A stretch of 64,000 bases of DNA from Tribonema minus. Lineage: Eukaryota > Sar > Xanthophyceae > Tribonematales > Tribonemataceae. The notes under the pieces are model-generated. The model worked only from the letters and a program-made list of their open reading frames with translations. It was not told where the DNA came from and searched no databases. Location of the stretch: positions 1,178,001 through 1,242,000 of the forward strand of contig JAFCMP010000525.1 of NCBI GenBank assembly GCA_017506865.1, in the 5' to 3' direction. Below, piece after piece: positions 1 to 64,000 of the stretch; position 1 is the stretch's first letter, and each line of letters begins with the position of its first letter. The position numbers and the translations under genes were made by a program.

Positions 1-515
1 TGGCTGACCGCCTCTTCACTTGCCAGTCATTCGTCCCGCACCTGCAAAGGCGTTGTTGATGGGCGCTCGCAACAGCGGCTCACTGAAGTTCGCGCCGCTT
101 TTGCCGCAAGGTTCAGTTGATGAGGTGTGCAGTTTTTTCCTGCACTGGGACATGCAAACACAGCGCAGGCATGACATGCGCGGGCAGGGAGGCAGCTCGC
201 TGGCAGCTCAGAGTGCACCGTCGGAGCCATGCACATCACAGCGCATGCACTGCACAGTGTAAGCTGGCCGGGTGAAAGGCTTTGAGCCCTCTGTGCGTCC
301 CTGTGCCTTGTTACCCAGCGCAGGCTCTGAGTGTGAGTGTGCGGAGACGCGTGACGACGGCAGTCCGCGCTGAGCGCTGCTGCCATACTGCCCCGCTTCA
401 CCACGCATTGCCATCAAACTTCAACTATACGCAGTTGCACAGGAGCTTTTGTAGGCAGCATCTCGCTCATCGCAAGTCTCTTTCTTCCACCCTCTTCCGG
501 CTTGCGCTGCGTCAG
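1..515. other. no supportable gene; probably intron of gene 1
   Basis: Only short open frames without protein-like composition occur here. The stretch runs into a pyrimidine-rich acceptor (CAG ending at 515) that opens the first visible exon of gene 1, so it is most simply read as the tail of an intron whose 5' exon lies outside the window. Confidence 0.5.
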
Positions 516-3500
516 GTGCGGCCGCCGTCACCCAGCGGTGCGCCCAACAGCAGCAGCGGCGACGCGGTCGGCGGCGGCGTGGGCGGCGGTGCCCCCGCTG
601 CCGCAGCTGCCGCCGGCAGCAGCAGCGGCGGTGGTGGCAGCATCAACATTGGCAGCGATGGCGCCCCCCATGCTGGCGCGCCGGGTCTGCAGCACGGCGC
701 GGCGGTGCAGCAGCCGAGGACGATGGCGCCAGTGGTGATGTCGGTACGCGTAGCGTGATGCGTTTGACACAATGACAACACCCACCGCAGCACAGTTCGG
801 GGGGCTGGGGTGTGGTGTCAGGCAGCGGCGGCGGCGGTTGCGCCTCGGCCGTGCTGCATGAGTCTGGCAGCGGTCTGCGCATGACGGAGGCGCGCATTGC
901 AACGCAAGGCCGCATTTGCCCGCTACCGCACGCTCCGAATCAGTCTGTCTCAGAGGATGCAGCGGCAGCGCGCCAGCGGTGACGCAACGCAGCGGCAGGC
1001 GCGTCACGAGCTTGAGACATAGGATGATGCTTCACGAGGCGTGGGCCGGGGAAAACTGGATCAAGTGCGATGCTGCCGTGCGTCGTGCGTGTCTGCTCGC
1101 TGAGCATTGCTTTCACGAAACACGGTCAGTCGCGGCGGCGGCGATGCCTTCGCGATGCATTATATAAATACTCACCGTACACGGGCCAGCAGCGCTCGGC
1201 GCTCGCCGCCTACATGGTGATCATGCGTCGCCACACTGAGTGCAAGGCGAAATGCTGTCAGCAGCGCCATCGCATGCAACGCCCGCTTCAATGCGCACCT
1301 CTCAGTTCTCCCCCCTTCCCCCCTGACTGTACCTGCCCGCTGATCCCCCGTCGCGCGCAGTTCCCGACCCTGACGCGGCAGGCCAGCGGTTTCGCGCCGG
1401 GAACCCCCGGGCGCGCGCCTCCGCGCAGCCCGCGCAGCCCCTGCCCCGCCCCTGCGCCCGTGCAGACGCGGCCGGGCCCCCCATGGAACTTCACGATACG
1501 CACCCTCCACGACAACATCGCCTTTTCGGTTACGGCGGGGCATGGCTACGGCGAGGTGGCGCAGCGCCTACTGGCGTCGGCGCCGGAGGAGTGGATCCTG
1601 AAGGGGCGCATGCAACTGGCGGAGGTGCGTGGCGACGCACGTGCTGTGACGCAGGGTGCGATGGCTCTGATGGTCGTTTGTGCTACACCGAGGACACGCC
1701 ACAAGTTCCAATGCGTTGTAGAAGTAAAACAAAAACAGATCAGCCTTGTTCACTGAGAGGGTTTCAGAAGGCGCTTATTATTAAAGTAAAAAGCGTGGCA
1801 TTCTGCATACAAGATTCAGCGAGGCATGCGTGCCTACAGCTGTCGTTCGCCACAACAGCTACCCCCCACGATGACCCTGACCGTGCTGTTTCAAGTCAAA
1901 CAAGTCAGGTAGGTATGCCATGTCCTCTGTCTGAACATGCCGCGGATCCCCCTCTCCCCCCCCCCCCCCCCCCCCTTCACGCGCGCGCGAGTAGGTGGAG
2001 AACTGGGTGGGCCTGTCGCTCCAAATGAAGCAGTACCAGATCCTCGTCATGGGCCACGCGCCAGGCGAAGCCAACAGGGACGCCATCACGGTGCGTGCAT
2101 ACGGTATGTAATGCCGCGTTCGCGTTGGCGCGCCTCGCTCTCGGTGCACACTGGCGGCAATGGCGTGGTGGCTCCAGCCTCGGCGCTGCGCTCACTCACA
2201 GATGCCCCATGCGCGCACGCGTTCGTCGTTGCTGCTACGCAGCGCAGGTCTCGAGCGCCGCAGCGTGCATGGACGGTCCTCCCACAGGTTGCGCGCGCTG
2301 ATGCACACGCGACTGTGCGTTGCTGCGCGCGGCATCGTCGCGAAACCATGTTGCGAGCTGCCCTGGCATTGCGTGCGTCAGATGGGTGGCTGCGTGCACA
2401 GTTTTGTATCGCATCGCCTGGCAGATTCGCGCGAATTCAATACACAGGTCACGCTCACGAGGAGAGATTGTACTGCGGAATGAGGCCGGGAACCTTCTCA
2501 CATTCCAGCTTGTGTGCGGCGCAATCACTGCGCAGCCACGACTGGTGGAGCACGCCCGCGGGTACAGTATGCCCTCATCGCGTACTGTGTTGGCGGCCTC
2601 TGCATCCACGTCACAGCCAGGCACACCGCAGTTAGTACCTCTCTGACCCTCCCCGCTCACCTGTGGCCCAGCGTATCCTCACAGCGCCTCTCTTCCGCTC
2701 GCGCTGCCGCCTGCGCGCGCGCCGCAGAGGTTCAACGAGGAGTACGCCGCGCTGCGCGGCGGCCGTGCCGGCTTGATCAAGCTCACCGACTGGTACGTCG
2801 CTCCCGTCCATAGGGTCAAGCACATGGTTAAATCTGGTGTGGCGTACTCTGGTGCTTTCGCCTGTCATGCACCGAAGACCTGTCTTCACATCCCCGTTGA
2901 GCAGCGCCGCAGCACTGCCCTCATCAAGCGCGTCTCGTCTGCCAAACTCAGTGCAGCGCGGTCGCGGCCTGCTGTTGATTCCAGGCTTGCGCGTGCGCTG
3001 CAGCAGCGCCGCGTCACCTGCAGCGGATTCCACGAAGGCAGATTTGTCGCAGCAGTGTCCCTTTGCATGCGGCAGCGCTCGCCTCGCAGCGCTCAAGGGA
3101 ATCAGCGCTCCGTCATCTTGCGCACACGCGGAGTGCCACTCGCGGCAAGAGCACCCCCCCCCCCCCTTGATGATTGCCGTTCATGGGCATAAATACGCCT
3201 AACCGCCAACCGTAGCCCTTATGATGCGTGATGAGAGCTGGAAGTAACAGGTCGCTCCCCTAGCCATGCGTGCAATTGATTACCCAGCTGAGCTACACGG
3301 CAGACCCAGTGCTCATTTTTTTGCTCGTAACATTGATCGGACCAGGGTTCTAAGAAGCTATCTGAACACCGCCCAGTTGCAGCCAGCTTGACAGCTTTCA
3401 AAATTGGTAGAGCACGCCGCAAGAACAGCGCGCGTATGACTGGCGCCGTCAAATTGTAGCAGGAATTTTGCCGACGGCGATCAGTCGTCAATGACAGCGC

Positions 3501-6500
3501 TCGCAAATGCTCATCGCAATACGCAGCGAGTCTTCAATGCCGGCGCTCGCAAATGCTCATCACAACATGCAACCACTGCAGACTTCGCCTCAGATAACTG
3601 CCATGCGCAACGTCCTTGCACTGCAACGCATGGCGGATACAACCCATCCCTGCAATGCGGCAGATCACGTCATTGCCCACTGCGACTCACGCTGCATTTG
3701 TTCTTCCGCCGCACTGCGCCGCCGCCGTCGTCAGGATCGAGATCATACTGCTGCCGTCTGCGCTGCTGCACTGCATGCGTCCGCACATCAACCTCGACCC
3801 GAACTTCCGCCCACCGAACGACACCGTGACGCTGGTACGTGCCATTGCGCGCGCCGCGCGCTGCGAGCGATGCAGTGCTCGATGCTGCAATTGTACTTGC
3901 GTACGCGAAGTACAATCTGTATTGCACGAGTTGCCACGCCGCCATTGTGTCAACGCATGCTCATGTACGGACTGAACTCCCTGAGCAAGTAGCATGCGCT
4001 CGGGTTCCGAGGAAGTAGCGTTCACTGGGATTTTGTCTGCATGCACCATGTGCACCGATGCTCATGCTTACGCAGAACACCAACTGCTACGGCCAAAATG
4101 GCCCTGAAGTCACCGCATGTTGCCTGCGATAGCAGCACTCAGTCAGTGTTACACTAGCTTGCAGACTGTCTGCACCCAGCAGGGCTCCAGCACCCATTCG
4201 TTGGGCATACAGCGTAATTCTAAATTTAACAAAGCCTGCGCGCTTTCTCGCTCGCCCTTAAGCTCGACTCTACCCCTTTATTGCCAAGGGGACCGTTCTC
4301 GTGCTGACATGTGCTTTGTAACGACTTTACCAACGGCTCATGCCCCGATGTGCGCCATTGTGCCTGCACGAAGTTGTCCGTCACGCTGTTCACGGCACTC
4401 TCGTCGTCCGAGCACTGACCCCCTCCCCCCCCTTCCCCCTCCCCTTCCCCGTTTCTTCTCCCACTTCATGAGCAGCTGTTCCTCTATCCGACGGAATGGG
4501 GGCTGGGCTCATCAAGCATCCCCCAGTACCCGAACGCCAGCCCCGCTGCTGCCGCAGCCGCCGCCCCCGCGGCCGCCGCCGCGCTCCTCGCCGAGGCGCC
4601 GCCGGCGCTGGCGCGGCGCAGCTCGGCCGACGCTGCTGCGGACGGCAACGAACCGTGCACCATTGTCCACAGCAGCTCTGTCAGCAGCGCTCACCATGCT
4701 GAGCGCGACGGCGGCGCCAGCAGCAGCGGCGGCAGTGGTGACAGGGGCGCTGCCGCCGCAGCCGCCGCTGCCGCTGCCGCTGCTGCCGATGACGAGTACA
4801 ACGGCAGCACGTGGAGCCCTCTGCAGGATGAGGACGACCACGGCGGCAGTCGCGGGAGCTTTGCCGTGGAAGCCGCGGCAAGAAGCGGCAGCAGCCATGG
4901 CACCGGACGCCGCAGCTGCACGACGCAGACATTGCCAGGCGCGGCAGCAGCTGCTGGCGCCGCCCGGAGCAGCGGCGTCAGCAGCATCAGCGCACCGGTC
5001 GACGGCGCTGCGCCGCTGCCGACCGGCGGTCGACTCCACGACAGCGCTCGGCCAGATGCGCCGCGTACAGCACACGCCGACTCCGGCAGCAGGCGCGGCA
5101 GCCAAGGGCGCGGCGGCGGCGCCAGCGGCGGCAGCGCCAGCGGCGGTGGCGACGGTGATGATGGCCGCGCGCCTGCTGAGCAGCCGCGTGGCTCGTGCAC
5201 GGAGCTCAGCCGCAACCGCCTCGCGACGCAGGGGCGTCCAGATGGTGGCGCTGCAGCAGGCAGCCGCACAACTTCAGAGTCGCTGGCGCAGGCGGCGAAA
5301 GGCAGCACAAGCGCCGGCGATGGCGGCGGCGGCGGCGGATTTGGCTCTGGCGGCAACGGCGGCGGCAGTGGCGGTGCCGCCGGTGTTGCAAGGAGCAGCC
5401 CAGGACAGACCGCTGCGCCGGCCAGCGCCGACAAACGCAGGTTCAACGCATCAAGGACCCTTGATGATGACAGTGTTGCTGACGAAGGCAGCATTCGCGG
5501 CGGCGGCGGCGGCGGCGGTGGCGGTGGCAGCAGAGACGGCGATGGCGATGAGGATGGGCGGATGCCGCCAGGCACTTTGCGGCAGCGCTTGCGCGCTGAT
5601 GTCGGAGAGGATCGACGGCAGCAGGCGCCGCAGCGGCAGCAGCGGCGCGCATCGCCGCCTCCGGCATATCACGATGTGCCGCGGCGCGGCGGCGGCAGCG
5701 ATCAGCGCCAGCAGGTAATTGCATGTTGTCTGACAAGATGTGTTGGTGCTTTTTGGGTGGGCATAGGCAGCGGCAGGGTGTGTGTGCTGGCTGAATGATG
5801 AGGTATCGTATCCTATGCGTCTGGAGTTGGGCGAGGGGCTGCAGCAGATACAGCAGCAGGCATAGCATTTCGATCTTACTTTTATTACGCACATGGTATT
5901 AGGAGGTTGGCATTCTGGAGGTAAGAGCAGCCACACCAGCAGGCGTTGACGTTCTCGTGGTGCAGGAGTTTGTGTCATCGCCTCACAGTGTCCCTTGGTA
6001 GACGAGTCCATTGGTCTGACGCCCTGTTGATCAGCAGCGTGCTGTCATTGGACCGTTGCGCTGAGCACACATGCGCGCCGCGCACGCCGCATCACGCGCT
6101 TCCACCGTCGTCAGCTTCGTCTGTGACGTGGGCATCGCCAACTTCAACATGAATTATTGTCCTCGTCGTCAGGGCCCCACGTCCTGGCACATGCCCGCGT
6201 AACTGACTAGATGCGCGCGGCAGCCGCTTTTCAAGCTGATACACAGCTGAAAACCTGCTGAAATAGCACTTGTCAGAATCATCTGAATCGCCCAGCCAAG
6301 ACTGAACTTGCGCAACTGCCGTCATATGGCGTACCGCTACTTGTGGTGCTGCACCTGCCACCAGACTAGTTCTCAGTCAACGCTGCACAGACACCGGCGC
6401 TTCCACTTGATGCCGCGTAGCAGCACTGGCGTCTGCAGCAGATGCGGGATCACCGCCAATAGCTGTCATCAGTTGTCGTTGTTTGGCACGCGAATCGGTC

Positions 6501-9500
6501 GCTTGAGGTCAATACCTGCCCATAACGTGCGCACGTCTTGCAGGCACCGCGGTCCCGACGCAGCAGCAGCCGCGGGCACAGCAGCGACGGCGACTACGAT
6601 CGGCGCCGCAGCTACATCGGGCGCACCAGCGCTCGACCGGGTTCCGCGGTTTGCTTTCACTGGGGCCGCAACGGGAACTACTGCTGGCACGGCGAATCGT
6701 GCAGATTTGTGCACGACGAAAGGAATGACAACAAGCCAAAGGTGAGTGTGCGTGACGAGTGCAATAACCTGGCTTGTACCCGTTGGAATACCCCCTCAAC
6801 CCCCCCCCCCCCCCCCTCTGCTGCCCTCCGCGCCTCCCCATGCGCATTGCCGCTCGATACAGGTATCCGAGCCGTAACGAGCGTTCACAAGCTGCAAGCA
6901 CTTTATGTTGAAGGGGGCTAGGCACAATTTGCGAGTAAAAACTGCGTCAAGCATTGACCTTCAGTCATGTCACCACTGTCATCACCAGTGCAGTGTCGAT
7001 CTGCATAGGCGCGGGACACGGTTGTTCGAAGTTGTGTCGCTCAGTACTGCTGAAGACACTCACGCTCCAAACGAGTCCCCTTGCCACCAGTGGCAACCTG
7101 AGTTTTCACGCTGGAGGCCCTCGCACAGCTGCGGTAGCGTTTTTAGTGGTATCGACGTTGGTAGCTAGTAGTGTCGTTCAGAGAAGACAACGCCTTGCCC
7201 CAAAATCGCGTCCATCCGTGTCGCCAAGCGTGAGGGCGTCGACACGAGGGCACTTCAACATGTATGATACAAACAAGTGCCCCGCCGCCAAGTGCTGGCG
7301 TTGACACAACAGCACTCAGAGAAATGGTTATCAAAACCACTTCCACATGTATCGTATGCACACGTCCTGTGCCCCATGAGCACGTGGCATGCAGGGCTTG
7401 CGGTTTGACAGCTCGGCTCGATGAGATCACCTCATGCGCTGTTGATGTGGCCATTGTTTGAAATGCAGGCGAGTACCGCGACGGCGCCACCACAAGATGA
7501 CCCGTCGCTGCGCAAATACGGGCCGCCAAACGTGAGTGCAAACATCATGGCACCTCAGGCCCTTGCTATGAGGTTGAAGGCACAGCTGGCTGCGGATGTT
7601 GTCGTCATGTCGCTCGAGTGAGCAAAACCACCAGAAGTGTTATGCAAAGGCCCCTTGATCCATGCTCCCTACAAACATGCGGAGTCATTCATGCATCATG
7701 TGGCCATGCACTTGGCGGAGTTCCGCAGAAGGTTGCTCAATTGAGTATGTTGCTGTACATGCGCTGTTGGTGTGCATCACCCTTGCAGCCAACAAATTCT
7801 GAGTCAGTATGGCTATGCAGTCAATACCACAGTCTCGTGCAAGCTGCATCTGACATCACTTGCACTGCTCTGCCTCATGCTCGATTGCGAACTGCCCAGC
7901 GCAAGGTCGACGCCGACTTTGCCAGCAATGACAACGCCGCCGCCGCCGCCGCCGAAGCCGCCGCCGCTGCCGCCGCCGCTGCCGCCGCCGCCGCTGCGGG
8001 CGGGAGGCGCGATGAACGGCGCCCTGAGCGCTGGGACGACAGGCTCGTTGAGCAGCGCCACAGACGCCCCAATGCGTCGCCACGCAGCGCGTCCGGGCAG
8101 CGACAGGAGCGCCGCAGAACCCCCTCCCCGAACCCCCCGGACCGGTACCGGAAGCGTCCGCGCGCTGATTCCAGGGAACGGCGCTCAGACCGTTCCGCGG
8201 ATCAGAGCTCGGACGGCGCCCGGCACCGCTACGCGGGCGAGCGCGGGCACCCAGTCGAGAGGCCTCGGAGGCGTTCACGATCGCCGGAGGGTGCGTGGGG
8301 ACACGGCCAGCGGGGCGGCAGCCGCGAGGGCCATCAGATGCGCGCGCCGCGCGGCGGCGATCAGATGCGTGGCCCCCGCGACTTCAGCCCCCAGGGGCGG
8401 GCGGTAAGACTGCGTACGCAATTGGTGTCGTCAATGATTGTCGAGTAGGCTCTCTTGTAACAAGTGCTTGCCATAAGTCGATACGTTTCAAGGAGCAAAG
8501 TCGTTATATGTGCTTTTTCATGAGGTCACAAGCTCTTCGACGCACATTTGGTCATCAGTGTCGCAGCAAAGTTGTGCCGCCGCTGCGTGTTGGGTTTGGT
8601 CATTCAACTATGGAGGTCGTGTGTTATGCGCTCACTTTTATGTTACTGCATAGCTGGTTCGAGAGGCAAGGGTGCATTCAATGATGGCCGGCGTACAGTG
8701 CAGTGTGTTTGGTATGTGTTCATGCAATGAGCTGTGTGCGGGCCTATGCTGAGGTTGTAACAGCACTAAGAAGATTGTTATGGTGTGCATAGGTGGTGGA
8801 CTGACTTGGCTCGGTTGTTGCTTGGTAAATCTGAGGTGTGCTTGCTGTATCAAGGCCACCAATACAGTGCGTTGTCTAAGCAGCACGAAACTCCACGGCT
8901 GGGTGCAAGTGCATGATGACATGCTGTGCAGCACGCTCTTGGCCGTATCTCACCTTCTGAAGCGACCTCATTGGCGCATTGCATCTCAGAGGGAGCAGTC
9001 GTGCCGCTTGCATGGGTGCAAGCCAAGCCTCACTCCCGTTTCTGCGCACCTCCTCGTGTGTCCATGTCCAGCCTTACGCAAATGACTGCCGTCAGCACCG
9101 GGATTGGTACCGCGTACTCGATCCTCCTAGCGTCTTCCCTGCGGACGCATCACGTGGTCGACCGAACACCAACTACTCCGACGCGCAGCGCCAACGCATG
9201 CACGACGCTTCTGACCATCATGGTGGCAGCAGCGGCGGCGGCGGCAGCGACAGCTTCAATGCGGAAAGGCATAGCAGCAGCAGAGGCGCTGAGACCGCCT
9301 GGCAAGGGTTGCAGCGCCACTCAGAAAGTGCCAGTCGCAGCGCTGCGTGGGATGCCGAACAGAGCAGCGCGCAGCGTGCCAGCAGCAGCAGGAACAGCGC
9401 CTGGGGCGGGCCGGGATCTGTAAATGACCGCAGCGGCGGCGGCGGCGGCAATGGCGACATCGGAGGCAGCGGCGGTGATGAGAGCCCTCGTAACCCTTAT

Positions 9501-9881
9501 GCCGACAGCATTCGGCGCCATAATCTCGATGCTGATAGCAGGGGCAGATATGACGGCAGCAGTGGTGGCGAAGGCAGCGGCAGCGGCGGCGCCAACGGCG
9601 GCAGTGGCGGCGGCGGCGAGGCACAGGGTGCCCCCTCTTCGCCGCAGGAAGATGGCGAGATGCGGGATGGCGACGAGCACGGCAGCGCTCGTGAAAGCCG
9701 CGTGTCCAGCTGGGACGATGCTGAGATGGCGGACATTCCCGTTCCCGAAGGAAGCGGCGGCGGCGGTCGCAGCAGCAGCGGCACGGCCGGCATGGCAATG
9801 CTTTTGTTTGGCCATGCCCCCGGCGGGGCTGGTGGCAGCAACAGCACGCACGTATTCGACGGCGAGGAAGTGGAGCTGTAG
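516..9881 (+). CDS. SPOC / CCCH zinc-finger / RS-like protein (gene 1, 5' end missing)
   Basis: Ten exons agree in reading phase: 516-743, 1361-1624, 1995-2090, 2728-2792, 3735-3834, 4476-5714, 6544-6741, 7469-7531, 7900-8403 and 9072-9881, about 1188 residues, ending in TAG. In order they give a Gly/Ala linker, a SPOC-like domain on five exons, a long low-complexity exon, a CCCH zinc finger, an Arg/Ser-rich segment and a Gly/Ser-rich acidic C-terminus. SPOC domains of the PHF3/DIDO/FPA families bind the phosphorylated RNA polymerase II tail or partner proteins. CCCH fingers and RS segments belong to RNA-processing factors. A nuclear role coupling transcription to RNA processing is inferred. 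All introns are phase 0 except the one after 2792, which is phase 2. Introns of 0.3-1.0 kb hold no other gene. Any PHD or TFIIS exons would lie upstream of the window. No TGTAA-type poly(A) signal was seen after the stop. Confidence 0.72.
1361..4505 (+). CDS. SPOC-like domain exons of gene 1
   Basis: Five exons (1361-1624, 1995-2090, 2728-2792, 3735-3834 and the start of 4476-5714) together read as a SPOC fold. A first strand begins PPWNFTIRTLHDNIAFSV, followed by EEWILKGRMQLAE, a central strand YQILVMGH, the helix and strand FNEEYAALRGGRAGLIKL, the strand WIEIILLPSALL, and a last strand LFLYPTEW. This strand/helix order and the 'RxG(L/V)...(L/I)P' positions are what PHF3/DIDO-type SPOC domains show. 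Assignment is by eye; a weakly related beta-barrel is the alternative. Confidence 0.65.
6544..6741 (+). CDS. CCCH zinc-finger exon of gene 1
   Basis: This phase-0 exon of 66 residues begins with a short Ser/Arg stretch and ends with one CCCH finger: Cys, nine residues, Cys, five, Cys, three, His. The C-x5-C-x3-H part is canonical and the aromatic residues after the first Cys are usual. The nine-residue first loop is one longer than the common seven or eight. Such fingers usually bind RNA. The tandem relative (gene 2) shows no matching exon. Confidence 0.75.
7900..8403 (+). CDS. Ala-tract plus Arg/Ser-rich exon of gene 1
   Basis: A 168-residue phase-0 exon opens with a poly-Ala tract encoded by GCC/GCN repeats. 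It continues as an Arg/Ser/Glu/Asp-rich, RS-like region and ends in RGG-like repeats (RGGSREGHQ, APRGGDQ, RGPRD). This composition is that of splicing-related and RNA-binding proteins; no folded domain is visible. Confidence 0.7.
9072..9881 (+). CDS. last exon of gene 1, Gly/Ser-rich acidic tail
   Basis: The acceptor follows CAG at 9071. The exon codes 269 residues with no fold that I recognise: a short conserved-looking start (NDCRQHRDWYRVLDPPSV), then Gly/Ser repeats, then EDGEMRDGDEHG and an acidic end before TAG at 9879-9881. A similar SEDGEIR motif occurs at the very end of gene 2, which supports common descent of the two tails. Confidence 0.7.
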   Translation, partial: PYANDCRQHRDWYRVLDPPSVFPADASRGRPNTNYSDAQRQRMHDASDHHGGSSGGGGSDSFNAERHSSSRGAETAWQGLQRHSESASRSAAWDAEQSSAQRASSSRNSAWGGPGSVNDRSGGGGGNGDIGGSGGDESPRNPYADSIRRHNLDADSRGRYDGSSGGEGSGSGGANGGSGGGGEAQGAPSSPQEDGEMRDGDEHGSARESRVSSWDDAEMADIPVPEGSGGGGRSSSGTAGMAMLLFGHAPGGAGGSNSTHVFDGEEVEL

Positions 9882-10785
9882 GCGCATCCACCTCCGCAGC
9901 TTGTGTCACCGCCATTGGCGTGCGAGCGCCTCGAAGTAGTCGCCATTGAGCACGCAACAGCATACGGCGCCAAACGCCACGCACCAGCGCCTACAGTGTG
10001 TTGTCCAGTCCCGATGGTGCTGCGCCGCAAGTGCTGCAGCTCCGGGTTTATTCAGAACCGGTCGTGTGCGACAGACTACACATGCCCTACACCCTGCGGT
10101 GCGGCTAGACCCCACCATGCCAGGCGTGTATATACATATCTTCCACGAGGGCAGCAGGCACACCCCGCCGGAAGGTTGCTGTGCTGTCGCAACGCCACAG
10201 CTTCAGGGGGTCGCATCCAAGCCCCCCCCCCCCCCCCCCCCTCGTCGTTCCCCCCCATTTGTCCCGCTCTGCAAGCGGACGACACGTACTCCTGAGGAAT
10301 TGTTATGCGCATGCCACTCGCCAGTGGTGCAAGTGTTACCTCTGTTCCGCGTGACGGCATGTCAACACATCTGTGCTCGTCCAGCGGTGCGCATCGATAT
10401 GGCAATGTACGTACATGCCTGCTGCTGCACTGCAGCGGGATGTCCTGCACCCTTCGGTTTCCCCTTTGTGCCGCGCTGGGCGCCTGCCTGCCCTCTGAAC
10501 GACTCGCGAGAGGTACTCTCGCACCCGCAATTGTGTTGCTCGAATCCAAGCTGGAACCAGGGAGTATTTTTATAAATTGATTCGTGCTGCTTGAATTAGT
10601 TGACGTTGCAGAAGCGGCGGGAGCGTGCCGACCGACGTTGTGAGATTAGGAGATTTATTTGTTTTGAGGTATGAGGTGCTCAATTCGCCGCATGTGCACT
10701 GCAAGGCCATGTTGCCCTTGACACAAGGGGTTACCGATGCAGCATTGAGTCGTTCGTGAGTTCCCCTGTGTCCTGCCCCCGGACG
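9882..10785. other. intergenic between gene 1 and gene 2
   Basis: No protein-like frame is seen. A poly-C run lies at about 10221-10242. The frame of gene 1 stays open for 137 codons past its TAG, but that translation is Cys/His/Pro-rich without structure, so I treat it as non-coding. Any promoter of gene 2 should lie here; no element is recognisable. Confidence 0.5.
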
Positions 10786-13700
10786 ATGCATCTACATACA
10801 TACATACCCGGTTGTGAGGCAGAGACAACAAAACACGCGCGAAGAGAGGAGGCGGGCAAAGACGAGGGAGAGGGAGGCCAGAGAACAGAAGCACAGCATT
10901 GTTCCGGTCAGCGCGAGACTCTGCATCGCTGGCGTAGCTGTACTGTGGGAGGATGGGGTGAGCCTGTCAACAAAAAGCGAGTGTTGGAAAGGATGGAAAG
11001 TGACACAGGGGGGAGCCGCTCCGCTGAACTTCAGCCTTCAGGGGCACGCCTTGAGGGCCTCTGGGCAAACGTTGTGAAGCAGCATGAGCAGACTGCCTCT
11101 GGGGAGCGGGCGCTTTGGGGACGTGATGCTCTGGGCTCACTATCAGGCACTTGCTCGATCTGCAATCGACGGTCGTCTGGCGCCTGGCTCGTACGCTGCT
11201 GCAGGCATTCGTGCCAAACATGGTTCCACGCCACGTGTGCTTCCCGACAAGCCATCGATGGCTCCCAGGTGGGTCACTCGTCACATCTGTGGCAGGGATG
11301 AATTCGTGTGCATCCGCAAGTCGCTGCTATCACAGAGGCACGGCACGTCGCTCTCCTAACTCTTCAAATTCTCAAATGTGTGGTTTCTAGTTTGATATGC
11401 TGCTGTTTTTGCCCCTCCACAGCCGTCCACAGCCGTACAGCCTTAGCTTGTTTCGTTCGCCTTGATCAACAGAGTCATGCTCGGTGACAAAGAGCATCGT
11501 GTGCGCCTTGAGCAGGATTTTCCTGGCTCAAAGGTGCACATGATATGTGCAATGCGCACCAAAACGTGCCTGCGCTCATCTCACGCGAAGTAGTCGTCTG
11601 CCGTGTCGCCTCAGAGAGAGATGATCAAGCAGTCAAGATAGCCTTGAAGCTACGATTTCTACGGCAAAGATGTACAAGTTCAACAGAACCTCCGCCAGCT
11701 GTGGTATCCAAGTCTTGTGATTTTTCTTCGTTGAACTTTTCTCTTCCTGCAGCAGTGTTACTGCTGACGCGTTGCTGTCTCTTTCGCACTTGCAGTTCAA
11801 CAAACGCTGCGGCATGCAAGCGACATCCCATGCAGCAGACGGCAGTGCAGGCAGCGACGGGCATCCCACAATATCATTCGCATGCCCGAGTCACTACTGG
11901 CAGCCGACGTTCTGCTCCTGCGTTGCACCTGACGACACGGAGCGCGCATGGATATTGTGCAGTAGCTGCCATGACCGGTGCCATTACGCTTGCGAGGGGC
12001 TTGAAGAGGGGAAAATGCCGCCTGATGCCAAGGTAAAAGAAAGCGTCATGCAGTCCCCTTCATTGCATGGTGGAAGGTTCAAGGTCCACGATTGAGCTCA
12101 TGTGTGGGTGGTCTAGTGCAAGCCACTGAGCGTCTGAAGTAGGTGCATCCTGATTTGTTGGACGTTGGCACCAATGACAATGACTGAGTCAGATGTACTA
12201 CCACAGGCTGACTGGTGCACATGGAATCAGGAGGGCCCGCACTGGCCCATGCTAACACTGATTTCGAACAAACAGGTCGTGCACAGGATTACCTTGAAAC
12301 AAATCAGGTTGAACATGAGCACAGGAAGTGGCAGTTCGTTGTTGCTGCAACACTGCAGCAGCAGCAAACTGCAGAATTGAATGTGGCTCAATGCTGCGCA
12401 GGCCGCACACTCTGTGAGGTTGAGCATTGATGCTCAAAATTGCAGGCAGTTCCAGCACATTAATGTGTGTAATTCAGTACATTTGCCATCGAGTCACCTC
12501 GGTCACCACCATAATGATTGCAGACTTCATCGAATTGCACAGCGCCACAAAAGTGATTTGCCAGCAGAGTCTGACATGAAAGCGAAAAAAGGACAAATGC
12601 AAGCAGTATCTACACCTAACTCTGACAGCCAATTTCAGCATGGCGCGACCGGCGGCAGTATTCCTGAGCATCCTGGATGTGCAATGACTACTTGTGTTAT
12701 CAGGCAGGTTACATAGATGGCATGAGGTGCTGGCAATTAGTCTACTCACCCAATGTGCATCAAACCTTACCAGGAGCCGGACTAGAAGTGTAAGGCCCGG
12801 GGCCCAGCAGACATATCGGCTTTCAGATTGGTGGCGCGATCACACAGTTTTGCGAGCATGTGTACAGTATGTGCCATGATCTTGTTCAAACGGTGGTGAC
12901 GCATGACGATTGCATGCACTTGCTGCCACTGTCGATTGCTATCACGAAGACTGATATTTTCATGACATGCCGCGGCGGTCGCCTCTATCCTTTCATTGTC
13001 GTCCAGACGTACAGGTGCAGTTCTTGTACTGGCAGGCGCGTACCGTCAGCGCAGAGCGACATCGAGTGGCACGACGCCAACAGCGCTCAACGAACCGGGG
13101 AGAAGTTCGCTGAGAACATGGTGCGAGTCGCACGCTGGATGAGTGCTGTGGCGAGCCTGCCGGAGAGTGCCTGTGGCGACAGGGAGCTGCTGCTACACAT
13201 ACGTCAACTTGTATCGGAGCGTGAACGATTCTTCACGAAAGACCAGTCACAGGTCTGTGTTGAGGTGCGCATGAAACTTGACCATTTTGTGAGGCTTTCT
13301 GGGCTCGTATACAAGCCTGCCTGCAAGGCTTGCTCATTTCATAGCTTACCGAAGTCATTGTCGAGCCCTGGGTCATCAAATCAACTTCGAAGTGTTGTCG
13401 GATTTCCACAACGACAGTCTATAACACTCAATCTTCTACGCAGAATGATGTCAAGGTGCGACGGTTTCCGACGAAACGATATTGCACTGCATGTATTCGG
13501 ACTTCTGTACGACACTCGCATCATGCATGTGGACATCAGTGTTGCACAGGATGACACGCCGCCTAGTGTTGTACAGGTGCCGAGGCACGTTGCGATTCCA
13601 AATTGACGACAACACCTCACAGCACAAGAGTGCGATAGTTTCTTCACGAAGGCTTCTTGCCAATTGACATAATCCTGGATATAACGATGATATGTACTCC

Positions 13701-16700
13701 GCCAGGCTACCCATAACTGGTCAAAGCACCCAGGCTGCTGATGTTGCATATAGCAAGAAGGTAACCCTTTTTTTGAAAGCACACCTGGCTAGTTGGTCGT
13801 GTCATTAGGTCGAACTCAGTCCCTTCTGGCAGATAAACCACGACAGTTAACACACATCGAAATTATAATTTGCAATCATTATGCAGCAACCACAACTGCA
13901 ATAATTATTGCACATGTGTATTGGCAGAAATAACGAAGGTTGCGATACCTTTTGTTATTCAAACGGAGTCATGCTACCACCTACTAATAGTTTAGGCTGG
14001 CAATGAGTCTCTTCGCGATATGGTGCGAGGTTTATGCTCGCTCAAGACCAAGCATACCATAACGATTGCAGCAGCAGGTTCAAGCTGAGATCTTAGATGG
14101 CGGTTCGCTTTCCTTAACTTTTTTCAGCCGATCGACTTGTATCATCTCAGCCCTTGTAGTTGTTCATCAGGCAGTTACGTGCACCACTTTTACTAGGCTC
14201 ATGAAGTCAACTGCCGAGTAACGAGTCTACCAGACTCTGTCGCCGCCTTGACGACACCGATGACTCATAACAAGGAGCATATCGGTAATCACTGGTCACC
14301 GTGCTGCTACAGTCGCTGGCAAGTGCCATGATTTCATAGCATGCCACGCACCATTATGATGGCATCTCTCTTTGTGAGCGTTCAAGTTGCTCTAAGACTT
14401 GTTGGTCAAATTGAATGTTGCAGGGCCCTGTGATTGACGATGTCTTCCTCCCGCTCATGCAGACCACTGGCGCGCAGTATGAGGTGCCTCTGGGCATGCA
14501 GAACGCGTTTGCGGACTGTTCGGCTAAGTTGCGTCAGTGTGCTGCTCAGGCTGAGGACAGCGGAAAGCGCCCAATCGGATCAAGCTTGACCACCATGCTG
14601 GTTCCTGGCACAAGGTGCGTCGTGAAACAGTCAGATGCTTGGCCAGTTGGTTGGCAAGTCTATCTTAAACCTGTCAGTGTTCTTCATGTGCGCCCACTGG
14701 TGTTGTTGATACAACGTAATACTACGGTAACCTCGGTATCTGTACGACACTGAGTCTCGCCCCAGTGTCGTCAGGTACTCAGATGCGGTGTATCGAGAAC
14801 ACCTGGGCGAACGTTGATGACCGAATTGTACAGCCGTTGCGTGATCAGGCTAGCTTCATGATGATCATACGGGGATGACATTTGTTTACAATCACTCCTC
14901 CTGTTCGAGTATGGCCTTGGAATCCTGTACGTCGTGTACTTGTACTGTACGAGTACCGCCTCAAACAGAAACATCATGTACGAGAACGAGTTCTCAACGA
15001 GACTCAGTACGAGTGTTTCACGAGACTCAGTACGTGTCTTTCGACGAGAGGTGCCTCCATCCATATTTTGTTTTGGCTTGGGCATCATGCCGTGTGCACG
15101 GAGAACTTCCGGGAGAAGGCGACGAGTGGCGTTAGCCTTAGCTCGTACCGTAACCCTCAAGTTGTTATGTGTGTACTCGTCATACACGCGTACAATCTCC
15201 GATATCACGTACGAGTCCTAGTCGTGTACAAGTATCATAGTGGCCACAAAACTTATGTACGAGACTCAGTACTCGTACTGTACTGCGTGTACTGCTTGTG
15301 TACTTTTGATAATTCTCGCTCAGGGCGCGAAACAGCCCAGATGAATGGCATCTAAGTTTGCTGTATGGAACCTACTAGTAGTACATGTCGTGTGACAGTA
15401 TGAAAGTGTCTCAATGACAATCACTCAAACGACGCCGCCGCCAAATGGCATTGTCGAGATCCTCCCCTACGTCCTCGTCCACGTGCCCCCCCCCTCGGAT
15501 TCTGCCATGTGTGTCATGACACGGCCAGAGTCCGCCAGTGGAGCGCTGCCGACAGTGCCGAGCGTAGGTGCGCCAGGGCGATGCCCTCAAGAGCTAAGCC
15601 TTTCAAAGTCAGGGTGCGCTCCTCCGGGCACTGACATCCTGCTGGCATACTCCGTCGCCACAGCCTCCAGCAGCTTCCGCCCCTGCGCCCCGATGCTGCC
15701 AAATGACCCGATTGCCAATTTGAAAGTGGCAAGTATGTAGCAATTCTGATCACAATGACCAGAATAGTGGGTGCTTTTGGCGGCCTCTTGGTTGCGGCAG
15801 CAACGTTCGGGGTCTGCTGCAGTCTTCTCCGCCCGCGACGCCACCTGCACCTGCTTCGAGGCACAGTGTGCCTTGAAGCAGATGACGTCCATCATGAGCG
15901 GTAGTTGACGTGTCGGATCGTCGTAGCCGGTCACCGGTAAGGCGTCCGCAGGCAACTCAATGTCCATCCGGCGGACCCCAGAAACGGCGTGTAGTCCTCG
16001 TCCACCAGTCCCGTTTTGAGGTATTGCTGCAGGATGCGCTGTGTGGCCCTCTCGACGTTATTATGGACAATGGTGTTGTGCGCTTGACGCGTGACGCTTG
16101 ACACAGCCGTGCATGCAGAGTGGCGCCCGGCGCCTTCCCGCACACTGTCAGCTGGCAGCGTGTCGTCTGCTCCTCTACTTCGATGGCGCGTTTGACAGTT
16201 GCCAGCATAGGCCATCGAACGAAGCCGTTGTGGAGCATATCGGCTTGTTGAGGAATGCCATGTCGTTCGAGACTCAGTTTGAGAGTGCATGTGGCGCTGC
16301 GACCGGAATCGAGCAAGTGCTTGCGTGCGCTGCGTGCCCTGCGGCAACTGTTGCAGATCCGCCTCCACTTTATCTGCAAGCTCGGTAGCGACGGCATCTG
16401 CAAGCGCACTCTTATTCTGGCGCCTCGGGCTACACTGCACATGCAGGGCACTGACGTCAGGTACACCTCAAGCAGCATCCGCAGCACCGGTGCCACCATT
16501 TGCTGGTTGATTTCTTGACACCGCGCAGAGTGCCAGCCAGCGGAAGCAATATGTCCTCCTCACCTTCGTGTTGCACATCATCTTGACCAGGCATGATTGC
16601 AGAGCACCAGAGGCAGAAGAGAGTTCCCACTTGTGTGGATGCAAAGGAAGTGAGGTATTCACAGGATGCACAAGACACAAGGTGGTAGAATTGCTTCCCT

Positions 16701-19700
16701 ACAGCACGGGGCACTAGAACTTGCCAGAACACGCAAGAACGTGCCAGAACTTGCAAGGGAAACCTAGGAAACTTCTGCAGAATACAATGACCCTTCTACA
16801 TATTCCAACACCCTCCCCCAGTCAACGCTCCATGCCCTCATGAGCTTGACTGGATAAAACTGCACACTGCCACAGAGCCTGGTTCGTTACCTCTGCGCTA
16901 TTGCAATTACCCTAAAATCCCCCGAGCAATGCTGCCGAATGAAACATGTGCTGCTCAGTGCTCAGCGACTTGGTCAGCACATCTGCATGCTGCGCCTGCG
17001 TGCGCACTGCTTCTACAGCACTCTTCCCCCTGGCAACCTGCTCGCGCACATAATGAAACTTAACATCTATGTGCTTGGTGCGCTGCGATGCACCCTCATC
17101 TGCTGCCAACCTGATAGCAGCAGTGTTGTCCTCAAGGATCCGCACTACCCCGTGCGCCTCCCCCAAGAACCCCAGGAGCCGTACCATAGATGGCACCTCC
17201 TTGCTCGCCGCGCACAGCGCCACGTACTCCGCCTCCGCCGTAGAAAGCGTAACGCATGGTTGAAGCTTGGAGCTCCACGCCACCGCCGCGCCGCCAAGCA
17301 GAAACGCATACCCGGTGTGACTGCGCCGCGTCTCGCGGTCGCTCGCGAAAGATGCGTCGGCGTATCCGAGCAGCTGCAGCTCCGCACCCTCCCGCCTCTG
17401 GAATGTGAGGCCCGCCGGATGGCCTTTGAGGTACCGCAGCACTCGCTTGGCTGCCTCCAACAGGCACGCCCGTGGCGCCACCAGATGCCGCCGCAGCTGA
17501 GACACCGTGTAACTGATGTCCGGCCGCGTGCATGCGGTGACCCACCCCAGCTCCCCTACCAGACCCTGGTACTCCCGAATCCGAGCACCGTCCAGCAGCG
17601 GCGAATCCTCCACCGAAATGGCTGCCCTTGCTGCTGGTGTCTGCATGTGATGAGCTTCCTGCAGGCCGTCCTTGGCCAGCAAGCTGTTCACGTAGTCGGT
17701 CTGCGACATGGTGATGTCGCCGTCGCCGCTGCGCGTGAACGTGATCCCCAGGAACTTGGTTGGAAAGCCGAGGTCCTTGAGGTCATAGTCCGCCCCTATG
17801 TCGTCGACTGCCGCCTGCAGCACGCCCTTGTCGCTGCTGCCCGTCATGAACACGTCGTCCACGTGCAGCAGTATGATGGCGCCTGACTGATAGTTGCGCA
17901 GCACGCACGGGTCAGCAGGGCACTGCTTGTAACCGCGCTGCTTGAGGGCGATGATGAGCTTCTGATGCCAAAGCCGTGGGCTCTGGTGCAGCCCGTAGAG
18001 GCTCTTGCGAAGCCTCATGACGAGTGGCTGGCCATCCTTGCCGCGCTTGACGAACCCCTGCGGCTGTTGCACGAAGGTGGGCTCGTCGATGTCCGCTTGG
18101 ACAAAGGCGTTGTCGAAGTCGCATGCGTGAAGCTCCCAGTTGTAGTGCGCCGCTAGCGCCACCAGTACCCGAAGCGATCTGATCTCGGCAGTGGGTGAAT
18201 GCACCGCATCGAAATCTACGCCGGGTCGCTGCTGATCGCCGCGAACAACCATGCGCGCCTTGCGCCTCGCCACCTCGCCATGCTCCCCGAACTTGGTCTT
18301 AAGCACCCAAGTGGTGCCCAGCACCTTAGCTCCCTGCTCCACCTCGCTCTGCTCCACCAGCTCCCACGTCCCCCGGCCATTGAGCTGGTCGTACTCCTTG
18401 CTGCAGGCTGCGCGCCACTCACTGCTGTGAGCCCCCTCTACCGCCTCGTGGTAAGACTTAGGATCCTGTGCGCAAACAGCCGCTGCTGCAAGCAAAGCAA
18501 CGAAGTGGGCTCGTGAGTACCCACGCCCGCTGCGTGTGCGTAAGGGCCGTGTTGCTGCATCTGCTGTCGAGTCAGCATCCGTAGCATCTCCCTCCCCAGC
18601 TGCTGGCCCCTGGCCTGCTGCTGCATCGCCGCTAGCCTCGCCAGCAGCCTCGCCAACAGCACCGCCCTCCCCAGCAACTTCCTCGGGCCTCTGCCCGAGC
18701 TCCTGTTCGGGCCCCTCCTCGGGCCCCGCCGCCGGCTCCTCCGCATCAGGACCCTCGCGGAACGTCACGTGGAACGCCGTGACCACCTGGCGCGTGCGCT
18801 CGTTGTACACGAGGTAACCACCCTTGGTGTCCTCCGAGTACCCCACCAGCCGCCCGCGCCACGCCTTGTTGGTGAACTTGCCGGGCTCCCCCTCTGCGCA
18901 TATGTACGCGAAAGAGCCGAACACCTTGAGCTTGGACAGGTCCGAGACCTGTCCCGCCCACGCCTCGAACGGGGTCTTCCCGCCGAGCGCAGAGTGAGGG
19001 CTCCTGTTGCCAAGGTAAGCGGCATGGCGGAGAGCAAAATGCCACAGTGACCCAGGCAGAGCTAGCTGCCTGCAGCATCTCGCACCGCGCCTTGTTGTGC
19101 AGCGTGCGCAGCGCACGCTCCGCGATGCCGTTGGACTCGTGCGTGTACGGCGCCGACTAGCTGATGTCGTAGCCGGCTGAGACGCTGTGCTCCTTGAATG
19201 ACGCCGCCCTGAACTCCTTGGGCCCGTCCAAGTGCACCTCAAACAGGTGACGCTCCTTGGGCGCCAGCACCTCGCCTCGCAGCCGCTCGACGTCCTCCGC
19301 CATGTCTGCCTTTGACCTGCGACAGTACACAACATGGTAACGCGTGTGCTCGTCGACGAACACCCTGGAGTACCAGCTGCCGTCGTGGCCGTGCTCCTCG
19401 TACGGCCCGGCCGTATCGCTGTGCCACACCTGTCCGGCGGCAGTTGCGCCCTGAGCGGCGCGAGGGGGGTGCGACTGGTGTGTAGCCTTGCCCAAGTGGC
19501 AGGTCTCGCACGGTGGCAACTCCCCGTCGGGCAGCTCTAGTCCTGAGCCCTCCATGCCCGCCAAACGCCGCATGTCCGCCAAGTTGAGGTGTCCGAGCCG
19601 CTGATGCCAGCGCTCCAGCGACACCGAGGCTGCAAACGCCTCTGGGCGACTACCTCCGGCTCGCAGCGCTCCTTCGCTGCAACCCCTGACCCGAAACTTG

Positions 19701-22700
19701 TAAAGGCCGTTCTCCTGCCGCAGTGGCACTGCTACCCTGGGGCCGCCTGGCACTGCTGGCGGCAGCACCAGGGACATGGCTCCTGGCGTGAGCACGAGCT
19801 CGCCCCCTGCCGCAACCAGCTTTGACGCGCTCAGCAGCAGCGCCTGGCCTGAGTGCGGCACAATGAGCGACTCCCAGAGGTCCAGCTTGACCTCCGCTCC
19901 GTTGCCTGCAATGCGCACGTGCAAATCGCCAATACCTGACGCGTACGCACCCTCGCCAGGGTGCGCAGTTGCGAGCGCCACGCGCTCCTGCCGAACTGAC
20001 GACATGAATGCGGATACATCGCACCTAGGCCAAAGCGCCGGGTCGATGACGTGCCTGTTGGCGCCGCTGTCCACCAGGATCTCAACGTAGCTACGAGCTG
20101 AGGTCCCTCCGGCTGCTACCAGCGCAGTAGCATCTCCCTCCGGCTCACCAGCTGCCTCCATGTAGCAGCCATGAGCTGGGCCGTCAGCGGGTGCGTCGGA
20201 GTCGCCTGACCCCTGCTTGCCTCCCCGCTTCTCCTTGCGCTTGTTGCGCAGCTCCGCGACAGAGCCTGCTGCAGGCTTCTTGCCGGCCTTCTTGGCGGCA
20301 CAATCGCGTTCCCAGTGGCCTGACTTTCTGCAATAGTTGCAGGTACCCCGTTTGCCACTGCCGTGAGCCGAAGCAGCACCCGCATCTACTGCGTAGGCTG
20401 ATGGGCCCTTGCCGTTCTTGCGCGCCGCTCGCTCACTGTCGTACTCCGCCTGCAGCCGCCTCTCAGCCTCGTCCAGATCCGCTGAAACCATGCAGCGAAT
20501 CGTCCGGGCTACAACTCGGTATCCCTCCGCATCAGGCAGTCCTTGCAGTAGCCTTGACAGCAAATTGCCGTCCGCCACCGCCTCCCCCTGACTTGCGAGT
20601 CTACCGCGCAGATAGCGCGCTTTCGCGAAGTACTCCATGGGCGACATATCGCCCATCTCCAGCCCTCCCAGCTCATCGTGCAACGCCATGCGTGACGCGA
20701 TAGTATTGGGCTGATAGCGCTCCCTGAGCGCCCGAAAGGACTTCCTTCCCTGCCGAACGTTGCTTGGATGAAGTAGCACGTAGCCGATGTCGGTCGCCTT
20801 GGTGGAGATGACCGTGACCAGCGCCTGGTACACCTTCAGGTCGAGAAGGTCGTACACTGTAGTTGCGCTGTCATGCAGTCCCTGGTCGTACCGCTCGTCC
20901 CAGTCCACCATCGGCGGTGGCACTCCCTCGAGACAAAGTGCCGACTCGAACGCCATGGCGAACATCGCCCACTCCTCCTCCTTGCCGCTGAACTGCTGCA
21001 CTCTGAGCTTAAGCTTAAGGCTCATAACCGTTGATTTCTTGACACCGTGCAGAGTGCCAGCCAGCGGAAGCAATATGTCCTCCTCACCTTCGTGTTGCAC
21101 ATCATCTTGACCAGGCATGATTGCAGAGCACCAGAGGCAGAAGAGAGTTCCAACTTGTGTGGATGCAAAGGAAGTCAGGTATTCACAGGATGCACAAGAC
21201 ACAAGGTGGTGGAATTGCTTCCCTACAGCACGGGGCACTAGAACTTGCCAGAACACGCAAGAACGTGCCAGAACTTGCAAGGGAAACCTAGGAAACTTCT
21301 GCAGAATACAATGACCCTTCTACATATTCCAACAGCTGGCGGCGGCGGCTGCTGCATAGGCGGCTGCTGCTGCAGTGACATTAGCGAGGGTGGCAGTTAC
21401 TGTAGATGATTTTGTCACCTTTTGCTGCAAGTGGGGATGCGGCAGCTATGGCGATCGTCCGCATGCGGGGCAGGCGCGCCACCTCTACTGCTGCTGCGCC
21501 CTGTGGCATTGCTGGTGTGGAACGCGCAGCGCCTGCATTAACGGCCGCCGCAGTGCTGCTGCGTGCGCTGGAGCAGCTGCGCCGCCTGCCGTGCTGCTGC
21601 TGGTGTTGCTGCTGCCGCAGGTGCTGCTGCAGCACCTGCCACATTGGCCGCTGCCACCGCCGTTGCCGCTGTTGCCGCCAGCACGGCTGCAGCGCCGCTT
21701 GCTGCCGCTGCTCCTGTTGCAGGTGATGCAGCTGCTGCCCAAGGGCCTGGAGCTGCTGCAGTGTTGCCTATGCCCATAGCAGCTGCTGTTGATGCTGCTG
21801 CAGCTAGTGATGCCGCGGAGGCAGCCTCAGGTGCAACACGTGCTGCCGCTGCTGCTGCCTCTGATGCTGGAGCAGCTGCTACTGCCGCCGTTGCTGCTGC
21901 GGCAGCCGCCGGAGTAGTTACGCCGTGTGCTGCTGCTGCTGCTATCGCTGGTGCCGCCTGTGCTGCCGCCGGGGGCACTGGTCCAGCGGCAGCTGCGCCG
22001 TGTGTCGCCGGAGTGGCTGCGTCATCAGCGGCCAGCACTGATTCAGAAACGGCTGTGCCGCCTAGCACTGGTAGTTATGAAACGTTAGCTACCGCTGGGC
22101 GGCAGCGCGGCCTGCCGCTGATGCAGTTGCCGCTGCCGGAGCGGTCGCGCCTCCACTGGCATCCGCCACTGCCGCTGTAACAGTTGCCGCTGCTGGTGCT
22201 GCTGGTGCTACTGCTGCCGCTGCAGCCGGCCCCGCTTGTGTTGCCGCATCCTCAGCAGCGTCGTCTGCGAGTTGAGGAGTCGCCTGCTGCAGCACCCCCG
22301 CCCATCCAGAGAGTGCTGGTCGCAGCGCTTGCAACGTGCCCACCACATACGCAGCATCAATATTCAGAGGTGTCGCAGGCGCTGGTAGTGCCAAGGCCGC
22401 CATGCCGTATTTGGAGCTGCGCTTGTTGAAGGCTGGGCTGTTCGCTGCCAGATGGACGTGGGCAGCTCTTGTGTGCTACTTCAACAGTCCCGCAAAGAGT
22501 TTCCAACTTTCAAAGAGAGTGAAAAAAGCGTGTTCCGGGCCGATTTTTTGTGTCGCAAACATTTCGACTGGCCGACTTTCCGCGGTGATATCTCGTGAAG
22601 TCCTGCATAAACGGAGGATGACGTGTGAATGCGCAAGGCAGAACTACTCTTCAGCTACAATTTCATATAGTAGTCCAGCGGACGACGGACACGCCGAAAC

Positions 22701-25700
22701 GAGGCATCTCGCCTCAAATGAAAAGTTTCAGGGATTAACACGACTCCACAATTATTATAGCTGTACGACCTCGACTCCGCTCCGGGGACCCGGGAGAGCT
22801 GGCACCAATTGTTGTACGACTCCGGCTCCGAGGATCAAAGCGATGGCCCGGACGACTCCGATCCGCTCCCGGACCGGCCGCAGCGGAGTCGGGCGGAGTC
22901 CGCGACGACTCCGTGCGACTTCGACCCTGCCTTTTTGTAGCCATCTGCTCCTCAAACTAGGTATTCCTGTCTCTGGGCCACTTGCAGCCACAGCCCGGCA
23001 CTGCGTGGTACGGCATGCACCGAACATGCTGCGCATGCGCGCTTAACTAAAAGAGGCAGGGCGCTTCGCTCGGGGCCAACTGTACGACTCCGCTCCGACA
23101 CCGGCGGAGCAACTTTGCTCGCGAACGACTCCGACTCCGCGGAGCAATGAGATATATGCCGAACGACTCCGACCCCGCTCCGGCCGGAGCGGAGTCGTCG
23201 GCCAATTCCGGGGGCGGAGTCGTGTTAAACCCTCAGGCTGCTCTCTCGCACAGTTTGTACAATCTATCATGAGCGCTACGGTGGTTTGGGCTGCAAAGTG
23301 GTGCGCAAGACCTGATCTAGAGCTAAATTAAATGCGCCACAGAACGCGATCACGGCGCCATGGTCGCGGCGTCCAAACTTGGCCGGGCGTTGGCCTCGGC
23401 TCCTTGAAAGCCGCTAATTTAAAAGCAGCACAAACAAGGGAATCCGATGTGCGGTAAGAATTTAGCCGTGCGGAGTTCTGGCAGCTCAGCTAAGCAAGGA
23501 GGAAGCGTAGAGACAGAGGATTGAATTGCGAACAACGGGACCTGAATTGGAAAACGGGACCCAGCATCAAACCACTTTGGCGAAGTCTGGTTGAACCCTG
23601 CCAGCGTTTGCTGCTGAATTTCAACATGATGTTGAAGTTATTAGGTGGAGAGACCAGTGTTGAAGTTGGTTAGGATACCATGATGAGCACTGAGCACTTT
23701 CAAACTTCAATTTGGAGTTGAACTTCCGTACTTAGCTAAACTTCACAGTTGAAGTTAAAGTTCAAGTCCAAGTTCAACATGGTATATCTCACGATCCTGA
23801 GCGCAAAAAAAAATCTTTCTTCCATTTATTTACTTCTAGGCATGACTATTACATTACACCCATGTCATGACAACTGAGAGAAGTCCATTTGCAGAGTTCA
23901 CCCCTGTGGGTCCCGTTTTGAATATGGGTCCCATTTTTCGCAATTCAAACCTACAGCACGGTGGCCTCAGAACGAGCCGTACTCAATATACTAAATGCTG
24001 AAGTGCTGTTCATGGCCACACAGTTGAAAACTGCTGTTGATGACTGTACCGCAACGCTAGTCTCTGCTCATGCCTCAAAGGCTGCGCCTTTGCCCTCTGC
24101 GCCACCGCACTTTTATCACCGCTGCCAGCGTCAGACTTTAAATCGACCTTCGGACTTCGAATCTCATTCTGGATCAGAGTAGGCTTGGCGCCTGACAGTG
24201 TCAGAACCGGCTTCCTCATACTGTCAGCACAGTGTGTCACAACTCCTTGGTAGACTTCAGCGATGGAATCATTATGGCAGTTGGCGCATATGGAAACACC
24301 ATAGTTATAACGTACGTACTGTACTTCGGAATCCTTCAAACAGCACCGCGCTGCCTCGTGACGGCGGCCGCCACCGCGACGGCGTGGGGGTGACTAGCCG
24401 GGCAATTTCAAAACACAAACGACCATGATGATCTGCTGAAGCTGAAGCGTTGTTCGCCATAATGGCGCGCAAGTCTGTCCATTGAATTTCGTCGCAAATG
24501 TAAGTCAAACGGCAGACGACAGGACACCTGGTCCAAAGACTCGACAAGTCTCAGGACAGAAGCTCCGTTGCACGACGCGTGACGGTCGAGACGATAGGAT
24601 GTCAGCGAGGACTGTCGCGATACCGTCTAGACGACAGTAAAAGGCGGTGCGTGCGCAACACCGGTGACCTTCGCGACATAACTTCTGGCTGTCGCGTCAC
24701 GACAGTCCATCGAAACCTTCTCTGCCAGTGGAAGCGACTGGTCAATAAACTTGAAGGCGTGCAAGTTTAAGTTGGTGTAACCGTTGCTGTCTCGTGGACA
24801 AGAGCCTGAGGAAGTGCACTGCAGTTGCAGCAGTGCCCAACAAGTCACCGCCAGTGGACAAGACTTAGTGTCACAGCTCGAGTGCTTGAGGCGAATGACT
24901 GCAACGCGTCCCCCACACCCACACTAAGTGACACATTGTCAAGTCGTAGTACCTATAGTTAAAACAGTCAAAGGATCGCTGCGATTGTCACTGACAGACT
25001 CAGTATAATAAGGCCGTCTTTTATGGCATTCAAATCGGGCGATCGAAATCGGGGCCCAAACGCCTTTTTTAAATCCATGCCAGCTTCGAAGAAAAGTGAC
25101 CTGGACTTTTGCGTGCAAATGAGGCAAACAGAACGGCCACGCAAATCGGGCAGGGACTCTTCGAGACGAACAGGCGCAGAACTGCTGACGTTTGCATGGC
25201 GCAGGCTCAATGCGGCGACGCCCGATCCATTTTGAATGGGACTTTAAAATTTGTGCCCCATAAAAGATGGCCTAAGCCTTGTCAATGGCATTGAAAGCGT
25301 TTTCGGGTACCACGTTCTATCGCTGCAACATGTTCCGTGTGAGCATTCAAACATTGAAAACTTGAAGGTCAGGTGAATGAGCCGGGCTCCTTTGGCATCA
25401 CGATACAGACTCAAGTAGAACCGTAATCGTAACCATTGTGAGTCAATTTGTGACAGAATCTGATCCGATTTGTTTTCATCGACGAGATCAATAATGTCTT
25501 CAAATCTCGCCAGCACAATGCGGTGCTACATCAGGGTAGCACGAAGGTAAGGTCAATGTTTATATGAACTTCAAGTGCTTTCTGTGTGAGCACCAACTTC
25601 AACTTGAAGTTTGTTACTAGCAGTTGAAGATCGAGTGCGTCAGCTGTGTGCTATCATCTCGTCGAATCCAAGTGAATGCGGGATCATCATCCTCATTTAC

Positions 25701-28700
25701 TTTGAAGATGACTAGGCTTAAATTCCCTAGTTGAAGAACTTTTTGGCTGTGACAGGAAGTTGGAGGGTGAAATCCAGGTTGGCTCGGGTTGTTGCAATGC
25801 AAGTACGTTGACCGTGGTACTGTGACCGTGACCGTGACCGTGACCGGCCAACTAGGAAGCAATCATTGCTGGCACTCCTGCCAGTAGGCTTGAGGAGTGC
25901 TCAAAATCAGATACGCGCTGATTCAGAACTTGCATCTGGAAGCACTCGCAATTGTAGCCCGCCGGGCCCGGCTTCAACTATGAGTTGGTGTACGGCGCAT
26001 CACTTGACACAAAACGGCACATAGTGTGGCAACACACCCTTGGCAGCTATCATAATGTACGTAGGCCAGCCTGGTAGGACGATCACCATGCAACGGCACA
26101 CACAATTGGCTTTTCTCATCAAAAAGAGGTTAAACTTTGCCTCGCAGCTTCTAATGAAAACGAATCAAAAGATCGTAGAGCTCTAGGTGACATACGATTC
26201 CGGAGTTTGAGTCATGTTCTGACATTTTGCTGGGACCAGGGCAACGATTGTTTTGTAAAGTATGTTTTCATGCGGGTGCTGCATTGCAAAATATTTGCTC
26301 AAGTTCGGATGATCACTGGCGGCTATCGATGTCACTGTGACACACTGCCTGCCTGGGTAGTACTATGTAGTCTGGTTGTCGTGCTTGCTGACCTAAGACT
26401 TGTGTCTCTTCTTGTATATTGTGTATTGCAGGGTCACAAGATACCAACTGAGCAGCTTGGCAGCACATCAGCAGGTTGCAGACGGGAGTCTTGCGCGCAA
26501 GCCATCCACTGGCGGGTCTGCAGCAGCTTTGGTGTCGACCGATTCGGAACGCGCCACAATCCCCAGCACTCTCATGAAAGCGGCCCTCTTCACTGTTGCA
26601 GAGGCCAACGCTGCTGCAGATGGTGTCAGAGGCAATGCCACTTTGGGGAAACCCGGCCCAGGGCAGCGATGGCCAGCTAATGCAGCAGGCGGCAGCTCCT
26701 CTCTCCTCAACATGCGCCAGGCAAGCGATCGTCAAAAAGACTCAAATGACGCCTCAGACTCTGAGTGGGACCCCGGCAGCGACGCAGACAGCCTGAGGGA
26801 CAAAACATCATTGGATGGCAAAGTTCACCCATCCAGCAACCACAACTACTACGATTTCACGCTCGAGTCAGACTCTGACTCGGAGTTGGACTCTGACACA
26901 GCTCCCAATGCTCAGCCAGCAGGGGGTGCTGCGAGCGCGCTGCGCCAGGCAGCGGCACCCTCTGCTCCCGGAGTTTGCCACCCAGAAGATCCCGTCGGCG
27001 ACTCTCAGACTGAGTCAGACTCCGACTTGGAGACCCTTGGGTCTATCAGGCGGCGCCGCCAAGCCGCTGGCAGCGTCACGGCTGTGCCGAGCACGACTGG
27101 ACCAGGTGCATATTGTCCGCAGCGTGACAATCATGGTACAGCAGCTAGTGGCGGCCTTCAAGGGCTCAGGGTGGATGTGACGGCAGCAGAAGCAGGCCCT
27201 GAGTCAGACAGGGGACCGCTGGCGAGCGCCGCAGCGACACCCGATGGCGGTAACCTCAGACCACCGGGCGAGCTGCCGCATGACACTGACAGTGTGCCTG
27301 CTGCGCCCGCTGGCGGCAAACCGCTTGCCAAGTGGTACCCCAGCCTGCTGTTGAGGCTGCCATCCCCCAGTAGCATGCCTGCAGCCGCGTTAGGCAGCCC
27401 GCCAAACAGCACTTCCCGGGGAGGCGTCCCCGCACCGCCACCACGCCGGGCTCCACTGGCAGCCACAACTGAAACAGACCCCTTGACCAAGAAGCAGCCT
27501 CAGGCATCAGGACATGCTTATGAGTCAAACTCCGAGGGCGAGCTTGGCCGTGGCGGTGCGGACATGGAGTCAGATTCCTATTCCTCCTCGGACTTGGAGC
27601 TGCAGAAGAAAGGGGGTACCACAAGCCGGCAGCAACGTCAGGAAAAAGTGCGGCATCGGACGGTTTTGCGTCACCCGTTCGGACGCAGTAAGTGGTTCAA
27701 GCCCTGTGCGGCATGCCGGAGACAACGGGGCGCGGTGCAGTGTCGGATTTGGGATGAGCATGATGCGCCTGCCTTTGATGCGCAGCCCTTGGACGACTCT
27801 GGAACCCTACCTCACTGGCTCCCGGACAAGCATCGCAAGAGCTTCAACGAATGGGTCGAGTCCACCGACGGCGATGCAGAGCGGTACAGGGAGCATCGCG
27901 AGGAGAGCCGCAAGCAACGGAGCCGTGGCCTGCTCTGCGCTCCAGGAGGGAACGGACCCCGCAAGAGCATCATGCTGGGCACCACCGATCCGCGGCGTCA
28001 CGCCAGTCAGAAAAACTTGAAGCCCAGGGCCCTGGCTCAGGCCCACGTCACTGGAGCCGGTGCGGAGACGGCAATGAAGCCGCCTCGGGGGCAGACATCG
28101 GAGTCGAACCCCATGCGCTGGTTTGCGGGCTGTCCTCAGGGTGGCAAAGCAACTCACAAGGCAATCAACTCACAACAGGGTTCTGGACAGCCGCGGCAAG
28201 ACAGCCTTGCATCAGGTCCTCAGGCTGACGCCGACACGCCGCAGCGATCGGAGGAGATGTCATGCCTGCTGAGGAACGACACCAAGTGCAGCAGCACCGC
28301 CTTGCAGAACTCAGCCTACTGCTCCAGCACTTGCAGCGCTATGGCGGGGCCAGCTGTGTTAAAGGCGCTGCGAGCCTGCAAATCAGTGGAGGCCTCCGCG
28401 TGGGCTCGAGACACGGCTCCTGATGCGCTGTGCAGGGCCCGTGCCGATGCTGCGTGCGCAGCGGTTAGGACGGCGGTCGCAAAGGATTCGACCCAGGCAC
28501 ACGCTCGGAGCGGCAGCTTGGCAGCGGACGCTCACGGTAAGGGCGTGGAGAGTGTTAGCATGCAGTTCAACGGCATGCCTGGCGTCAGTCCCATTGCTGC
28601 CAGCGGTTTTGGGGCTTTGCGTCACATCGAGAAGGAGCTGATGCGAGCAGCGGCAGCCGTTACGCCCAGTAGTACCTCCCAACAGCCATCTTCCAGCGCC

Positions 28701-31700
28701 ACAGCGCTGACTTGCCGACTGCTCGTCTGGGATATGGAGCAAGAGCTGCGATCACAGCACAACCAGCAAGACGGGGTCCCAAACCCTGCATTCAAGGTAT
28801 GTTGAGCGTGTGCGGACGTTGCATGAGTCATGGGACCCTGATGGTGGTGACCCCAAGGGGTACCACAGCTCATCTGAGGTGCATCAGTTTGTATGTAGAC
28901 CAGGACCTGGTAATCACTGGCAGGTTCAGAGGAATTGACGCAGTACATGGAGAGATAGCTTAGGCATACATCCTGTTGCCCACTTGTACAGTGAAACTGA
29001 AGCTCCGTGGCGATTACAACTGCAGTAGTGCATTATGTGCCCCATGACTCTTGCTCGGATTTGCAGTGACGCGCATGCCCGCAGTGGAGTCAGGACCTCT
29101 CCTTATTTCTTGCACTGCGTTAGTACAATGTGATGTTCAAATCTTTGCATTGGGGCCTTCGACCCAAAACACCATCGTGACCCGTGTGCATGCTTGCGTA
29201 GCCCTTGACCTGCCAGTTGTCCAGCAGGGCATCTACACTATCTCATCTGTTTGTCAAAGCCTCCTTACACGACGCCTTTCCATGGTGCTGCCCTTGGTGG
29301 TCACTGCGCAGGCTCAGCTCAGGGCGCTGCGTGCCAACCTCACCGTCGACAAGAACGTGGACCTCCTCTGCAACGTGCTCATGGGCGAGACGAGCGTTGA
29401 AGACCTGTGCAGGATGAGCTCCGCAGAGCTGGCGCCGCTGGAGGTGCAGCAGTCGCGCGAGGAGGCAGTGGCCGCGCATGTTGCGGGGCATCTCGTGCAG
29501 CGGCAGAAGGTATGGGTATGTTTCTGCTGTACGTGTTCATCGTGCTACCGTCAATCCCTAATGGTGTAACCTGCACCGCTGTTGAAAATTGGCTGGAGGG
29601 GCCAAGCACAGGTCAGCCTCGTGCCAGGAGCAGATTGAGATGTCAAGTATGTAGTCACTGGCATCCAAGCGATGCAGTGCCCGGCATGATCCATTCGATA
29701 TGCTTGGAGCCACTGAGTCTGCACAGCAAGAGCTGTGCCGTAAGCAGCAGGCGTAGCATGTATTTATGCTCCAGACATGTGCGACGAGGCGTGTGTGGAA
29801 GCTGCAGCTGTTCTGCAGGCCTTTCATGACGTATCTCATCAAGCCAATGTCTGACTTGCCATCATGTACGAGCGCGCACGCCTTAACTCGACGTATTGGA
29901 AGCAAGCGGCGGGAACATGCCACTTGCAGTGCAGGAGAGCAACCTAGGTGCTGGTTCACGACTCTCATTCTCCGCCACATATCAGTTGCAAGGATTGCAG
30001 TGGGCGTCAATTGATGTTTAAAGTTTGATACTGCGCTGCCTTGGCCAGGGAATGCAGGCCCGTAAGTGTTCCATACATGCACTAGGTTCCTTCAAGTGCT
30101 GCAAACACCGGTGTGGTGAATGCGCGGTGCATATTGCGCACTCCCAGCTTACACGGTCGCTAATGTGGTGCCTGCAACATGCGTCACACACAAGGGTACA
30201 TCTACACAAATGCATGTGTTCCCATTGGCATTTCTTGTTTGCATACTTGCACAAACTTTTGCAGTGTGAGGTAAACCTCGCTCTGCCAGCACAACTGCGG
30301 CGAACGGAAGCAGGTGCCAACCCAGTTTGCTATGCTGCGCTTGGGTGCACTGCAGACGTGTCTGCCACGAGGGTCCCGTGCTTCCAGCCCAGCCAAGGCG
30401 GCCAGCTCTGACGGTGCGGCGGACAGGTGAGCATGCAATGCACAACCTTTGCCCCTACTGTAGTTCGACTTTGCAGCTGTATGGATGCCCCCACAGCAAT
30501 TGATGACGACGTGCTTACGATATGCACAAGTGCTGCAAAAGTACTGTGAATTACTATGGTCCTGCACAAGCCCATTGGCCGGGCAGGAGAGAGAAAAATG
30601 TTGCAACTACATGGTATATCATAAATGATACCGTCTTGTCCAAATGTAATGGACACTGTCCAGCATTTGCGGTTGCAACTACATGGCATATCATAAATGA
30701 TACTGTCTTGTCCAAGGTCATGGACACTGTCCAGCATTTGCGGCACAGCAGTAAGAAGGGGGGGGGGCGCGCATTCGAGACAGCTAGTTGCAGGGGTGAC
30801 CGGCAATTACGGAACGCCCTCACAAGCAGTCTTACGGCATAGGCGCTTGTTGCAGGATTGTGGTCCACGCAGCTGCCCGAACAATGGTTTGAACCTCAAC
30901 TTTCACTTGAATTTATTCACGCGCGGTGTAGGGGCGATTTTGGTCACGCAGTCAGAGCGTCGCAAATGCCTCAATCACCATGCTGCACATACCAGAATGG
31001 ATGTCTGGCACCACACAAGCACGCAAACGTGGCTGATCCCGTTCAAATATGAGACCGTTTTCCGTGTTTCGTGTTCCGTGTTCCGGTTCGTTTAAAACGG
31101 TTCAGACACGGTTTGTCCTGAAGACTGCCCGTTTCGTTTTTCAGTGTGTAAATTTTGGCTTCGGAACGTGGTACTGCAACCATGTCATGTGAGTATGCTA
31201 GTGGACCTTCAGAGGTATCCGTGTCTTATGTCCGTGTCTTATGTTAAACGGAAATTTTATTCCGTTTTCCGTTTCGGTTCCGTTCCGTTTCTCACCTCTA
31301 TGCAGGATCGAGAACCTCGCGTGATGTCATCATGTACCCACCGCTAGCTGAGTTGACATATATGTGGTTACAAGCTCTGGTGCCTGCCTGGTGCGAGCTG
31401 CCTTCAAAGCACTTATGGACTTGTATTTATTCTTCAAAGCACGTTAGGCACCGCTTGCGCACGTAACTGCAGCGCAATCTGTGGCTGCTGCAGGCCTCAG
31501 CGCTCCGCCCGCAACGAGCCCCTCCTGCACTTTGCGCCGCGCCAGCCGATCACCAAGCGGCGCGCGAGCACTGACGTCGCGGATGACGCGGCCACGGACT
31601 TGAAGCGCCAGCGGCCAACTTCACCACAGGTGCGTTCTACTAGTTGTGTCCTCAGTTGAACTCCAGCTTCATTGAGGGTGGTCGGGGATACACGTCCCGT

Positions 31701-34700
31701 TTGGATGTGGCGCTGCTGCCGATGCGGTGGTCTGCTGTGTGCATCGTGTAGGGATCCTGTGGCTAAGGTTGCATCGCGGTGTAGTTGAGCACACGGACTT
31801 TCTAGCCGCAAGAGTGCATGGGTATCCTCAGCAGTGCTCATCGCAGCTTGGAGGGCAGGGGTCATGAGCGGTGCGCATGCGCAGCGCGCATGCGGCAGCA
31901 GGATCTGCCCGCGAGCTGCAACTGTGGCAGGGGGAAGCACGTAGCTCAAAACTGGAGTGATAGTTATTCTGATGCAACGCTCAGTAGAGTCCACGGGCTA
32001 CCAGTGCCACAGTATCAGAGAGCTATAGACGTTGATGACGCGCCCTATCGCGCAGCAGTTGAAGAGCGGTGTCGCCGTGAAAGATGGAGTAGCTACGGAA
32101 ACAGCAATGTTGAATTGCCAGCAGCGCTCCGCCTCGTTGCTGAACCGTGGCCCACCAGGAGGCAGCAGATCCATTCTACTTGCTCTGCAGTGCTCTTCAG
32201 CTTGTGGAGAACGGACGCAGACCTGCTCGTGCACATGCAACAGCTGCAGACGCTGCGTAGGCTGCATGTAAGCGGCACGGGAGCACTGATGGGCTTGGTG
32301 GACATCATGCCAGCGACGGCCGCCACTGCTGTGGGCTACTCCCTGCTGTGGCGCCGCTCCCCCTCAACCACGCACGTTCGGCGCGAGCACATGCGCCGCG
32401 CGTTTGACAATCAGCGCTGACGCAAATTATTATGAATGCACACAGCGGAGAAGAGAACCCCTTTTGGCAGACCCAGCAGCCGGTACAAGATTGAGCGCTG
32501 GTACATGATGGCTCAACGTGCAACACAGTTCAAAGTTGCAAGGGAGCACTGCATTGACATTGATGTCTTTCCTTCACGAAAACGGCCGGTAGTAACCATA
32601 TTGGGCACTGCGTATCGCTGTTGCTGCTGCAACAGCCGGTGTCGACAGCGTCCGAGATGGCTGCGGCTGCAGCGGCTGCGGCGGCGGCGGCGATCGCGGC
32701 GGAAGTGGCGGTGGACGCAGCCGCGGAGCGACTGCGCACCATGCCGCCGCCGCCGCAACGCGAGACCTCGGCAGCGGTCATGGCGACGGACATGGCGGCA
32801 GAGGCAGCGGCGAAGCAACTGCGCGCGCTGCCGACGCTGCAACGCGAAACCTCCACCAGCGACGCTGGCGGCGATGAGCGCGGCGGCGATGTCAGCATTG
32901 CCAGCAGCGTCTCGCGTGACGTTGGCACTGCTGCTGCTGAGCATCACCAGCAGCAGGGCTCGGCGGCGCGGCTATCGGCCCCAGCAGCAGCAGCAGCAGC
33001 AGCAGCAGCATCGGCCATTGCGGCAGCAGACAAACCCACAATTCCGCTGCTGCGCTCGTATGATGGCGGCGCTCGCGAGGGCAGCAGCGGCGGCACTGAT
33101 GCCGATGGCGGCACCACTGCTGGAGGCAGCGGCAGCAAAGCACCAACTACTGCAGCCAGCGATGCCGCCGCAGCACCGGTAGCGGGGCCCACTCAACGCG
33201 TCGCAGACCGCACCGTTGCGGGCGGCGGTGGCAGTGGCGGCAGCGGCGGCGACGCCAGCGGCAGCGGCGGCGGCAGCGGTATTGGAAGCAGCGGCGGCAG
33301 CAGTGGCGGCGGCAGCGGCATTGGAAGCGGCAGCGGCGGCAGCGGTGGCAGCAGCAGCAGCATTGGAAGCGGCAGCGGCGGCAGCGGTGGCAGCGGCAGC
33401 AGCATTGGCGGCCGCAGCAGCAGCGGCGGTGGCACACTTGGCAGCACTGGTGTGCCCGTTCCCAGCCGGGTGCCAGCTGCGCCGATGATAGCTCCTGTGT
33501 CAGTGCCGCAAGCAAGAGTGACGGTAAGCTGCTGGCAGTGTGTGACAACTGGTGAAAATAGAGCATGGATTGAAGCAAATATAAGGCCACCCTAGGTTGC
33601 AGTACTAGTGCGAATCAGGTCAAACTTGTTTATGCAACGGGATTTCACCATGTGCAGGTGTTGGAGCAGTGTAAGCGAGGCGTCCTCAATACATGCACGC
33701 ACTCCATACGCACAGGCATGTTGCAGAAACGCCATTGAATGAAAACGTCATATTGCACCACTGTCTCCAGCGGCAGACGCTGCGGTCTCTTTAATGCATG
33801 TCATGTGTAGGACCATGAGGAAATGCGTTTGGAGACAAAATGGTGTGGGAAAATTACATGATAAATTTTTGCAATCAGTCAAATTGCATTATGAGCCGTT
33901 ATAGTAATCTTGCATTTTTTTGCGGTGAAAAATGTGTCAGAGAACATGAGAGATACCGCAAAATGAATGGTAAATGCATCATAAATGCATCTTCATCTTG
34001 CCAGAATGCAGTTGAAAAAAATAAACCACATCTCTTAACTTCATTTGCTGACCTATCGAGACGTGGCCCCAACACATGCGCGTGCTTGCTGCCGACACGA
34101 CACTTTGTGCAACAGGCCTCTGAGGGCCTCGGCAGTGATTTCGACTCATCTCCAAGTGCAGTTGAAGTCAATCTCATGCTCGATCTGACGAGCAGACTCG
34201 ACTGCTGCTGCGCACGCTGCACGTCGCGCACCAGAACTGCACCCCAGCAGCAGAAGGTCCAGCACGCGCGCGCCAGTACCTCACACACACACCCCCCTAC
34301 CCCCCCCCCAAACCCTAATCCTCGCCTTGAATTCGCAGAGCAAAGCCACGCAGCGCCCCGCGCCGAGCCCCTGCAGCGGCCCCCCCGCGACCCCCGAGGA
34401 GGCGTCCGCGACCTGCCGCCCGGGGCCGCCTTGGCACTTCGAGCTCACGGACGTCGGCAGCGGGAGGCGCGTGCCCGTGACGCTGGCGGGGCACGTCACC
34501 GGCATGGCGGCGCGCCTGCTGCCCAAGCTGCCGGCGCAGTGGCGCGTCAAGGGGCTCATGTCCGACGATCACGTGAGGCGACGGCGGCGCCGCGCTCGCG
34601 CAAACTAGAAGTTTCTGCATAATTTTTAAGCTATTAAAAGTAGTAGACTTTTTTGACAGCATTAGTACAAAAAACTGAAAGAATTGAAGATGAACAGGCC

Positions 34701-37700
34701 TGCGCCAGCGGCGCGCCTGCTGCCCAAGCTGCCGGCGCAGTGGCGCGTCGAGGGGCTCATGTCGGACGATCACGTGAGGCGACGGCGCCGCGCTCGGTTT
34801 TGCGCGCAGCCGGCTTCGACGCAGCGTCATGTTTGCCGCAAACTTTGTGGAATCTGAAGTAGTGGTCGTGATGGGATGGTGCGTTGATGTATAGTACGGC
34901 GTGTAGCGAGCGGCGCATGCACCGCGTGCACCATGCACCGAGCGCTGTTGATTGGCATTTGAATCGTGGATGGAGTTGACCGGGGCCTTTGCCATGCTTG
35001 AGAATCATTGAGATGGTTTTTCCCAGGCCGGTCCGCACTTGCTGCCAGCGCTCGTGAATTCATGTTTCAGCACATGTCGCCTACAGCATGGACCACAAAC
35101 ACATGTTCACCATTCCGCAGCGAGAGAGAATGAGCGTGCAGGCTGGGGGCGCTTCGAGAGTTACTGCCGGCTTCATTGCTGAAGATGAACCCTCCCGTTG
35201 CTGACCGCTGCTGCGCAGCTGACCAAGCACCTGAACCAGCTGCTAGCGGTGGAGAACCGCAAGCACGTGCGCCTCACGCTGCAGCCCAGGGGCGGGCCGA
35301 TCAACCTCGCCAACCAGCGCGCTGTTCAGGTACGCCTCAGACTTGGACTCGGCCCCTACGACTTGAATCTCGGCCCGCTCCTCTGAGTGTGAAGGTACAT
35401 TGGGGTGATGATCGTCAGCATTCGTGCAGCACGAAGCGCCCCTCCAGAGAGCCGCCAGTTGTGAGTTTGTTCACGCGTTAACTGTGGCGCTGCGCATGTC
35501 CTTTGACGTGAGTGCTGGGCTTTGTGCCCCTCTCCTCCGCTTTGCCTGCTTCAAGGCACAACCTGCTGTGCGTGGTTCATAGAGGTTATAAACGGAACAG
35601 CATCGAAACGGAGAATGGAATAATATTTCCGTTTAACGTAGGACACGGCTACCTCTGAAGGTCCACTAGCATACTCATATGACATGGTCACAATATCACG
35701 TTCTGAAACCAAAATTTACAAACTGAAAAACGAAACGGAGAATTTCAGGACAAACCGTGTTTGAACCTTTTGAAACGGACCGAAACACGGAATGCGAAAC
35801 ATGGAACACAGTTTCGTGTTTGAGCGGGTCTAGCCGCATTTGCCAAGTTGTTTACGTCTCGTCATGCTGTCTGGCCACATGTAGCCTACATGTTGCATCT
35901 GCTGAGGTCACTCTTGAAGATGGAGCAACCTCATCATCGCCACTGCGAACTGCGGGCACGCCGGGACTAGCTGGGGCTGCACTCAGAGAAGGTGGCTTGC
36001 CGGAGTCCCTGTTTGCATGGCAGTTACAAATACGGCTCTGCAACACAGCTGATTGCCGCTGTAATACCTTCTGGTACTTCCATTCCATGGCGATTACAAA
36101 TGCGGCTCTGCACACCACAGCTGATTTGCCGCTGCAATACCTTCTGGTACTTCAACTGCAGGACCTCAACACGGCGTTCGGCAAGGCCAAGGGCGGCAGA
36201 GTCGGCTACATGCCCTTTGGCGACGAGCGGGAGCACTGGTAAGAGCGACACTGCAATTGCGCGGCGCTTCAGTTGAGCGCTGCCATGCGTCCAGATGACA
36301 AGCTTAGCCAATATTGGTGCCCGCCATCAAATCTGTTTGTACTGTACGCGCCCGTGCTCGTAACCAGCCCCATGTGGTCCTGAAACGTTGTTAAATCAGT
36401 TTACCTCTAACTTTCGATGGTGATTCTGAGACCAATGGTCCAATTAATTTTGCTTTTGCCACCAATGATCTACCAGTGGGCCAACAAAAATAAGAAATGC
36501 TTCCAATTTTTTTAGATACCCCACACGAAACTTTTTGTTGGTTCTTGGATAGGATAAAGGGTTAGCATTTGCTGTATTTACATACTATTTGCGACTATTT
36601 TCTTCTTTTTTATTTTTTTGCAACTGGATATTTCGAAAATCTTGATCCTTGCACACTTCGAATACGTTCTGGTGCTACCCCCCCTAAAAATGGCTTGCAG
36701 TGTAGTGACAATTTCACAAAGGTTTATAAATCTCAAGAATCAACCCAAGAGTTTGCTATATATGAAAACGAATCAAAAGATCGTATGATGTTTGTTGGTT
36801 TTGATCTGCAGGATTAGCCAAGAGAATTAATTCACTATTATTGAAACTATCAATTTTAGTTGAACTGGGTATATATTAAAAATAATGATCATGTGAGTTG
36901 ATCTAAATATGGCCTGAGTGTAGTGAAAATTTCAAGAATTTGCTGTATTTCGAAAAGATTCTTGAAATTCTGAATCTGAACACGTAAACTTTGAAATTAC
37001 ATTTTGAAATACGATTTGATTGTCGTTTTTTCCAAGACGAAGGCTGGCTGCAGTGCAGTGACACTATTTTGATGAGTTCAGAGGCACTCAGAGGGTATGT
37101 GACCGGGGGGGCGGGGGGGGGGGGGGGGAGGCATGCGCTTTTTGGCACAACAGCGCGCACTCACAGACAGCTGGCTCTGACCCTAACTTCAACTCTAACT
37201 CATTTCGCTACGGGCTGCGCTGACAAAGCCTCCTTCACTCAGCAAGCTAGAGCAACAAAAAGAAGCGAGAAAAAACATCGGATCTGGAATCTACTCAGCA
37301 GTAGACTAGAAGAAGTCACAGCGTTTGTTGCAGTTGACGACAGCCGTGGCCGAGTCTTGCGCTGTCCGCCTTATTGGGGCTTTAAGGCCGCAGCGCTGAG
37401 CTGCACATGAACTGCAAGTGCAGCAGCATGCATCACTGCCGCAGCGCCCAAAAGCGCGCCCCGAGACGTAGATCGGAGGACAAGCGGCCAACGCAGGCAT
37501 TTCGTGTAGCATCTGCGGAAGCTGCGCGCAATTCACAGTCACTACATCAGCACAAACAGCGCGAACAGCTTGAAAGGGTTTGCTCATGAAGTTGAAGTGC
37601 GCGTATTGCCATGCCCAGATTAAGGGGAGGCTGCGCACGCATGCATGTGTCATGGGCATCACTCGCCACGGAAGTGAAACTGCCTTCATCAACAGCAGTC

Positions 37701-39453
37701 ACGGGTGCTTCCTTACTGTAACTCCTGCGCGATAAGGACAGTGCAGCAGTGTTGCAACAGCAAGCACACCTGAAGCGAGTGCATTAATATGCAGTCCACG
37801 CCCTGCTGCTTGCAAAGTTGTCAAAATTGCTGTAGCGATTTCCATCAGCCAATTTACTCAATGTTTCCGTGTGTGTGGCTCTTGAGGCGATTTGAGGATG
37901 CATCATTCAAGTCATTCTTGAATGCCGTATGTACCCTCTCAAGCACACCTGAAGCAAGTGCATTATCATGAACTCCACGCCTCGCTGCTTGCCAACTTGT
38001 CAACATTGCTGCAGCAATCCCGTCAGCCGATGGACTTGATGATTCTGTGCATGACATTTCAGGTGATTTGACATTTCAGGTGATTTGAGGATGCATCATT
38101 TTTAGAAAAAAGTCATTCACGAATGCCACATGTACCCTCGCGTTCTCACGTCACCACAACCCTCCATGGCCATTGCAGGATGCAAGCGCTCGTGATTCCG
38201 CCGGCCAAGGCGGACTTGGTCAAACTGGTCCTGCACTGGGAGAAGGACTTTACCGCGTCCATGCAGGAGCTGACGGTGGTAAGTGCGCCCTCTGCGGCAA
38301 CAGTGCTCAGCACAGGCAGGGCAGTGCTCCACGCATGCTTAAGCAGCAGTGCTCAGCGCAATGCAGGACAGTGCTCAGTACGTGGCACAGCGGTGCTCAG
38401 CGCAGGCTGCAGCAGCAGCGCTCAGCACATGGCATGGCAGTGCTCAGCGCAGGCCACAGCAGCAGCGCTCAGTACATGGCATGGCAGTGCCCGGTGTATA
38501 GACATAGCAGCAGGTGCTCCTCAGCGCGTGTCGGGACAGTGCTCGGTGCGTCTCGCAGCAGCGCTGAGCATGGCACGGCACAGTGCTCAGCGCAGGCCGC
38601 AGCAGCGCTCATCATTACGGGACAGTGCTTAGCGAAGGCCGCAGCCAGGTGACAGGCACCGATCGGGCTGAGGTCAACGGGAGGCGCCGCATTTGTGCGC
38701 AAGAGTCGATGGTGTGTCAGTCATAATTGCGACATCATGGCGCGTGCAGTTCTGAGTGGGCATCATGCACGTCATTCACAATTCATTGCGGGGCCGCTGC
38801 TCTGCGTTTGCCTCATCTGCCGCTGTTCCCGATGCTGCCATAGGAGTAGTGTCGATGCTCTTGTTTAAGCACAAAAACCTTTAAACTCCGACCTTCATTC
38901 ATTAAACCTCTTCAAGAAGTTTTGGAAAATTGCAGTCATAATTTGTGATTTGAATTTTGTTCTAAAGCAGCATCTACAATAAGTTGATCATCCGATTGGT
39001 GGAGGACAACATGAATGAACTGATTATTGGTAGCTTGACAGGCTTTTTTCAAACCATATTTGCGGTGGTTCTGTGCAATTGGACCAAGAATTCTAGTGCC
39101 TCTGCGGTGTTTGTAATAGAAGTATCTCTTCGATCACAAAACCTTGAGTTTTTTTTTATTGTAAAAAAGCTCTTTGTTCTTGACTTGCTTCTTTATCTTG
39201 ACGTTTTCTAGACTTCGAGTGATTTTCGAAAGCTCTTATTCTCGATTATCCGTTTTGTGATCATTGGATGAAGTTGGCCAAAAAAACCTCAACTAAAATT
39301 TCTTTGTGTTAGAACAAAAATGATGACATGTGCGCTCATTCAATGCTGGCAGGGAACTTCATGTTGTTTTGACTTCAGCTGGTCATGGGGTAGAGTGCCC
39401 TCCGCTCTCCCCAGCAGCTCTCGATGAAACATCTCAATGTTGGTGTAAACTTA

Positions 39454-39488
<35 letters not shown>

Positions 39489-42400
39489 CATGACGGCTTC
39501 ACCGCACGTGCAGGTGGTGTTCTACCCGCGGAACTGGAGCGCCGCCATCGCCGCAGGAGTCGTCACCCCTGCTGCGGACGTGCCGCGCAGTGGCAGCGCT
39601 CACGCCGAGGTGCAGTACGGCAGATGGAGCCCGATACAGGACGATGACGATGACATGGATACAGACGAGGACTCGCTGCTTGCAATGTCGCCGCCGCCGC
39701 CGCTGCCGCCGCGCGCGCGCCTGCCGCCGCCGTCACCGCCCCAGCAGCAGCAGTGCCCGCCGCCGCTGCCGCTGCCGCTTGATCCTCCACCGCCGCCATT
39801 GCCGCCCCACAGCCCGCAGCTGTCGCCACCAAGGATGCCGCAGGAGCACGCGCTGCTGCCGCTTCACCGGCAGAAAGAACCAGCGCTCGTGGCGGCAGCG
39901 GCGCAGCAGGACCAACCGAAGCAGGCGCCGCGTGTCACAGAGGCGCAGCAGGGCATTGCATTGGCACGGAACAGCACGCGTCAGGCGAGTTCGCGCCATT
40001 GTTTACGATGTGCATCAGGGCAACGTCAAGACCTGCGCAGCTGGCTCGCAGCCTGCGTTGCATTGCAGATTGCACTTTTCAACGGCCTCACGCTCAATGA
40101 TTGGGACCAGGAGGGCGGTATCAGCCCTGGGCATGACCCTAGCACGCTCCCCTTGTTGCTTGCCTGGGCTTCTGCCCACAATGTCCGTCGCTGCAGCAGG
40201 CCACATGTACGCATTTGCTCACGCGTCACAAAGACCCTGTACACGATGCCAATGTATGCATCCCGCTTGCGCTAGCCCTTAACCCTAACCTCATCCGCGC
40301 CGTCACGTGCAATCCTGATTGTCCTGTTCTGCAGGCGGATCGCTCTATCAGCCGCCGCGTCTCCGCTGACAGCAGCGCAAGCGCCGGCGCCGCAGCTGCT
40401 GCAAAGCCTGCTTTGGAAGCCCATAGCGCAGCCAGCGACACTGGCGGCGCCCGCGGCAGCGCAAGCGGGCCGCAGGAGCCGTCGCCGATACGCAGCCGCG
40501 ATCAAGACCGGGCAGAGCGCGGTCAGAGTGGCGGCGCGCACACAACCGCGGAGTCGGCGCCAGCACGCAGCCGCAGCAGCGCGCGTGCGGAGGAGTCGCC
40601 GCCGCCGCGCGCGGCAGGCGCGCGACGCGACGACGACGCCGCCGCTTCATCCAGGAGAAACTCCATGGACCTGCCCGCTAGGGACGCGTTCGGCAGGGAC
40701 AGGCCCAGGGAGAGCTCGTCGTCGAGGCGGCGTTCGAGGGAGCGGTCGGCGCAGGCTTCGCCCTCGCAGCGCCGCCGCAGCTCCGACGCGTCCGCGGCCG
40801 CGCGCTCGCGCTCGCAGTGGTACTGGGAGCGTGACGTCGACGACGGCTCTTGGGAGCGCCGCTACCAGCACCCTTGCCGAGACGGCTCCCGCGAGCGCCA
40901 CTCTTCTTCCGGGCACCGGTCCTCGCGGCGTTCCCCGCGCCGGTCCCCGCGCCGTTCCCCCGACGCCAGCGAGCGCCGTTCTCGAGAACGCGACCGGCAC
41001 CCGCGGCAGCGCTCCGACTCCCGGGACCGCGCCTCATCGAAGAAACAACGTGCCGATTCGCGAGAGCGCCAGCCGCGCAGAGGCTCGCGGTCGAGGGAGC
41101 GCGCGCGACCCCCTGATGAACGTTCTGAGCGCCGGTCGCGCAAGCGTTCGCGGTCCGGCGAGCGCGCACGGGACGAGCGGCGGGGCGCGGGGGACCGCGC
41201 CGGCACCAGCGGCAGCAGCGCTCCACGGGCCCGCGCTAACAGCAGCGACGTGCAGCAATCTCGGGTGAGTGCGCGTCGTTGTAGGTGCATGCGATGTGCA
41301 CGCAATCAGTGTTGTTTGAGCAGTGCAATTTTTTTCTTAAATGAGCTGGTGGGGTCGTGAGCTGGTCCGCAGGGTCCAGTTGCAAATTACTATCGCCTTC
41401 GCCTTGGAGGATTTTGCAATGCGGGAGATCTCGTTCAGAGGCGGGGCCAGGTCATATGCACAATACGCCTGCGCCATTTGTGGAGAGTATCATTATCCGC
41501 AGCAAATGACGAATCGTTCAGTAGGAGCATTTCGTGGCAACTTTGCAGTGTCCGCTTTCGCGTGGGGATACATGAACACGTGCAGGACGATGCACCTCAC
41601 AGCGCAGTTTCAACGTGGCGCCAAGGCTTGACAGCCCCTGATTGTTGACCCCTTGTGTGACTTGCACATCATTCGTGTATTCCACAACTAGCTCATGTCG
41701 CCACGCGGTGACGGTCCTTCGCCAGCGACGTGGCCTCGACTGCAGGCGGCAGCACCACGCAGCGCCGTGTATTGACGCGGCCGTGCTGCCGTACGCGCAG
41801 CGGCACCGCACTGCCGCGTCAGTTCATGCTGCAAGCGCTGCCCGTGCTTGTCTAATGCCGCCGTGCAACTGCTCCTTGATGTCTTGTCAGCACCGCGGCG
41901 GCAGAGACGCCGCGGGCAGCGACAGCGGCGCGCGCAGCTCCGTTGCGGCAACTGTGAGCCCCGAGCCCAGCAACAGCTACGCGCTGGAAAAGTGTGACAG
42001 CAACGCTCAGCCACCCCCCTCGAAGCGCCGCCGCCAGAGCTCCGCAGAGCGCGCCACCGCTGAGAGCCTCCACAGGCATCACCAGCGCAGCGATGGCGGC
42101 ATCAGCGGCAGTGGCACTGGCGGCGGCAGTCGTGACAAGGGCGGTGTCAGTGTCGGCAGCGGCAGGGGCGGTAGCGGCGCTGGCGGCACTGGCGAACCTG
42201 CGGAAAGCGGTGGCGGCACGGGGTGGGGCAGTTTTTCAGCTGCGCCCGCAGCTGCGCGCAGCGGCGGCAGCTGCGACTGCCGCGATGAAAGCACGCATCG
42301 CATAGGAGGCGGAGGCGGCAACGACGGCAGCGATGGCGGCAGGCATGACGACTTCACCATATGCTTGAAGCAGCTCATCAGTGACGAGCGCGCCGGCGGC

Positions 42401-42883
42401 CCTGACTCCTTCAGGTCACATCCATCAGCTCACCCACTGGAATCCGGCGGCGGCGGCGGCGGCAGCGGTGGCGGCGAGCGCAACGGCAGCAGCAGCATCA
42501 GAGGCGTGGCCGCATCGCGGAATGACACCCATGGCAGCAGTGACAGGGTGTCGCACCCATACAGTATCGGGGGGGGGCGGGCGCACAGTCCCCCGCACAT
42601 TCCGCAGCGCTCGTACAGCCCCGAACGCAGGGATGCTTCACCTGCAATGTCCCCTTACCGCCACTATGACGACCGTGACGACCAAGCTGCCCACCCCCTG
42701 CAGTACAGCCTGCAGCAGTGCGCTGACGCTGCTGAAGCTGCACGCATCCACGACGCTCGTGTCGCCGCGGCCAAGCGCGAGCTCAGGCAGCAGCGCCGCG
42801 CCGCCGCTGAGCGCGACCTCGAAGTTGCAGGGGCCGCCCGCAAGAAAGCGGAGAAGGAGTTTGCAACCGGCCGGCAAAAATAG
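10786..42883 (+). CDS. PHD / TFIIS-central / SPOC / RS-domain protein (gene 2)
   Basis: Phase-consistent exons: about 10786-11268, 11796-12032, 13007-13252, 14424-14614, 26432-28796, 29312-29509, 30356-30426, 31494-31629, perhaps 31902-32267, then 32636-33523, 34339-34572, 35219-35329, 36162-36238, 38179-38278, 39514-39984, 40335-41264 and 41891-42883. The order is extended PHD, PHD, acidic Ser-rich region, Cys cluster, TFIIS central domain, Gly/Ser linker, SPOC, Pro-rich region, RS domain and Gly-rich tail. PHD + TFIIS-M + SPOC is the layout of PHF3/DIDO/Bye1-like proteins, which read histone tails, dock on RNA polymerase II and bind its phosphorylated tail. Function here is inferred from that layout. 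The first ATG in frame is at 10786, but the frame is open upstream, so the start is uncertain. The 14615-26431 intron (11.8 kb, phase 2) holds transposons. Other introns hold only repeats. The stop TAG may not be the original end (frame open to 43027). Confidence 0.75.
11130..13045 (+). CDS. extended-PHD plus PHD finger exons of gene 2
   Basis: Exons ending at 11268, 11796-12032 and the start of 13007-13252 join in phase 0. The first module has CSIC, then RCC, then CQTWFHATCA, and closes with FACPSH in the next exon: the Cys/His order of an extended PHD finger. The second module starts FCSC, then LCSSCHDRCHYACEGL, and closes with YRCSSC across the next intron: a canonical Cys4-His-Cys3 PHD finger. 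Such fingers bind histone H3 tails; which mark is bound cannot be told from sequence alone. Confidence 0.8.
14424..14614 (+). CDS. short exon of gene 2 before the giant intron
   Basis: Acceptor TTGCAG ends at 14423; donor AAG|GTGCGT at 14615. It codes about 63 residues (start GPVIDDVFLPLMQTTG) without a domain I recognise. It ends in phase 2, and the exon at 26432 starts by supplying the third base of the split Arg codon. That phase match is the evidence that both belong to one transcript across 11.8 kb. Confidence 0.6.
14738..15290. repeat. foldback-like element with GTACGAG/CGAGACTCAG motifs
   Basis: The left end reads GTACGACACTGAGTCTCG. Near 15257 the inverse-oriented motif GTACGAGACTCAGTACTCG appears. 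Between them CGAGACTCAGTACG occurs repeatedly (about 14996-15050). The inverted ends and internal repeats suggest a short non-autonomous element; no coding potential is seen. Confidence 0.4.
15300..15375 (+). repeat. dispersed repeat copy 1 (TTCTCGCTCAGGGCGCG...)
   Basis: About 65-75 bases starting near the TTCTCGCTCAGGGCGCG motif match a second copy at about 43989-44060 with few mismatches (CAGGGCGCG, AGCCCAGATGA, TGGCATCTAAG, TTGCTGTA). No function can be assigned. Confidence 0.6.
15587..16499 (-). pseudogene. decayed LINE-like C-terminal (zinc knuckle + endonuclease-like) fragment
   Basis: Three overlapping minus-strand frames continue one another. The first has a Cys/His cluster (TVCGKAPGATLHARLC). 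The next starts HNTIVHNNVERATQRILQQY. The last starts MDIELPADALPVTGYDD, continues MMDVICFKAHC and ends FKLAIGSFGSIGAQGRKLLEA. This order (Cys/His knuckle, HN.. helix, R-x-D and DV motifs, then an 'fGs.G' helix) resembles the C-terminal restriction-like endonuclease region of algal LINE-type elements. Two frameshifts between the frames show it is not intact. The identification is an inference. The Copia element is inserted immediately upstream in this orientation. Confidence 0.45.
16502..16506. repeat. target-site duplication GCTGG (low-coordinate side)
   Basis: GCTGG directly flanks the 3' LTR and is repeated at 21335-21339 beyond the 5' LTR. A five-base duplication is normal for Copia integrase. 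Confidence 0.9.
16507..16810 (-). repeat. Copia 3' LTR
   Basis: 304 bp; matches 21031-21334 except at four bases. On the minus strand it begins TGTTGGAA and ends GAAATCAA. It carries a copy of the ATG-containing reading frame found in the 5' LTR, which runs out soon after the LTR end. Confidence 0.95.
16811..16820 (-). other. polypurine tract of the Copia element
   Basis: The minus strand reads TGGGGGAGGG immediately before the TGTTGG start of the 3' LTR, the normal site for plus-strand priming. Confidence 0.8.
16912..19078 (-). pseudogene. Copia pol, distal part: integrase end, reverse transcriptase, RNase H
   Basis: Reading downstream of a frameshift near 19056-19078, this frame holds the end of integrase (LWHFALRHAAYLGNRSPHSA, KTPFEAW). 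The reverse transcriptase follows, with GTWELVEQSE, RKARMVVRGDQQ, ACDFDNAFVQADI, LYGLHQSPRLWHQKL and the active-site motif HVDD where YVDD is usual. RNase H follows, with GYADASFASDRETRRSHTGY and TLSTAEAEYVALCAASKE. It stops at 16912. The reverse-transcriptase and RNase H frame itself is uninterrupted. The defect is at its junction with the upstream frame. Confidence 0.92.
19157..21025 (-). pseudogene. Copia gag, protease and proximal integrase (stopped by TAG)
   Basis: The likely start is the ATG at 21025, giving MSLKLKLRVQQFSGKEEEW, a typical gag opening. A CCHC zinc knuckle (CNYCRKSGHWERDC, 20300-20341), the protease motif VDSGANRHVID, the integrase zinc region WHQRLGHLN with CETCHLGKATHQ, and the core start WHSDTAGP follow. 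The second catalytic region reads HLDGPKEF, less canonical than usual. The frame ends at TAG 19157-19159, inside the integrase core, and the same frame then continues with APYTHESNGIAERALRT, so the TAG is an internal lesion. An upstream in-frame ATG at 21118 lies inside the LTR. Confidence 0.92.
21019..21030 (-). other. putative primer-binding site (internal Met-tRNA type)
   Basis: Directly after the 5' LTR the minus strand reads CGGTTATGAGCC. Its complement contains CTCATAA, which fits a methionine tRNA anticodon loop. This resembles the half-tRNA priming of Drosophila copia and not the usual match to a tRNA 3' end. The gag ATG lies inside it. Confidence 0.55.
21031..21334 (-). repeat. Copia 5' LTR
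   Basis: 304 bp, followed at 21335-21339 by the GCTGG target duplication. It contains several repeats of the type CAAGTTCTGGCACGTTCTTG near its start on the minus strand. The gag frame is open through its last 250 bases. Confidence 0.95.
21340..22430. repeat. GCN-rich low-complexity stretch
   Basis: Dense GCT/GCC/GCA and CTG triplets give long Ala-rich frames on both strands (plus 21563-22180, minus 21538-22068 and 22089-22403). With no domain, no preferred strand and no splice framework, I do not call a gene. The minus strand could be the upstream part of the relic split by Copia. Confidence 0.5.
22731..23232. mobile_element. 502-bp TIR (MITE-like) element with GGAGTCG subrepeats
   Basis: The left end GGGATTAACACGACTCC (22731-22747) and the right end GGAGTCGTGTTAAACCC (23216-23232) are inverted repeats with one mismatch over 17 bases. 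TCA flanks both ends and may be a 3-bp target duplication. The interior is packed with CGACTCC/GGAGTCG motifs in both orientations. No protein is encoded, so it would need a transposase in trans. Confidence 0.7.
23233..26431. other. no gene seen; lower-GC intronic sequence
   Basis: Only short frames without domains occur. Features noticed: repeated TTGAAGTT/AACTTCAA motifs at 23620-23790, a GTGACC microsatellite at 25822-25846, and ATGAAAACGAATCAAAAGAT at about 26153, which recurs at about 36762. Confidence 0.5.
26432..28796 (+). CDS. large exon of gene 2: acidic Ser-rich region, Cys clusters, start of TFIIS-M
   Basis: 788 residues. The first part has Ser/Asp/Glu-rich stretches (ESDSDSELDSDT and similar). 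A segment around 27670-27860 has WFKPCAACRRQRGAVQCR and a following LPHWLPDKHRKSFNEW; I do not know this domain. Around 28257-28345 there is MSCLLRNDTKCSSTALQ followed by NSAYCSSTCSAM, resembling the YCS..C zinc cluster of Spp1/CFP1-type proteins. The last 30 residues (LLVWDMEQELRSQHN) begin the TFIIS central domain, which continues in the next exon. Confidence 0.75.
29312..29509 (+). CDS. TFIIS central domain exon of gene 2
   Basis: Acceptor after 29311, donor at 29510, 66 residues in phase 0. It reads AQLRALRANLTVDKNVDLL, then VLMGETSVEDLCRMSSAELA. This matches the TFIIS central domain pattern of an 'R.L..NL...KN..L' helix followed by 'VL.GE.s.e.L..Ms..ElA'. The domain docks on RNA polymerase II in TFIIS, Bye1, PHF3 and DIDO. 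Confidence 0.88.
30356..31629 (+). CDS. two small linker exons of gene 2
   Basis: Exons 30356-30426 (71 bases, ends phase 2) and 31494-31629 (136 bases, starts by completing an Arg codon) join in phase. They read SRASSPAKAASSDGAAD and RPQRSARNEPLLHFAP, with a basic stretch PITKRRAS that could be a nuclear localisation signal. The intron between them holds a repeat (31036-31304). Confidence 0.55.
30601..30743 (+). repeat. two-copy tandem repeat of about 71 bp
   Basis: Copies 30601-30672 and 30673-30743 share TTGCAACTACATGG, ATATCATAAATGATAC, GTCTTGTCCAA and GGACACTGTCCAGCATTTGC. The unit contains the palindromes ATATCATAAATGATA and GGACACTGTCC. Confidence 0.85.
31036..31304 (+). repeat. dispersed intronic repeat, copy 1 (inverted relative to 35583-35831)
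   Basis: About 265 bp rich in CCGTTTC/GTTCCG. It shares ACACGGTTTGTCCTGAA, CGTTTCGTTTTTCAGT, GAGTATGCTAGTGGACCTTC and AGAGGTA with the reverse complement of 35583-35831. The two lie in different introns of gene 2 in opposite orientation. Confidence 0.85.
31902..32267 (+). CDS. candidate extra exon of gene 2
   Basis: A phase-0 frame runs from an acceptor CAGCAG ending at 31901 to a donor CAT|GTAAGC at 32268, about 122 residues including ASCNCGRGKHVAQNWSD and LLVHMQQLQTLRRLH. Phase fits both neighbours. I do not recognise the sequence, and the exon is not needed for frame continuity, so it may be spurious. Confidence 0.35.
32636..33523 (+). CDS. Ala/Gly/Ser-rich linker exon of gene 2 before the SPOC domain
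   Basis: 296 residues, phase 0 on both sides (donor ACG|GTAAGC). It begins with Ala-rich helices containing two related units (AAERLRTMPPPPQRETS and AAKQLRALPTLQRETS). It continues with a long Gly/Ser run containing three SSSSIGSGSGG-type repeats. It holds the same place as exon 516-743 of gene 1. Long minus-strand frames here are shadows of the repeats. Confidence 0.65.
34339..39570 (+). CDS. SPOC domain exons of gene 2
   Basis: Exons 34339-34572, 35219-35329, 36162-36238 and 38179-38278 and the start of 39514-39984 encode PPWHFELTDVGSGRRVPV, then LPAQWRVKGLMSDD, HVRLTLQPRGGPIN, the helix and strand DLNTAFGKAKGGRVGYMPF, then WMQALVIPPAKADLV, and the final strand VVFYPRNW. Strand order and the 'vGyM...QALVIPP' segment fit the SPOC domain of PHF3/DIDO. 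Each exon pairs with one in gene 1. Both genes have the third-to-fourth-exon intron in phase 2 inside a Trp codon, and both fourth exons are exactly 100 bases. Confidence 0.72.
34698..34773 (+). repeat. partial duplicate of the first SPOC exon, with donor site
   Basis: About 95 bases around 34690-34790 repeat 34490-34590 almost exactly, covering the coding end (LLPKLPAQWRV.GLMSDDH) and the donor CAC|GTGAGGCGACGGC. The copy has an AG in front (AACAG, 34697), but as an exon it would be 76 bases and out of phase with its neighbours, so it looks like a pseudo-exon. Confidence 0.85.
35583..35831 (-). repeat. dispersed intronic repeat, copy 2
   Basis: The reverse complement of this segment matches 31036-31304 over most of its length with scattered mismatches and one short length difference (a duplicated TCCGTGTCTTATG in copy 1). 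Confidence 0.85.
36023..36153 (+). repeat. tandem duplication of the intron end next to a SPOC exon
   Basis: Copies at about 36023-36080 and 36092-36153 share TTACAAAT.CGGCTCTGCA, CAGCTGATT and AATACCTTCTGGTACTTC. The second copy runs into the acceptor used at 36161. Confidence 0.8.
37761..38140 (+). repeat. two-copy tandem duplication of about 180-200 bp
   Basis: Copies 37761-37939 and 37940-38140 both start CAAGCACACCTGAAGC and end in ATGTACCCTC, sharing GAGGATGCATCATT and GTCATTC.CGAATGCC. The second copy has an added duplicated CATTTCAGGTGATTTGA. Confidence 0.85.
38299..38640 (+). repeat. degenerate short tandem array (CAGTGCTCAGCGCAGGC-like)
   Basis: Around a dozen variants of a 20-45-base unit built on CAGTGCTCAG, CATGGCATGGCAGTGC and GCAGCAGCGCTCAG follow the donor of exon 38179-38278. 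Intronic; no coding role. Confidence 0.8.
39457..39487 (+). repeat. poly-C tract of about 31 bases before an acceptor
   Basis: An unbroken run of C lies about 26 bases upstream of the AG at 39512-39513 that starts the last SPOC exon of gene 2, and probably acts as its polypyrimidine tract. Shorter C runs sit in the same place before exons at 1995, 4476, 34339 and 51458. Confidence 0.7.
39514..39984 (+). CDS. last SPOC strand plus Asp- and Pro-rich region of gene 2
   Basis: 157 residues: the SPOC end VVFYPRNW, a YGRWSPIQDDDDDMDTDED stretch that matches NGSTWSPLQDEDD of gene 1, then Pro-rich and Gln-rich sequence. The best phase-0 exit is a GC donor (CAG|GCGAGT) at 39985; no suitable GT donor in phase was seen. 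Confidence 0.65.
40335..41264 (+). CDS. RS-domain exon of gene 2
   Basis: 310 residues in phase 0. After an Ala/Ser start it becomes a long Arg/Ser/Glu/Asp region (SRRRSRERS, RSPRRSPRRSPD, RSRERDRHPRQRSDSRDR), a classical RS domain as in SR proteins. It suggests contact with splicing factors or phase-separated nuclear bodies. The minus-strand frames over it are shadows. Confidence 0.75.
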
Positions 42884-43027
42884 AAACAGCTTGCGCGATT
42901 CCAGCGCGACGGAGGCAGCAGCAGCGAAGGCAAGAGTGAGGATGGGGAGATCAGGGCACTCGAGCAGTCGGACGTCACCGAGCGCACGCGCAGTCAGCGG
43001 CCTTCGGCGCGCGATGACTGCCACCAC
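41891..43027 (+). CDS. last exon of gene 2 and its open continuation past TAG
   Basis: The acceptor TCAG ends at 41890. The exon reads a Ser/Gly-rich, partly basic sequence, then a helical Ala/Arg/Glu-rich stretch (KRELRQQRRAAAERDLEV) and TAG at 42881-42883. The same frame continues for 47 codons to TGA (KQLARFQRDGGSSSEG, SEDGEIRALEQSDVTER), with composition like the preceding part and a motif shared with the end of gene 1. The TAG may be a recent nonsense change, a read-through site or a sequence error. Confidence 0.6.
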
Positions 43028-43970
43028 TGATGCACGGAGGAGGGCGCTGCACTGGTGATGTGCCGCGCGGCAAAGCGGAGAAACCGAGGAATGCGGCGCC
43101 AACTGCTGGGACTCATAGTGTTGTAGTACGAAGACAAGTAGAAAGTGTGAGGTGGTGTCTGGGTGCCTCAGATGCTGCGGACGGTGCAGCCGGACCAGAT
43201 CAAGGCAGTGAGCACCAGCAAGGAGGGTGGAGCTGCTGCGGTGGCGGGCCCATCTGAGCCCAGGAATAGCGCAGTTGGGCCAGCTGCTGTAGCAGTCATG
43301 CACAATGGTTTACGAGCACGCAGATGTACAGGTTGGAGGGCAACGTGCGCAGTAGACCAGTGCTCCGCGTGATGTTGCAAAGGTGCGGTACGGCGGCGGC
43401 GCTGCAAATGCGTCTGGCAGCGAATGCGGGCCACGTTTCAGGGGCAGTGACCAAGCGAAAGGCAGATGTTAGATGGTAGAGCAAGGGGCGGTTTTGTGTT
43501 TGCATTTCAGAGTGGGCTGGACGGTCATTTGCAATGCCCGTGTGCCACCGCACCCATCCTAGGCAGACATGTACTCATGCTTGTAGGACACGTTCCGTAG
43601 CTGCACCCGACACGAGCGATGAAGCGCGAGCAAGCGCGTTCCGCACGTGCGCACGCTCAAGGTGCGTGCGGGGCGCAAACCGTCACCGGTGGAGTAGACG
43701 GATCAGCTGCGCATTTGTGCCCATCGAGACTCGCAAGCCTAAGATGAAAAAGCACCAACGTGACACGGGCAAATTGCACACGTGCATCGTCGAGAGCGTC
43801 CAGCGCCATTCCGCTCATGTTGCTTGTGTGTGCCGGCCTTTCTGTTTGTCTGCTGTTGAAGTGCGTTCTTGTTCCACGCGTTAACTGACCAGCTGCTGCA
43901 CAGGTACTTGAATCAGCATACTTCTACTACAAAGCACACATCATGTTACACATGTGGCACATGCATTTGA
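43028..43970. other. no gene seen
   Basis: Short frames on both strands without domains or splice framework. It probably includes the 3' flank of gene 2; no TGTAA-type signal noticed. Confidence 0.4.
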
Positions 43971-43988
43971 TCTTGTTTGTACTTGTAT

Positions 43989-44060
43989 TGATTCTCGCTC
44001 AGGGCGCGGAAAAGCCCAGATGATTGGCATCTAAGCTTGCTGTACGGAATCTTCATGTCG
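43989..44060 (+). repeat. dispersed repeat copy 2
   Basis: Matches 15300-15375 in the same orientation (TTCTCGCTCAGGGCGCG, AGCCCAGATGATTGGCATC, AAGCTTGCTGTACGGAA). It lies just before a coding-like stretch and could be the edge of an undescribed element. Confidence 0.6.
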
Positions 44061-44569
44061 TGCGTGCGCAGTGCAAAAACGATTTATCTTGCAAAAGCAA
44101 TCATCTGCCGTCACGTAAATGAAGAGTCGCAGCCACCTTGGCTGTGGCAGCGTCGCCAGCGCTCAAGCTCGGTGGTTGAGGCGCAAGGGGCTGCCGTGTC
44201 GGAGCAGGAGCCGCCTCCTCCACGCCGCGCCCCCCCCTCAAGACCCCCTGCCGTGGCGGAGAAGGAGCCGTCTTTCCGCGCCCCCCTGAAACCCCCCTCG
44301 CTGGGGACGCCCCTCGTGGCAGCAGCGCCGAGCTCTGCAGCAGCGCAGCTTTAGCAGTCAGCAGGCACTGACGCGGCGCTGAGCGGTGACTCGCGCACGC
44401 TCGGCGCTATGACAGCGGCGGACTCGCGCGCAGCCCAAGATGCAGACCCGTTTTGCAGCGCCATGATCTTCACCTACTGCTTCCCCCCAGCGACAAGGAT
44501 CCAGCTGCAAGCTCTTGTCAGAAAGCATGGAGAGGCGTGCAGCATGAAGTGGGCTGGGGGAGTTTAAAG
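44037..44569 (+). pseudogene. unidentified coding-like frame interrupted by TAG
   Basis: One frame reads a Pro-rich segment (RAPPSRPPAVAEKEPSFR), meets TAG at 44352-44354, and continues in the same frame with AQDADPFCSAMIFTYCFPP and IQLQALVRKHGEACSMKW to TAA. I do not recognise the protein. It could be part of a decayed mobile element or a single-copy gene fragment. Confidence 0.35.
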
Positions 44570-44875
44570 TACCCATCTGGTGCGCTGGAGGGGCGCACAC
44601 GTGGCAGATACCTGGGGGGCGGCCAGTCTCCTTGACGCGTGCGGGCATGCGGCGATGGAGCAGTGGAACACGACGAACGCTGCAAGCGTGGCGCTTGCCG
44701 ACGGCGGCACATCGGTCGTGCAGGGGCGCTTACGGCAGGCGCGGCAGCTCGCCAATGGCGGCGGGCCTACGGTTAGGCTTGCGGGGGGGCAAATACAAGT
44801 TGCCATAGGAGGTGCGGCGGTTTAGGGGTGCGATTACTGGGGCTACGGTACTAATGCGGTGGCACTTTTCCTGAG

Positions 44876-45103
44876 TTGAAAGAGGGCGGGCGACTGCAGT
44901 GGTGCGAGGGGGTGGTACGCCGGGGCGTATCTACACTACGCAAGACCAGCGGAGCCCAGAGTAGGCGTGCACGGGGCAGCACGCCGAACATCCATTGGTT
45001 CCGCAATCCGCACGCGCGCGAGACGCCGCTGTTGTTGGGCAAGTACTTGGACAGCAATGAGTTTGCTGCACCCAAAGGACTGGTGGTGTCTCTTCGGTGG
45101 TGA
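44876..45103 (+). pseudogene. unidentified coding-like fragment
   Basis: A 75-codon frame ends with NIHWFRNPHARETPLLLGKY and FAAPKGLVVSLRW before TGA. The composition looks protein-like but no family is recognised. It probably belongs with the neighbouring fragments at 44037-44569 and 44580-44825. Confidence 0.3.
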
Positions 45104-45589
45104 TGGGCAACTGAAGACGTGGGGCAAGATAGTCAATGGGAGGTAGTGTGCGCGGCACATACATGACAGTCTTGTACAGGGTGAGGGGGGGGTAGCATGT
45201 ATGTGCAGATTCTTCCTGAGGAGTCTGATTTGCTTGTAGGGACACAAGCGGAGCATCGGGGGCCTCTGTGGGGAGTGTGCATTTTGCTTGCAATGCTTGT
45301 TGTCATTATGATATGAGTTAGTTTAGCTGTCTTGCAGGAACTGCAACTGCACAAGTGTCTGTTGGCTGCAAGAATGTGAGAAGTTTCTTCTTGCTCCCAG
45401 AAGGTCCTTAAGTAGGTTTTGCAGTTGAGTTTTGGCTTCAGTCTTGTAGTGCTGGGAGCACCTGATGAATGGATGGAGTGTTTCAGGGGTTAAAGACAAG
45501 CTCTGCCTTCTGCTTTTGCTGCTTGGGGTGTCAGCATAGCTCAGCAGTAGTTTGTTGGTGTCAGGCTTGATCAACCTGACTCAACTGCA

Positions 45590-45991
45590 GCTGCAGAATC
45601 ACAGAGGGTGAATTTGGATTGGATGCAAAGCGCGAAGCCGCACAAGAGATGTTGAACTTGAAGGCCTGGGGGAATCTGCCATGATCTTACACGAACAGAT
45701 AGGTGTGGGGGTGACACGCTTCCCCTTGGCAGAGGCAGAGATATCCGCTGTGTATGATGGACCACACGTGTGCCTTGGCGTGAAGTCGCCATGTTGAAGT
45801 TGATGCATTTTGGCAAGGTCTTGGATGGCCTGGTAGCCGAGGCGAGGCGAGAAGTGATGAATAGACCGCTCCCAAATAGTGCAAGGGCGCCGAGCAATAG
45901 AGACACCGCTTTGCGCCTGGCGGGCGTGCGCGAGTATGAAACGCATGCGGCATGTTATACCCATGCGCCGGGTGGCGTACGTACCCGACAC
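45590..45991 (-). pseudogene. possible Copia GAG-pre-integrase remnant
   Basis: The minus-strand frame contains ERSIHHFSPRLGYQAIQDLA, then CGPSYTADISASAKGKR. This loosely follows the 'H.RlGH.....l.km ... C..C..gK' pattern of the integrase zinc region of Copia elements. No integrase core follows in an open frame. The call rests on this one similarity. Confidence 0.3.
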
Positions 45992-46078
45992 TCATGCTGA
46001 TGCCGCCCCGCACAGGGCACGTGGATGTGTGACGCCGCTGGCGATGAGAGCACAAGAGTCGTGGGCAGACTCTGCGAT

Positions 46079-46586
46079 GGCTGCGGGATCTGCAGTGCCA
46101 CCGCCGACAAGCGTGCCGGTTGGCATGGAACCTTTTGGTGGAGGCATGAGCGCCGCAGACACGCACGAGGTGAGGTCACTGCCGCCTTATATACAGGGTG
46201 TGCGAAGTGATGGAGCTGCAGATGGGAGCATGGGCTCCAGAATGGAGTACAAAGTGAAGTTGGATCTACCTGAGATTGACTGCAGCCCTGGCACGGTTGA
46301 GCACTGCATGAGGCTTTAGAATCGCACTGCAGATGCAACAAGGCCACAGATGTCAGTTGAGGAGCGAAGGCTGCGCTACCTGCATAGCATGGAACAGGAC
46401 AAGTATATGTGTTTGACCATTGCGTCTGTCGACGCACGGGGCAGGAAGTTTGAGATTCTCTTTGTTCCTGGCACTTTGTGTTGCGGCGTTACAAGTTGTG
46501 ACGTTACAGCAGCACTCGGCGATGCTATCGCTTGTCAGGCAAATTGCCACGGCAAAAGGCATATTTTTGAAGACTCAAGAATGTAA
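46079..46586 (+). pseudogene. unidentified coding-like frame interrupted by TAG
   Basis: One frame reads a Gly/Pro/Ser start, then YKVKLDLPEIDCSPGTVEHC, TAG at 46317-46319, and in the same frame MSVEERRLRYLHSMEQDKYM and VDARGRKFEILFVPG. The flow across the TAG suggests a once continuous exon. No family recognised. Confidence 0.35.
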
Positions 46587-46739
46587 ATGGCAGCCGCCTC
46601 TGTGGTGGTGGTGCTAAAATCTGCACTTGGATCTGCAAGATGCATGAGTGCGTGCCATAGGTGACATGCTGACAGCGCACGCACCCATGAAATGTCGCAT
46701 AGTGCTTGTTTCCGTTAAGTGCTTGTGTGCAAATACAAG

Positions 46740-47358
46740 TCCACAAGTGCGAATGGACAAACGCGGGCTTACATCATTGATCCATCTGCACGCCTTCTGT
46801 ACCTGAAGCCCAACTTGCGTTGCCTCAAAGACATGCCATAGCATACGACGGCAAGCACTACAATCCACTAGTCTGGTCTGGCGCAAGAGGCCTGAGTCAT
46901 GCTAGTAGCTTCAACGACACACTTACAACGAAATGGATGCGACAAGGACTGAAGCGGGGCACAAGCTCTGCGAGGATTGGCCTCGCTGTTCTGTACTGCA
47001 TGGTGCTGCACCATTGGTGCACAGGCGTGGCTTTATGTCGAGGGTGAAATCATCTGCCGCACCAAGTGTGAACATATCTGACATCAAAGCTGCTGCTGCC
47101 AACAGGCGCTCCACAATATGCCTCGGCAATCTTTCACGCCGCAAACAGCCGCCAGAGCGCCGGCATAGTCATCCGCGCACGCATGCAATATTGTGCGCAG
47201 ACCGATTGCTGAGCCATGTGCGTTGGCACAAAATACTGGTGACAGTAAGACACTTACCTCTGTATGAGCATTGAGAGCGTCCGACCACTCGGCAGACAGC
47301 AGCATACAAGCAAACTCAGGCGCCACCTCAGAAGAGCGTTTTCACAACAGCGGTACCT

Positions 47359-47410
<52 letters not shown>

Positions 47411-47573
47411 GCACAAACACCACCAGACCCGCCCGGGCGCATGTGCATTCAGCACGTACATCTACATTGACACCTGGAGTTTACGGACCGTCAACCTGAC
47501 GCATGCTCTTGCAAGGGACATCGGAAACGTCGACGTCAAGCTCTTCGTCTGCCGGTACTGTACCAGGTATTGA
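46740..47573 (+). pseudogene. further unidentified coding-like fragments
   Basis: Fragments in several frames look protein-like: TRAYIIDPSARLLYLKPNL, GKHYNPLVWSGARGLSHASS, and after a CAG repeat FSTYIYIDTWSLRTVNLTHA with ARDIGNVDVKLFVCRYC. They follow 46079-46586 on the same strand and may be exons or debris of the same unknown gene. Confidence 0.3.
47360..47409 (+). repeat. CAG trinucleotide microsatellite, about 16 units
   Basis: An uninterrupted CAG run from TGCAGCAG to CAGCAT. It could code poly-Ser or poly-Gln in the surrounding fragments or be intronic. Confidence 0.9.
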
Positions 47574-47649
47574 AAATTCTCATCAACGCACGCACCGCTA
47601 CTTGAGATCCTCGCAACACCCATGGACACGTGCCCATGCAACCAACTGC

Positions 47650-48937
47650 CGGTGCCCGCTCTCTTTGCCATACGGTAAGGTCGCGTCGTTGTCGCACCGT
47701 CCCCGGGGCACCGTTGTGAACGCAGCCACTTTAGCATGTCCAAGTCTCTGTGACGGCCTGAGGTAGAGCCCCCCTCACATCCCTTGCATGCACGGGGCAC
47801 CCGCTGGCATGCGCCCAGTTAAGTGCATCAACGTGTCCTGCAAATGCGGCGGCCTCGCACGTCCATGCATCCCTCTGGCAGCCGCTGCCACGCGCCCACT
47901 GCAGCGCATGCATGCAGGTCGCCCTTCCTTGCAAGCTCGCTACATGTGTCCGTCACACGGGCACCCGTTTGCGTGGGCCCACTGCAGCACTTCGATGTGC
48001 CCCTGCAACGCAGCAGAACTGCAGGCGGTCTCGTCCCTGGGACACCCGTGGGCGCGCGCCCACTGCAGCACCGCAAGGTGCCCCCCTGCGGCCGCGGACG
48101 AGCACACGCCCTTGTCCCATGGGCAGCCTTTTGCGCGCGCCCACTGCAGCACCTCCAGGTGTCCGCCTGCGGCCGCTGATGAGCATACGTTCTCGTTCCA
48201 GGGAAAGCTGTTTCCGCGCGCCCACTGCAGGACATGGAGGTGTCCACCAGCTGCCGCCTCTGAACACACCGCCGCGCTGCGGCAGAGGCAGCCGTTGGCG
48301 CGCGCCCACTGCAGCACCTCGAGATGCCCGGCCGATGCGGCAGCATTGAACGTGTCCCAGCTCCAACTGCAGCCAATCTCGCGCAGCCACTGCAACACCT
48401 CAAGGTGTCCGCCGGCCGCAGCGGCCCTGCACGTCTCCTTGCTTGTGGGAACGCCATTGCGTTGCAGCCACTGCAGCAGCCGCAGATGGCCCCTCGTGGC
48501 AGCCATGTTGACGTAGGCTTGCTGCAGTGGCTTGAAGCGCGTGTTACGGAGGCGCAGCATGCCTTGGAGGTCGCCTCTGCGAGCGCACGAACCCTGCGCC
48601 AAAGCCGCGTTCAAGCCGTTCCACAACGCCCACATTATGAGGCCACTGCTGCCTACGGCATCTGCTGCCACCGTCTGGTGCTTCGCGGGGCTTAGAACTG
48701 TTCGATGACATCTCTGAAAGCGGTGCAGGTGCTTCTCATCATCAAGGACGGAGGGAGGAAAGCCAGGACGTACGACGCAACAGTCAGGACCGGGTGGTCA
48801 GCGGCATTCTCGGTGGATGTGGATGTGTTTGAACTCGAGAGTTCACTCTCTGCTGTTGCCATGACTTCTCTTTTCTTGATTGGTCGGGGGCGCCGGACTG
48901 GCTGCATCCATCGGTGACGACGACGGTGAAAAAACAT
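47650..48937 (-). pseudogene. F-box / ankyrin-repeat gene, frame-broken
   Basis: From high to low coordinates: an F-box-like start (MATAESELSS from 48862, then LTVASYVLAFLPPSLMMRST and FRDVIEQF). In another frame (47940-48671) there are seven units of about 27 residues of the type AAAGGHLEVLQWARANGCPW. Two more frames (47731-47934 and 47690-47750) hold three further units (LQWARGSGCQRDAWTCEAAA, HVDALNWAHASGC, LDMLKWLRSQRC). That makes about ten repeats across four frames, with changes near 48700, 47940 and 47740. Such proteins are F-box substrate adaptors or ankyrin scaffolds in large algal families. Small introns could mimic some breaks, but none with good splice sites was seen at the repeat-to-repeat junctions. 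Its start lies about 180-260 bases from the lipin start, head to head. Confidence 0.7.
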
Positions 48938-49119
48938 TGTGCTCCAGTGCTTGTTCTCCAGTAAGGCTTGAATGGTAGTGCACCACGTAAGGTAACTGGC
49001 AGGTTACGCGGTGGTACAAAGTTGATGTGGAACTTCAAAGTTTTTCGTAACGATTTTTTTTTCCTTCGTCCCTTTTTTTCTTCTGGCAGAGTGGGTGCGA
49101 ACCTGTGATGCGGTGAAGC
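48938..49119. promoter_or_regulatory. short intergenic gap between divergent F-box/ankyrin and lipin starts
   Basis: Both genes point away from this gap, so it should hold either a shared promoter or the lipin 5' untranslated region. A strong acceptor-like sequence (T-rich tract then CTGGCAG at 49083-49089) suggests a 5'-UTR intron in the lipin transcript. No TATA-like element is convincing. Confidence 0.35.
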
Positions 49120-50334
49120 ATGGAGGCTCACCAGCCAATGGAGCTGCTCCTTGAGACGCAGGAGAGGGCAGCCTCTGCTGCATCGCAGCAGCAGCAGCAG
49201 CACCAGGCTGAAATTCCAGCAGCCATGTCAGCGATGCAACCACTAATGGGAGGACGTCCACTGTCCATCAGCGTGGACACTTCCGCGCCACCGTCCCCAC
49301 CAGCAATGTCCGCCGCCTGCTCATCCGCAGCAGCTACTGCTGCGAACGTAGCAGTTGCAGCAGCAGCTGCTGCGGCGGCAGCTGGATACAGGCCTCCGAT
49401 GCGCCAGCAGCGCTCGCAGAGCAGCACCAGCAGTACTAGCAGCATTTTCGGCCCTGACAGCGATGCGGGCCGCTTCTCTCGCGCAGGCAGCAGGAAGAAC
49501 AGCGTGGAAAGCCCCTGCCCTGCCCGCAACGAACCCCGCATGAGCAAGGTGCGCCACATGAGCATGAACTTCGGGCCCGACGCGGCCCCCTGCGAGCCCC
49601 CGTCGATGGCAGCGGCGGCCGCTGCGTCGGACGGCCGCGCGTCCCCGACCTCCGGCTTCCGCCGCTCCACGATCATGATGCAGCGGGCCGCCACGACCAT
49701 CAGCGCGGACGACCCCTCGGTCATCGCCATGGCGGAGGACGGGGGGGTGGGGTACTCGCGGGGGAGCGGCACGGGGTGCGGCGGCGGCAGCCCCCCCTTC
49801 AGGGGCCTGCCCGCATCGCCCGTGCGCCCGTACTCGCCGTCGAAGCGCTCCTCACTGTTCGCGATCCTGCCCGAGGGCGCCGCCGCCGCGGCCGCGACGC
49901 TCGCCAAGATGGACGCGCTCGTCAGCGCGGGCATCGCGTCGCTGCCGCTCAAGCCCGGGTCGCCGCTAGGGCCCGCGAAGCAGCGCGGCGCCGCCGCCTC
50001 CGCCGCCGCCGCCGTCTTCTCCAACAAGATCTGGAGCCGCGCGCGTACCGCGTCGGACGCGGCGGAGGGGCCCGCCTCGCGCAAGGGCAGCGGCACGGAC
50101 GCCGCCGCTGCGGCGGCGGCGGCGGCGGTGAGGAGCGCGGACGCGGCGGCGGCGGCGGCGGCGGCGCTCGGCGGCGGTGACGGCGGCGGCGGCATGGGGG
50201 CGGCGGCGGCGGCGGCAGCGGCTGGCGGCGGCCGCGGCGGCGGCAGCAGGCAGCACTCGCGGCGGTCGTCGACGTCGTCCGCGCGCGGCTCCGTCTCGTA
50301 CTCGCCCATGCACCACCACAAGCGCAGCACGTCG
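49120..50334 (+). CDS. lipin exon 1, low-complexity N-terminal region
   Basis: ATG at 49120, preceded by an in-frame stop (TGA in GCGGTGAAGC), so the start is fixed if this is the first coding exon. 405 residues of Ala, Ser, Gly and Gln runs with Arg/Ser patches (SRKNSVESPCPAR, KRSSLFAILPEG, SRQHSRRSSTSSARGS) that look like phosphorylation sites. No N-LIP is seen here, unlike plant, yeast and animal lipins, which start with it. Donor TCG|GTGAGA at 50335. The 400-codon minus-strand frame over it is a shadow. Confidence 0.7.
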
Positions 50335-53300
50335 GTGAGAGCGCGGCGCTGCTCGGCGCCGCTCGTGCAGCAGCGCTGAGACCGAATGGAAGAGTGAGGC
50401 CGCGCGCTCGCGTTGATTTACGCGTCGTTCAAAGCTGATGCGCACTTGACAGAGCGGCTGCGGCGACGTGCAGTTTTGTTGCTCGCCGCTGCACACTGTA
50501 GTGGTTTTTGCAGCGGCATATGGTGCTGTTCTCTGAGAGAGCAGGCTCGGGGCTGTTGTCAAACGTCCGTTGCCTGGTGATAGCGGGTGTCGCTGCCGTT
50601 CTTGTGATGTGCGGGCTGCTATTCAGCAGCCTGCGCAGCCGCATCCCATGCGTATCAACACGAAGATCAGCGTGTCGCAGGCGACGCGATGCGCGGCACC
50701 TGCCGACTTGCTCTGCTGCTGCTGGCGGGTTGAGGTCCGCACGATTGCTGGCGCTGTGCAACGCGCGCGGCGGCACACCCGACGCCGGCCAAGTTGCGGT
50801 CTCGACACACGCACCGCATGTGCATTAGCAGCTGCGCCCGGCTCACTGACCACCCCCCCCACACAGCAATTTGCACATCATTTGTAGCCCTTTGTTTAAA
50901 AAACTTGTGCGCGTGTGAGGCGCAGGCGCGTTGCTGAGCGTGGCAACGCAAGAGTGAGCATCGCTCAGTACGAGCCCGCCACCGTGCGGTGCCATTGTCC
51001 AGACTCGTGTCGCACAGCAACGAGCGTCTTACGTGCTTTCACGCGCGCAAGCAACCGCGTCCCTATGCTGGGGCGCGCATCCCGTGTGCAGGTGTCAGCA
51101 GGGTCCCTGACTGGCCATCAGCAACATGCAGTGCCGGGAGTCCGGCTTTCAGCTGCAACTCAGCACGAGGCGCTGCGCTCCGCGACTGTCTCTACGATGC
51201 GGCGGCGCGCGTGCGAACTAGCCTGAGGAGTCACGCGTGCAGCCGTCCCTCCGCTCATGGAACATCCACCGCAACCCAGTGTACAGGCGGCGTAACCTAT
51301 GTTTGTTTGGACGCAATCTGAGTCGCATTAAACCTGATGGTGATGCCATGTGTCCTCGGGGCGCACCGTTCCGTTTCACGCGGCCTGCATTTTACATGGA
51401 TCTGATGCAGCGCTGCCTCCCCTCCCCCCCCCCACCCCCACACACCCCCGCGTGCAGAGCGCCACCGGCTCTATCGCGGCAGTGGCAGGCACTGCGACGG
51501 CGGCGGCGGCGGCCGTGGCGCTGTCCGAGCTGGCGGCAGCGCACAGCGGCGACGCCCCCCTCCCGAGGGCGGCGCTTCACGCGCCGCCGTCGCCGCTGCT
51601 GGGCGGCGCGGCGCCGCCCGCGGGGGCGCCGCCGCCGCCGCTCGCGGGCGGAGCGCTGACGCCCATCGCCGACACCATGTTCTACATGGTGGGCAGCCCG
51701 GAGTACACGGACGACGAGGGCGACGAGAGCGGCTTCTGCGACGGCTACGACGACGACGACGACGACGCGTACGAGGACTGCGAGGAGGGCGGCGTCGCAG
51801 GTGCGTGCGCGCGCTCTGCGCGTGGGGCGTCCTCTGTCTGTGTCGTGTGGTGTAGGAAGGTGATGCGTTGCCGCACCGCGGCGGCGGCGGCGGCGCAAGT
51901 GGGGACGGCGAAGCGGGCTGCGCCGCGGCGGCACGTGCATGCCGCGGCTCCGGCAGTTGTCAACGCCCTCCGTGCAGCAGCAGCGCGCACCTGTACACTT
52001 CCAGGCATTGAGAAAAATTCCATTATCTCTCTCCGCTGTGCGCTGATCAGCTGACACGTCCCGCTACGCAGGCGGCGGCGGGGTGAACCCCGAGGTGGCT
52101 GCGGCGATGGCGGCGGCAGCGGCGGCGGCGGCCGCGGCTTCCGCAGCGGCGGCCGCGGCGGATGGCGCCGCGGCGGCGGCAGACGCGCTCGCCGCCGGCG
52201 CGCCGCCGCCGGTGTTTGTGCCTGCGGCCCTGTCGAGCCCGCGCACAGCCGACGCGGAGACCTTCTACAAGGTGCGTCGCAGTTGAACTTGCGGCCATGA
52301 GGGTCTTGGCGGTGTTGAGCAGCGCTTGAAGTTGAAGTCACGCGCGATGGGGAGCGCTGCGGCAACGATCTGCGTTGCGTTGCCCCCGCGGTCCTTGGCG
52401 CTGGCTGGTGTTGCGGTGCTGGGCGGCGGGGCGCGCGTGGGGGGGGGGCGGCGCTGCGCCGAGGTCAGAAATGCGATGACAGCTACGCGGACTGTGTTGT
52501 CGTGACCTCATGGTGCTGGGCACATGCGCGCATCTGCAAATATGCACACTTTCTCTGCGCAAGACGTGCTTTGAGTCGGGCACAGGATCGACCTGGCACG
52601 GCTTTCACCTCGGCGTGTTGAAGTGCGGCAGGGGGCGCGTCCAACCCTACACGCGTGCACCGTGACACCCGTGCCCTCTTTTTACGGCACGACTCCTGCA
52701 CTTCAAATCTTGTCCAAAAACACACAACGTGAGTTAAGGTAGGCGACAATGATGTGGGCGTTGCCGCGTGCGTGCGTCCGCTTGCTGCTGCGTTCACGTA
52801 GCTGTGACGTCCGACAGCGGATGTCTTGCCCTCTCGCGTCACCGCAGAGGAGGCCACATTGCACGTCCGGCAGCCCCGACTGGAGAGTGCACACGTGTAC
52901 TTTGAGAAGAGGCACAGCCCCTCCTGTCACGGCGTCTTCCAGGCAGCGCGCCTTTTGCGTGTGTTTTCAAGATGCGCATGGTGGTGTGTGCCTTCTGTTG
53001 CTGATGCCGTATGTACATGCCCCATGCAGGTCGGCGCGGCCAACGACGTCATCATGGTGCGCTCCGTCAAGGACAACAAGCTGTGCTTCAGCGACTGGCA
53101 CATGTCTTTTGACAGGCAAGTGCGCCTGCGATTGAAGTTTCCACACACCCCGCAGTGATACATGGCTGGTTTCGCGAGCTTTATGTGCATGCAGCGGTGC
53201 AGTACATACCAGCTGCGGAGCTCATTGGCGGCCGTCGCAGCAGCCGTGTGTGACCGCCGCGGACGCTGTCGCCTTTAATGAGAGCAGCGAAAGCTCAGTC

Positions 53301-56300
53301 CGCAGAGCCACTCTCGCAACCGCGCTCTACCGATACTTAATGCCTGCACACCTCGAAGCCACTCATACAGGCGCCAGCACCGCCTTCGGTGACACCCGCC
53401 GTTGTAATGCGCTGCATAGCCGCATTGCCGAACCTGGCAGCCCAATGCGGGGCGCTGGCGGCGGCTGGTGACGGCCGACGTGTGTAGCTGCTCACAACAG
53501 CCCCCCCATCCATCAATGCCACAGAAAGCAACCCTCAGCACTCGCGTGCGGTAGCGCTTACACTGCTCCGAAAATGCGCGGCGCGCCGCTGGAAGACCAA
53601 GGCGGGGCGCGGGCGGCGCCTCGTGACGGCCAACATGTGTAAAAGTTCACAACTGCCCGCGATCAATTAATACCACACACCTCAAACTAACAATCAGTGC
53701 TCGCCTGCGGCAGCGCTCACAACGCTCGGGCAATGCGCGGCGCGCCGCAGGAAGACCAAGGCGGGGCGCGGCCGGCGCCTTGTGACAGCCAACATGTATA
53801 AAACTTTCCAACTTCCCGCGCTCAATCAATACCACATACTTTCAAATCACCCTCAGTACCCTCATGCGGCACTGCTCGGGCGCTGCGCTGCGCTGCAGGA
53901 AGACCAAAGCGGGGCGCGGGCGGCGCCTCGTGACGGCCACTGCATGTAGAAGCTCACAACTGCCCCCGATCAATCACTACCACAGAAAGTCACTACTACA
54001 GAAAGTAACCCTCAGTACTCGCGTGCCGTAGCGCTTACACTGCTCCGCAAATGCTTTGCGCGCTGCAGGAAGACCAAGGCGGGGCGCGGGCGGCGCCTTG
54101 TGACGGCCAATGCCGTCGCGCACGTCTTCCTCAACGGGCAGCTGCTGCCGCGCCTGTACATGCGCATCCGCGAGGACGGCGCGTGCGTCTTCCCCGACGG
54201 CACGCTGCAGCCGCCCGCGTGCGCGACGTTCGATATGAACGCGCTGCCCGGCGTCAACACGCTGCGCTTCGAGGTGAGGGGGTGTTGTTGTTGTCGCAAG
54301 AGGAGCGCGCCGGTAGAAGAGATTTGAATGTAGACTTTGAGGTGTCGCGGAGCACGGTGTCGCGATGGCCTTTGAATGGTGCGCTGCAGCCGCCCGCGTG
54401 CGCGACGCTCGACATGAACGCGCTGCCCGCGTCAACACATTGCGCTTCGCGGTGAGGGGGTGCCGTTGCGGCGACAGGAACATACGGATAGGAGGAAAAC
54501 ATATTTAAAAGTGACTTTGAGGTGTCACGGAATATGGCGCGTGCGTCTTCCCCGACGGCACGCTGCAGCCGCCCGCGTGCGCGACGTTAAACATGAACGT
54601 GCTGTCCGGCGTCAATACACTGCGCTTTGAGGTGAGGGGGGCGTTGTTGCTGTAGCAGAGGGAGAGAGGGTGTTGTCGAGTGGGGCCAGGAGACGAGAAT
54701 TGAATGCGAACTGTGAAGTGTCACGGAGCGCGGCGTTGAACGGCCGTTTGATGTGTGTGCTGCAGCCGCCCGCGTACGTGACACCCAATGTGTACGCGCT
54801 GCCCAGTGTGCAAACGCTACGGTAAGAAGAGACGTAGACGTAGCTGTTGGCGTCGGTGGTGTAGGTAGCGAGTGCAGCAACGTGTTGACAAAGGAAGGGG
54901 GGGGGGGGGGGTCGCTGATGGCACAACGGTGCAGTTTGTTTTTGCAGAGCTGTAGGCGGGGCGTGACAGCAGCCCTTGTGCTCGCCGGTCAACCAGACAT
55001 GCGCTGCACGGCGCTGATACACCGCAGCTCCATTTGAAAGACACCGCCGCAACGAGCGAAGCGGTGACGGACAGGGAAAGGGCTGTTGCCGCTGGTGGTG
55101 GAGAGATAAAGTCCCACTGAGACGTGCCGCAGGGGTTTGCGCATGTTGTGAGACGGCGCGCTGCACCAGCCCGTGTGAGCGATAGATTCACTACAGGACG
55201 GGCAGAGGGAGTGGCCTCAGTCCCTGACACGTCGATGAATCATGTTAGGATGTGGTTGGGCGTCGCCCTGCCACCGCATCGGCACGCATTCTGCAAACAT
55301 GCATGAACACGCCCGCTCACAAAAAATTGCCGAGGCTCTTTGCGCGGCCCATGAGGCCCCGCCCTCGCAAGCGACACCACAGGGGCGCGCCGCCGCCGCC
55401 GCTGCTGCTGCTGCCACGCGTTCGCGCACGGTACCACGATGTGCGTCCTCTGACTGGTGCCGCCCGTGCTGAGCACTGCTGCGCCGCAGGTGCGGTTCCG
55501 CGGCGACCCGCGCGTGCTGGTCGCGGAGTGCTTCGCGTTCGCCTTCGACGCGCGCGACCGCCTGCTCGTCATGGACATCGACGGCACCATCACCAAGAGC
55601 GACGTGCAGGGGCTCATCATGACCTTCAGGTGAGCCACAGCACCGCGCTGCATGCCGCACGCAGCAGCTCCACGGCACTTGTGCGTTAACTGGACGAGCG
55701 CAGTAGGAGCTCTTGTGTGTTTGGGGGTAACACACCCACTTCGTCATGGCGAGAGGCACGGGCCGGCTGATCACCAGCTTCAGGTGACCGTAGAGAGCGC
55801 GCTCACTACGGCCAGCAAGGCCTTGTTACACCCATCCGATGCGCGTCAGTGCGCTCTGCAGCACCCTCACGCTCGTTGTCCTTGGGCCCCCGTGGTCATG
55901 GTACAGCCGTGCTGACGTACCAGTGGCGGAGAGCCCAGAATCGATGCATGCAGGGCAATGAACAGCAACTCGGTGTGGTTGTTGGGTGTGCAGCAGCGCT
56001 CAGTGAACAGGTGCTGCGGCGCGAGCGGAGCCGGTGTGCACCGACAGACACGTGATAATACTTGAATTGTTGAGCTGTGCGAGTCCGGTCACCGCGGGTG
56101 ATATGCAGGTGCTCACCGTGGACTGCGGGCAAGCACTGAGCGATGTATTGATGTCCTCGGCAACCTCACCAGACCCGCTGATTCCAGTGTGCGCATCCCC
56201 TTTGAACTGATATGTGCCTGATCTCGCAGGGTCCGTGTCTTATGAGCGGGCATCCTGCGTTTCCCTGGCGCCACCCTTTAGTCTGCATACCTCCCGTACT

Positions 56301-57475
56301 TTTTCTTTGTTGCCGCTGCGCGGCATCTGCACCCTCGCCTCAATCATCTCTTCCCTGCCCGTGCTGATAGTTGTCGTGAGGTGCGCCATCACCAGCTTTG
56401 TAGGGTCCCGCTTTTGCAGCACAATCGCGCCTTGAATGCTGAGTTGGCATGAGCCCGCAGCGCGCTCTTTCACACCCGCTGTTGCGCCACGCTGGTGCAG
56501 CTGTTGTCTCTGTGCGAATTCACTCAGCTCATCCAGTCATCCGCCTGTATTCAAATGCCTTCACATTATAATAATCACGACAGGCAATGAATGCAAGTGG
56601 ATGTCTTTCCAAGTACCTCAACGTTTGTGGCCATGCCGCCGCCGTGCGCAGCCGCCGCACGGCGCACCACCTCCAGCCTGGCATCTGCCCAATGCCATGC
56701 ACACTTGACTTCTCATCATGAAAATGACTTGTTTGGAGCTTACTTCAAAAAGAGGTATGATGTACCACAGCGCGTAAAATGACCATGCTGTCAATGCATA
56801 TTAATGTCTGGCGTCACATCCATGCCTGGCGTCGCGCGCAGCCCCGGCATGACGGACCACCTCTAGCATGGCAATCGTCTCTGCTACGAACATTTGACTT
56901 CTCGTCATGGCTTGTTTGAAGCCTTCAAATCTGGAGTACTTGAAGAAGTATGCTGTGCCATGAAACGTACATTACCATGCAGACAAACGCATTTTCAAAT
57001 GCCTGGCGTCACATCCATGCCTGGCGTCGCGTGCAGCCCCAGCATGATGGACCACCTCCAGCCAGGCATCTGCTCTCTGCTACGCACACTGACTTCTCAT
57101 CATTGCAACGACTCCTTTCAAGCTTCTCATTACTGCCACAATGCATGGATGATCCTGATATCAATGCACATTCACGTCCGGCGTCGCGCGCAGCCCCGGC
57201 ATGACGGACCACCTCCAGCCGGGCATCTGCTCGCTGCTGCACCACATGTCCAACGAGGGCGCGCACATCCTGTACCTCACGTCGCGCCCCGTGGTCCTCG
57301 CCAAGCGCACGCGCGCGTTCCTCATGGACCTGCGCCAGGACGGCCTGCTGCTGCCGCTGGGGCCGCTGCTCACGTGCAAGTCCAAGGTGAGGAGCGCTGC
57401 CGCTGCCGCTGCCGCTGCCGCTGCCGCCGCTGCTGCCGCTGCCGCTACCGCTGCTGCCACTGCTGGTACTGCTGG

Positions 57476-57530
<55 letters not shown>

Positions 57531-60500
57531 GCTGCTGCTGCTGCTGCTGCACGAGCACCGAGCACTGTTGAGAATTTGTGCTCTGCTCTTGCGGGGCCCC
57601 CTCCCCCCCCCCCTGTGTGTTGCGCGCGCCGGCGCATCGGCTGCTGCCGAACTGCGCCAGCTGTTGACGGCCTCGGCTGACTGCAGAGGGCCGCTGCAGC
57701 GCATGCTGCTGACCGTGCTTGATGTGGATAGTTCGAGTTCTGATATGACGAAATCTGATAAATGATGGGGTACTTTCAATGGAATAGTTCAGTACGGTGT
57801 GGGCCACAAGGCACTGCCGCACACCTGCGCCGCTCGAAGCACTTGCACACGCTGCTCAGTCAGGCAGCGGCCGCAAGCCATATATGCTGTGCCGGTTCTA
57901 TGACATGATCTCATGGCGCTGGCCGCTTGGACACTCATTGAGCTCGTAAGCCATTGTATGCCGCAGCGTTCGCGGTGACATCGCTGCTGCAGGCACCCAT
58001 GCAGTGCCCGCCCCTAGTATATACATTCTGCGTGCATGCAGAGTGTGCAGTACCCCCGCAATGCACTCCGGGACGCGTGGCGGCGCTCGGGTTGGATCTG
58101 GGATTCGGGCTGTTCCTTGGGTCAGGATCGTGTGGTGTATTACACTGTGATGTATATGATCGTGCAGTTGGCGCTCAGGTGTTTCCGCTCTGCTGCTCTC
58201 TCTCTCTCCGCTGCAGCTGACGGACGTGGTGTATCGTGAGGTCATCGCCAAGGACATGCACGAGTTCAAGGGCTCTGCGCTGCAGGCGAGTCTCATAAGT
58301 GCTTGAAAGGCTTGAAGGCAGACTTATATGTGTCCAACTTAAAGTTGATGTGCTTGCGTCAAAGCGCGTTTTCGCAGCTTCAACGATAGCATACAGCCGG
58401 GCCGCTTTGGCAGGTTGTTTGTTGCATGGCGATGCATGTGGAATGAAGCTTCAAGCTGCGTCGGCAACTCCTGCAGCGTTTGGCACTGACTCTGTGACTG
58501 GAGTAGTACCGACCAGATCTGGAGTACGCCGTGCGCCATTATTTCCTCTGCAGCGATCCTCCGGGTTGAGTGCAGAAGTGTTGCGCCAGTTTGGTTGCCA
58601 TGATTTCTGAAAGTTCCAGTTGTAAACAAGCTGTGGAGACACACGCTCAGAGAACGCTCGTTCAGTCAGGCGCAAAAAGGGCTCGGGCAGCTGCTCGCAA
58701 GTACTCATGGCCCTCGTCGTCGCAGTTGCAGGTGCACTCAGCGCCAAAAATGTCACATCCGGGCTGCAGATGCTCCACGCCGTGAACTACCACGGCTCAT
58801 AGTGCAAAAACCCCCAACTGCCAACTTTTCACAAGGAAGGTTAACGGCGACCTTGAAGCGGTTCACTTGCAGTATGTGCGGCACACTCTACGAGCCCGGC
58901 GGTACAGGCCCACGCGTGTGAGGTCAGAGAGTTCTGGTATCCCCCAGAGCACTGAGTGCACAACAGAACGCGCTGGATCCCTGACAGAATGCAGTTACAG
59001 CCTGCGCGCGAGCTGCGGCGCTGCTCCGGCGCCTCCCACCCATCGCGTGACCTGCTGCTGCAGCAACGCTCAACACGCATGCGTGACTCTACTCCATTGC
59101 GCGCGCAGGAGGTGGCCGAGGTGTTCTTCAGGGCGGGCCGCCCGGAGGACGACCCAGTGTACGCTGCGGGCATTGGGAACCGCGAGACCGACGCCTTCGC
59201 GTACCAGGTGCGCTGTCCTAGGGTTAGGGTTAGGCTGAGAGTGGTGTTTCGAAGCGCCCGCCGCCTGAGCAAACCAAGTGGGACTCTCTCGTCTTGTTGA
59301 AATGTTTTCATGGGGGTCTGATGCCGCGTGCTCGCCAACGCTTGACGATGGCGTGTCGAGACTGCCCACCACCCGCATCAAAGCCTGAACATGTTTTGTG
59401 GAGTTCTGTTCACGGAGATCTACATGTGTTGTGTGCTTCGGCGATGACAAGATCGACGCTGCCATGTACCGGGCTGCAATGGACCGGGAGCGTCGCTGCT
59501 CAAACCCTAACCCTATGTACTGCAACATTCAAAATCGGCGGGGGGTAGCGTGGAGGTACAGACTCTAGCGGGGTTGAGAGGGGCTCAAGTGTGGTTTGTT
59601 GTAACCTCAGGGCCCAGCGTACCTCAGCTCAAAGCAAGAGTCGTATATGCAAGCAGGCGACCGGTTGTAATTTGAACTAACAGGTATAAGCGCAGTTCAC
59701 ATGCTATTTGACAATGCGCTTCGTCGCGGGCAACTATCTGGACATGGAGGCAAAGCACCGCTCCTGGCAATTTGCTGCCTCTAGCTGGAGAGTGCACAAC
59801 TTCAGTGCCAATGCTATGATACTCATGGCAGCATTCACTCGCACGCTTCAGCTTCAAGAGGTACTATCCAACCCGCACCGCGGTCCTCACCCTCGACACG
59901 CCCGTGCATTGGCGGTGATCACACCGGCGCCCCTCGCTGGCTGCCACTCCCTTGGATTGGCCTGCGCTTACCCTCGTCCTGAACGTAACCCTGATCCCTA
60001 CCTAAAGTGTATTGTCACTCACGTAAATGTTTTCTTGCACGGTTCCGCTGCGCCGTGCAGGCTGCGGGGGTGCCTGAGGACTTCATCTGCATCATAGACT
60101 CCTCCGCCAACATACAGATATGGTCGCCAGTCAATGGGCTCAGGAAGATGCAGGTGAGCTGATGCAGTCTACAAAACAGGAGCGATGGATTGAGCGTGAA
60201 TTTACAGTAAGTTATGAGACTTCATTCATTTTCCCCCCGCTCTGTTGGTTGTAGGAGTGTTACAAACGCGCGTATACACCGTTATCGTGTGAGTTTTGGC
60301 CCTTGGACATGCAGGTGAGCTCATGCAAATTCAGCCACGAAGTAGCAATACACGCATACACACTTGAGTTTACGTCAGACCGGCGTATGTGAGGCCACCT
60401 GCTGCGCCGCGTTGGCATCATCTGAGCACTGTTGGCATCATCTGAGCACTGCAGGCCCCGCGCCGTGTGCTGCACTGGCTGCGCGTCAAAACCATACATA

Positions 60501-63500
60501 GATACATTTGTGTATACATTCGCACACGCATACATATATACGTACGCGCGGCACCCAACTGGCCTCCGCAGCTGTGCATGCCACACCCTTTGCGGCTCTG
60601 CGGCGATCGCTGCTGGCCTCCCGTGGAGTGCTCAGGGCCCGTTGCCGCCGACCAAAGCTACTGGCACTCGAATCGGCGCCTTCACCGCATGCGCGTGCCG
60701 GACGTACGTGACGGCAGCACGTGAACATGCGGTACGCGTGCAGTGTGATGCTTCAAATGTACGCTTCGCAGTCTACGCTTGATGCTGCTGCTCTCTACTG
60801 CGGTGCGCGAACGACCCTGCGCGCGCCGCGCCTCTAACCCTTTGCTGCTCGCTGCTGCCGCTGCTGCCGCTGCTACTGCTGCTGCTGCTGCTGCTGGTGG
60901 TGCTGCTGCTGCTGCTGCTGCTGCCGCTGCTGCCGCCGCCGCTGCTGCTGCTGCTGCTGTACGCGCCCTCGCGCACGCCAGTGGGGCGGCCCCGGCGAGG
61001 CGGACCGCAGCTGGTGGTACGACTCGTACAACGACAGCCGCTTCTTTGAGCTGCTGCGCGCGAGCCTCGACCCGCAGACGTGGCGCATCAAGAAGCAGCT
61101 CGCGCGCATCGAGCTGGAGCGCGCAGAGGTATGTATATATGCGTCCGGGCAGGAGCGGCCAACACGCGCATGTGCGGTGAATCACATCGAGTCCATTGAT
61201 CTGAAACAATCGAGTGGGCCACCATCTGTGCAGGCCATGCCGTGCATGCGTCGCGTCACGCAATAAGTGATGTGGAAGATCCAGTGCATACACACACGAC
61301 ACTCCGCTGCAGTGGGGGTGTGTGTATAAGCCTCTGGTACACGCTTGGAGAAGCACTCGTGCGTGCGCGCATGCGAGCGGCTGCAGACTCCACCGTTGCT
61401 AGCATATGCCACTTCAAATTTTGCACCGTATACTCTGATCCAAGAGCCAGAATGGGCGCACAGTGAACTCGCCCGCCTCAGCGGGGAGTCCGTCTACTTA
61501 TGCCAATCTCACCTCTAATTTGAAGACCCACGCCTCACCGGCGCTAGGCAGGCAGCGTCATGAATATTTTCGAAGGACAGGCCTGTCATTGAAGTGTCTG
61601 ACAAACAGCAGATCGTCTGCCTTGCTGGCACCTGCTGATCGCTTCTGCACCCGCTGCCACATCGCCACGACGTTGACACAACCCCTTGCCCTAACGTTGA
61701 CTCCGGACCCTTGTCCAGGCGGCTGCGGCAGCGCTCGCGGCGGAGGCGGCCAAGGCAGCCGAAGAAGCCATGATCGTAAGTGAGCTCGTCGGCTGCGTCG
61801 AGTGCGAGCTCTTCGTTATGCTGTATTGCCATAGTCTATGCGGCGAACCACCGATGCGGTGTGCGCGTTGGCCTTCCCTGAGTCTGCACGCGTTTCCGCA
61901 CCGCGTCGCCGCAATGCTGATGTGTGCATGCGAAGGTATGTACGTATGTGCATGCATGCTGAGGTACTGTAGCTCTGTCTCCCAAGTAGAATCCGGTGCA
62001 ACAAGTGTGCCGTGCGTCTGCTTGCCGACTGGAGCGGTCCTCAAAGCTGCGCTGCGGACCTGGGCCCTTGGGACTGGAATGACAACGTGCAAAGCACTTC
62101 TGACCTTCGTGCTTGATGTGAGGACATTGCGGACATGACCGGCGCTACGAGCGCCCGACGGCACACCACGCAGGCAGGCTTGCTTCGGGAGGGCTTTACG
62201 GTTTCGTTAGGAAAGCAAAACACATCCGCGGGGCGTCAGCGGGCCGTACCATGACGCCTTCCTGCTTGATCCACATTCCATCAGTACGTCACGCTGCGCG
62301 TTGGGCGCACTCCCGCCCCTGCGAGCATGGAGCCAAAGCACACATCACGTCCGCCCCGGCGCCTGTAGGGCAGCGCTCGCAGAGGCCACGATTGCGCTGG
62401 CGGCGGCTCTGGCGCGTCGCCACCGCAGCTTCACGTACCGCGCAGCAGCAGTCTGTGAGCGTTTGCGATATTGTAGTGTATTCCTCATTGGTTGTGCTAA
62501 GCACCCCGAAGCGCCCGCCTCTCCCTTGCGCGCAGCGACGACACGCAGTTTTGCATCAGCACTTCTAGCGCGCAGCTGGCAAAAGCTCTAGAGCGTCGTG
62601 CCCGCACAGTCACCGCCCGCGGACAATGTCGGTGCCAGGCAGTCACTAACATGTGCGCATATTTGTCTTTGCCTGCTGCGCCGTCGCGAATGCAGCGGGC
62701 CGCGCAGCTGCGCGCAGAGGCAGAAGCCGCGCAGGTGAGCGCAGTTTTGAACCTCAAGAATTGCCGCTTGAAGTACCAAGCGTTAGATGTTGTTCAACCA
62801 AAAAGAAGGACGCTTCATTCACCCATGTAGGACGTCATGCAGCAGTAATCTGTGAATCGCAATTATCATGTGTACTAAGCAGGCAGCAAATGCAGCGGTT
62901 CTCTGATCTGCCAGCGACTATGCATACGTACATACAGGTGTGTGGAGCACTGCCTTTGTGTTTCCTATGCAACACTGCGGTGCTCCTTGTGCCGCAGTAA
63001 GTTTTGCTGATGACTGAGCTTCTGCTGTGAGGTGATGAGTATGCTGACCATTGCATTTTAAAAAGCTAAAAAGTTAACTTCTGTTCCTTCAAAGTACTTG
63101 CTTGACGTATGTCACACCAAACATAGTGTTATGCCTGTGTTTTGGCCGCTGCAGATGGGCCGCCTCGTACAAAAGATAATGTAGCTGTATTTTCCAGCGT
63201 ACTTTGCGTACAGTCGGGAGGGTACATTTAGCGACCCCAATGGCAGCGTAAACCTTATTCGCTCGGCCGTGTCATGGCACGCCAGTCATCAACATGCGGG
63301 CGTGTGTACCGCGACTGATGCGCTGCAGGCGGCGTTCGAGATAGCGGCGGCAGTGGCGCTGGAGGCAGCGGAAGCGCGAGCGGCGATAGCGCGCGTCGAG
63401 GTAATGGCGCTTCCTATGACATTTCCTATGGACTTGAGAATCTGCAGAGGTACAAATTCAAGTCAGTACAGCATCGCACGAAACATTTGAATGGCAAGCA

Positions 63501-64000
63501 AGTACAGAGGCAGCGGCGTGACCTGTCATGCCTCACTCTGTTAGTGTTGCAGACAGTGCTGCGGCGCAGCTGTGTGAGCATCTGCCGAGAGGCGCATTTA
63601 CACTGTTCATTGCACTCCATCAACCATGGCGCGCATCTTCAGCGCATCCAGTACGAGGGCAACGCGGTGGCATCTCGCTACATGATAGAGCCCGGCCTGC
63701 GTCGGGCATGTAGCTTCAAGGTTCTGGCATCGGCATTCACAGACGCCAGCATACACCAGCGCAAGCAAGCGCCGCGCACGCCTACCAGCGCCCAGCACCA
63801 CAGGCGACGGCATCGTGGCACCTTGCCCCCATCAGAGACCTGATGACGAGCACTGCTGCTGCTGGCCCACGCTGCTTGGCCCGCAGTGCTCACCACATCC
63901 CGACCGCGCGTCTGCCTCGCCTTGCGCCGCCGCAGGTGGGCACGGAGTCCGACGAAGCCAAACGCACTTTCTCCGCCACCGCCACCGTCACCGTGCCCCC
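49120..64000 (+). CDS. lipin-type phosphatidate phosphatase (3' end outside window)
   Basis: Phase-consistent exons: 49120-50334, 51458-51800, 52072-52271, 53030-53115, 54069-54273, 55490-55629, 57194-57386, 58217-58285, 59109-59207, 60061-60153, 60982-61128, 61719-61775, 62696-62734, 63329-63400 and 63936 onward, about 1007 residues so far. The product is a Mg-dependent phosphatase that turns phosphatidate into diacylglycerol at the ER or nuclear membrane, for membrane and storage lipid synthesis. The LNS2 region is complete: DIDGTITKSDV (DxDGT catalytic motif), HILYLTSRP, YREVIAKDMHEFKG, GIGNRETDAFAY and FICIIDSSANIQIW. An N-LIP-like segment lies at about residues 587-655, not at the N-terminus. 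About 580 low-complexity residues precede it, and an Ala-rich helical tail follows. The introns after 53115 and 58285 use GC donors. Intron contents are repeats only. Confidence 0.9.
51458..52271 (+). CDS. lipin exons 2 and 3, acidic and Ala-rich
   Basis: Exon 51458-51800 ends with an acidic block (YTDDEGDESGFCDGYDDDDD) and leaves in phase 1. Exon 52072-52271 enters in phase 1 and is mostly Ala before PPPVFVPAALSSPRTADAE. A C-rich tract precedes the first acceptor. Acidic stretches in lipins often regulate membrane or partner binding; that is an inference here. Confidence 0.65.
53030..54273 (+). CDS. lipin exons 4 and 5, N-LIP-like segment and LNS2 entry
   Basis: Exon 53030-53115 reads NDVIMVRSVKDNKLCFSDWH and leaves through a GC donor (CAG|GCAAGT) in phase 2. 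Exon 54069-54273 enters by completing an Arg codon. It contains NAVAHVFLNGQLLPRLYMRI and EDGACVFPDG, resembling the 'V.i.VNg....M.l...G.a.F' part of N-LIP. It ends with MNALPGVNTLRFE, the usual lead-in to LNS2 ('L.pG.N.v.F'). The two lipin domains are therefore almost contiguous in this protein. Confidence 0.7.
53440..54068 (+). repeat. upstream echo array: copies of the acceptor half of lipin exon 5
   Basis: The first ~45 bases of exon 5 (GAAGACCAAGGCGGGGCGCG..) together with the preceding intron end recur at about 53592, 53751 and 53899 before the real exon at 54069, spaced 148-170 bases. Units also share CTCACAACTGCCC, GATCAATCA.TACCACA and CCCTCAGTACTCG. Some copies keep a usable-looking CAG acceptor. 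Confidence 0.9.
54274..54830 (+). repeat. downstream echo array: copies of the donor half of lipin exon 5
   Basis: The last ~95 bases of exon 5 plus its donor (GTGAGGGGG) recur at about 54375-54460, 54536-54640 and 54759-54822, each sharing GCTGCAGCCGCCCGCGT and variants of CATGAACGCGCTGCCCGGCG. The copies are increasingly decayed and contain indels. Confidence 0.9.
55490..55629 (+). CDS. lipin exon 6, catalytic DxDGT exon
   Basis: 140 bases, phase 0 in and phase 2 out. It reads VLVAECFAFAFDARDRLLV and then MDIDGTITKSDVQG. The first Asp of DIDGT (55574-55588) is the nucleophile and the second the general acid in this HAD-family phosphatase. 'SDV.G' after it is the usual lipin continuation. 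Confidence 0.93.
56640..57193 (+). repeat. upstream echo array: copies of the acceptor half of lipin exon 7
   Basis: The sequence GGCGTCGCGCGCAG followed by the first 40-60 bases of exon 7 (CCCCGGCATGACGGACCACC) occurs in decayed form at about 56643, 56831 and 57033 before the real acceptor at 57193, with shared TTGACTTCTCATCAT spacers. The copy at 57033 still codes DHLQPGICSLL. Confidence 0.9.
57194..57386 (+). CDS. lipin exon 7, LNS2 second motif
   Basis: Enters by completing a Ser codon (phase 2), leaves in phase 0. It reads MTDHLQPGICSLLHHMSNEG, HILYLTSRPVVLAKRTRAFL and GLLLPLGPLLTC, matching the 'I..NGY..LYLtSRaI.qa..TR..L....Q.g..LP.GP' stretch of lipins, including the Ser of HAD motif II. 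Confidence 0.93.
57395..57552 (+). repeat. GCC/GCT trinucleotide microsatellite
   Basis: About 155 bases of CTGCCG/GCTGCT units right after the donor of exon 7. Frames through it give Ala, Leu or Cys runs on either strand and are not coding evidence. Confidence 0.9.
58217..60153 (+). CDS. lipin exons 8, 9 and 10, end of LNS2
   Basis: Exon 58217-58285 reads LTDVVYREVIAKDMHEFKGS with the motif-III Lys and exits by a GC donor (CAG|GCGAGT). Exon 59109-59207 reads EVAEVFFRAGRPEDDPVYAA and GIGNRETDAFAYQ (motif IV). Exon 60061-60153 reads AAGVPEDFICIIDSSANIQI. All are in phase 0 and follow the lipin order exactly. Confidence 0.9.
59213..59236 (+). repeat. short interstitial telomere-like repeat (TTAGGG type)
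   Basis: CCTAGGGTTAGGGTTAGGCT contains two and a half TTAGGG-like units; AAACCCTAACCCTA lies at 59503-59516 and TTAACCCTAACC near 40278. Too short to mark a telomere. Confidence 0.5.
60842..60962 (+). repeat. GCT/GCC microsatellite before lipin exon 11
   Basis: About 120 bases of CTGCTG/CCGCTG units end about 20 bases before the acceptor at 60981 and probably form its pyrimidine-rich region. Ala and Gln frames here are not genes. Confidence 0.85.
60982..61128 (+). CDS. lipin exon 11, C-terminal extension
   Basis: 49 residues in phase 0: ADRSWWYDSYNDSRFFELLR, then LDPQTWRIKKQLARIELERA. The sequence is highly protein-like but beyond the usual LNS2 end; I do not know a named domain. Its last part begins the helical Ala/Glu/Arg tail. 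Confidence 0.75.
61719..64000 (+). CDS. lipin exons 12-15, Ala-rich helical tail (continues outside)
   Basis: Tiny phase-0 exons 61719-61775 (AAAAALAAEAAKAAEEAMI), 62696-62734 (RAAQLRAEAEAAQ) and 63329-63400 (FEIAAAVALEAAEARAAI), and the start of 63936- (VGTESDEAKRTFSATATV), are separated by 0.5-0.9 kb introns. Together they encode a long charged Ala helix, possibly a coiled coil. Each has a clear CAG acceptor and GTGAGC/GTAAGT/GTAATG donor. Smaller exons of this kind are easy to miss or overcall by eye. Confidence 0.55.

Follow-up and report, generated by a model that had tools for sequence, protein, structure and literature searches.

Why should one exon of a Tribonema minus gene lie between two arrays of its own ends, its beginning repeated upstream and its end repeated downstream? 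The exon is the fifth of a gene in a 64,000-nucleotide stretch of DNA (hereafter the window; 59% GC) from a genome assembly of 158 Mb in 554 contigs. Profile searches place matches to LNS2 (PF08235) in two exons of this gene, identifying it as a lipin-type phosphatidate phosphatase: an exon near 57204-57401 exceeds the cut-off of 32.3 bits with 45 bits, and exon 6 falls just under it. Exon 4 has a weak match to Lipin_N (E 0.12, below the cut-off), and the Pfam profile search returned no match for exon 5 itself. The exons concerned are:

53030..53115, + strand: lipin exon 4 (VGAANDV...SFDR); sequence, with the in-frame join to exon 5 aligned with 6tzy
54069..54273, + strand: intact lipin exon 5, acceptor ctgcag before it and donor gtgagg after it; sequence and protein alignment
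55490..55629, + strand: lipin exon 6, DIDGT motif of LNS2; PF08235 31.7 bits, E 1.3e-7

Exon 5 completes an R and then reads KTKAGRGRRLVTANAVAHVFLNG...NTLRFE. Joined in frame, exons 4, 5 and 6 are colinear with 6tzy, presumably a lipin, over residues 6-142 of 144 (E 2.3e-6) with the frame intact; the alignment supports the intact exon 5 as the used exon, and among the exon-5-like copies it is probably the only one spliced. The 6tzy entry is titled 'Nuclear elongation and deformation protein'. Intron 4, from 53116, has an apparent GC donor (AG followed by GCAAGT), and the intron after exon 6 holds, by eye, a single weak echo (~25 nt) of the exon 6 end and donor at 55767-55791.

Upstream of exon 5 lie four decayed copies that join the intron end to the first ~42 coding bases, spaced 148-170 nt apart, and downstream lie three decayed copies that join the last ~70-96 coding bases to the donor, spaced 178-190 nt apart. 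A second edge array is present in the same gene.

53434..53478, + strand: upstream copy A1, decayed acceptor region and exon-like part from 53437; 0.85 identical over 40 nt
53577..53633, + strand: upstream copy A2, intron end and 42 exon-like nt from 53592; 41/42 identical
53736..53792, + strand: upstream copy A3, intron end with CAG and 42 exon-like nt from 53751; 40/42 identical
53884..53940, + strand: upstream copy A4, intron end with CAG and 42 exon-like nt from 53899; 39/42 identical
54380..54459, + strand: downstream copy 1, ~71 exon-like nt and donor GTGAGG at 54452; exon part 0.93 identical
54536..54640, + strand: downstream copy 2, 96 exon-like nt and donor GTGAGG at 54632; exon part 0.92 identical
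54759..54837, + strand: downstream copy 3, most decayed exon end and GTAAG at 54822; 0.78 identical over 70 nt
56631..57238, + strand: second edge array of the lipin gene, acceptor-side copies of the exon beginning at ~57191; self-BLAST and sequence

TRF places the upstream array at 53442-54110 (period 159, 4.2 copies) and the downstream array at 54178-54647 (period 179, 2.6 copies). In a self-BLAST of the window, the E-values (2e-87 upstream, 5.5e-47 and 1.9e-47 downstream, and 7e-9 for the most distant copy) put the lipin repeats far beyond chance. A first-pass annotation of this DNA had described three upstream copies with the first ~45 coding bases; the copies are real, the count is four and the shared exon part is 42 nt. 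It had also described three downstream copies carrying the last ~95 coding bases and the donor, for which ~71, 96 and 70 exon-like bases were measured, and had held that both halves meet at the intact exon alone. The repeat finder, TRF and self-BLAST found no whole-exon copy at the locus. A1 is the outermost and most decayed of the upstream copies and has lost its AG, and in A2 the AG is mutated to TG. Exon similarity stops at nearly the same position in all upstream copies, after 40-45 nt.

Expansion of one boundary by an assembly artefact was considered as well. The exon-derived parts of the lipin copies differ from exon 5 by 2-22% and their alignable intron parts by 15-23%, and comparable edge structures are found at other genes, on several contigs, which makes the artefact, a possibility already raised in the first-pass annotation, extremely improbable. 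With the intact exon as the query, four genomic matches were returned, three local and one to a paralogous exon on another contig; these counts are lower bounds, the short upstream copies being absent from the matches listed, and 'local' is thus non-exhaustive. Dispersal of the introner type would be seen as matches elsewhere, and this query, limited to the exon, matched only locally and at the paralogous exon (lower-bound counts).

Lipin is not alone in showing this pattern. For a second gene of the window, a copy at 34708-34791 lies 201 nt downstream of a sequence ending in GTGAGG and is 96% identical to it over 84 nt by self-BLAST:

34507..34791, + strand: apparent donor-edge duplication in another gene, exon end with GTGAGG at 34573; exon by eye

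Recurrence was counted in 1.5-kb flanks of the best 30 of 132 kinesin matches and the best 30 of 56 CCT matches, a sample of 60 loci that are non-independent, several lying within the same genes, and that favours long exons because best matches were taken. An exon copy was present in the flank at 20 of the 60 loci and 40 had none; at L030 the sole flank copy was a 63% internal match, leaving edge copies at 19. Among the 62 flank copies, 33 are 3' parts of the exon lying downstream, 27 are 5' parts lying upstream and 2 are internal, a 'part' being defined as within 25 nt of the match end; whole exons, 3' parts lying upstream and 5' parts lying downstream are all absent. An additional match overlapped the exon, and the four opposite-strand matches in the flank search overlap the exon match itself. 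Copies are spaced at a median of 154 nt (interquartile range 113-180; 54 spacings in 16 arrays). The HMM tables alone reveal two successive partial matches preceding a CCT exon on contig C51 and a 3' part following one on C5. Light-harvesting exons gave 92 matches; compared over whole chains, they score best against multi-domain chains of 9vfj, probably from Euglena, and other chains ranking high include some named ACPI and CAC, names used for cryptophyte proteins. For a cryptophyte phycoerythrin family, a search run with no positive control returned no match.

The lipin paralogue on contig C15 has repeats bordering other exons, as judged by BLAST blocks. Its exon 5 (locus L005) carries a long open low-complexity insertion without flanking arrays, and neither BLAST blocks nor sequence revealed an array there. 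The ends of this exon looked split and intron gain was considered; the sequence is an open low-complexity insertion and not an intron with an array, and the candidate was rejected.

On the minus strand of the window, 16506-21334 is an LTR retrotransposon, 'copia-like' by eye, with 305-nt end repeats 98.7% identical and long gag/pol-like reading frames, and 47782-48503 holds degenerate coding repeats of ~81 nt that resemble ankyrin repeats. Short telomere-like TTAGGG runs, apparently non-coding, occur at 59218-59233 and 59500-59515 and also at 1280-1330 of locus L032.

The orientation of the copies bears directly on their origin. If whole exons had been duplicated and one half of each lost later, as the first-pass annotation had considered, partial copies would be expected, and beyond their existence nothing speaks for this account. 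Against it, none of the 62 flank copies at the kinesin and CCT loci is whole, the wrong half is retained on neither side, and all lipin upstream copies end ~40-45 nt into the exon; it was rejected on the first of these grounds and has next to no likelihood. The half-and-half geometry follows from boundary-spanning tandem duplication beside an exon that stays intact, and a special mechanism is unnecessary. Very probably, exon 5 is flanked by two arrays of boundary-crossing tandem duplications that were serially extended and are decaying as intron, and the same process has acted at many sampled exons. Each array would start with head-to-tail duplication of a segment of ~150-180 nt crossing a boundary, the acceptor for the upstream array and the donor for the downstream one; further duplications would then lengthen each array, so that its history would be stepwise. 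Duplicating a segment that runs from intron into exon would place a partial exon ahead of the complete one, and a segment that runs from exon into intron would give the mirror image. Selection would retain only those duplications that leave one uninterrupted acceptor-exon-donor unit, and if the exon must stay whole, 5' halves accumulate upstream and 3' halves downstream. The copies would decay in the manner of introns, with the intact exon remaining conserved, and at many sampled exons of the genome the process would lengthen introns. This accords with the repeated duplication across each exon-intron boundary proposed in the first-pass annotation: both lipin arrays span junctions, and the pattern recurs in other genes.

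Decay of the copies was assessed from 71 copies at 21 loci. Mismatches between exon and copy fall at codon positions 1, 2 and 3 in the numbers 113, 99 and 216, the synonymous fraction is 0.50 compared with 0.29 expected for random change, and of the 18 indels within exon-derived parts, 17 shift the frame. At eight sites the exon departs from a consensus of its copies (at least 75% of three or more in agreement), and seven of these sites are third positions. Together, these counts indicate that the exon evolved under coding constraint and that the copies are not translated. With the intact exon held at positions 1 and 2, a neutral model predicts a ratio of positions 1+2 to intron divergence of 0.5 between exon and copy, provided that the copies are strictly neutral and mutation rates equal, and of 0.5-1 between copies. 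Copy-copy divergence, where both sides could be aligned, is 9.4% at positions 1+2, 16.6% at position 3 and 17.3% in the intron part, a ratio of 0.54 (0.28-0.68) that falls within the neutral range, close to its lower limit. The exon-copy ratio is 0.25 (0.17-0.34), or 0.29 (0.19-0.41) in another computation, about twofold lower than predicted; the intron part could be aligned in 36 of 65 exon-copy and 38 of 77 copy-copy comparisons. For exon-copy pairs, gaps occur at a rate of 0.49 events per 100 aligned bases in exon parts and 3.95 in intron parts; for copy-copy pairs, the rates are 1.47 and 3.00.

A search from the intron side of 128 edges found 26 repeats that reach the junction, 15 with an exon part scoring at least 12 and 11 lacking one, and 44 further matches that stop short of it. 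The 15 repeats diverge by 14.4% in the intron and by 5.8, 4.2 and 12.9% at codon positions 1, 2 and 3 (codon figures excluding lipin), a ratio of 0.050/0.144 or ~0.35. Exon-derived halves are thus better preserved than the simplest neutral model allows, with about half the predicted difference. Constraint on the copies was considered as the reason for the better-kept exon parts; the codon-position and copy-copy comparisons assign most of the effect, not all, to the constrained intact exon. The residual could reflect faster mutation of the intron, bias in aligning or searching, weak constraint, or conversion of short tracts by the exon. As read from their sequence, the copies look mostly like neutral fossils and are probably without function.

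The first-pass annotation had also suggested that the copies could supply decoy or alternative splice sites, an idea that little favours and that is not supported so far. If the copies were maintained to regulate splicing of lipin and other transcripts, the dinucleotide of the used site should persist, and it does in many (25 of 30 acceptor and 22 of 35 donor copies); the smaller than neutral divergence of the exon-derived halves points the same way. In ungapped copies, however, retention matches the neutral expectation (19 of 21 acceptors, 19.2 expected; 14 of 18 donors, 15.2 expected), and the dinucleotides are neither purged nor protected. The prevalence of frameshifting indels (17/18), the loss of AG from A1 and A2, and the lack of a detected array at exon 5 of the lipin paralogue further argue against maintenance, and a regulatory role appears quite improbable.

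Are exon edges preferred sites for these arrays? In nine CCT gene stretches with at least two known exons each (the single-exon stretches C51, C511 and C544 being excluded), 13 of 17 merged arrays touch an exon edge and 4 do not. When each array that covers an exon is divided at that exon and a pair of detached pieces is joined to the nearest edge array by position alone, the regrouped count is 17 of 19 at an edge. Of the nine stretches, two lack arrays altogether and one holds an intronic array only. Random placement would put 24-53% at an edge, depending on unit and intron length (binomial p 4e-9 to 1e-3). Three arrays of the window, at 36013-36160, 37761-38071 and 38297-38645, appear to lie wholly within introns, though the first of them stops at an apparent acceptor, and the kinesin loci perhaps also hold such arrays. 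Set against these purely intronic arrays and the 44 intron-flank matches short of a junction, the evidence for an exon-edge preference is suggestive only.

The same count bears on an addition to tandem duplication, not exclusive of it, by which the selected exon would overwrite or re-seed its copies through short-tract conversion or renewed slippage while the spacers drift. An exon-copy ratio below 0.5 and the regrouped edge count (17/19, compared with 24-53% for random placement) are in keeping with such exon-anchored renewal, as is a tendency for the nearest copies to be most similar to the exon (mean 0.916 for the nearest and 0.855 for the farthest; permutation p = 0.038, 16 arrays). This distance gradient, a weak effect, is expected if duplication continues beside the exon; the inner units at L032 look nearly uniform. 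Neutral decay is, however, consistent with the copy-copy ratio of 0.54, the three window arrays look purely intronic, and the intron-side search yielded both junction-reaching repeats without a scoring exon part (11/26) and the matches short of the junction, so that renewal by the exon is conceivable and on present evidence rather unlikely. A further reading, likewise rather unlikely, is that intron growth is seeded preferentially at exon edges and that these seeds are constantly renewed: a conserved edge would stay similar enough to its copies to permit fresh slippage or conversion of short tracts, introns would thus extend outward from exons, and the spliceosome would tolerate the many look-alike sites because it pairs the innermost acceptor and donor by exon definition.

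Tandem duplication across exon-intron boundaries has a precedent in amphioxus, where boundary-spanning minisatellites of the globin and Adh3 genes were termed 'mirages' (PMC3087553). Their units measure 10-160 bp (150-160 bp with 81-100% identity in BflGb6, 157 bp in BflGb9), either boundary may be affected, AG or GT is kept in many but not all units, and the exon is intact; RT-PCR suggests regular splicing, and haplotype evidence is also given (PMC3087553). The algal arrays have the structural features of mirages. They too consist of tandem units that straddle a splice junction and hold sequence from both of its sides; 5' and 3' boundaries are both affected, together at lipin exon 5 and elsewhere in 27 acceptor-side and 33 donor-side copies of 62. 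With periods of 159 and 179, the units are of minisatellite length, the longer ones exceeding the 10-160 bp reported. The frame and protein alignment of lipin exon 5 are intact, and this exon is presumably spliced regularly. The amphioxus cases come from an animal with few loci named (PMC3087553), whereas those described here come from an unrelated eukaryote with light-harvesting genes, were seen at roughly one in three exon loci of a small sample not drawn at random, and are known from the sequence of one assembly. The available part of a report on lancelet PGBD5, a single animal gene unlike the many loci here, describes 60- and 108-bp repeats over splice sites and mentions Adh and TnC mirages (PMC3902484).

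In another route, described in the accessible portions of two reports, tandem genomic duplication of an exonic segment bearing AGGT gives rise to an intron (PMC3443670; PMC4974935). As far as the first of these accounts goes, both processes yield extra splice-site-like sequence within a gene by tandem duplication, but there the duplicated segment comes from within an exon and its two AGGT copies bound the new intron, whereas here the segment crosses an existing boundary (PMC3443670). No new intron arising from the arrays was seen here, and the Rogers-type geometry, with 5' parts downstream and 3' parts upstream, was found in 0 of the 62 flank copies. BLAST blocks of the lipin paralogue start and end near the same exon borders, a comparison made at block level and not base by base. 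Internal tandem repeats in segmentally duplicated human genes, according to the section of that study at hand, lie mostly in coding exons, lengthening amino-acid repeats; repeats at exon-intron boundaries can likewise alter gene structure, and the location within coding exons sets most of the human repeats apart (PMC2812944). Our literature search found no algal report of boundary-spanning exon-edge repeats, which is not proof of absence. Mirage-type structure is already known from lancelets; its occurrence in an unrelated light-harvesting lineage is new.

In the literature found, mirages had been a curiosity of lancelets, and here edge copies accompany 19 of 60 sampled algal loci. Their presence in an unrelated alga suggests that mirages can be a general route of intron lengthening. 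The arrays also offer a natural experiment on splice-site choice, in which real junctions are duplicated with their exon context beside the site that is used.
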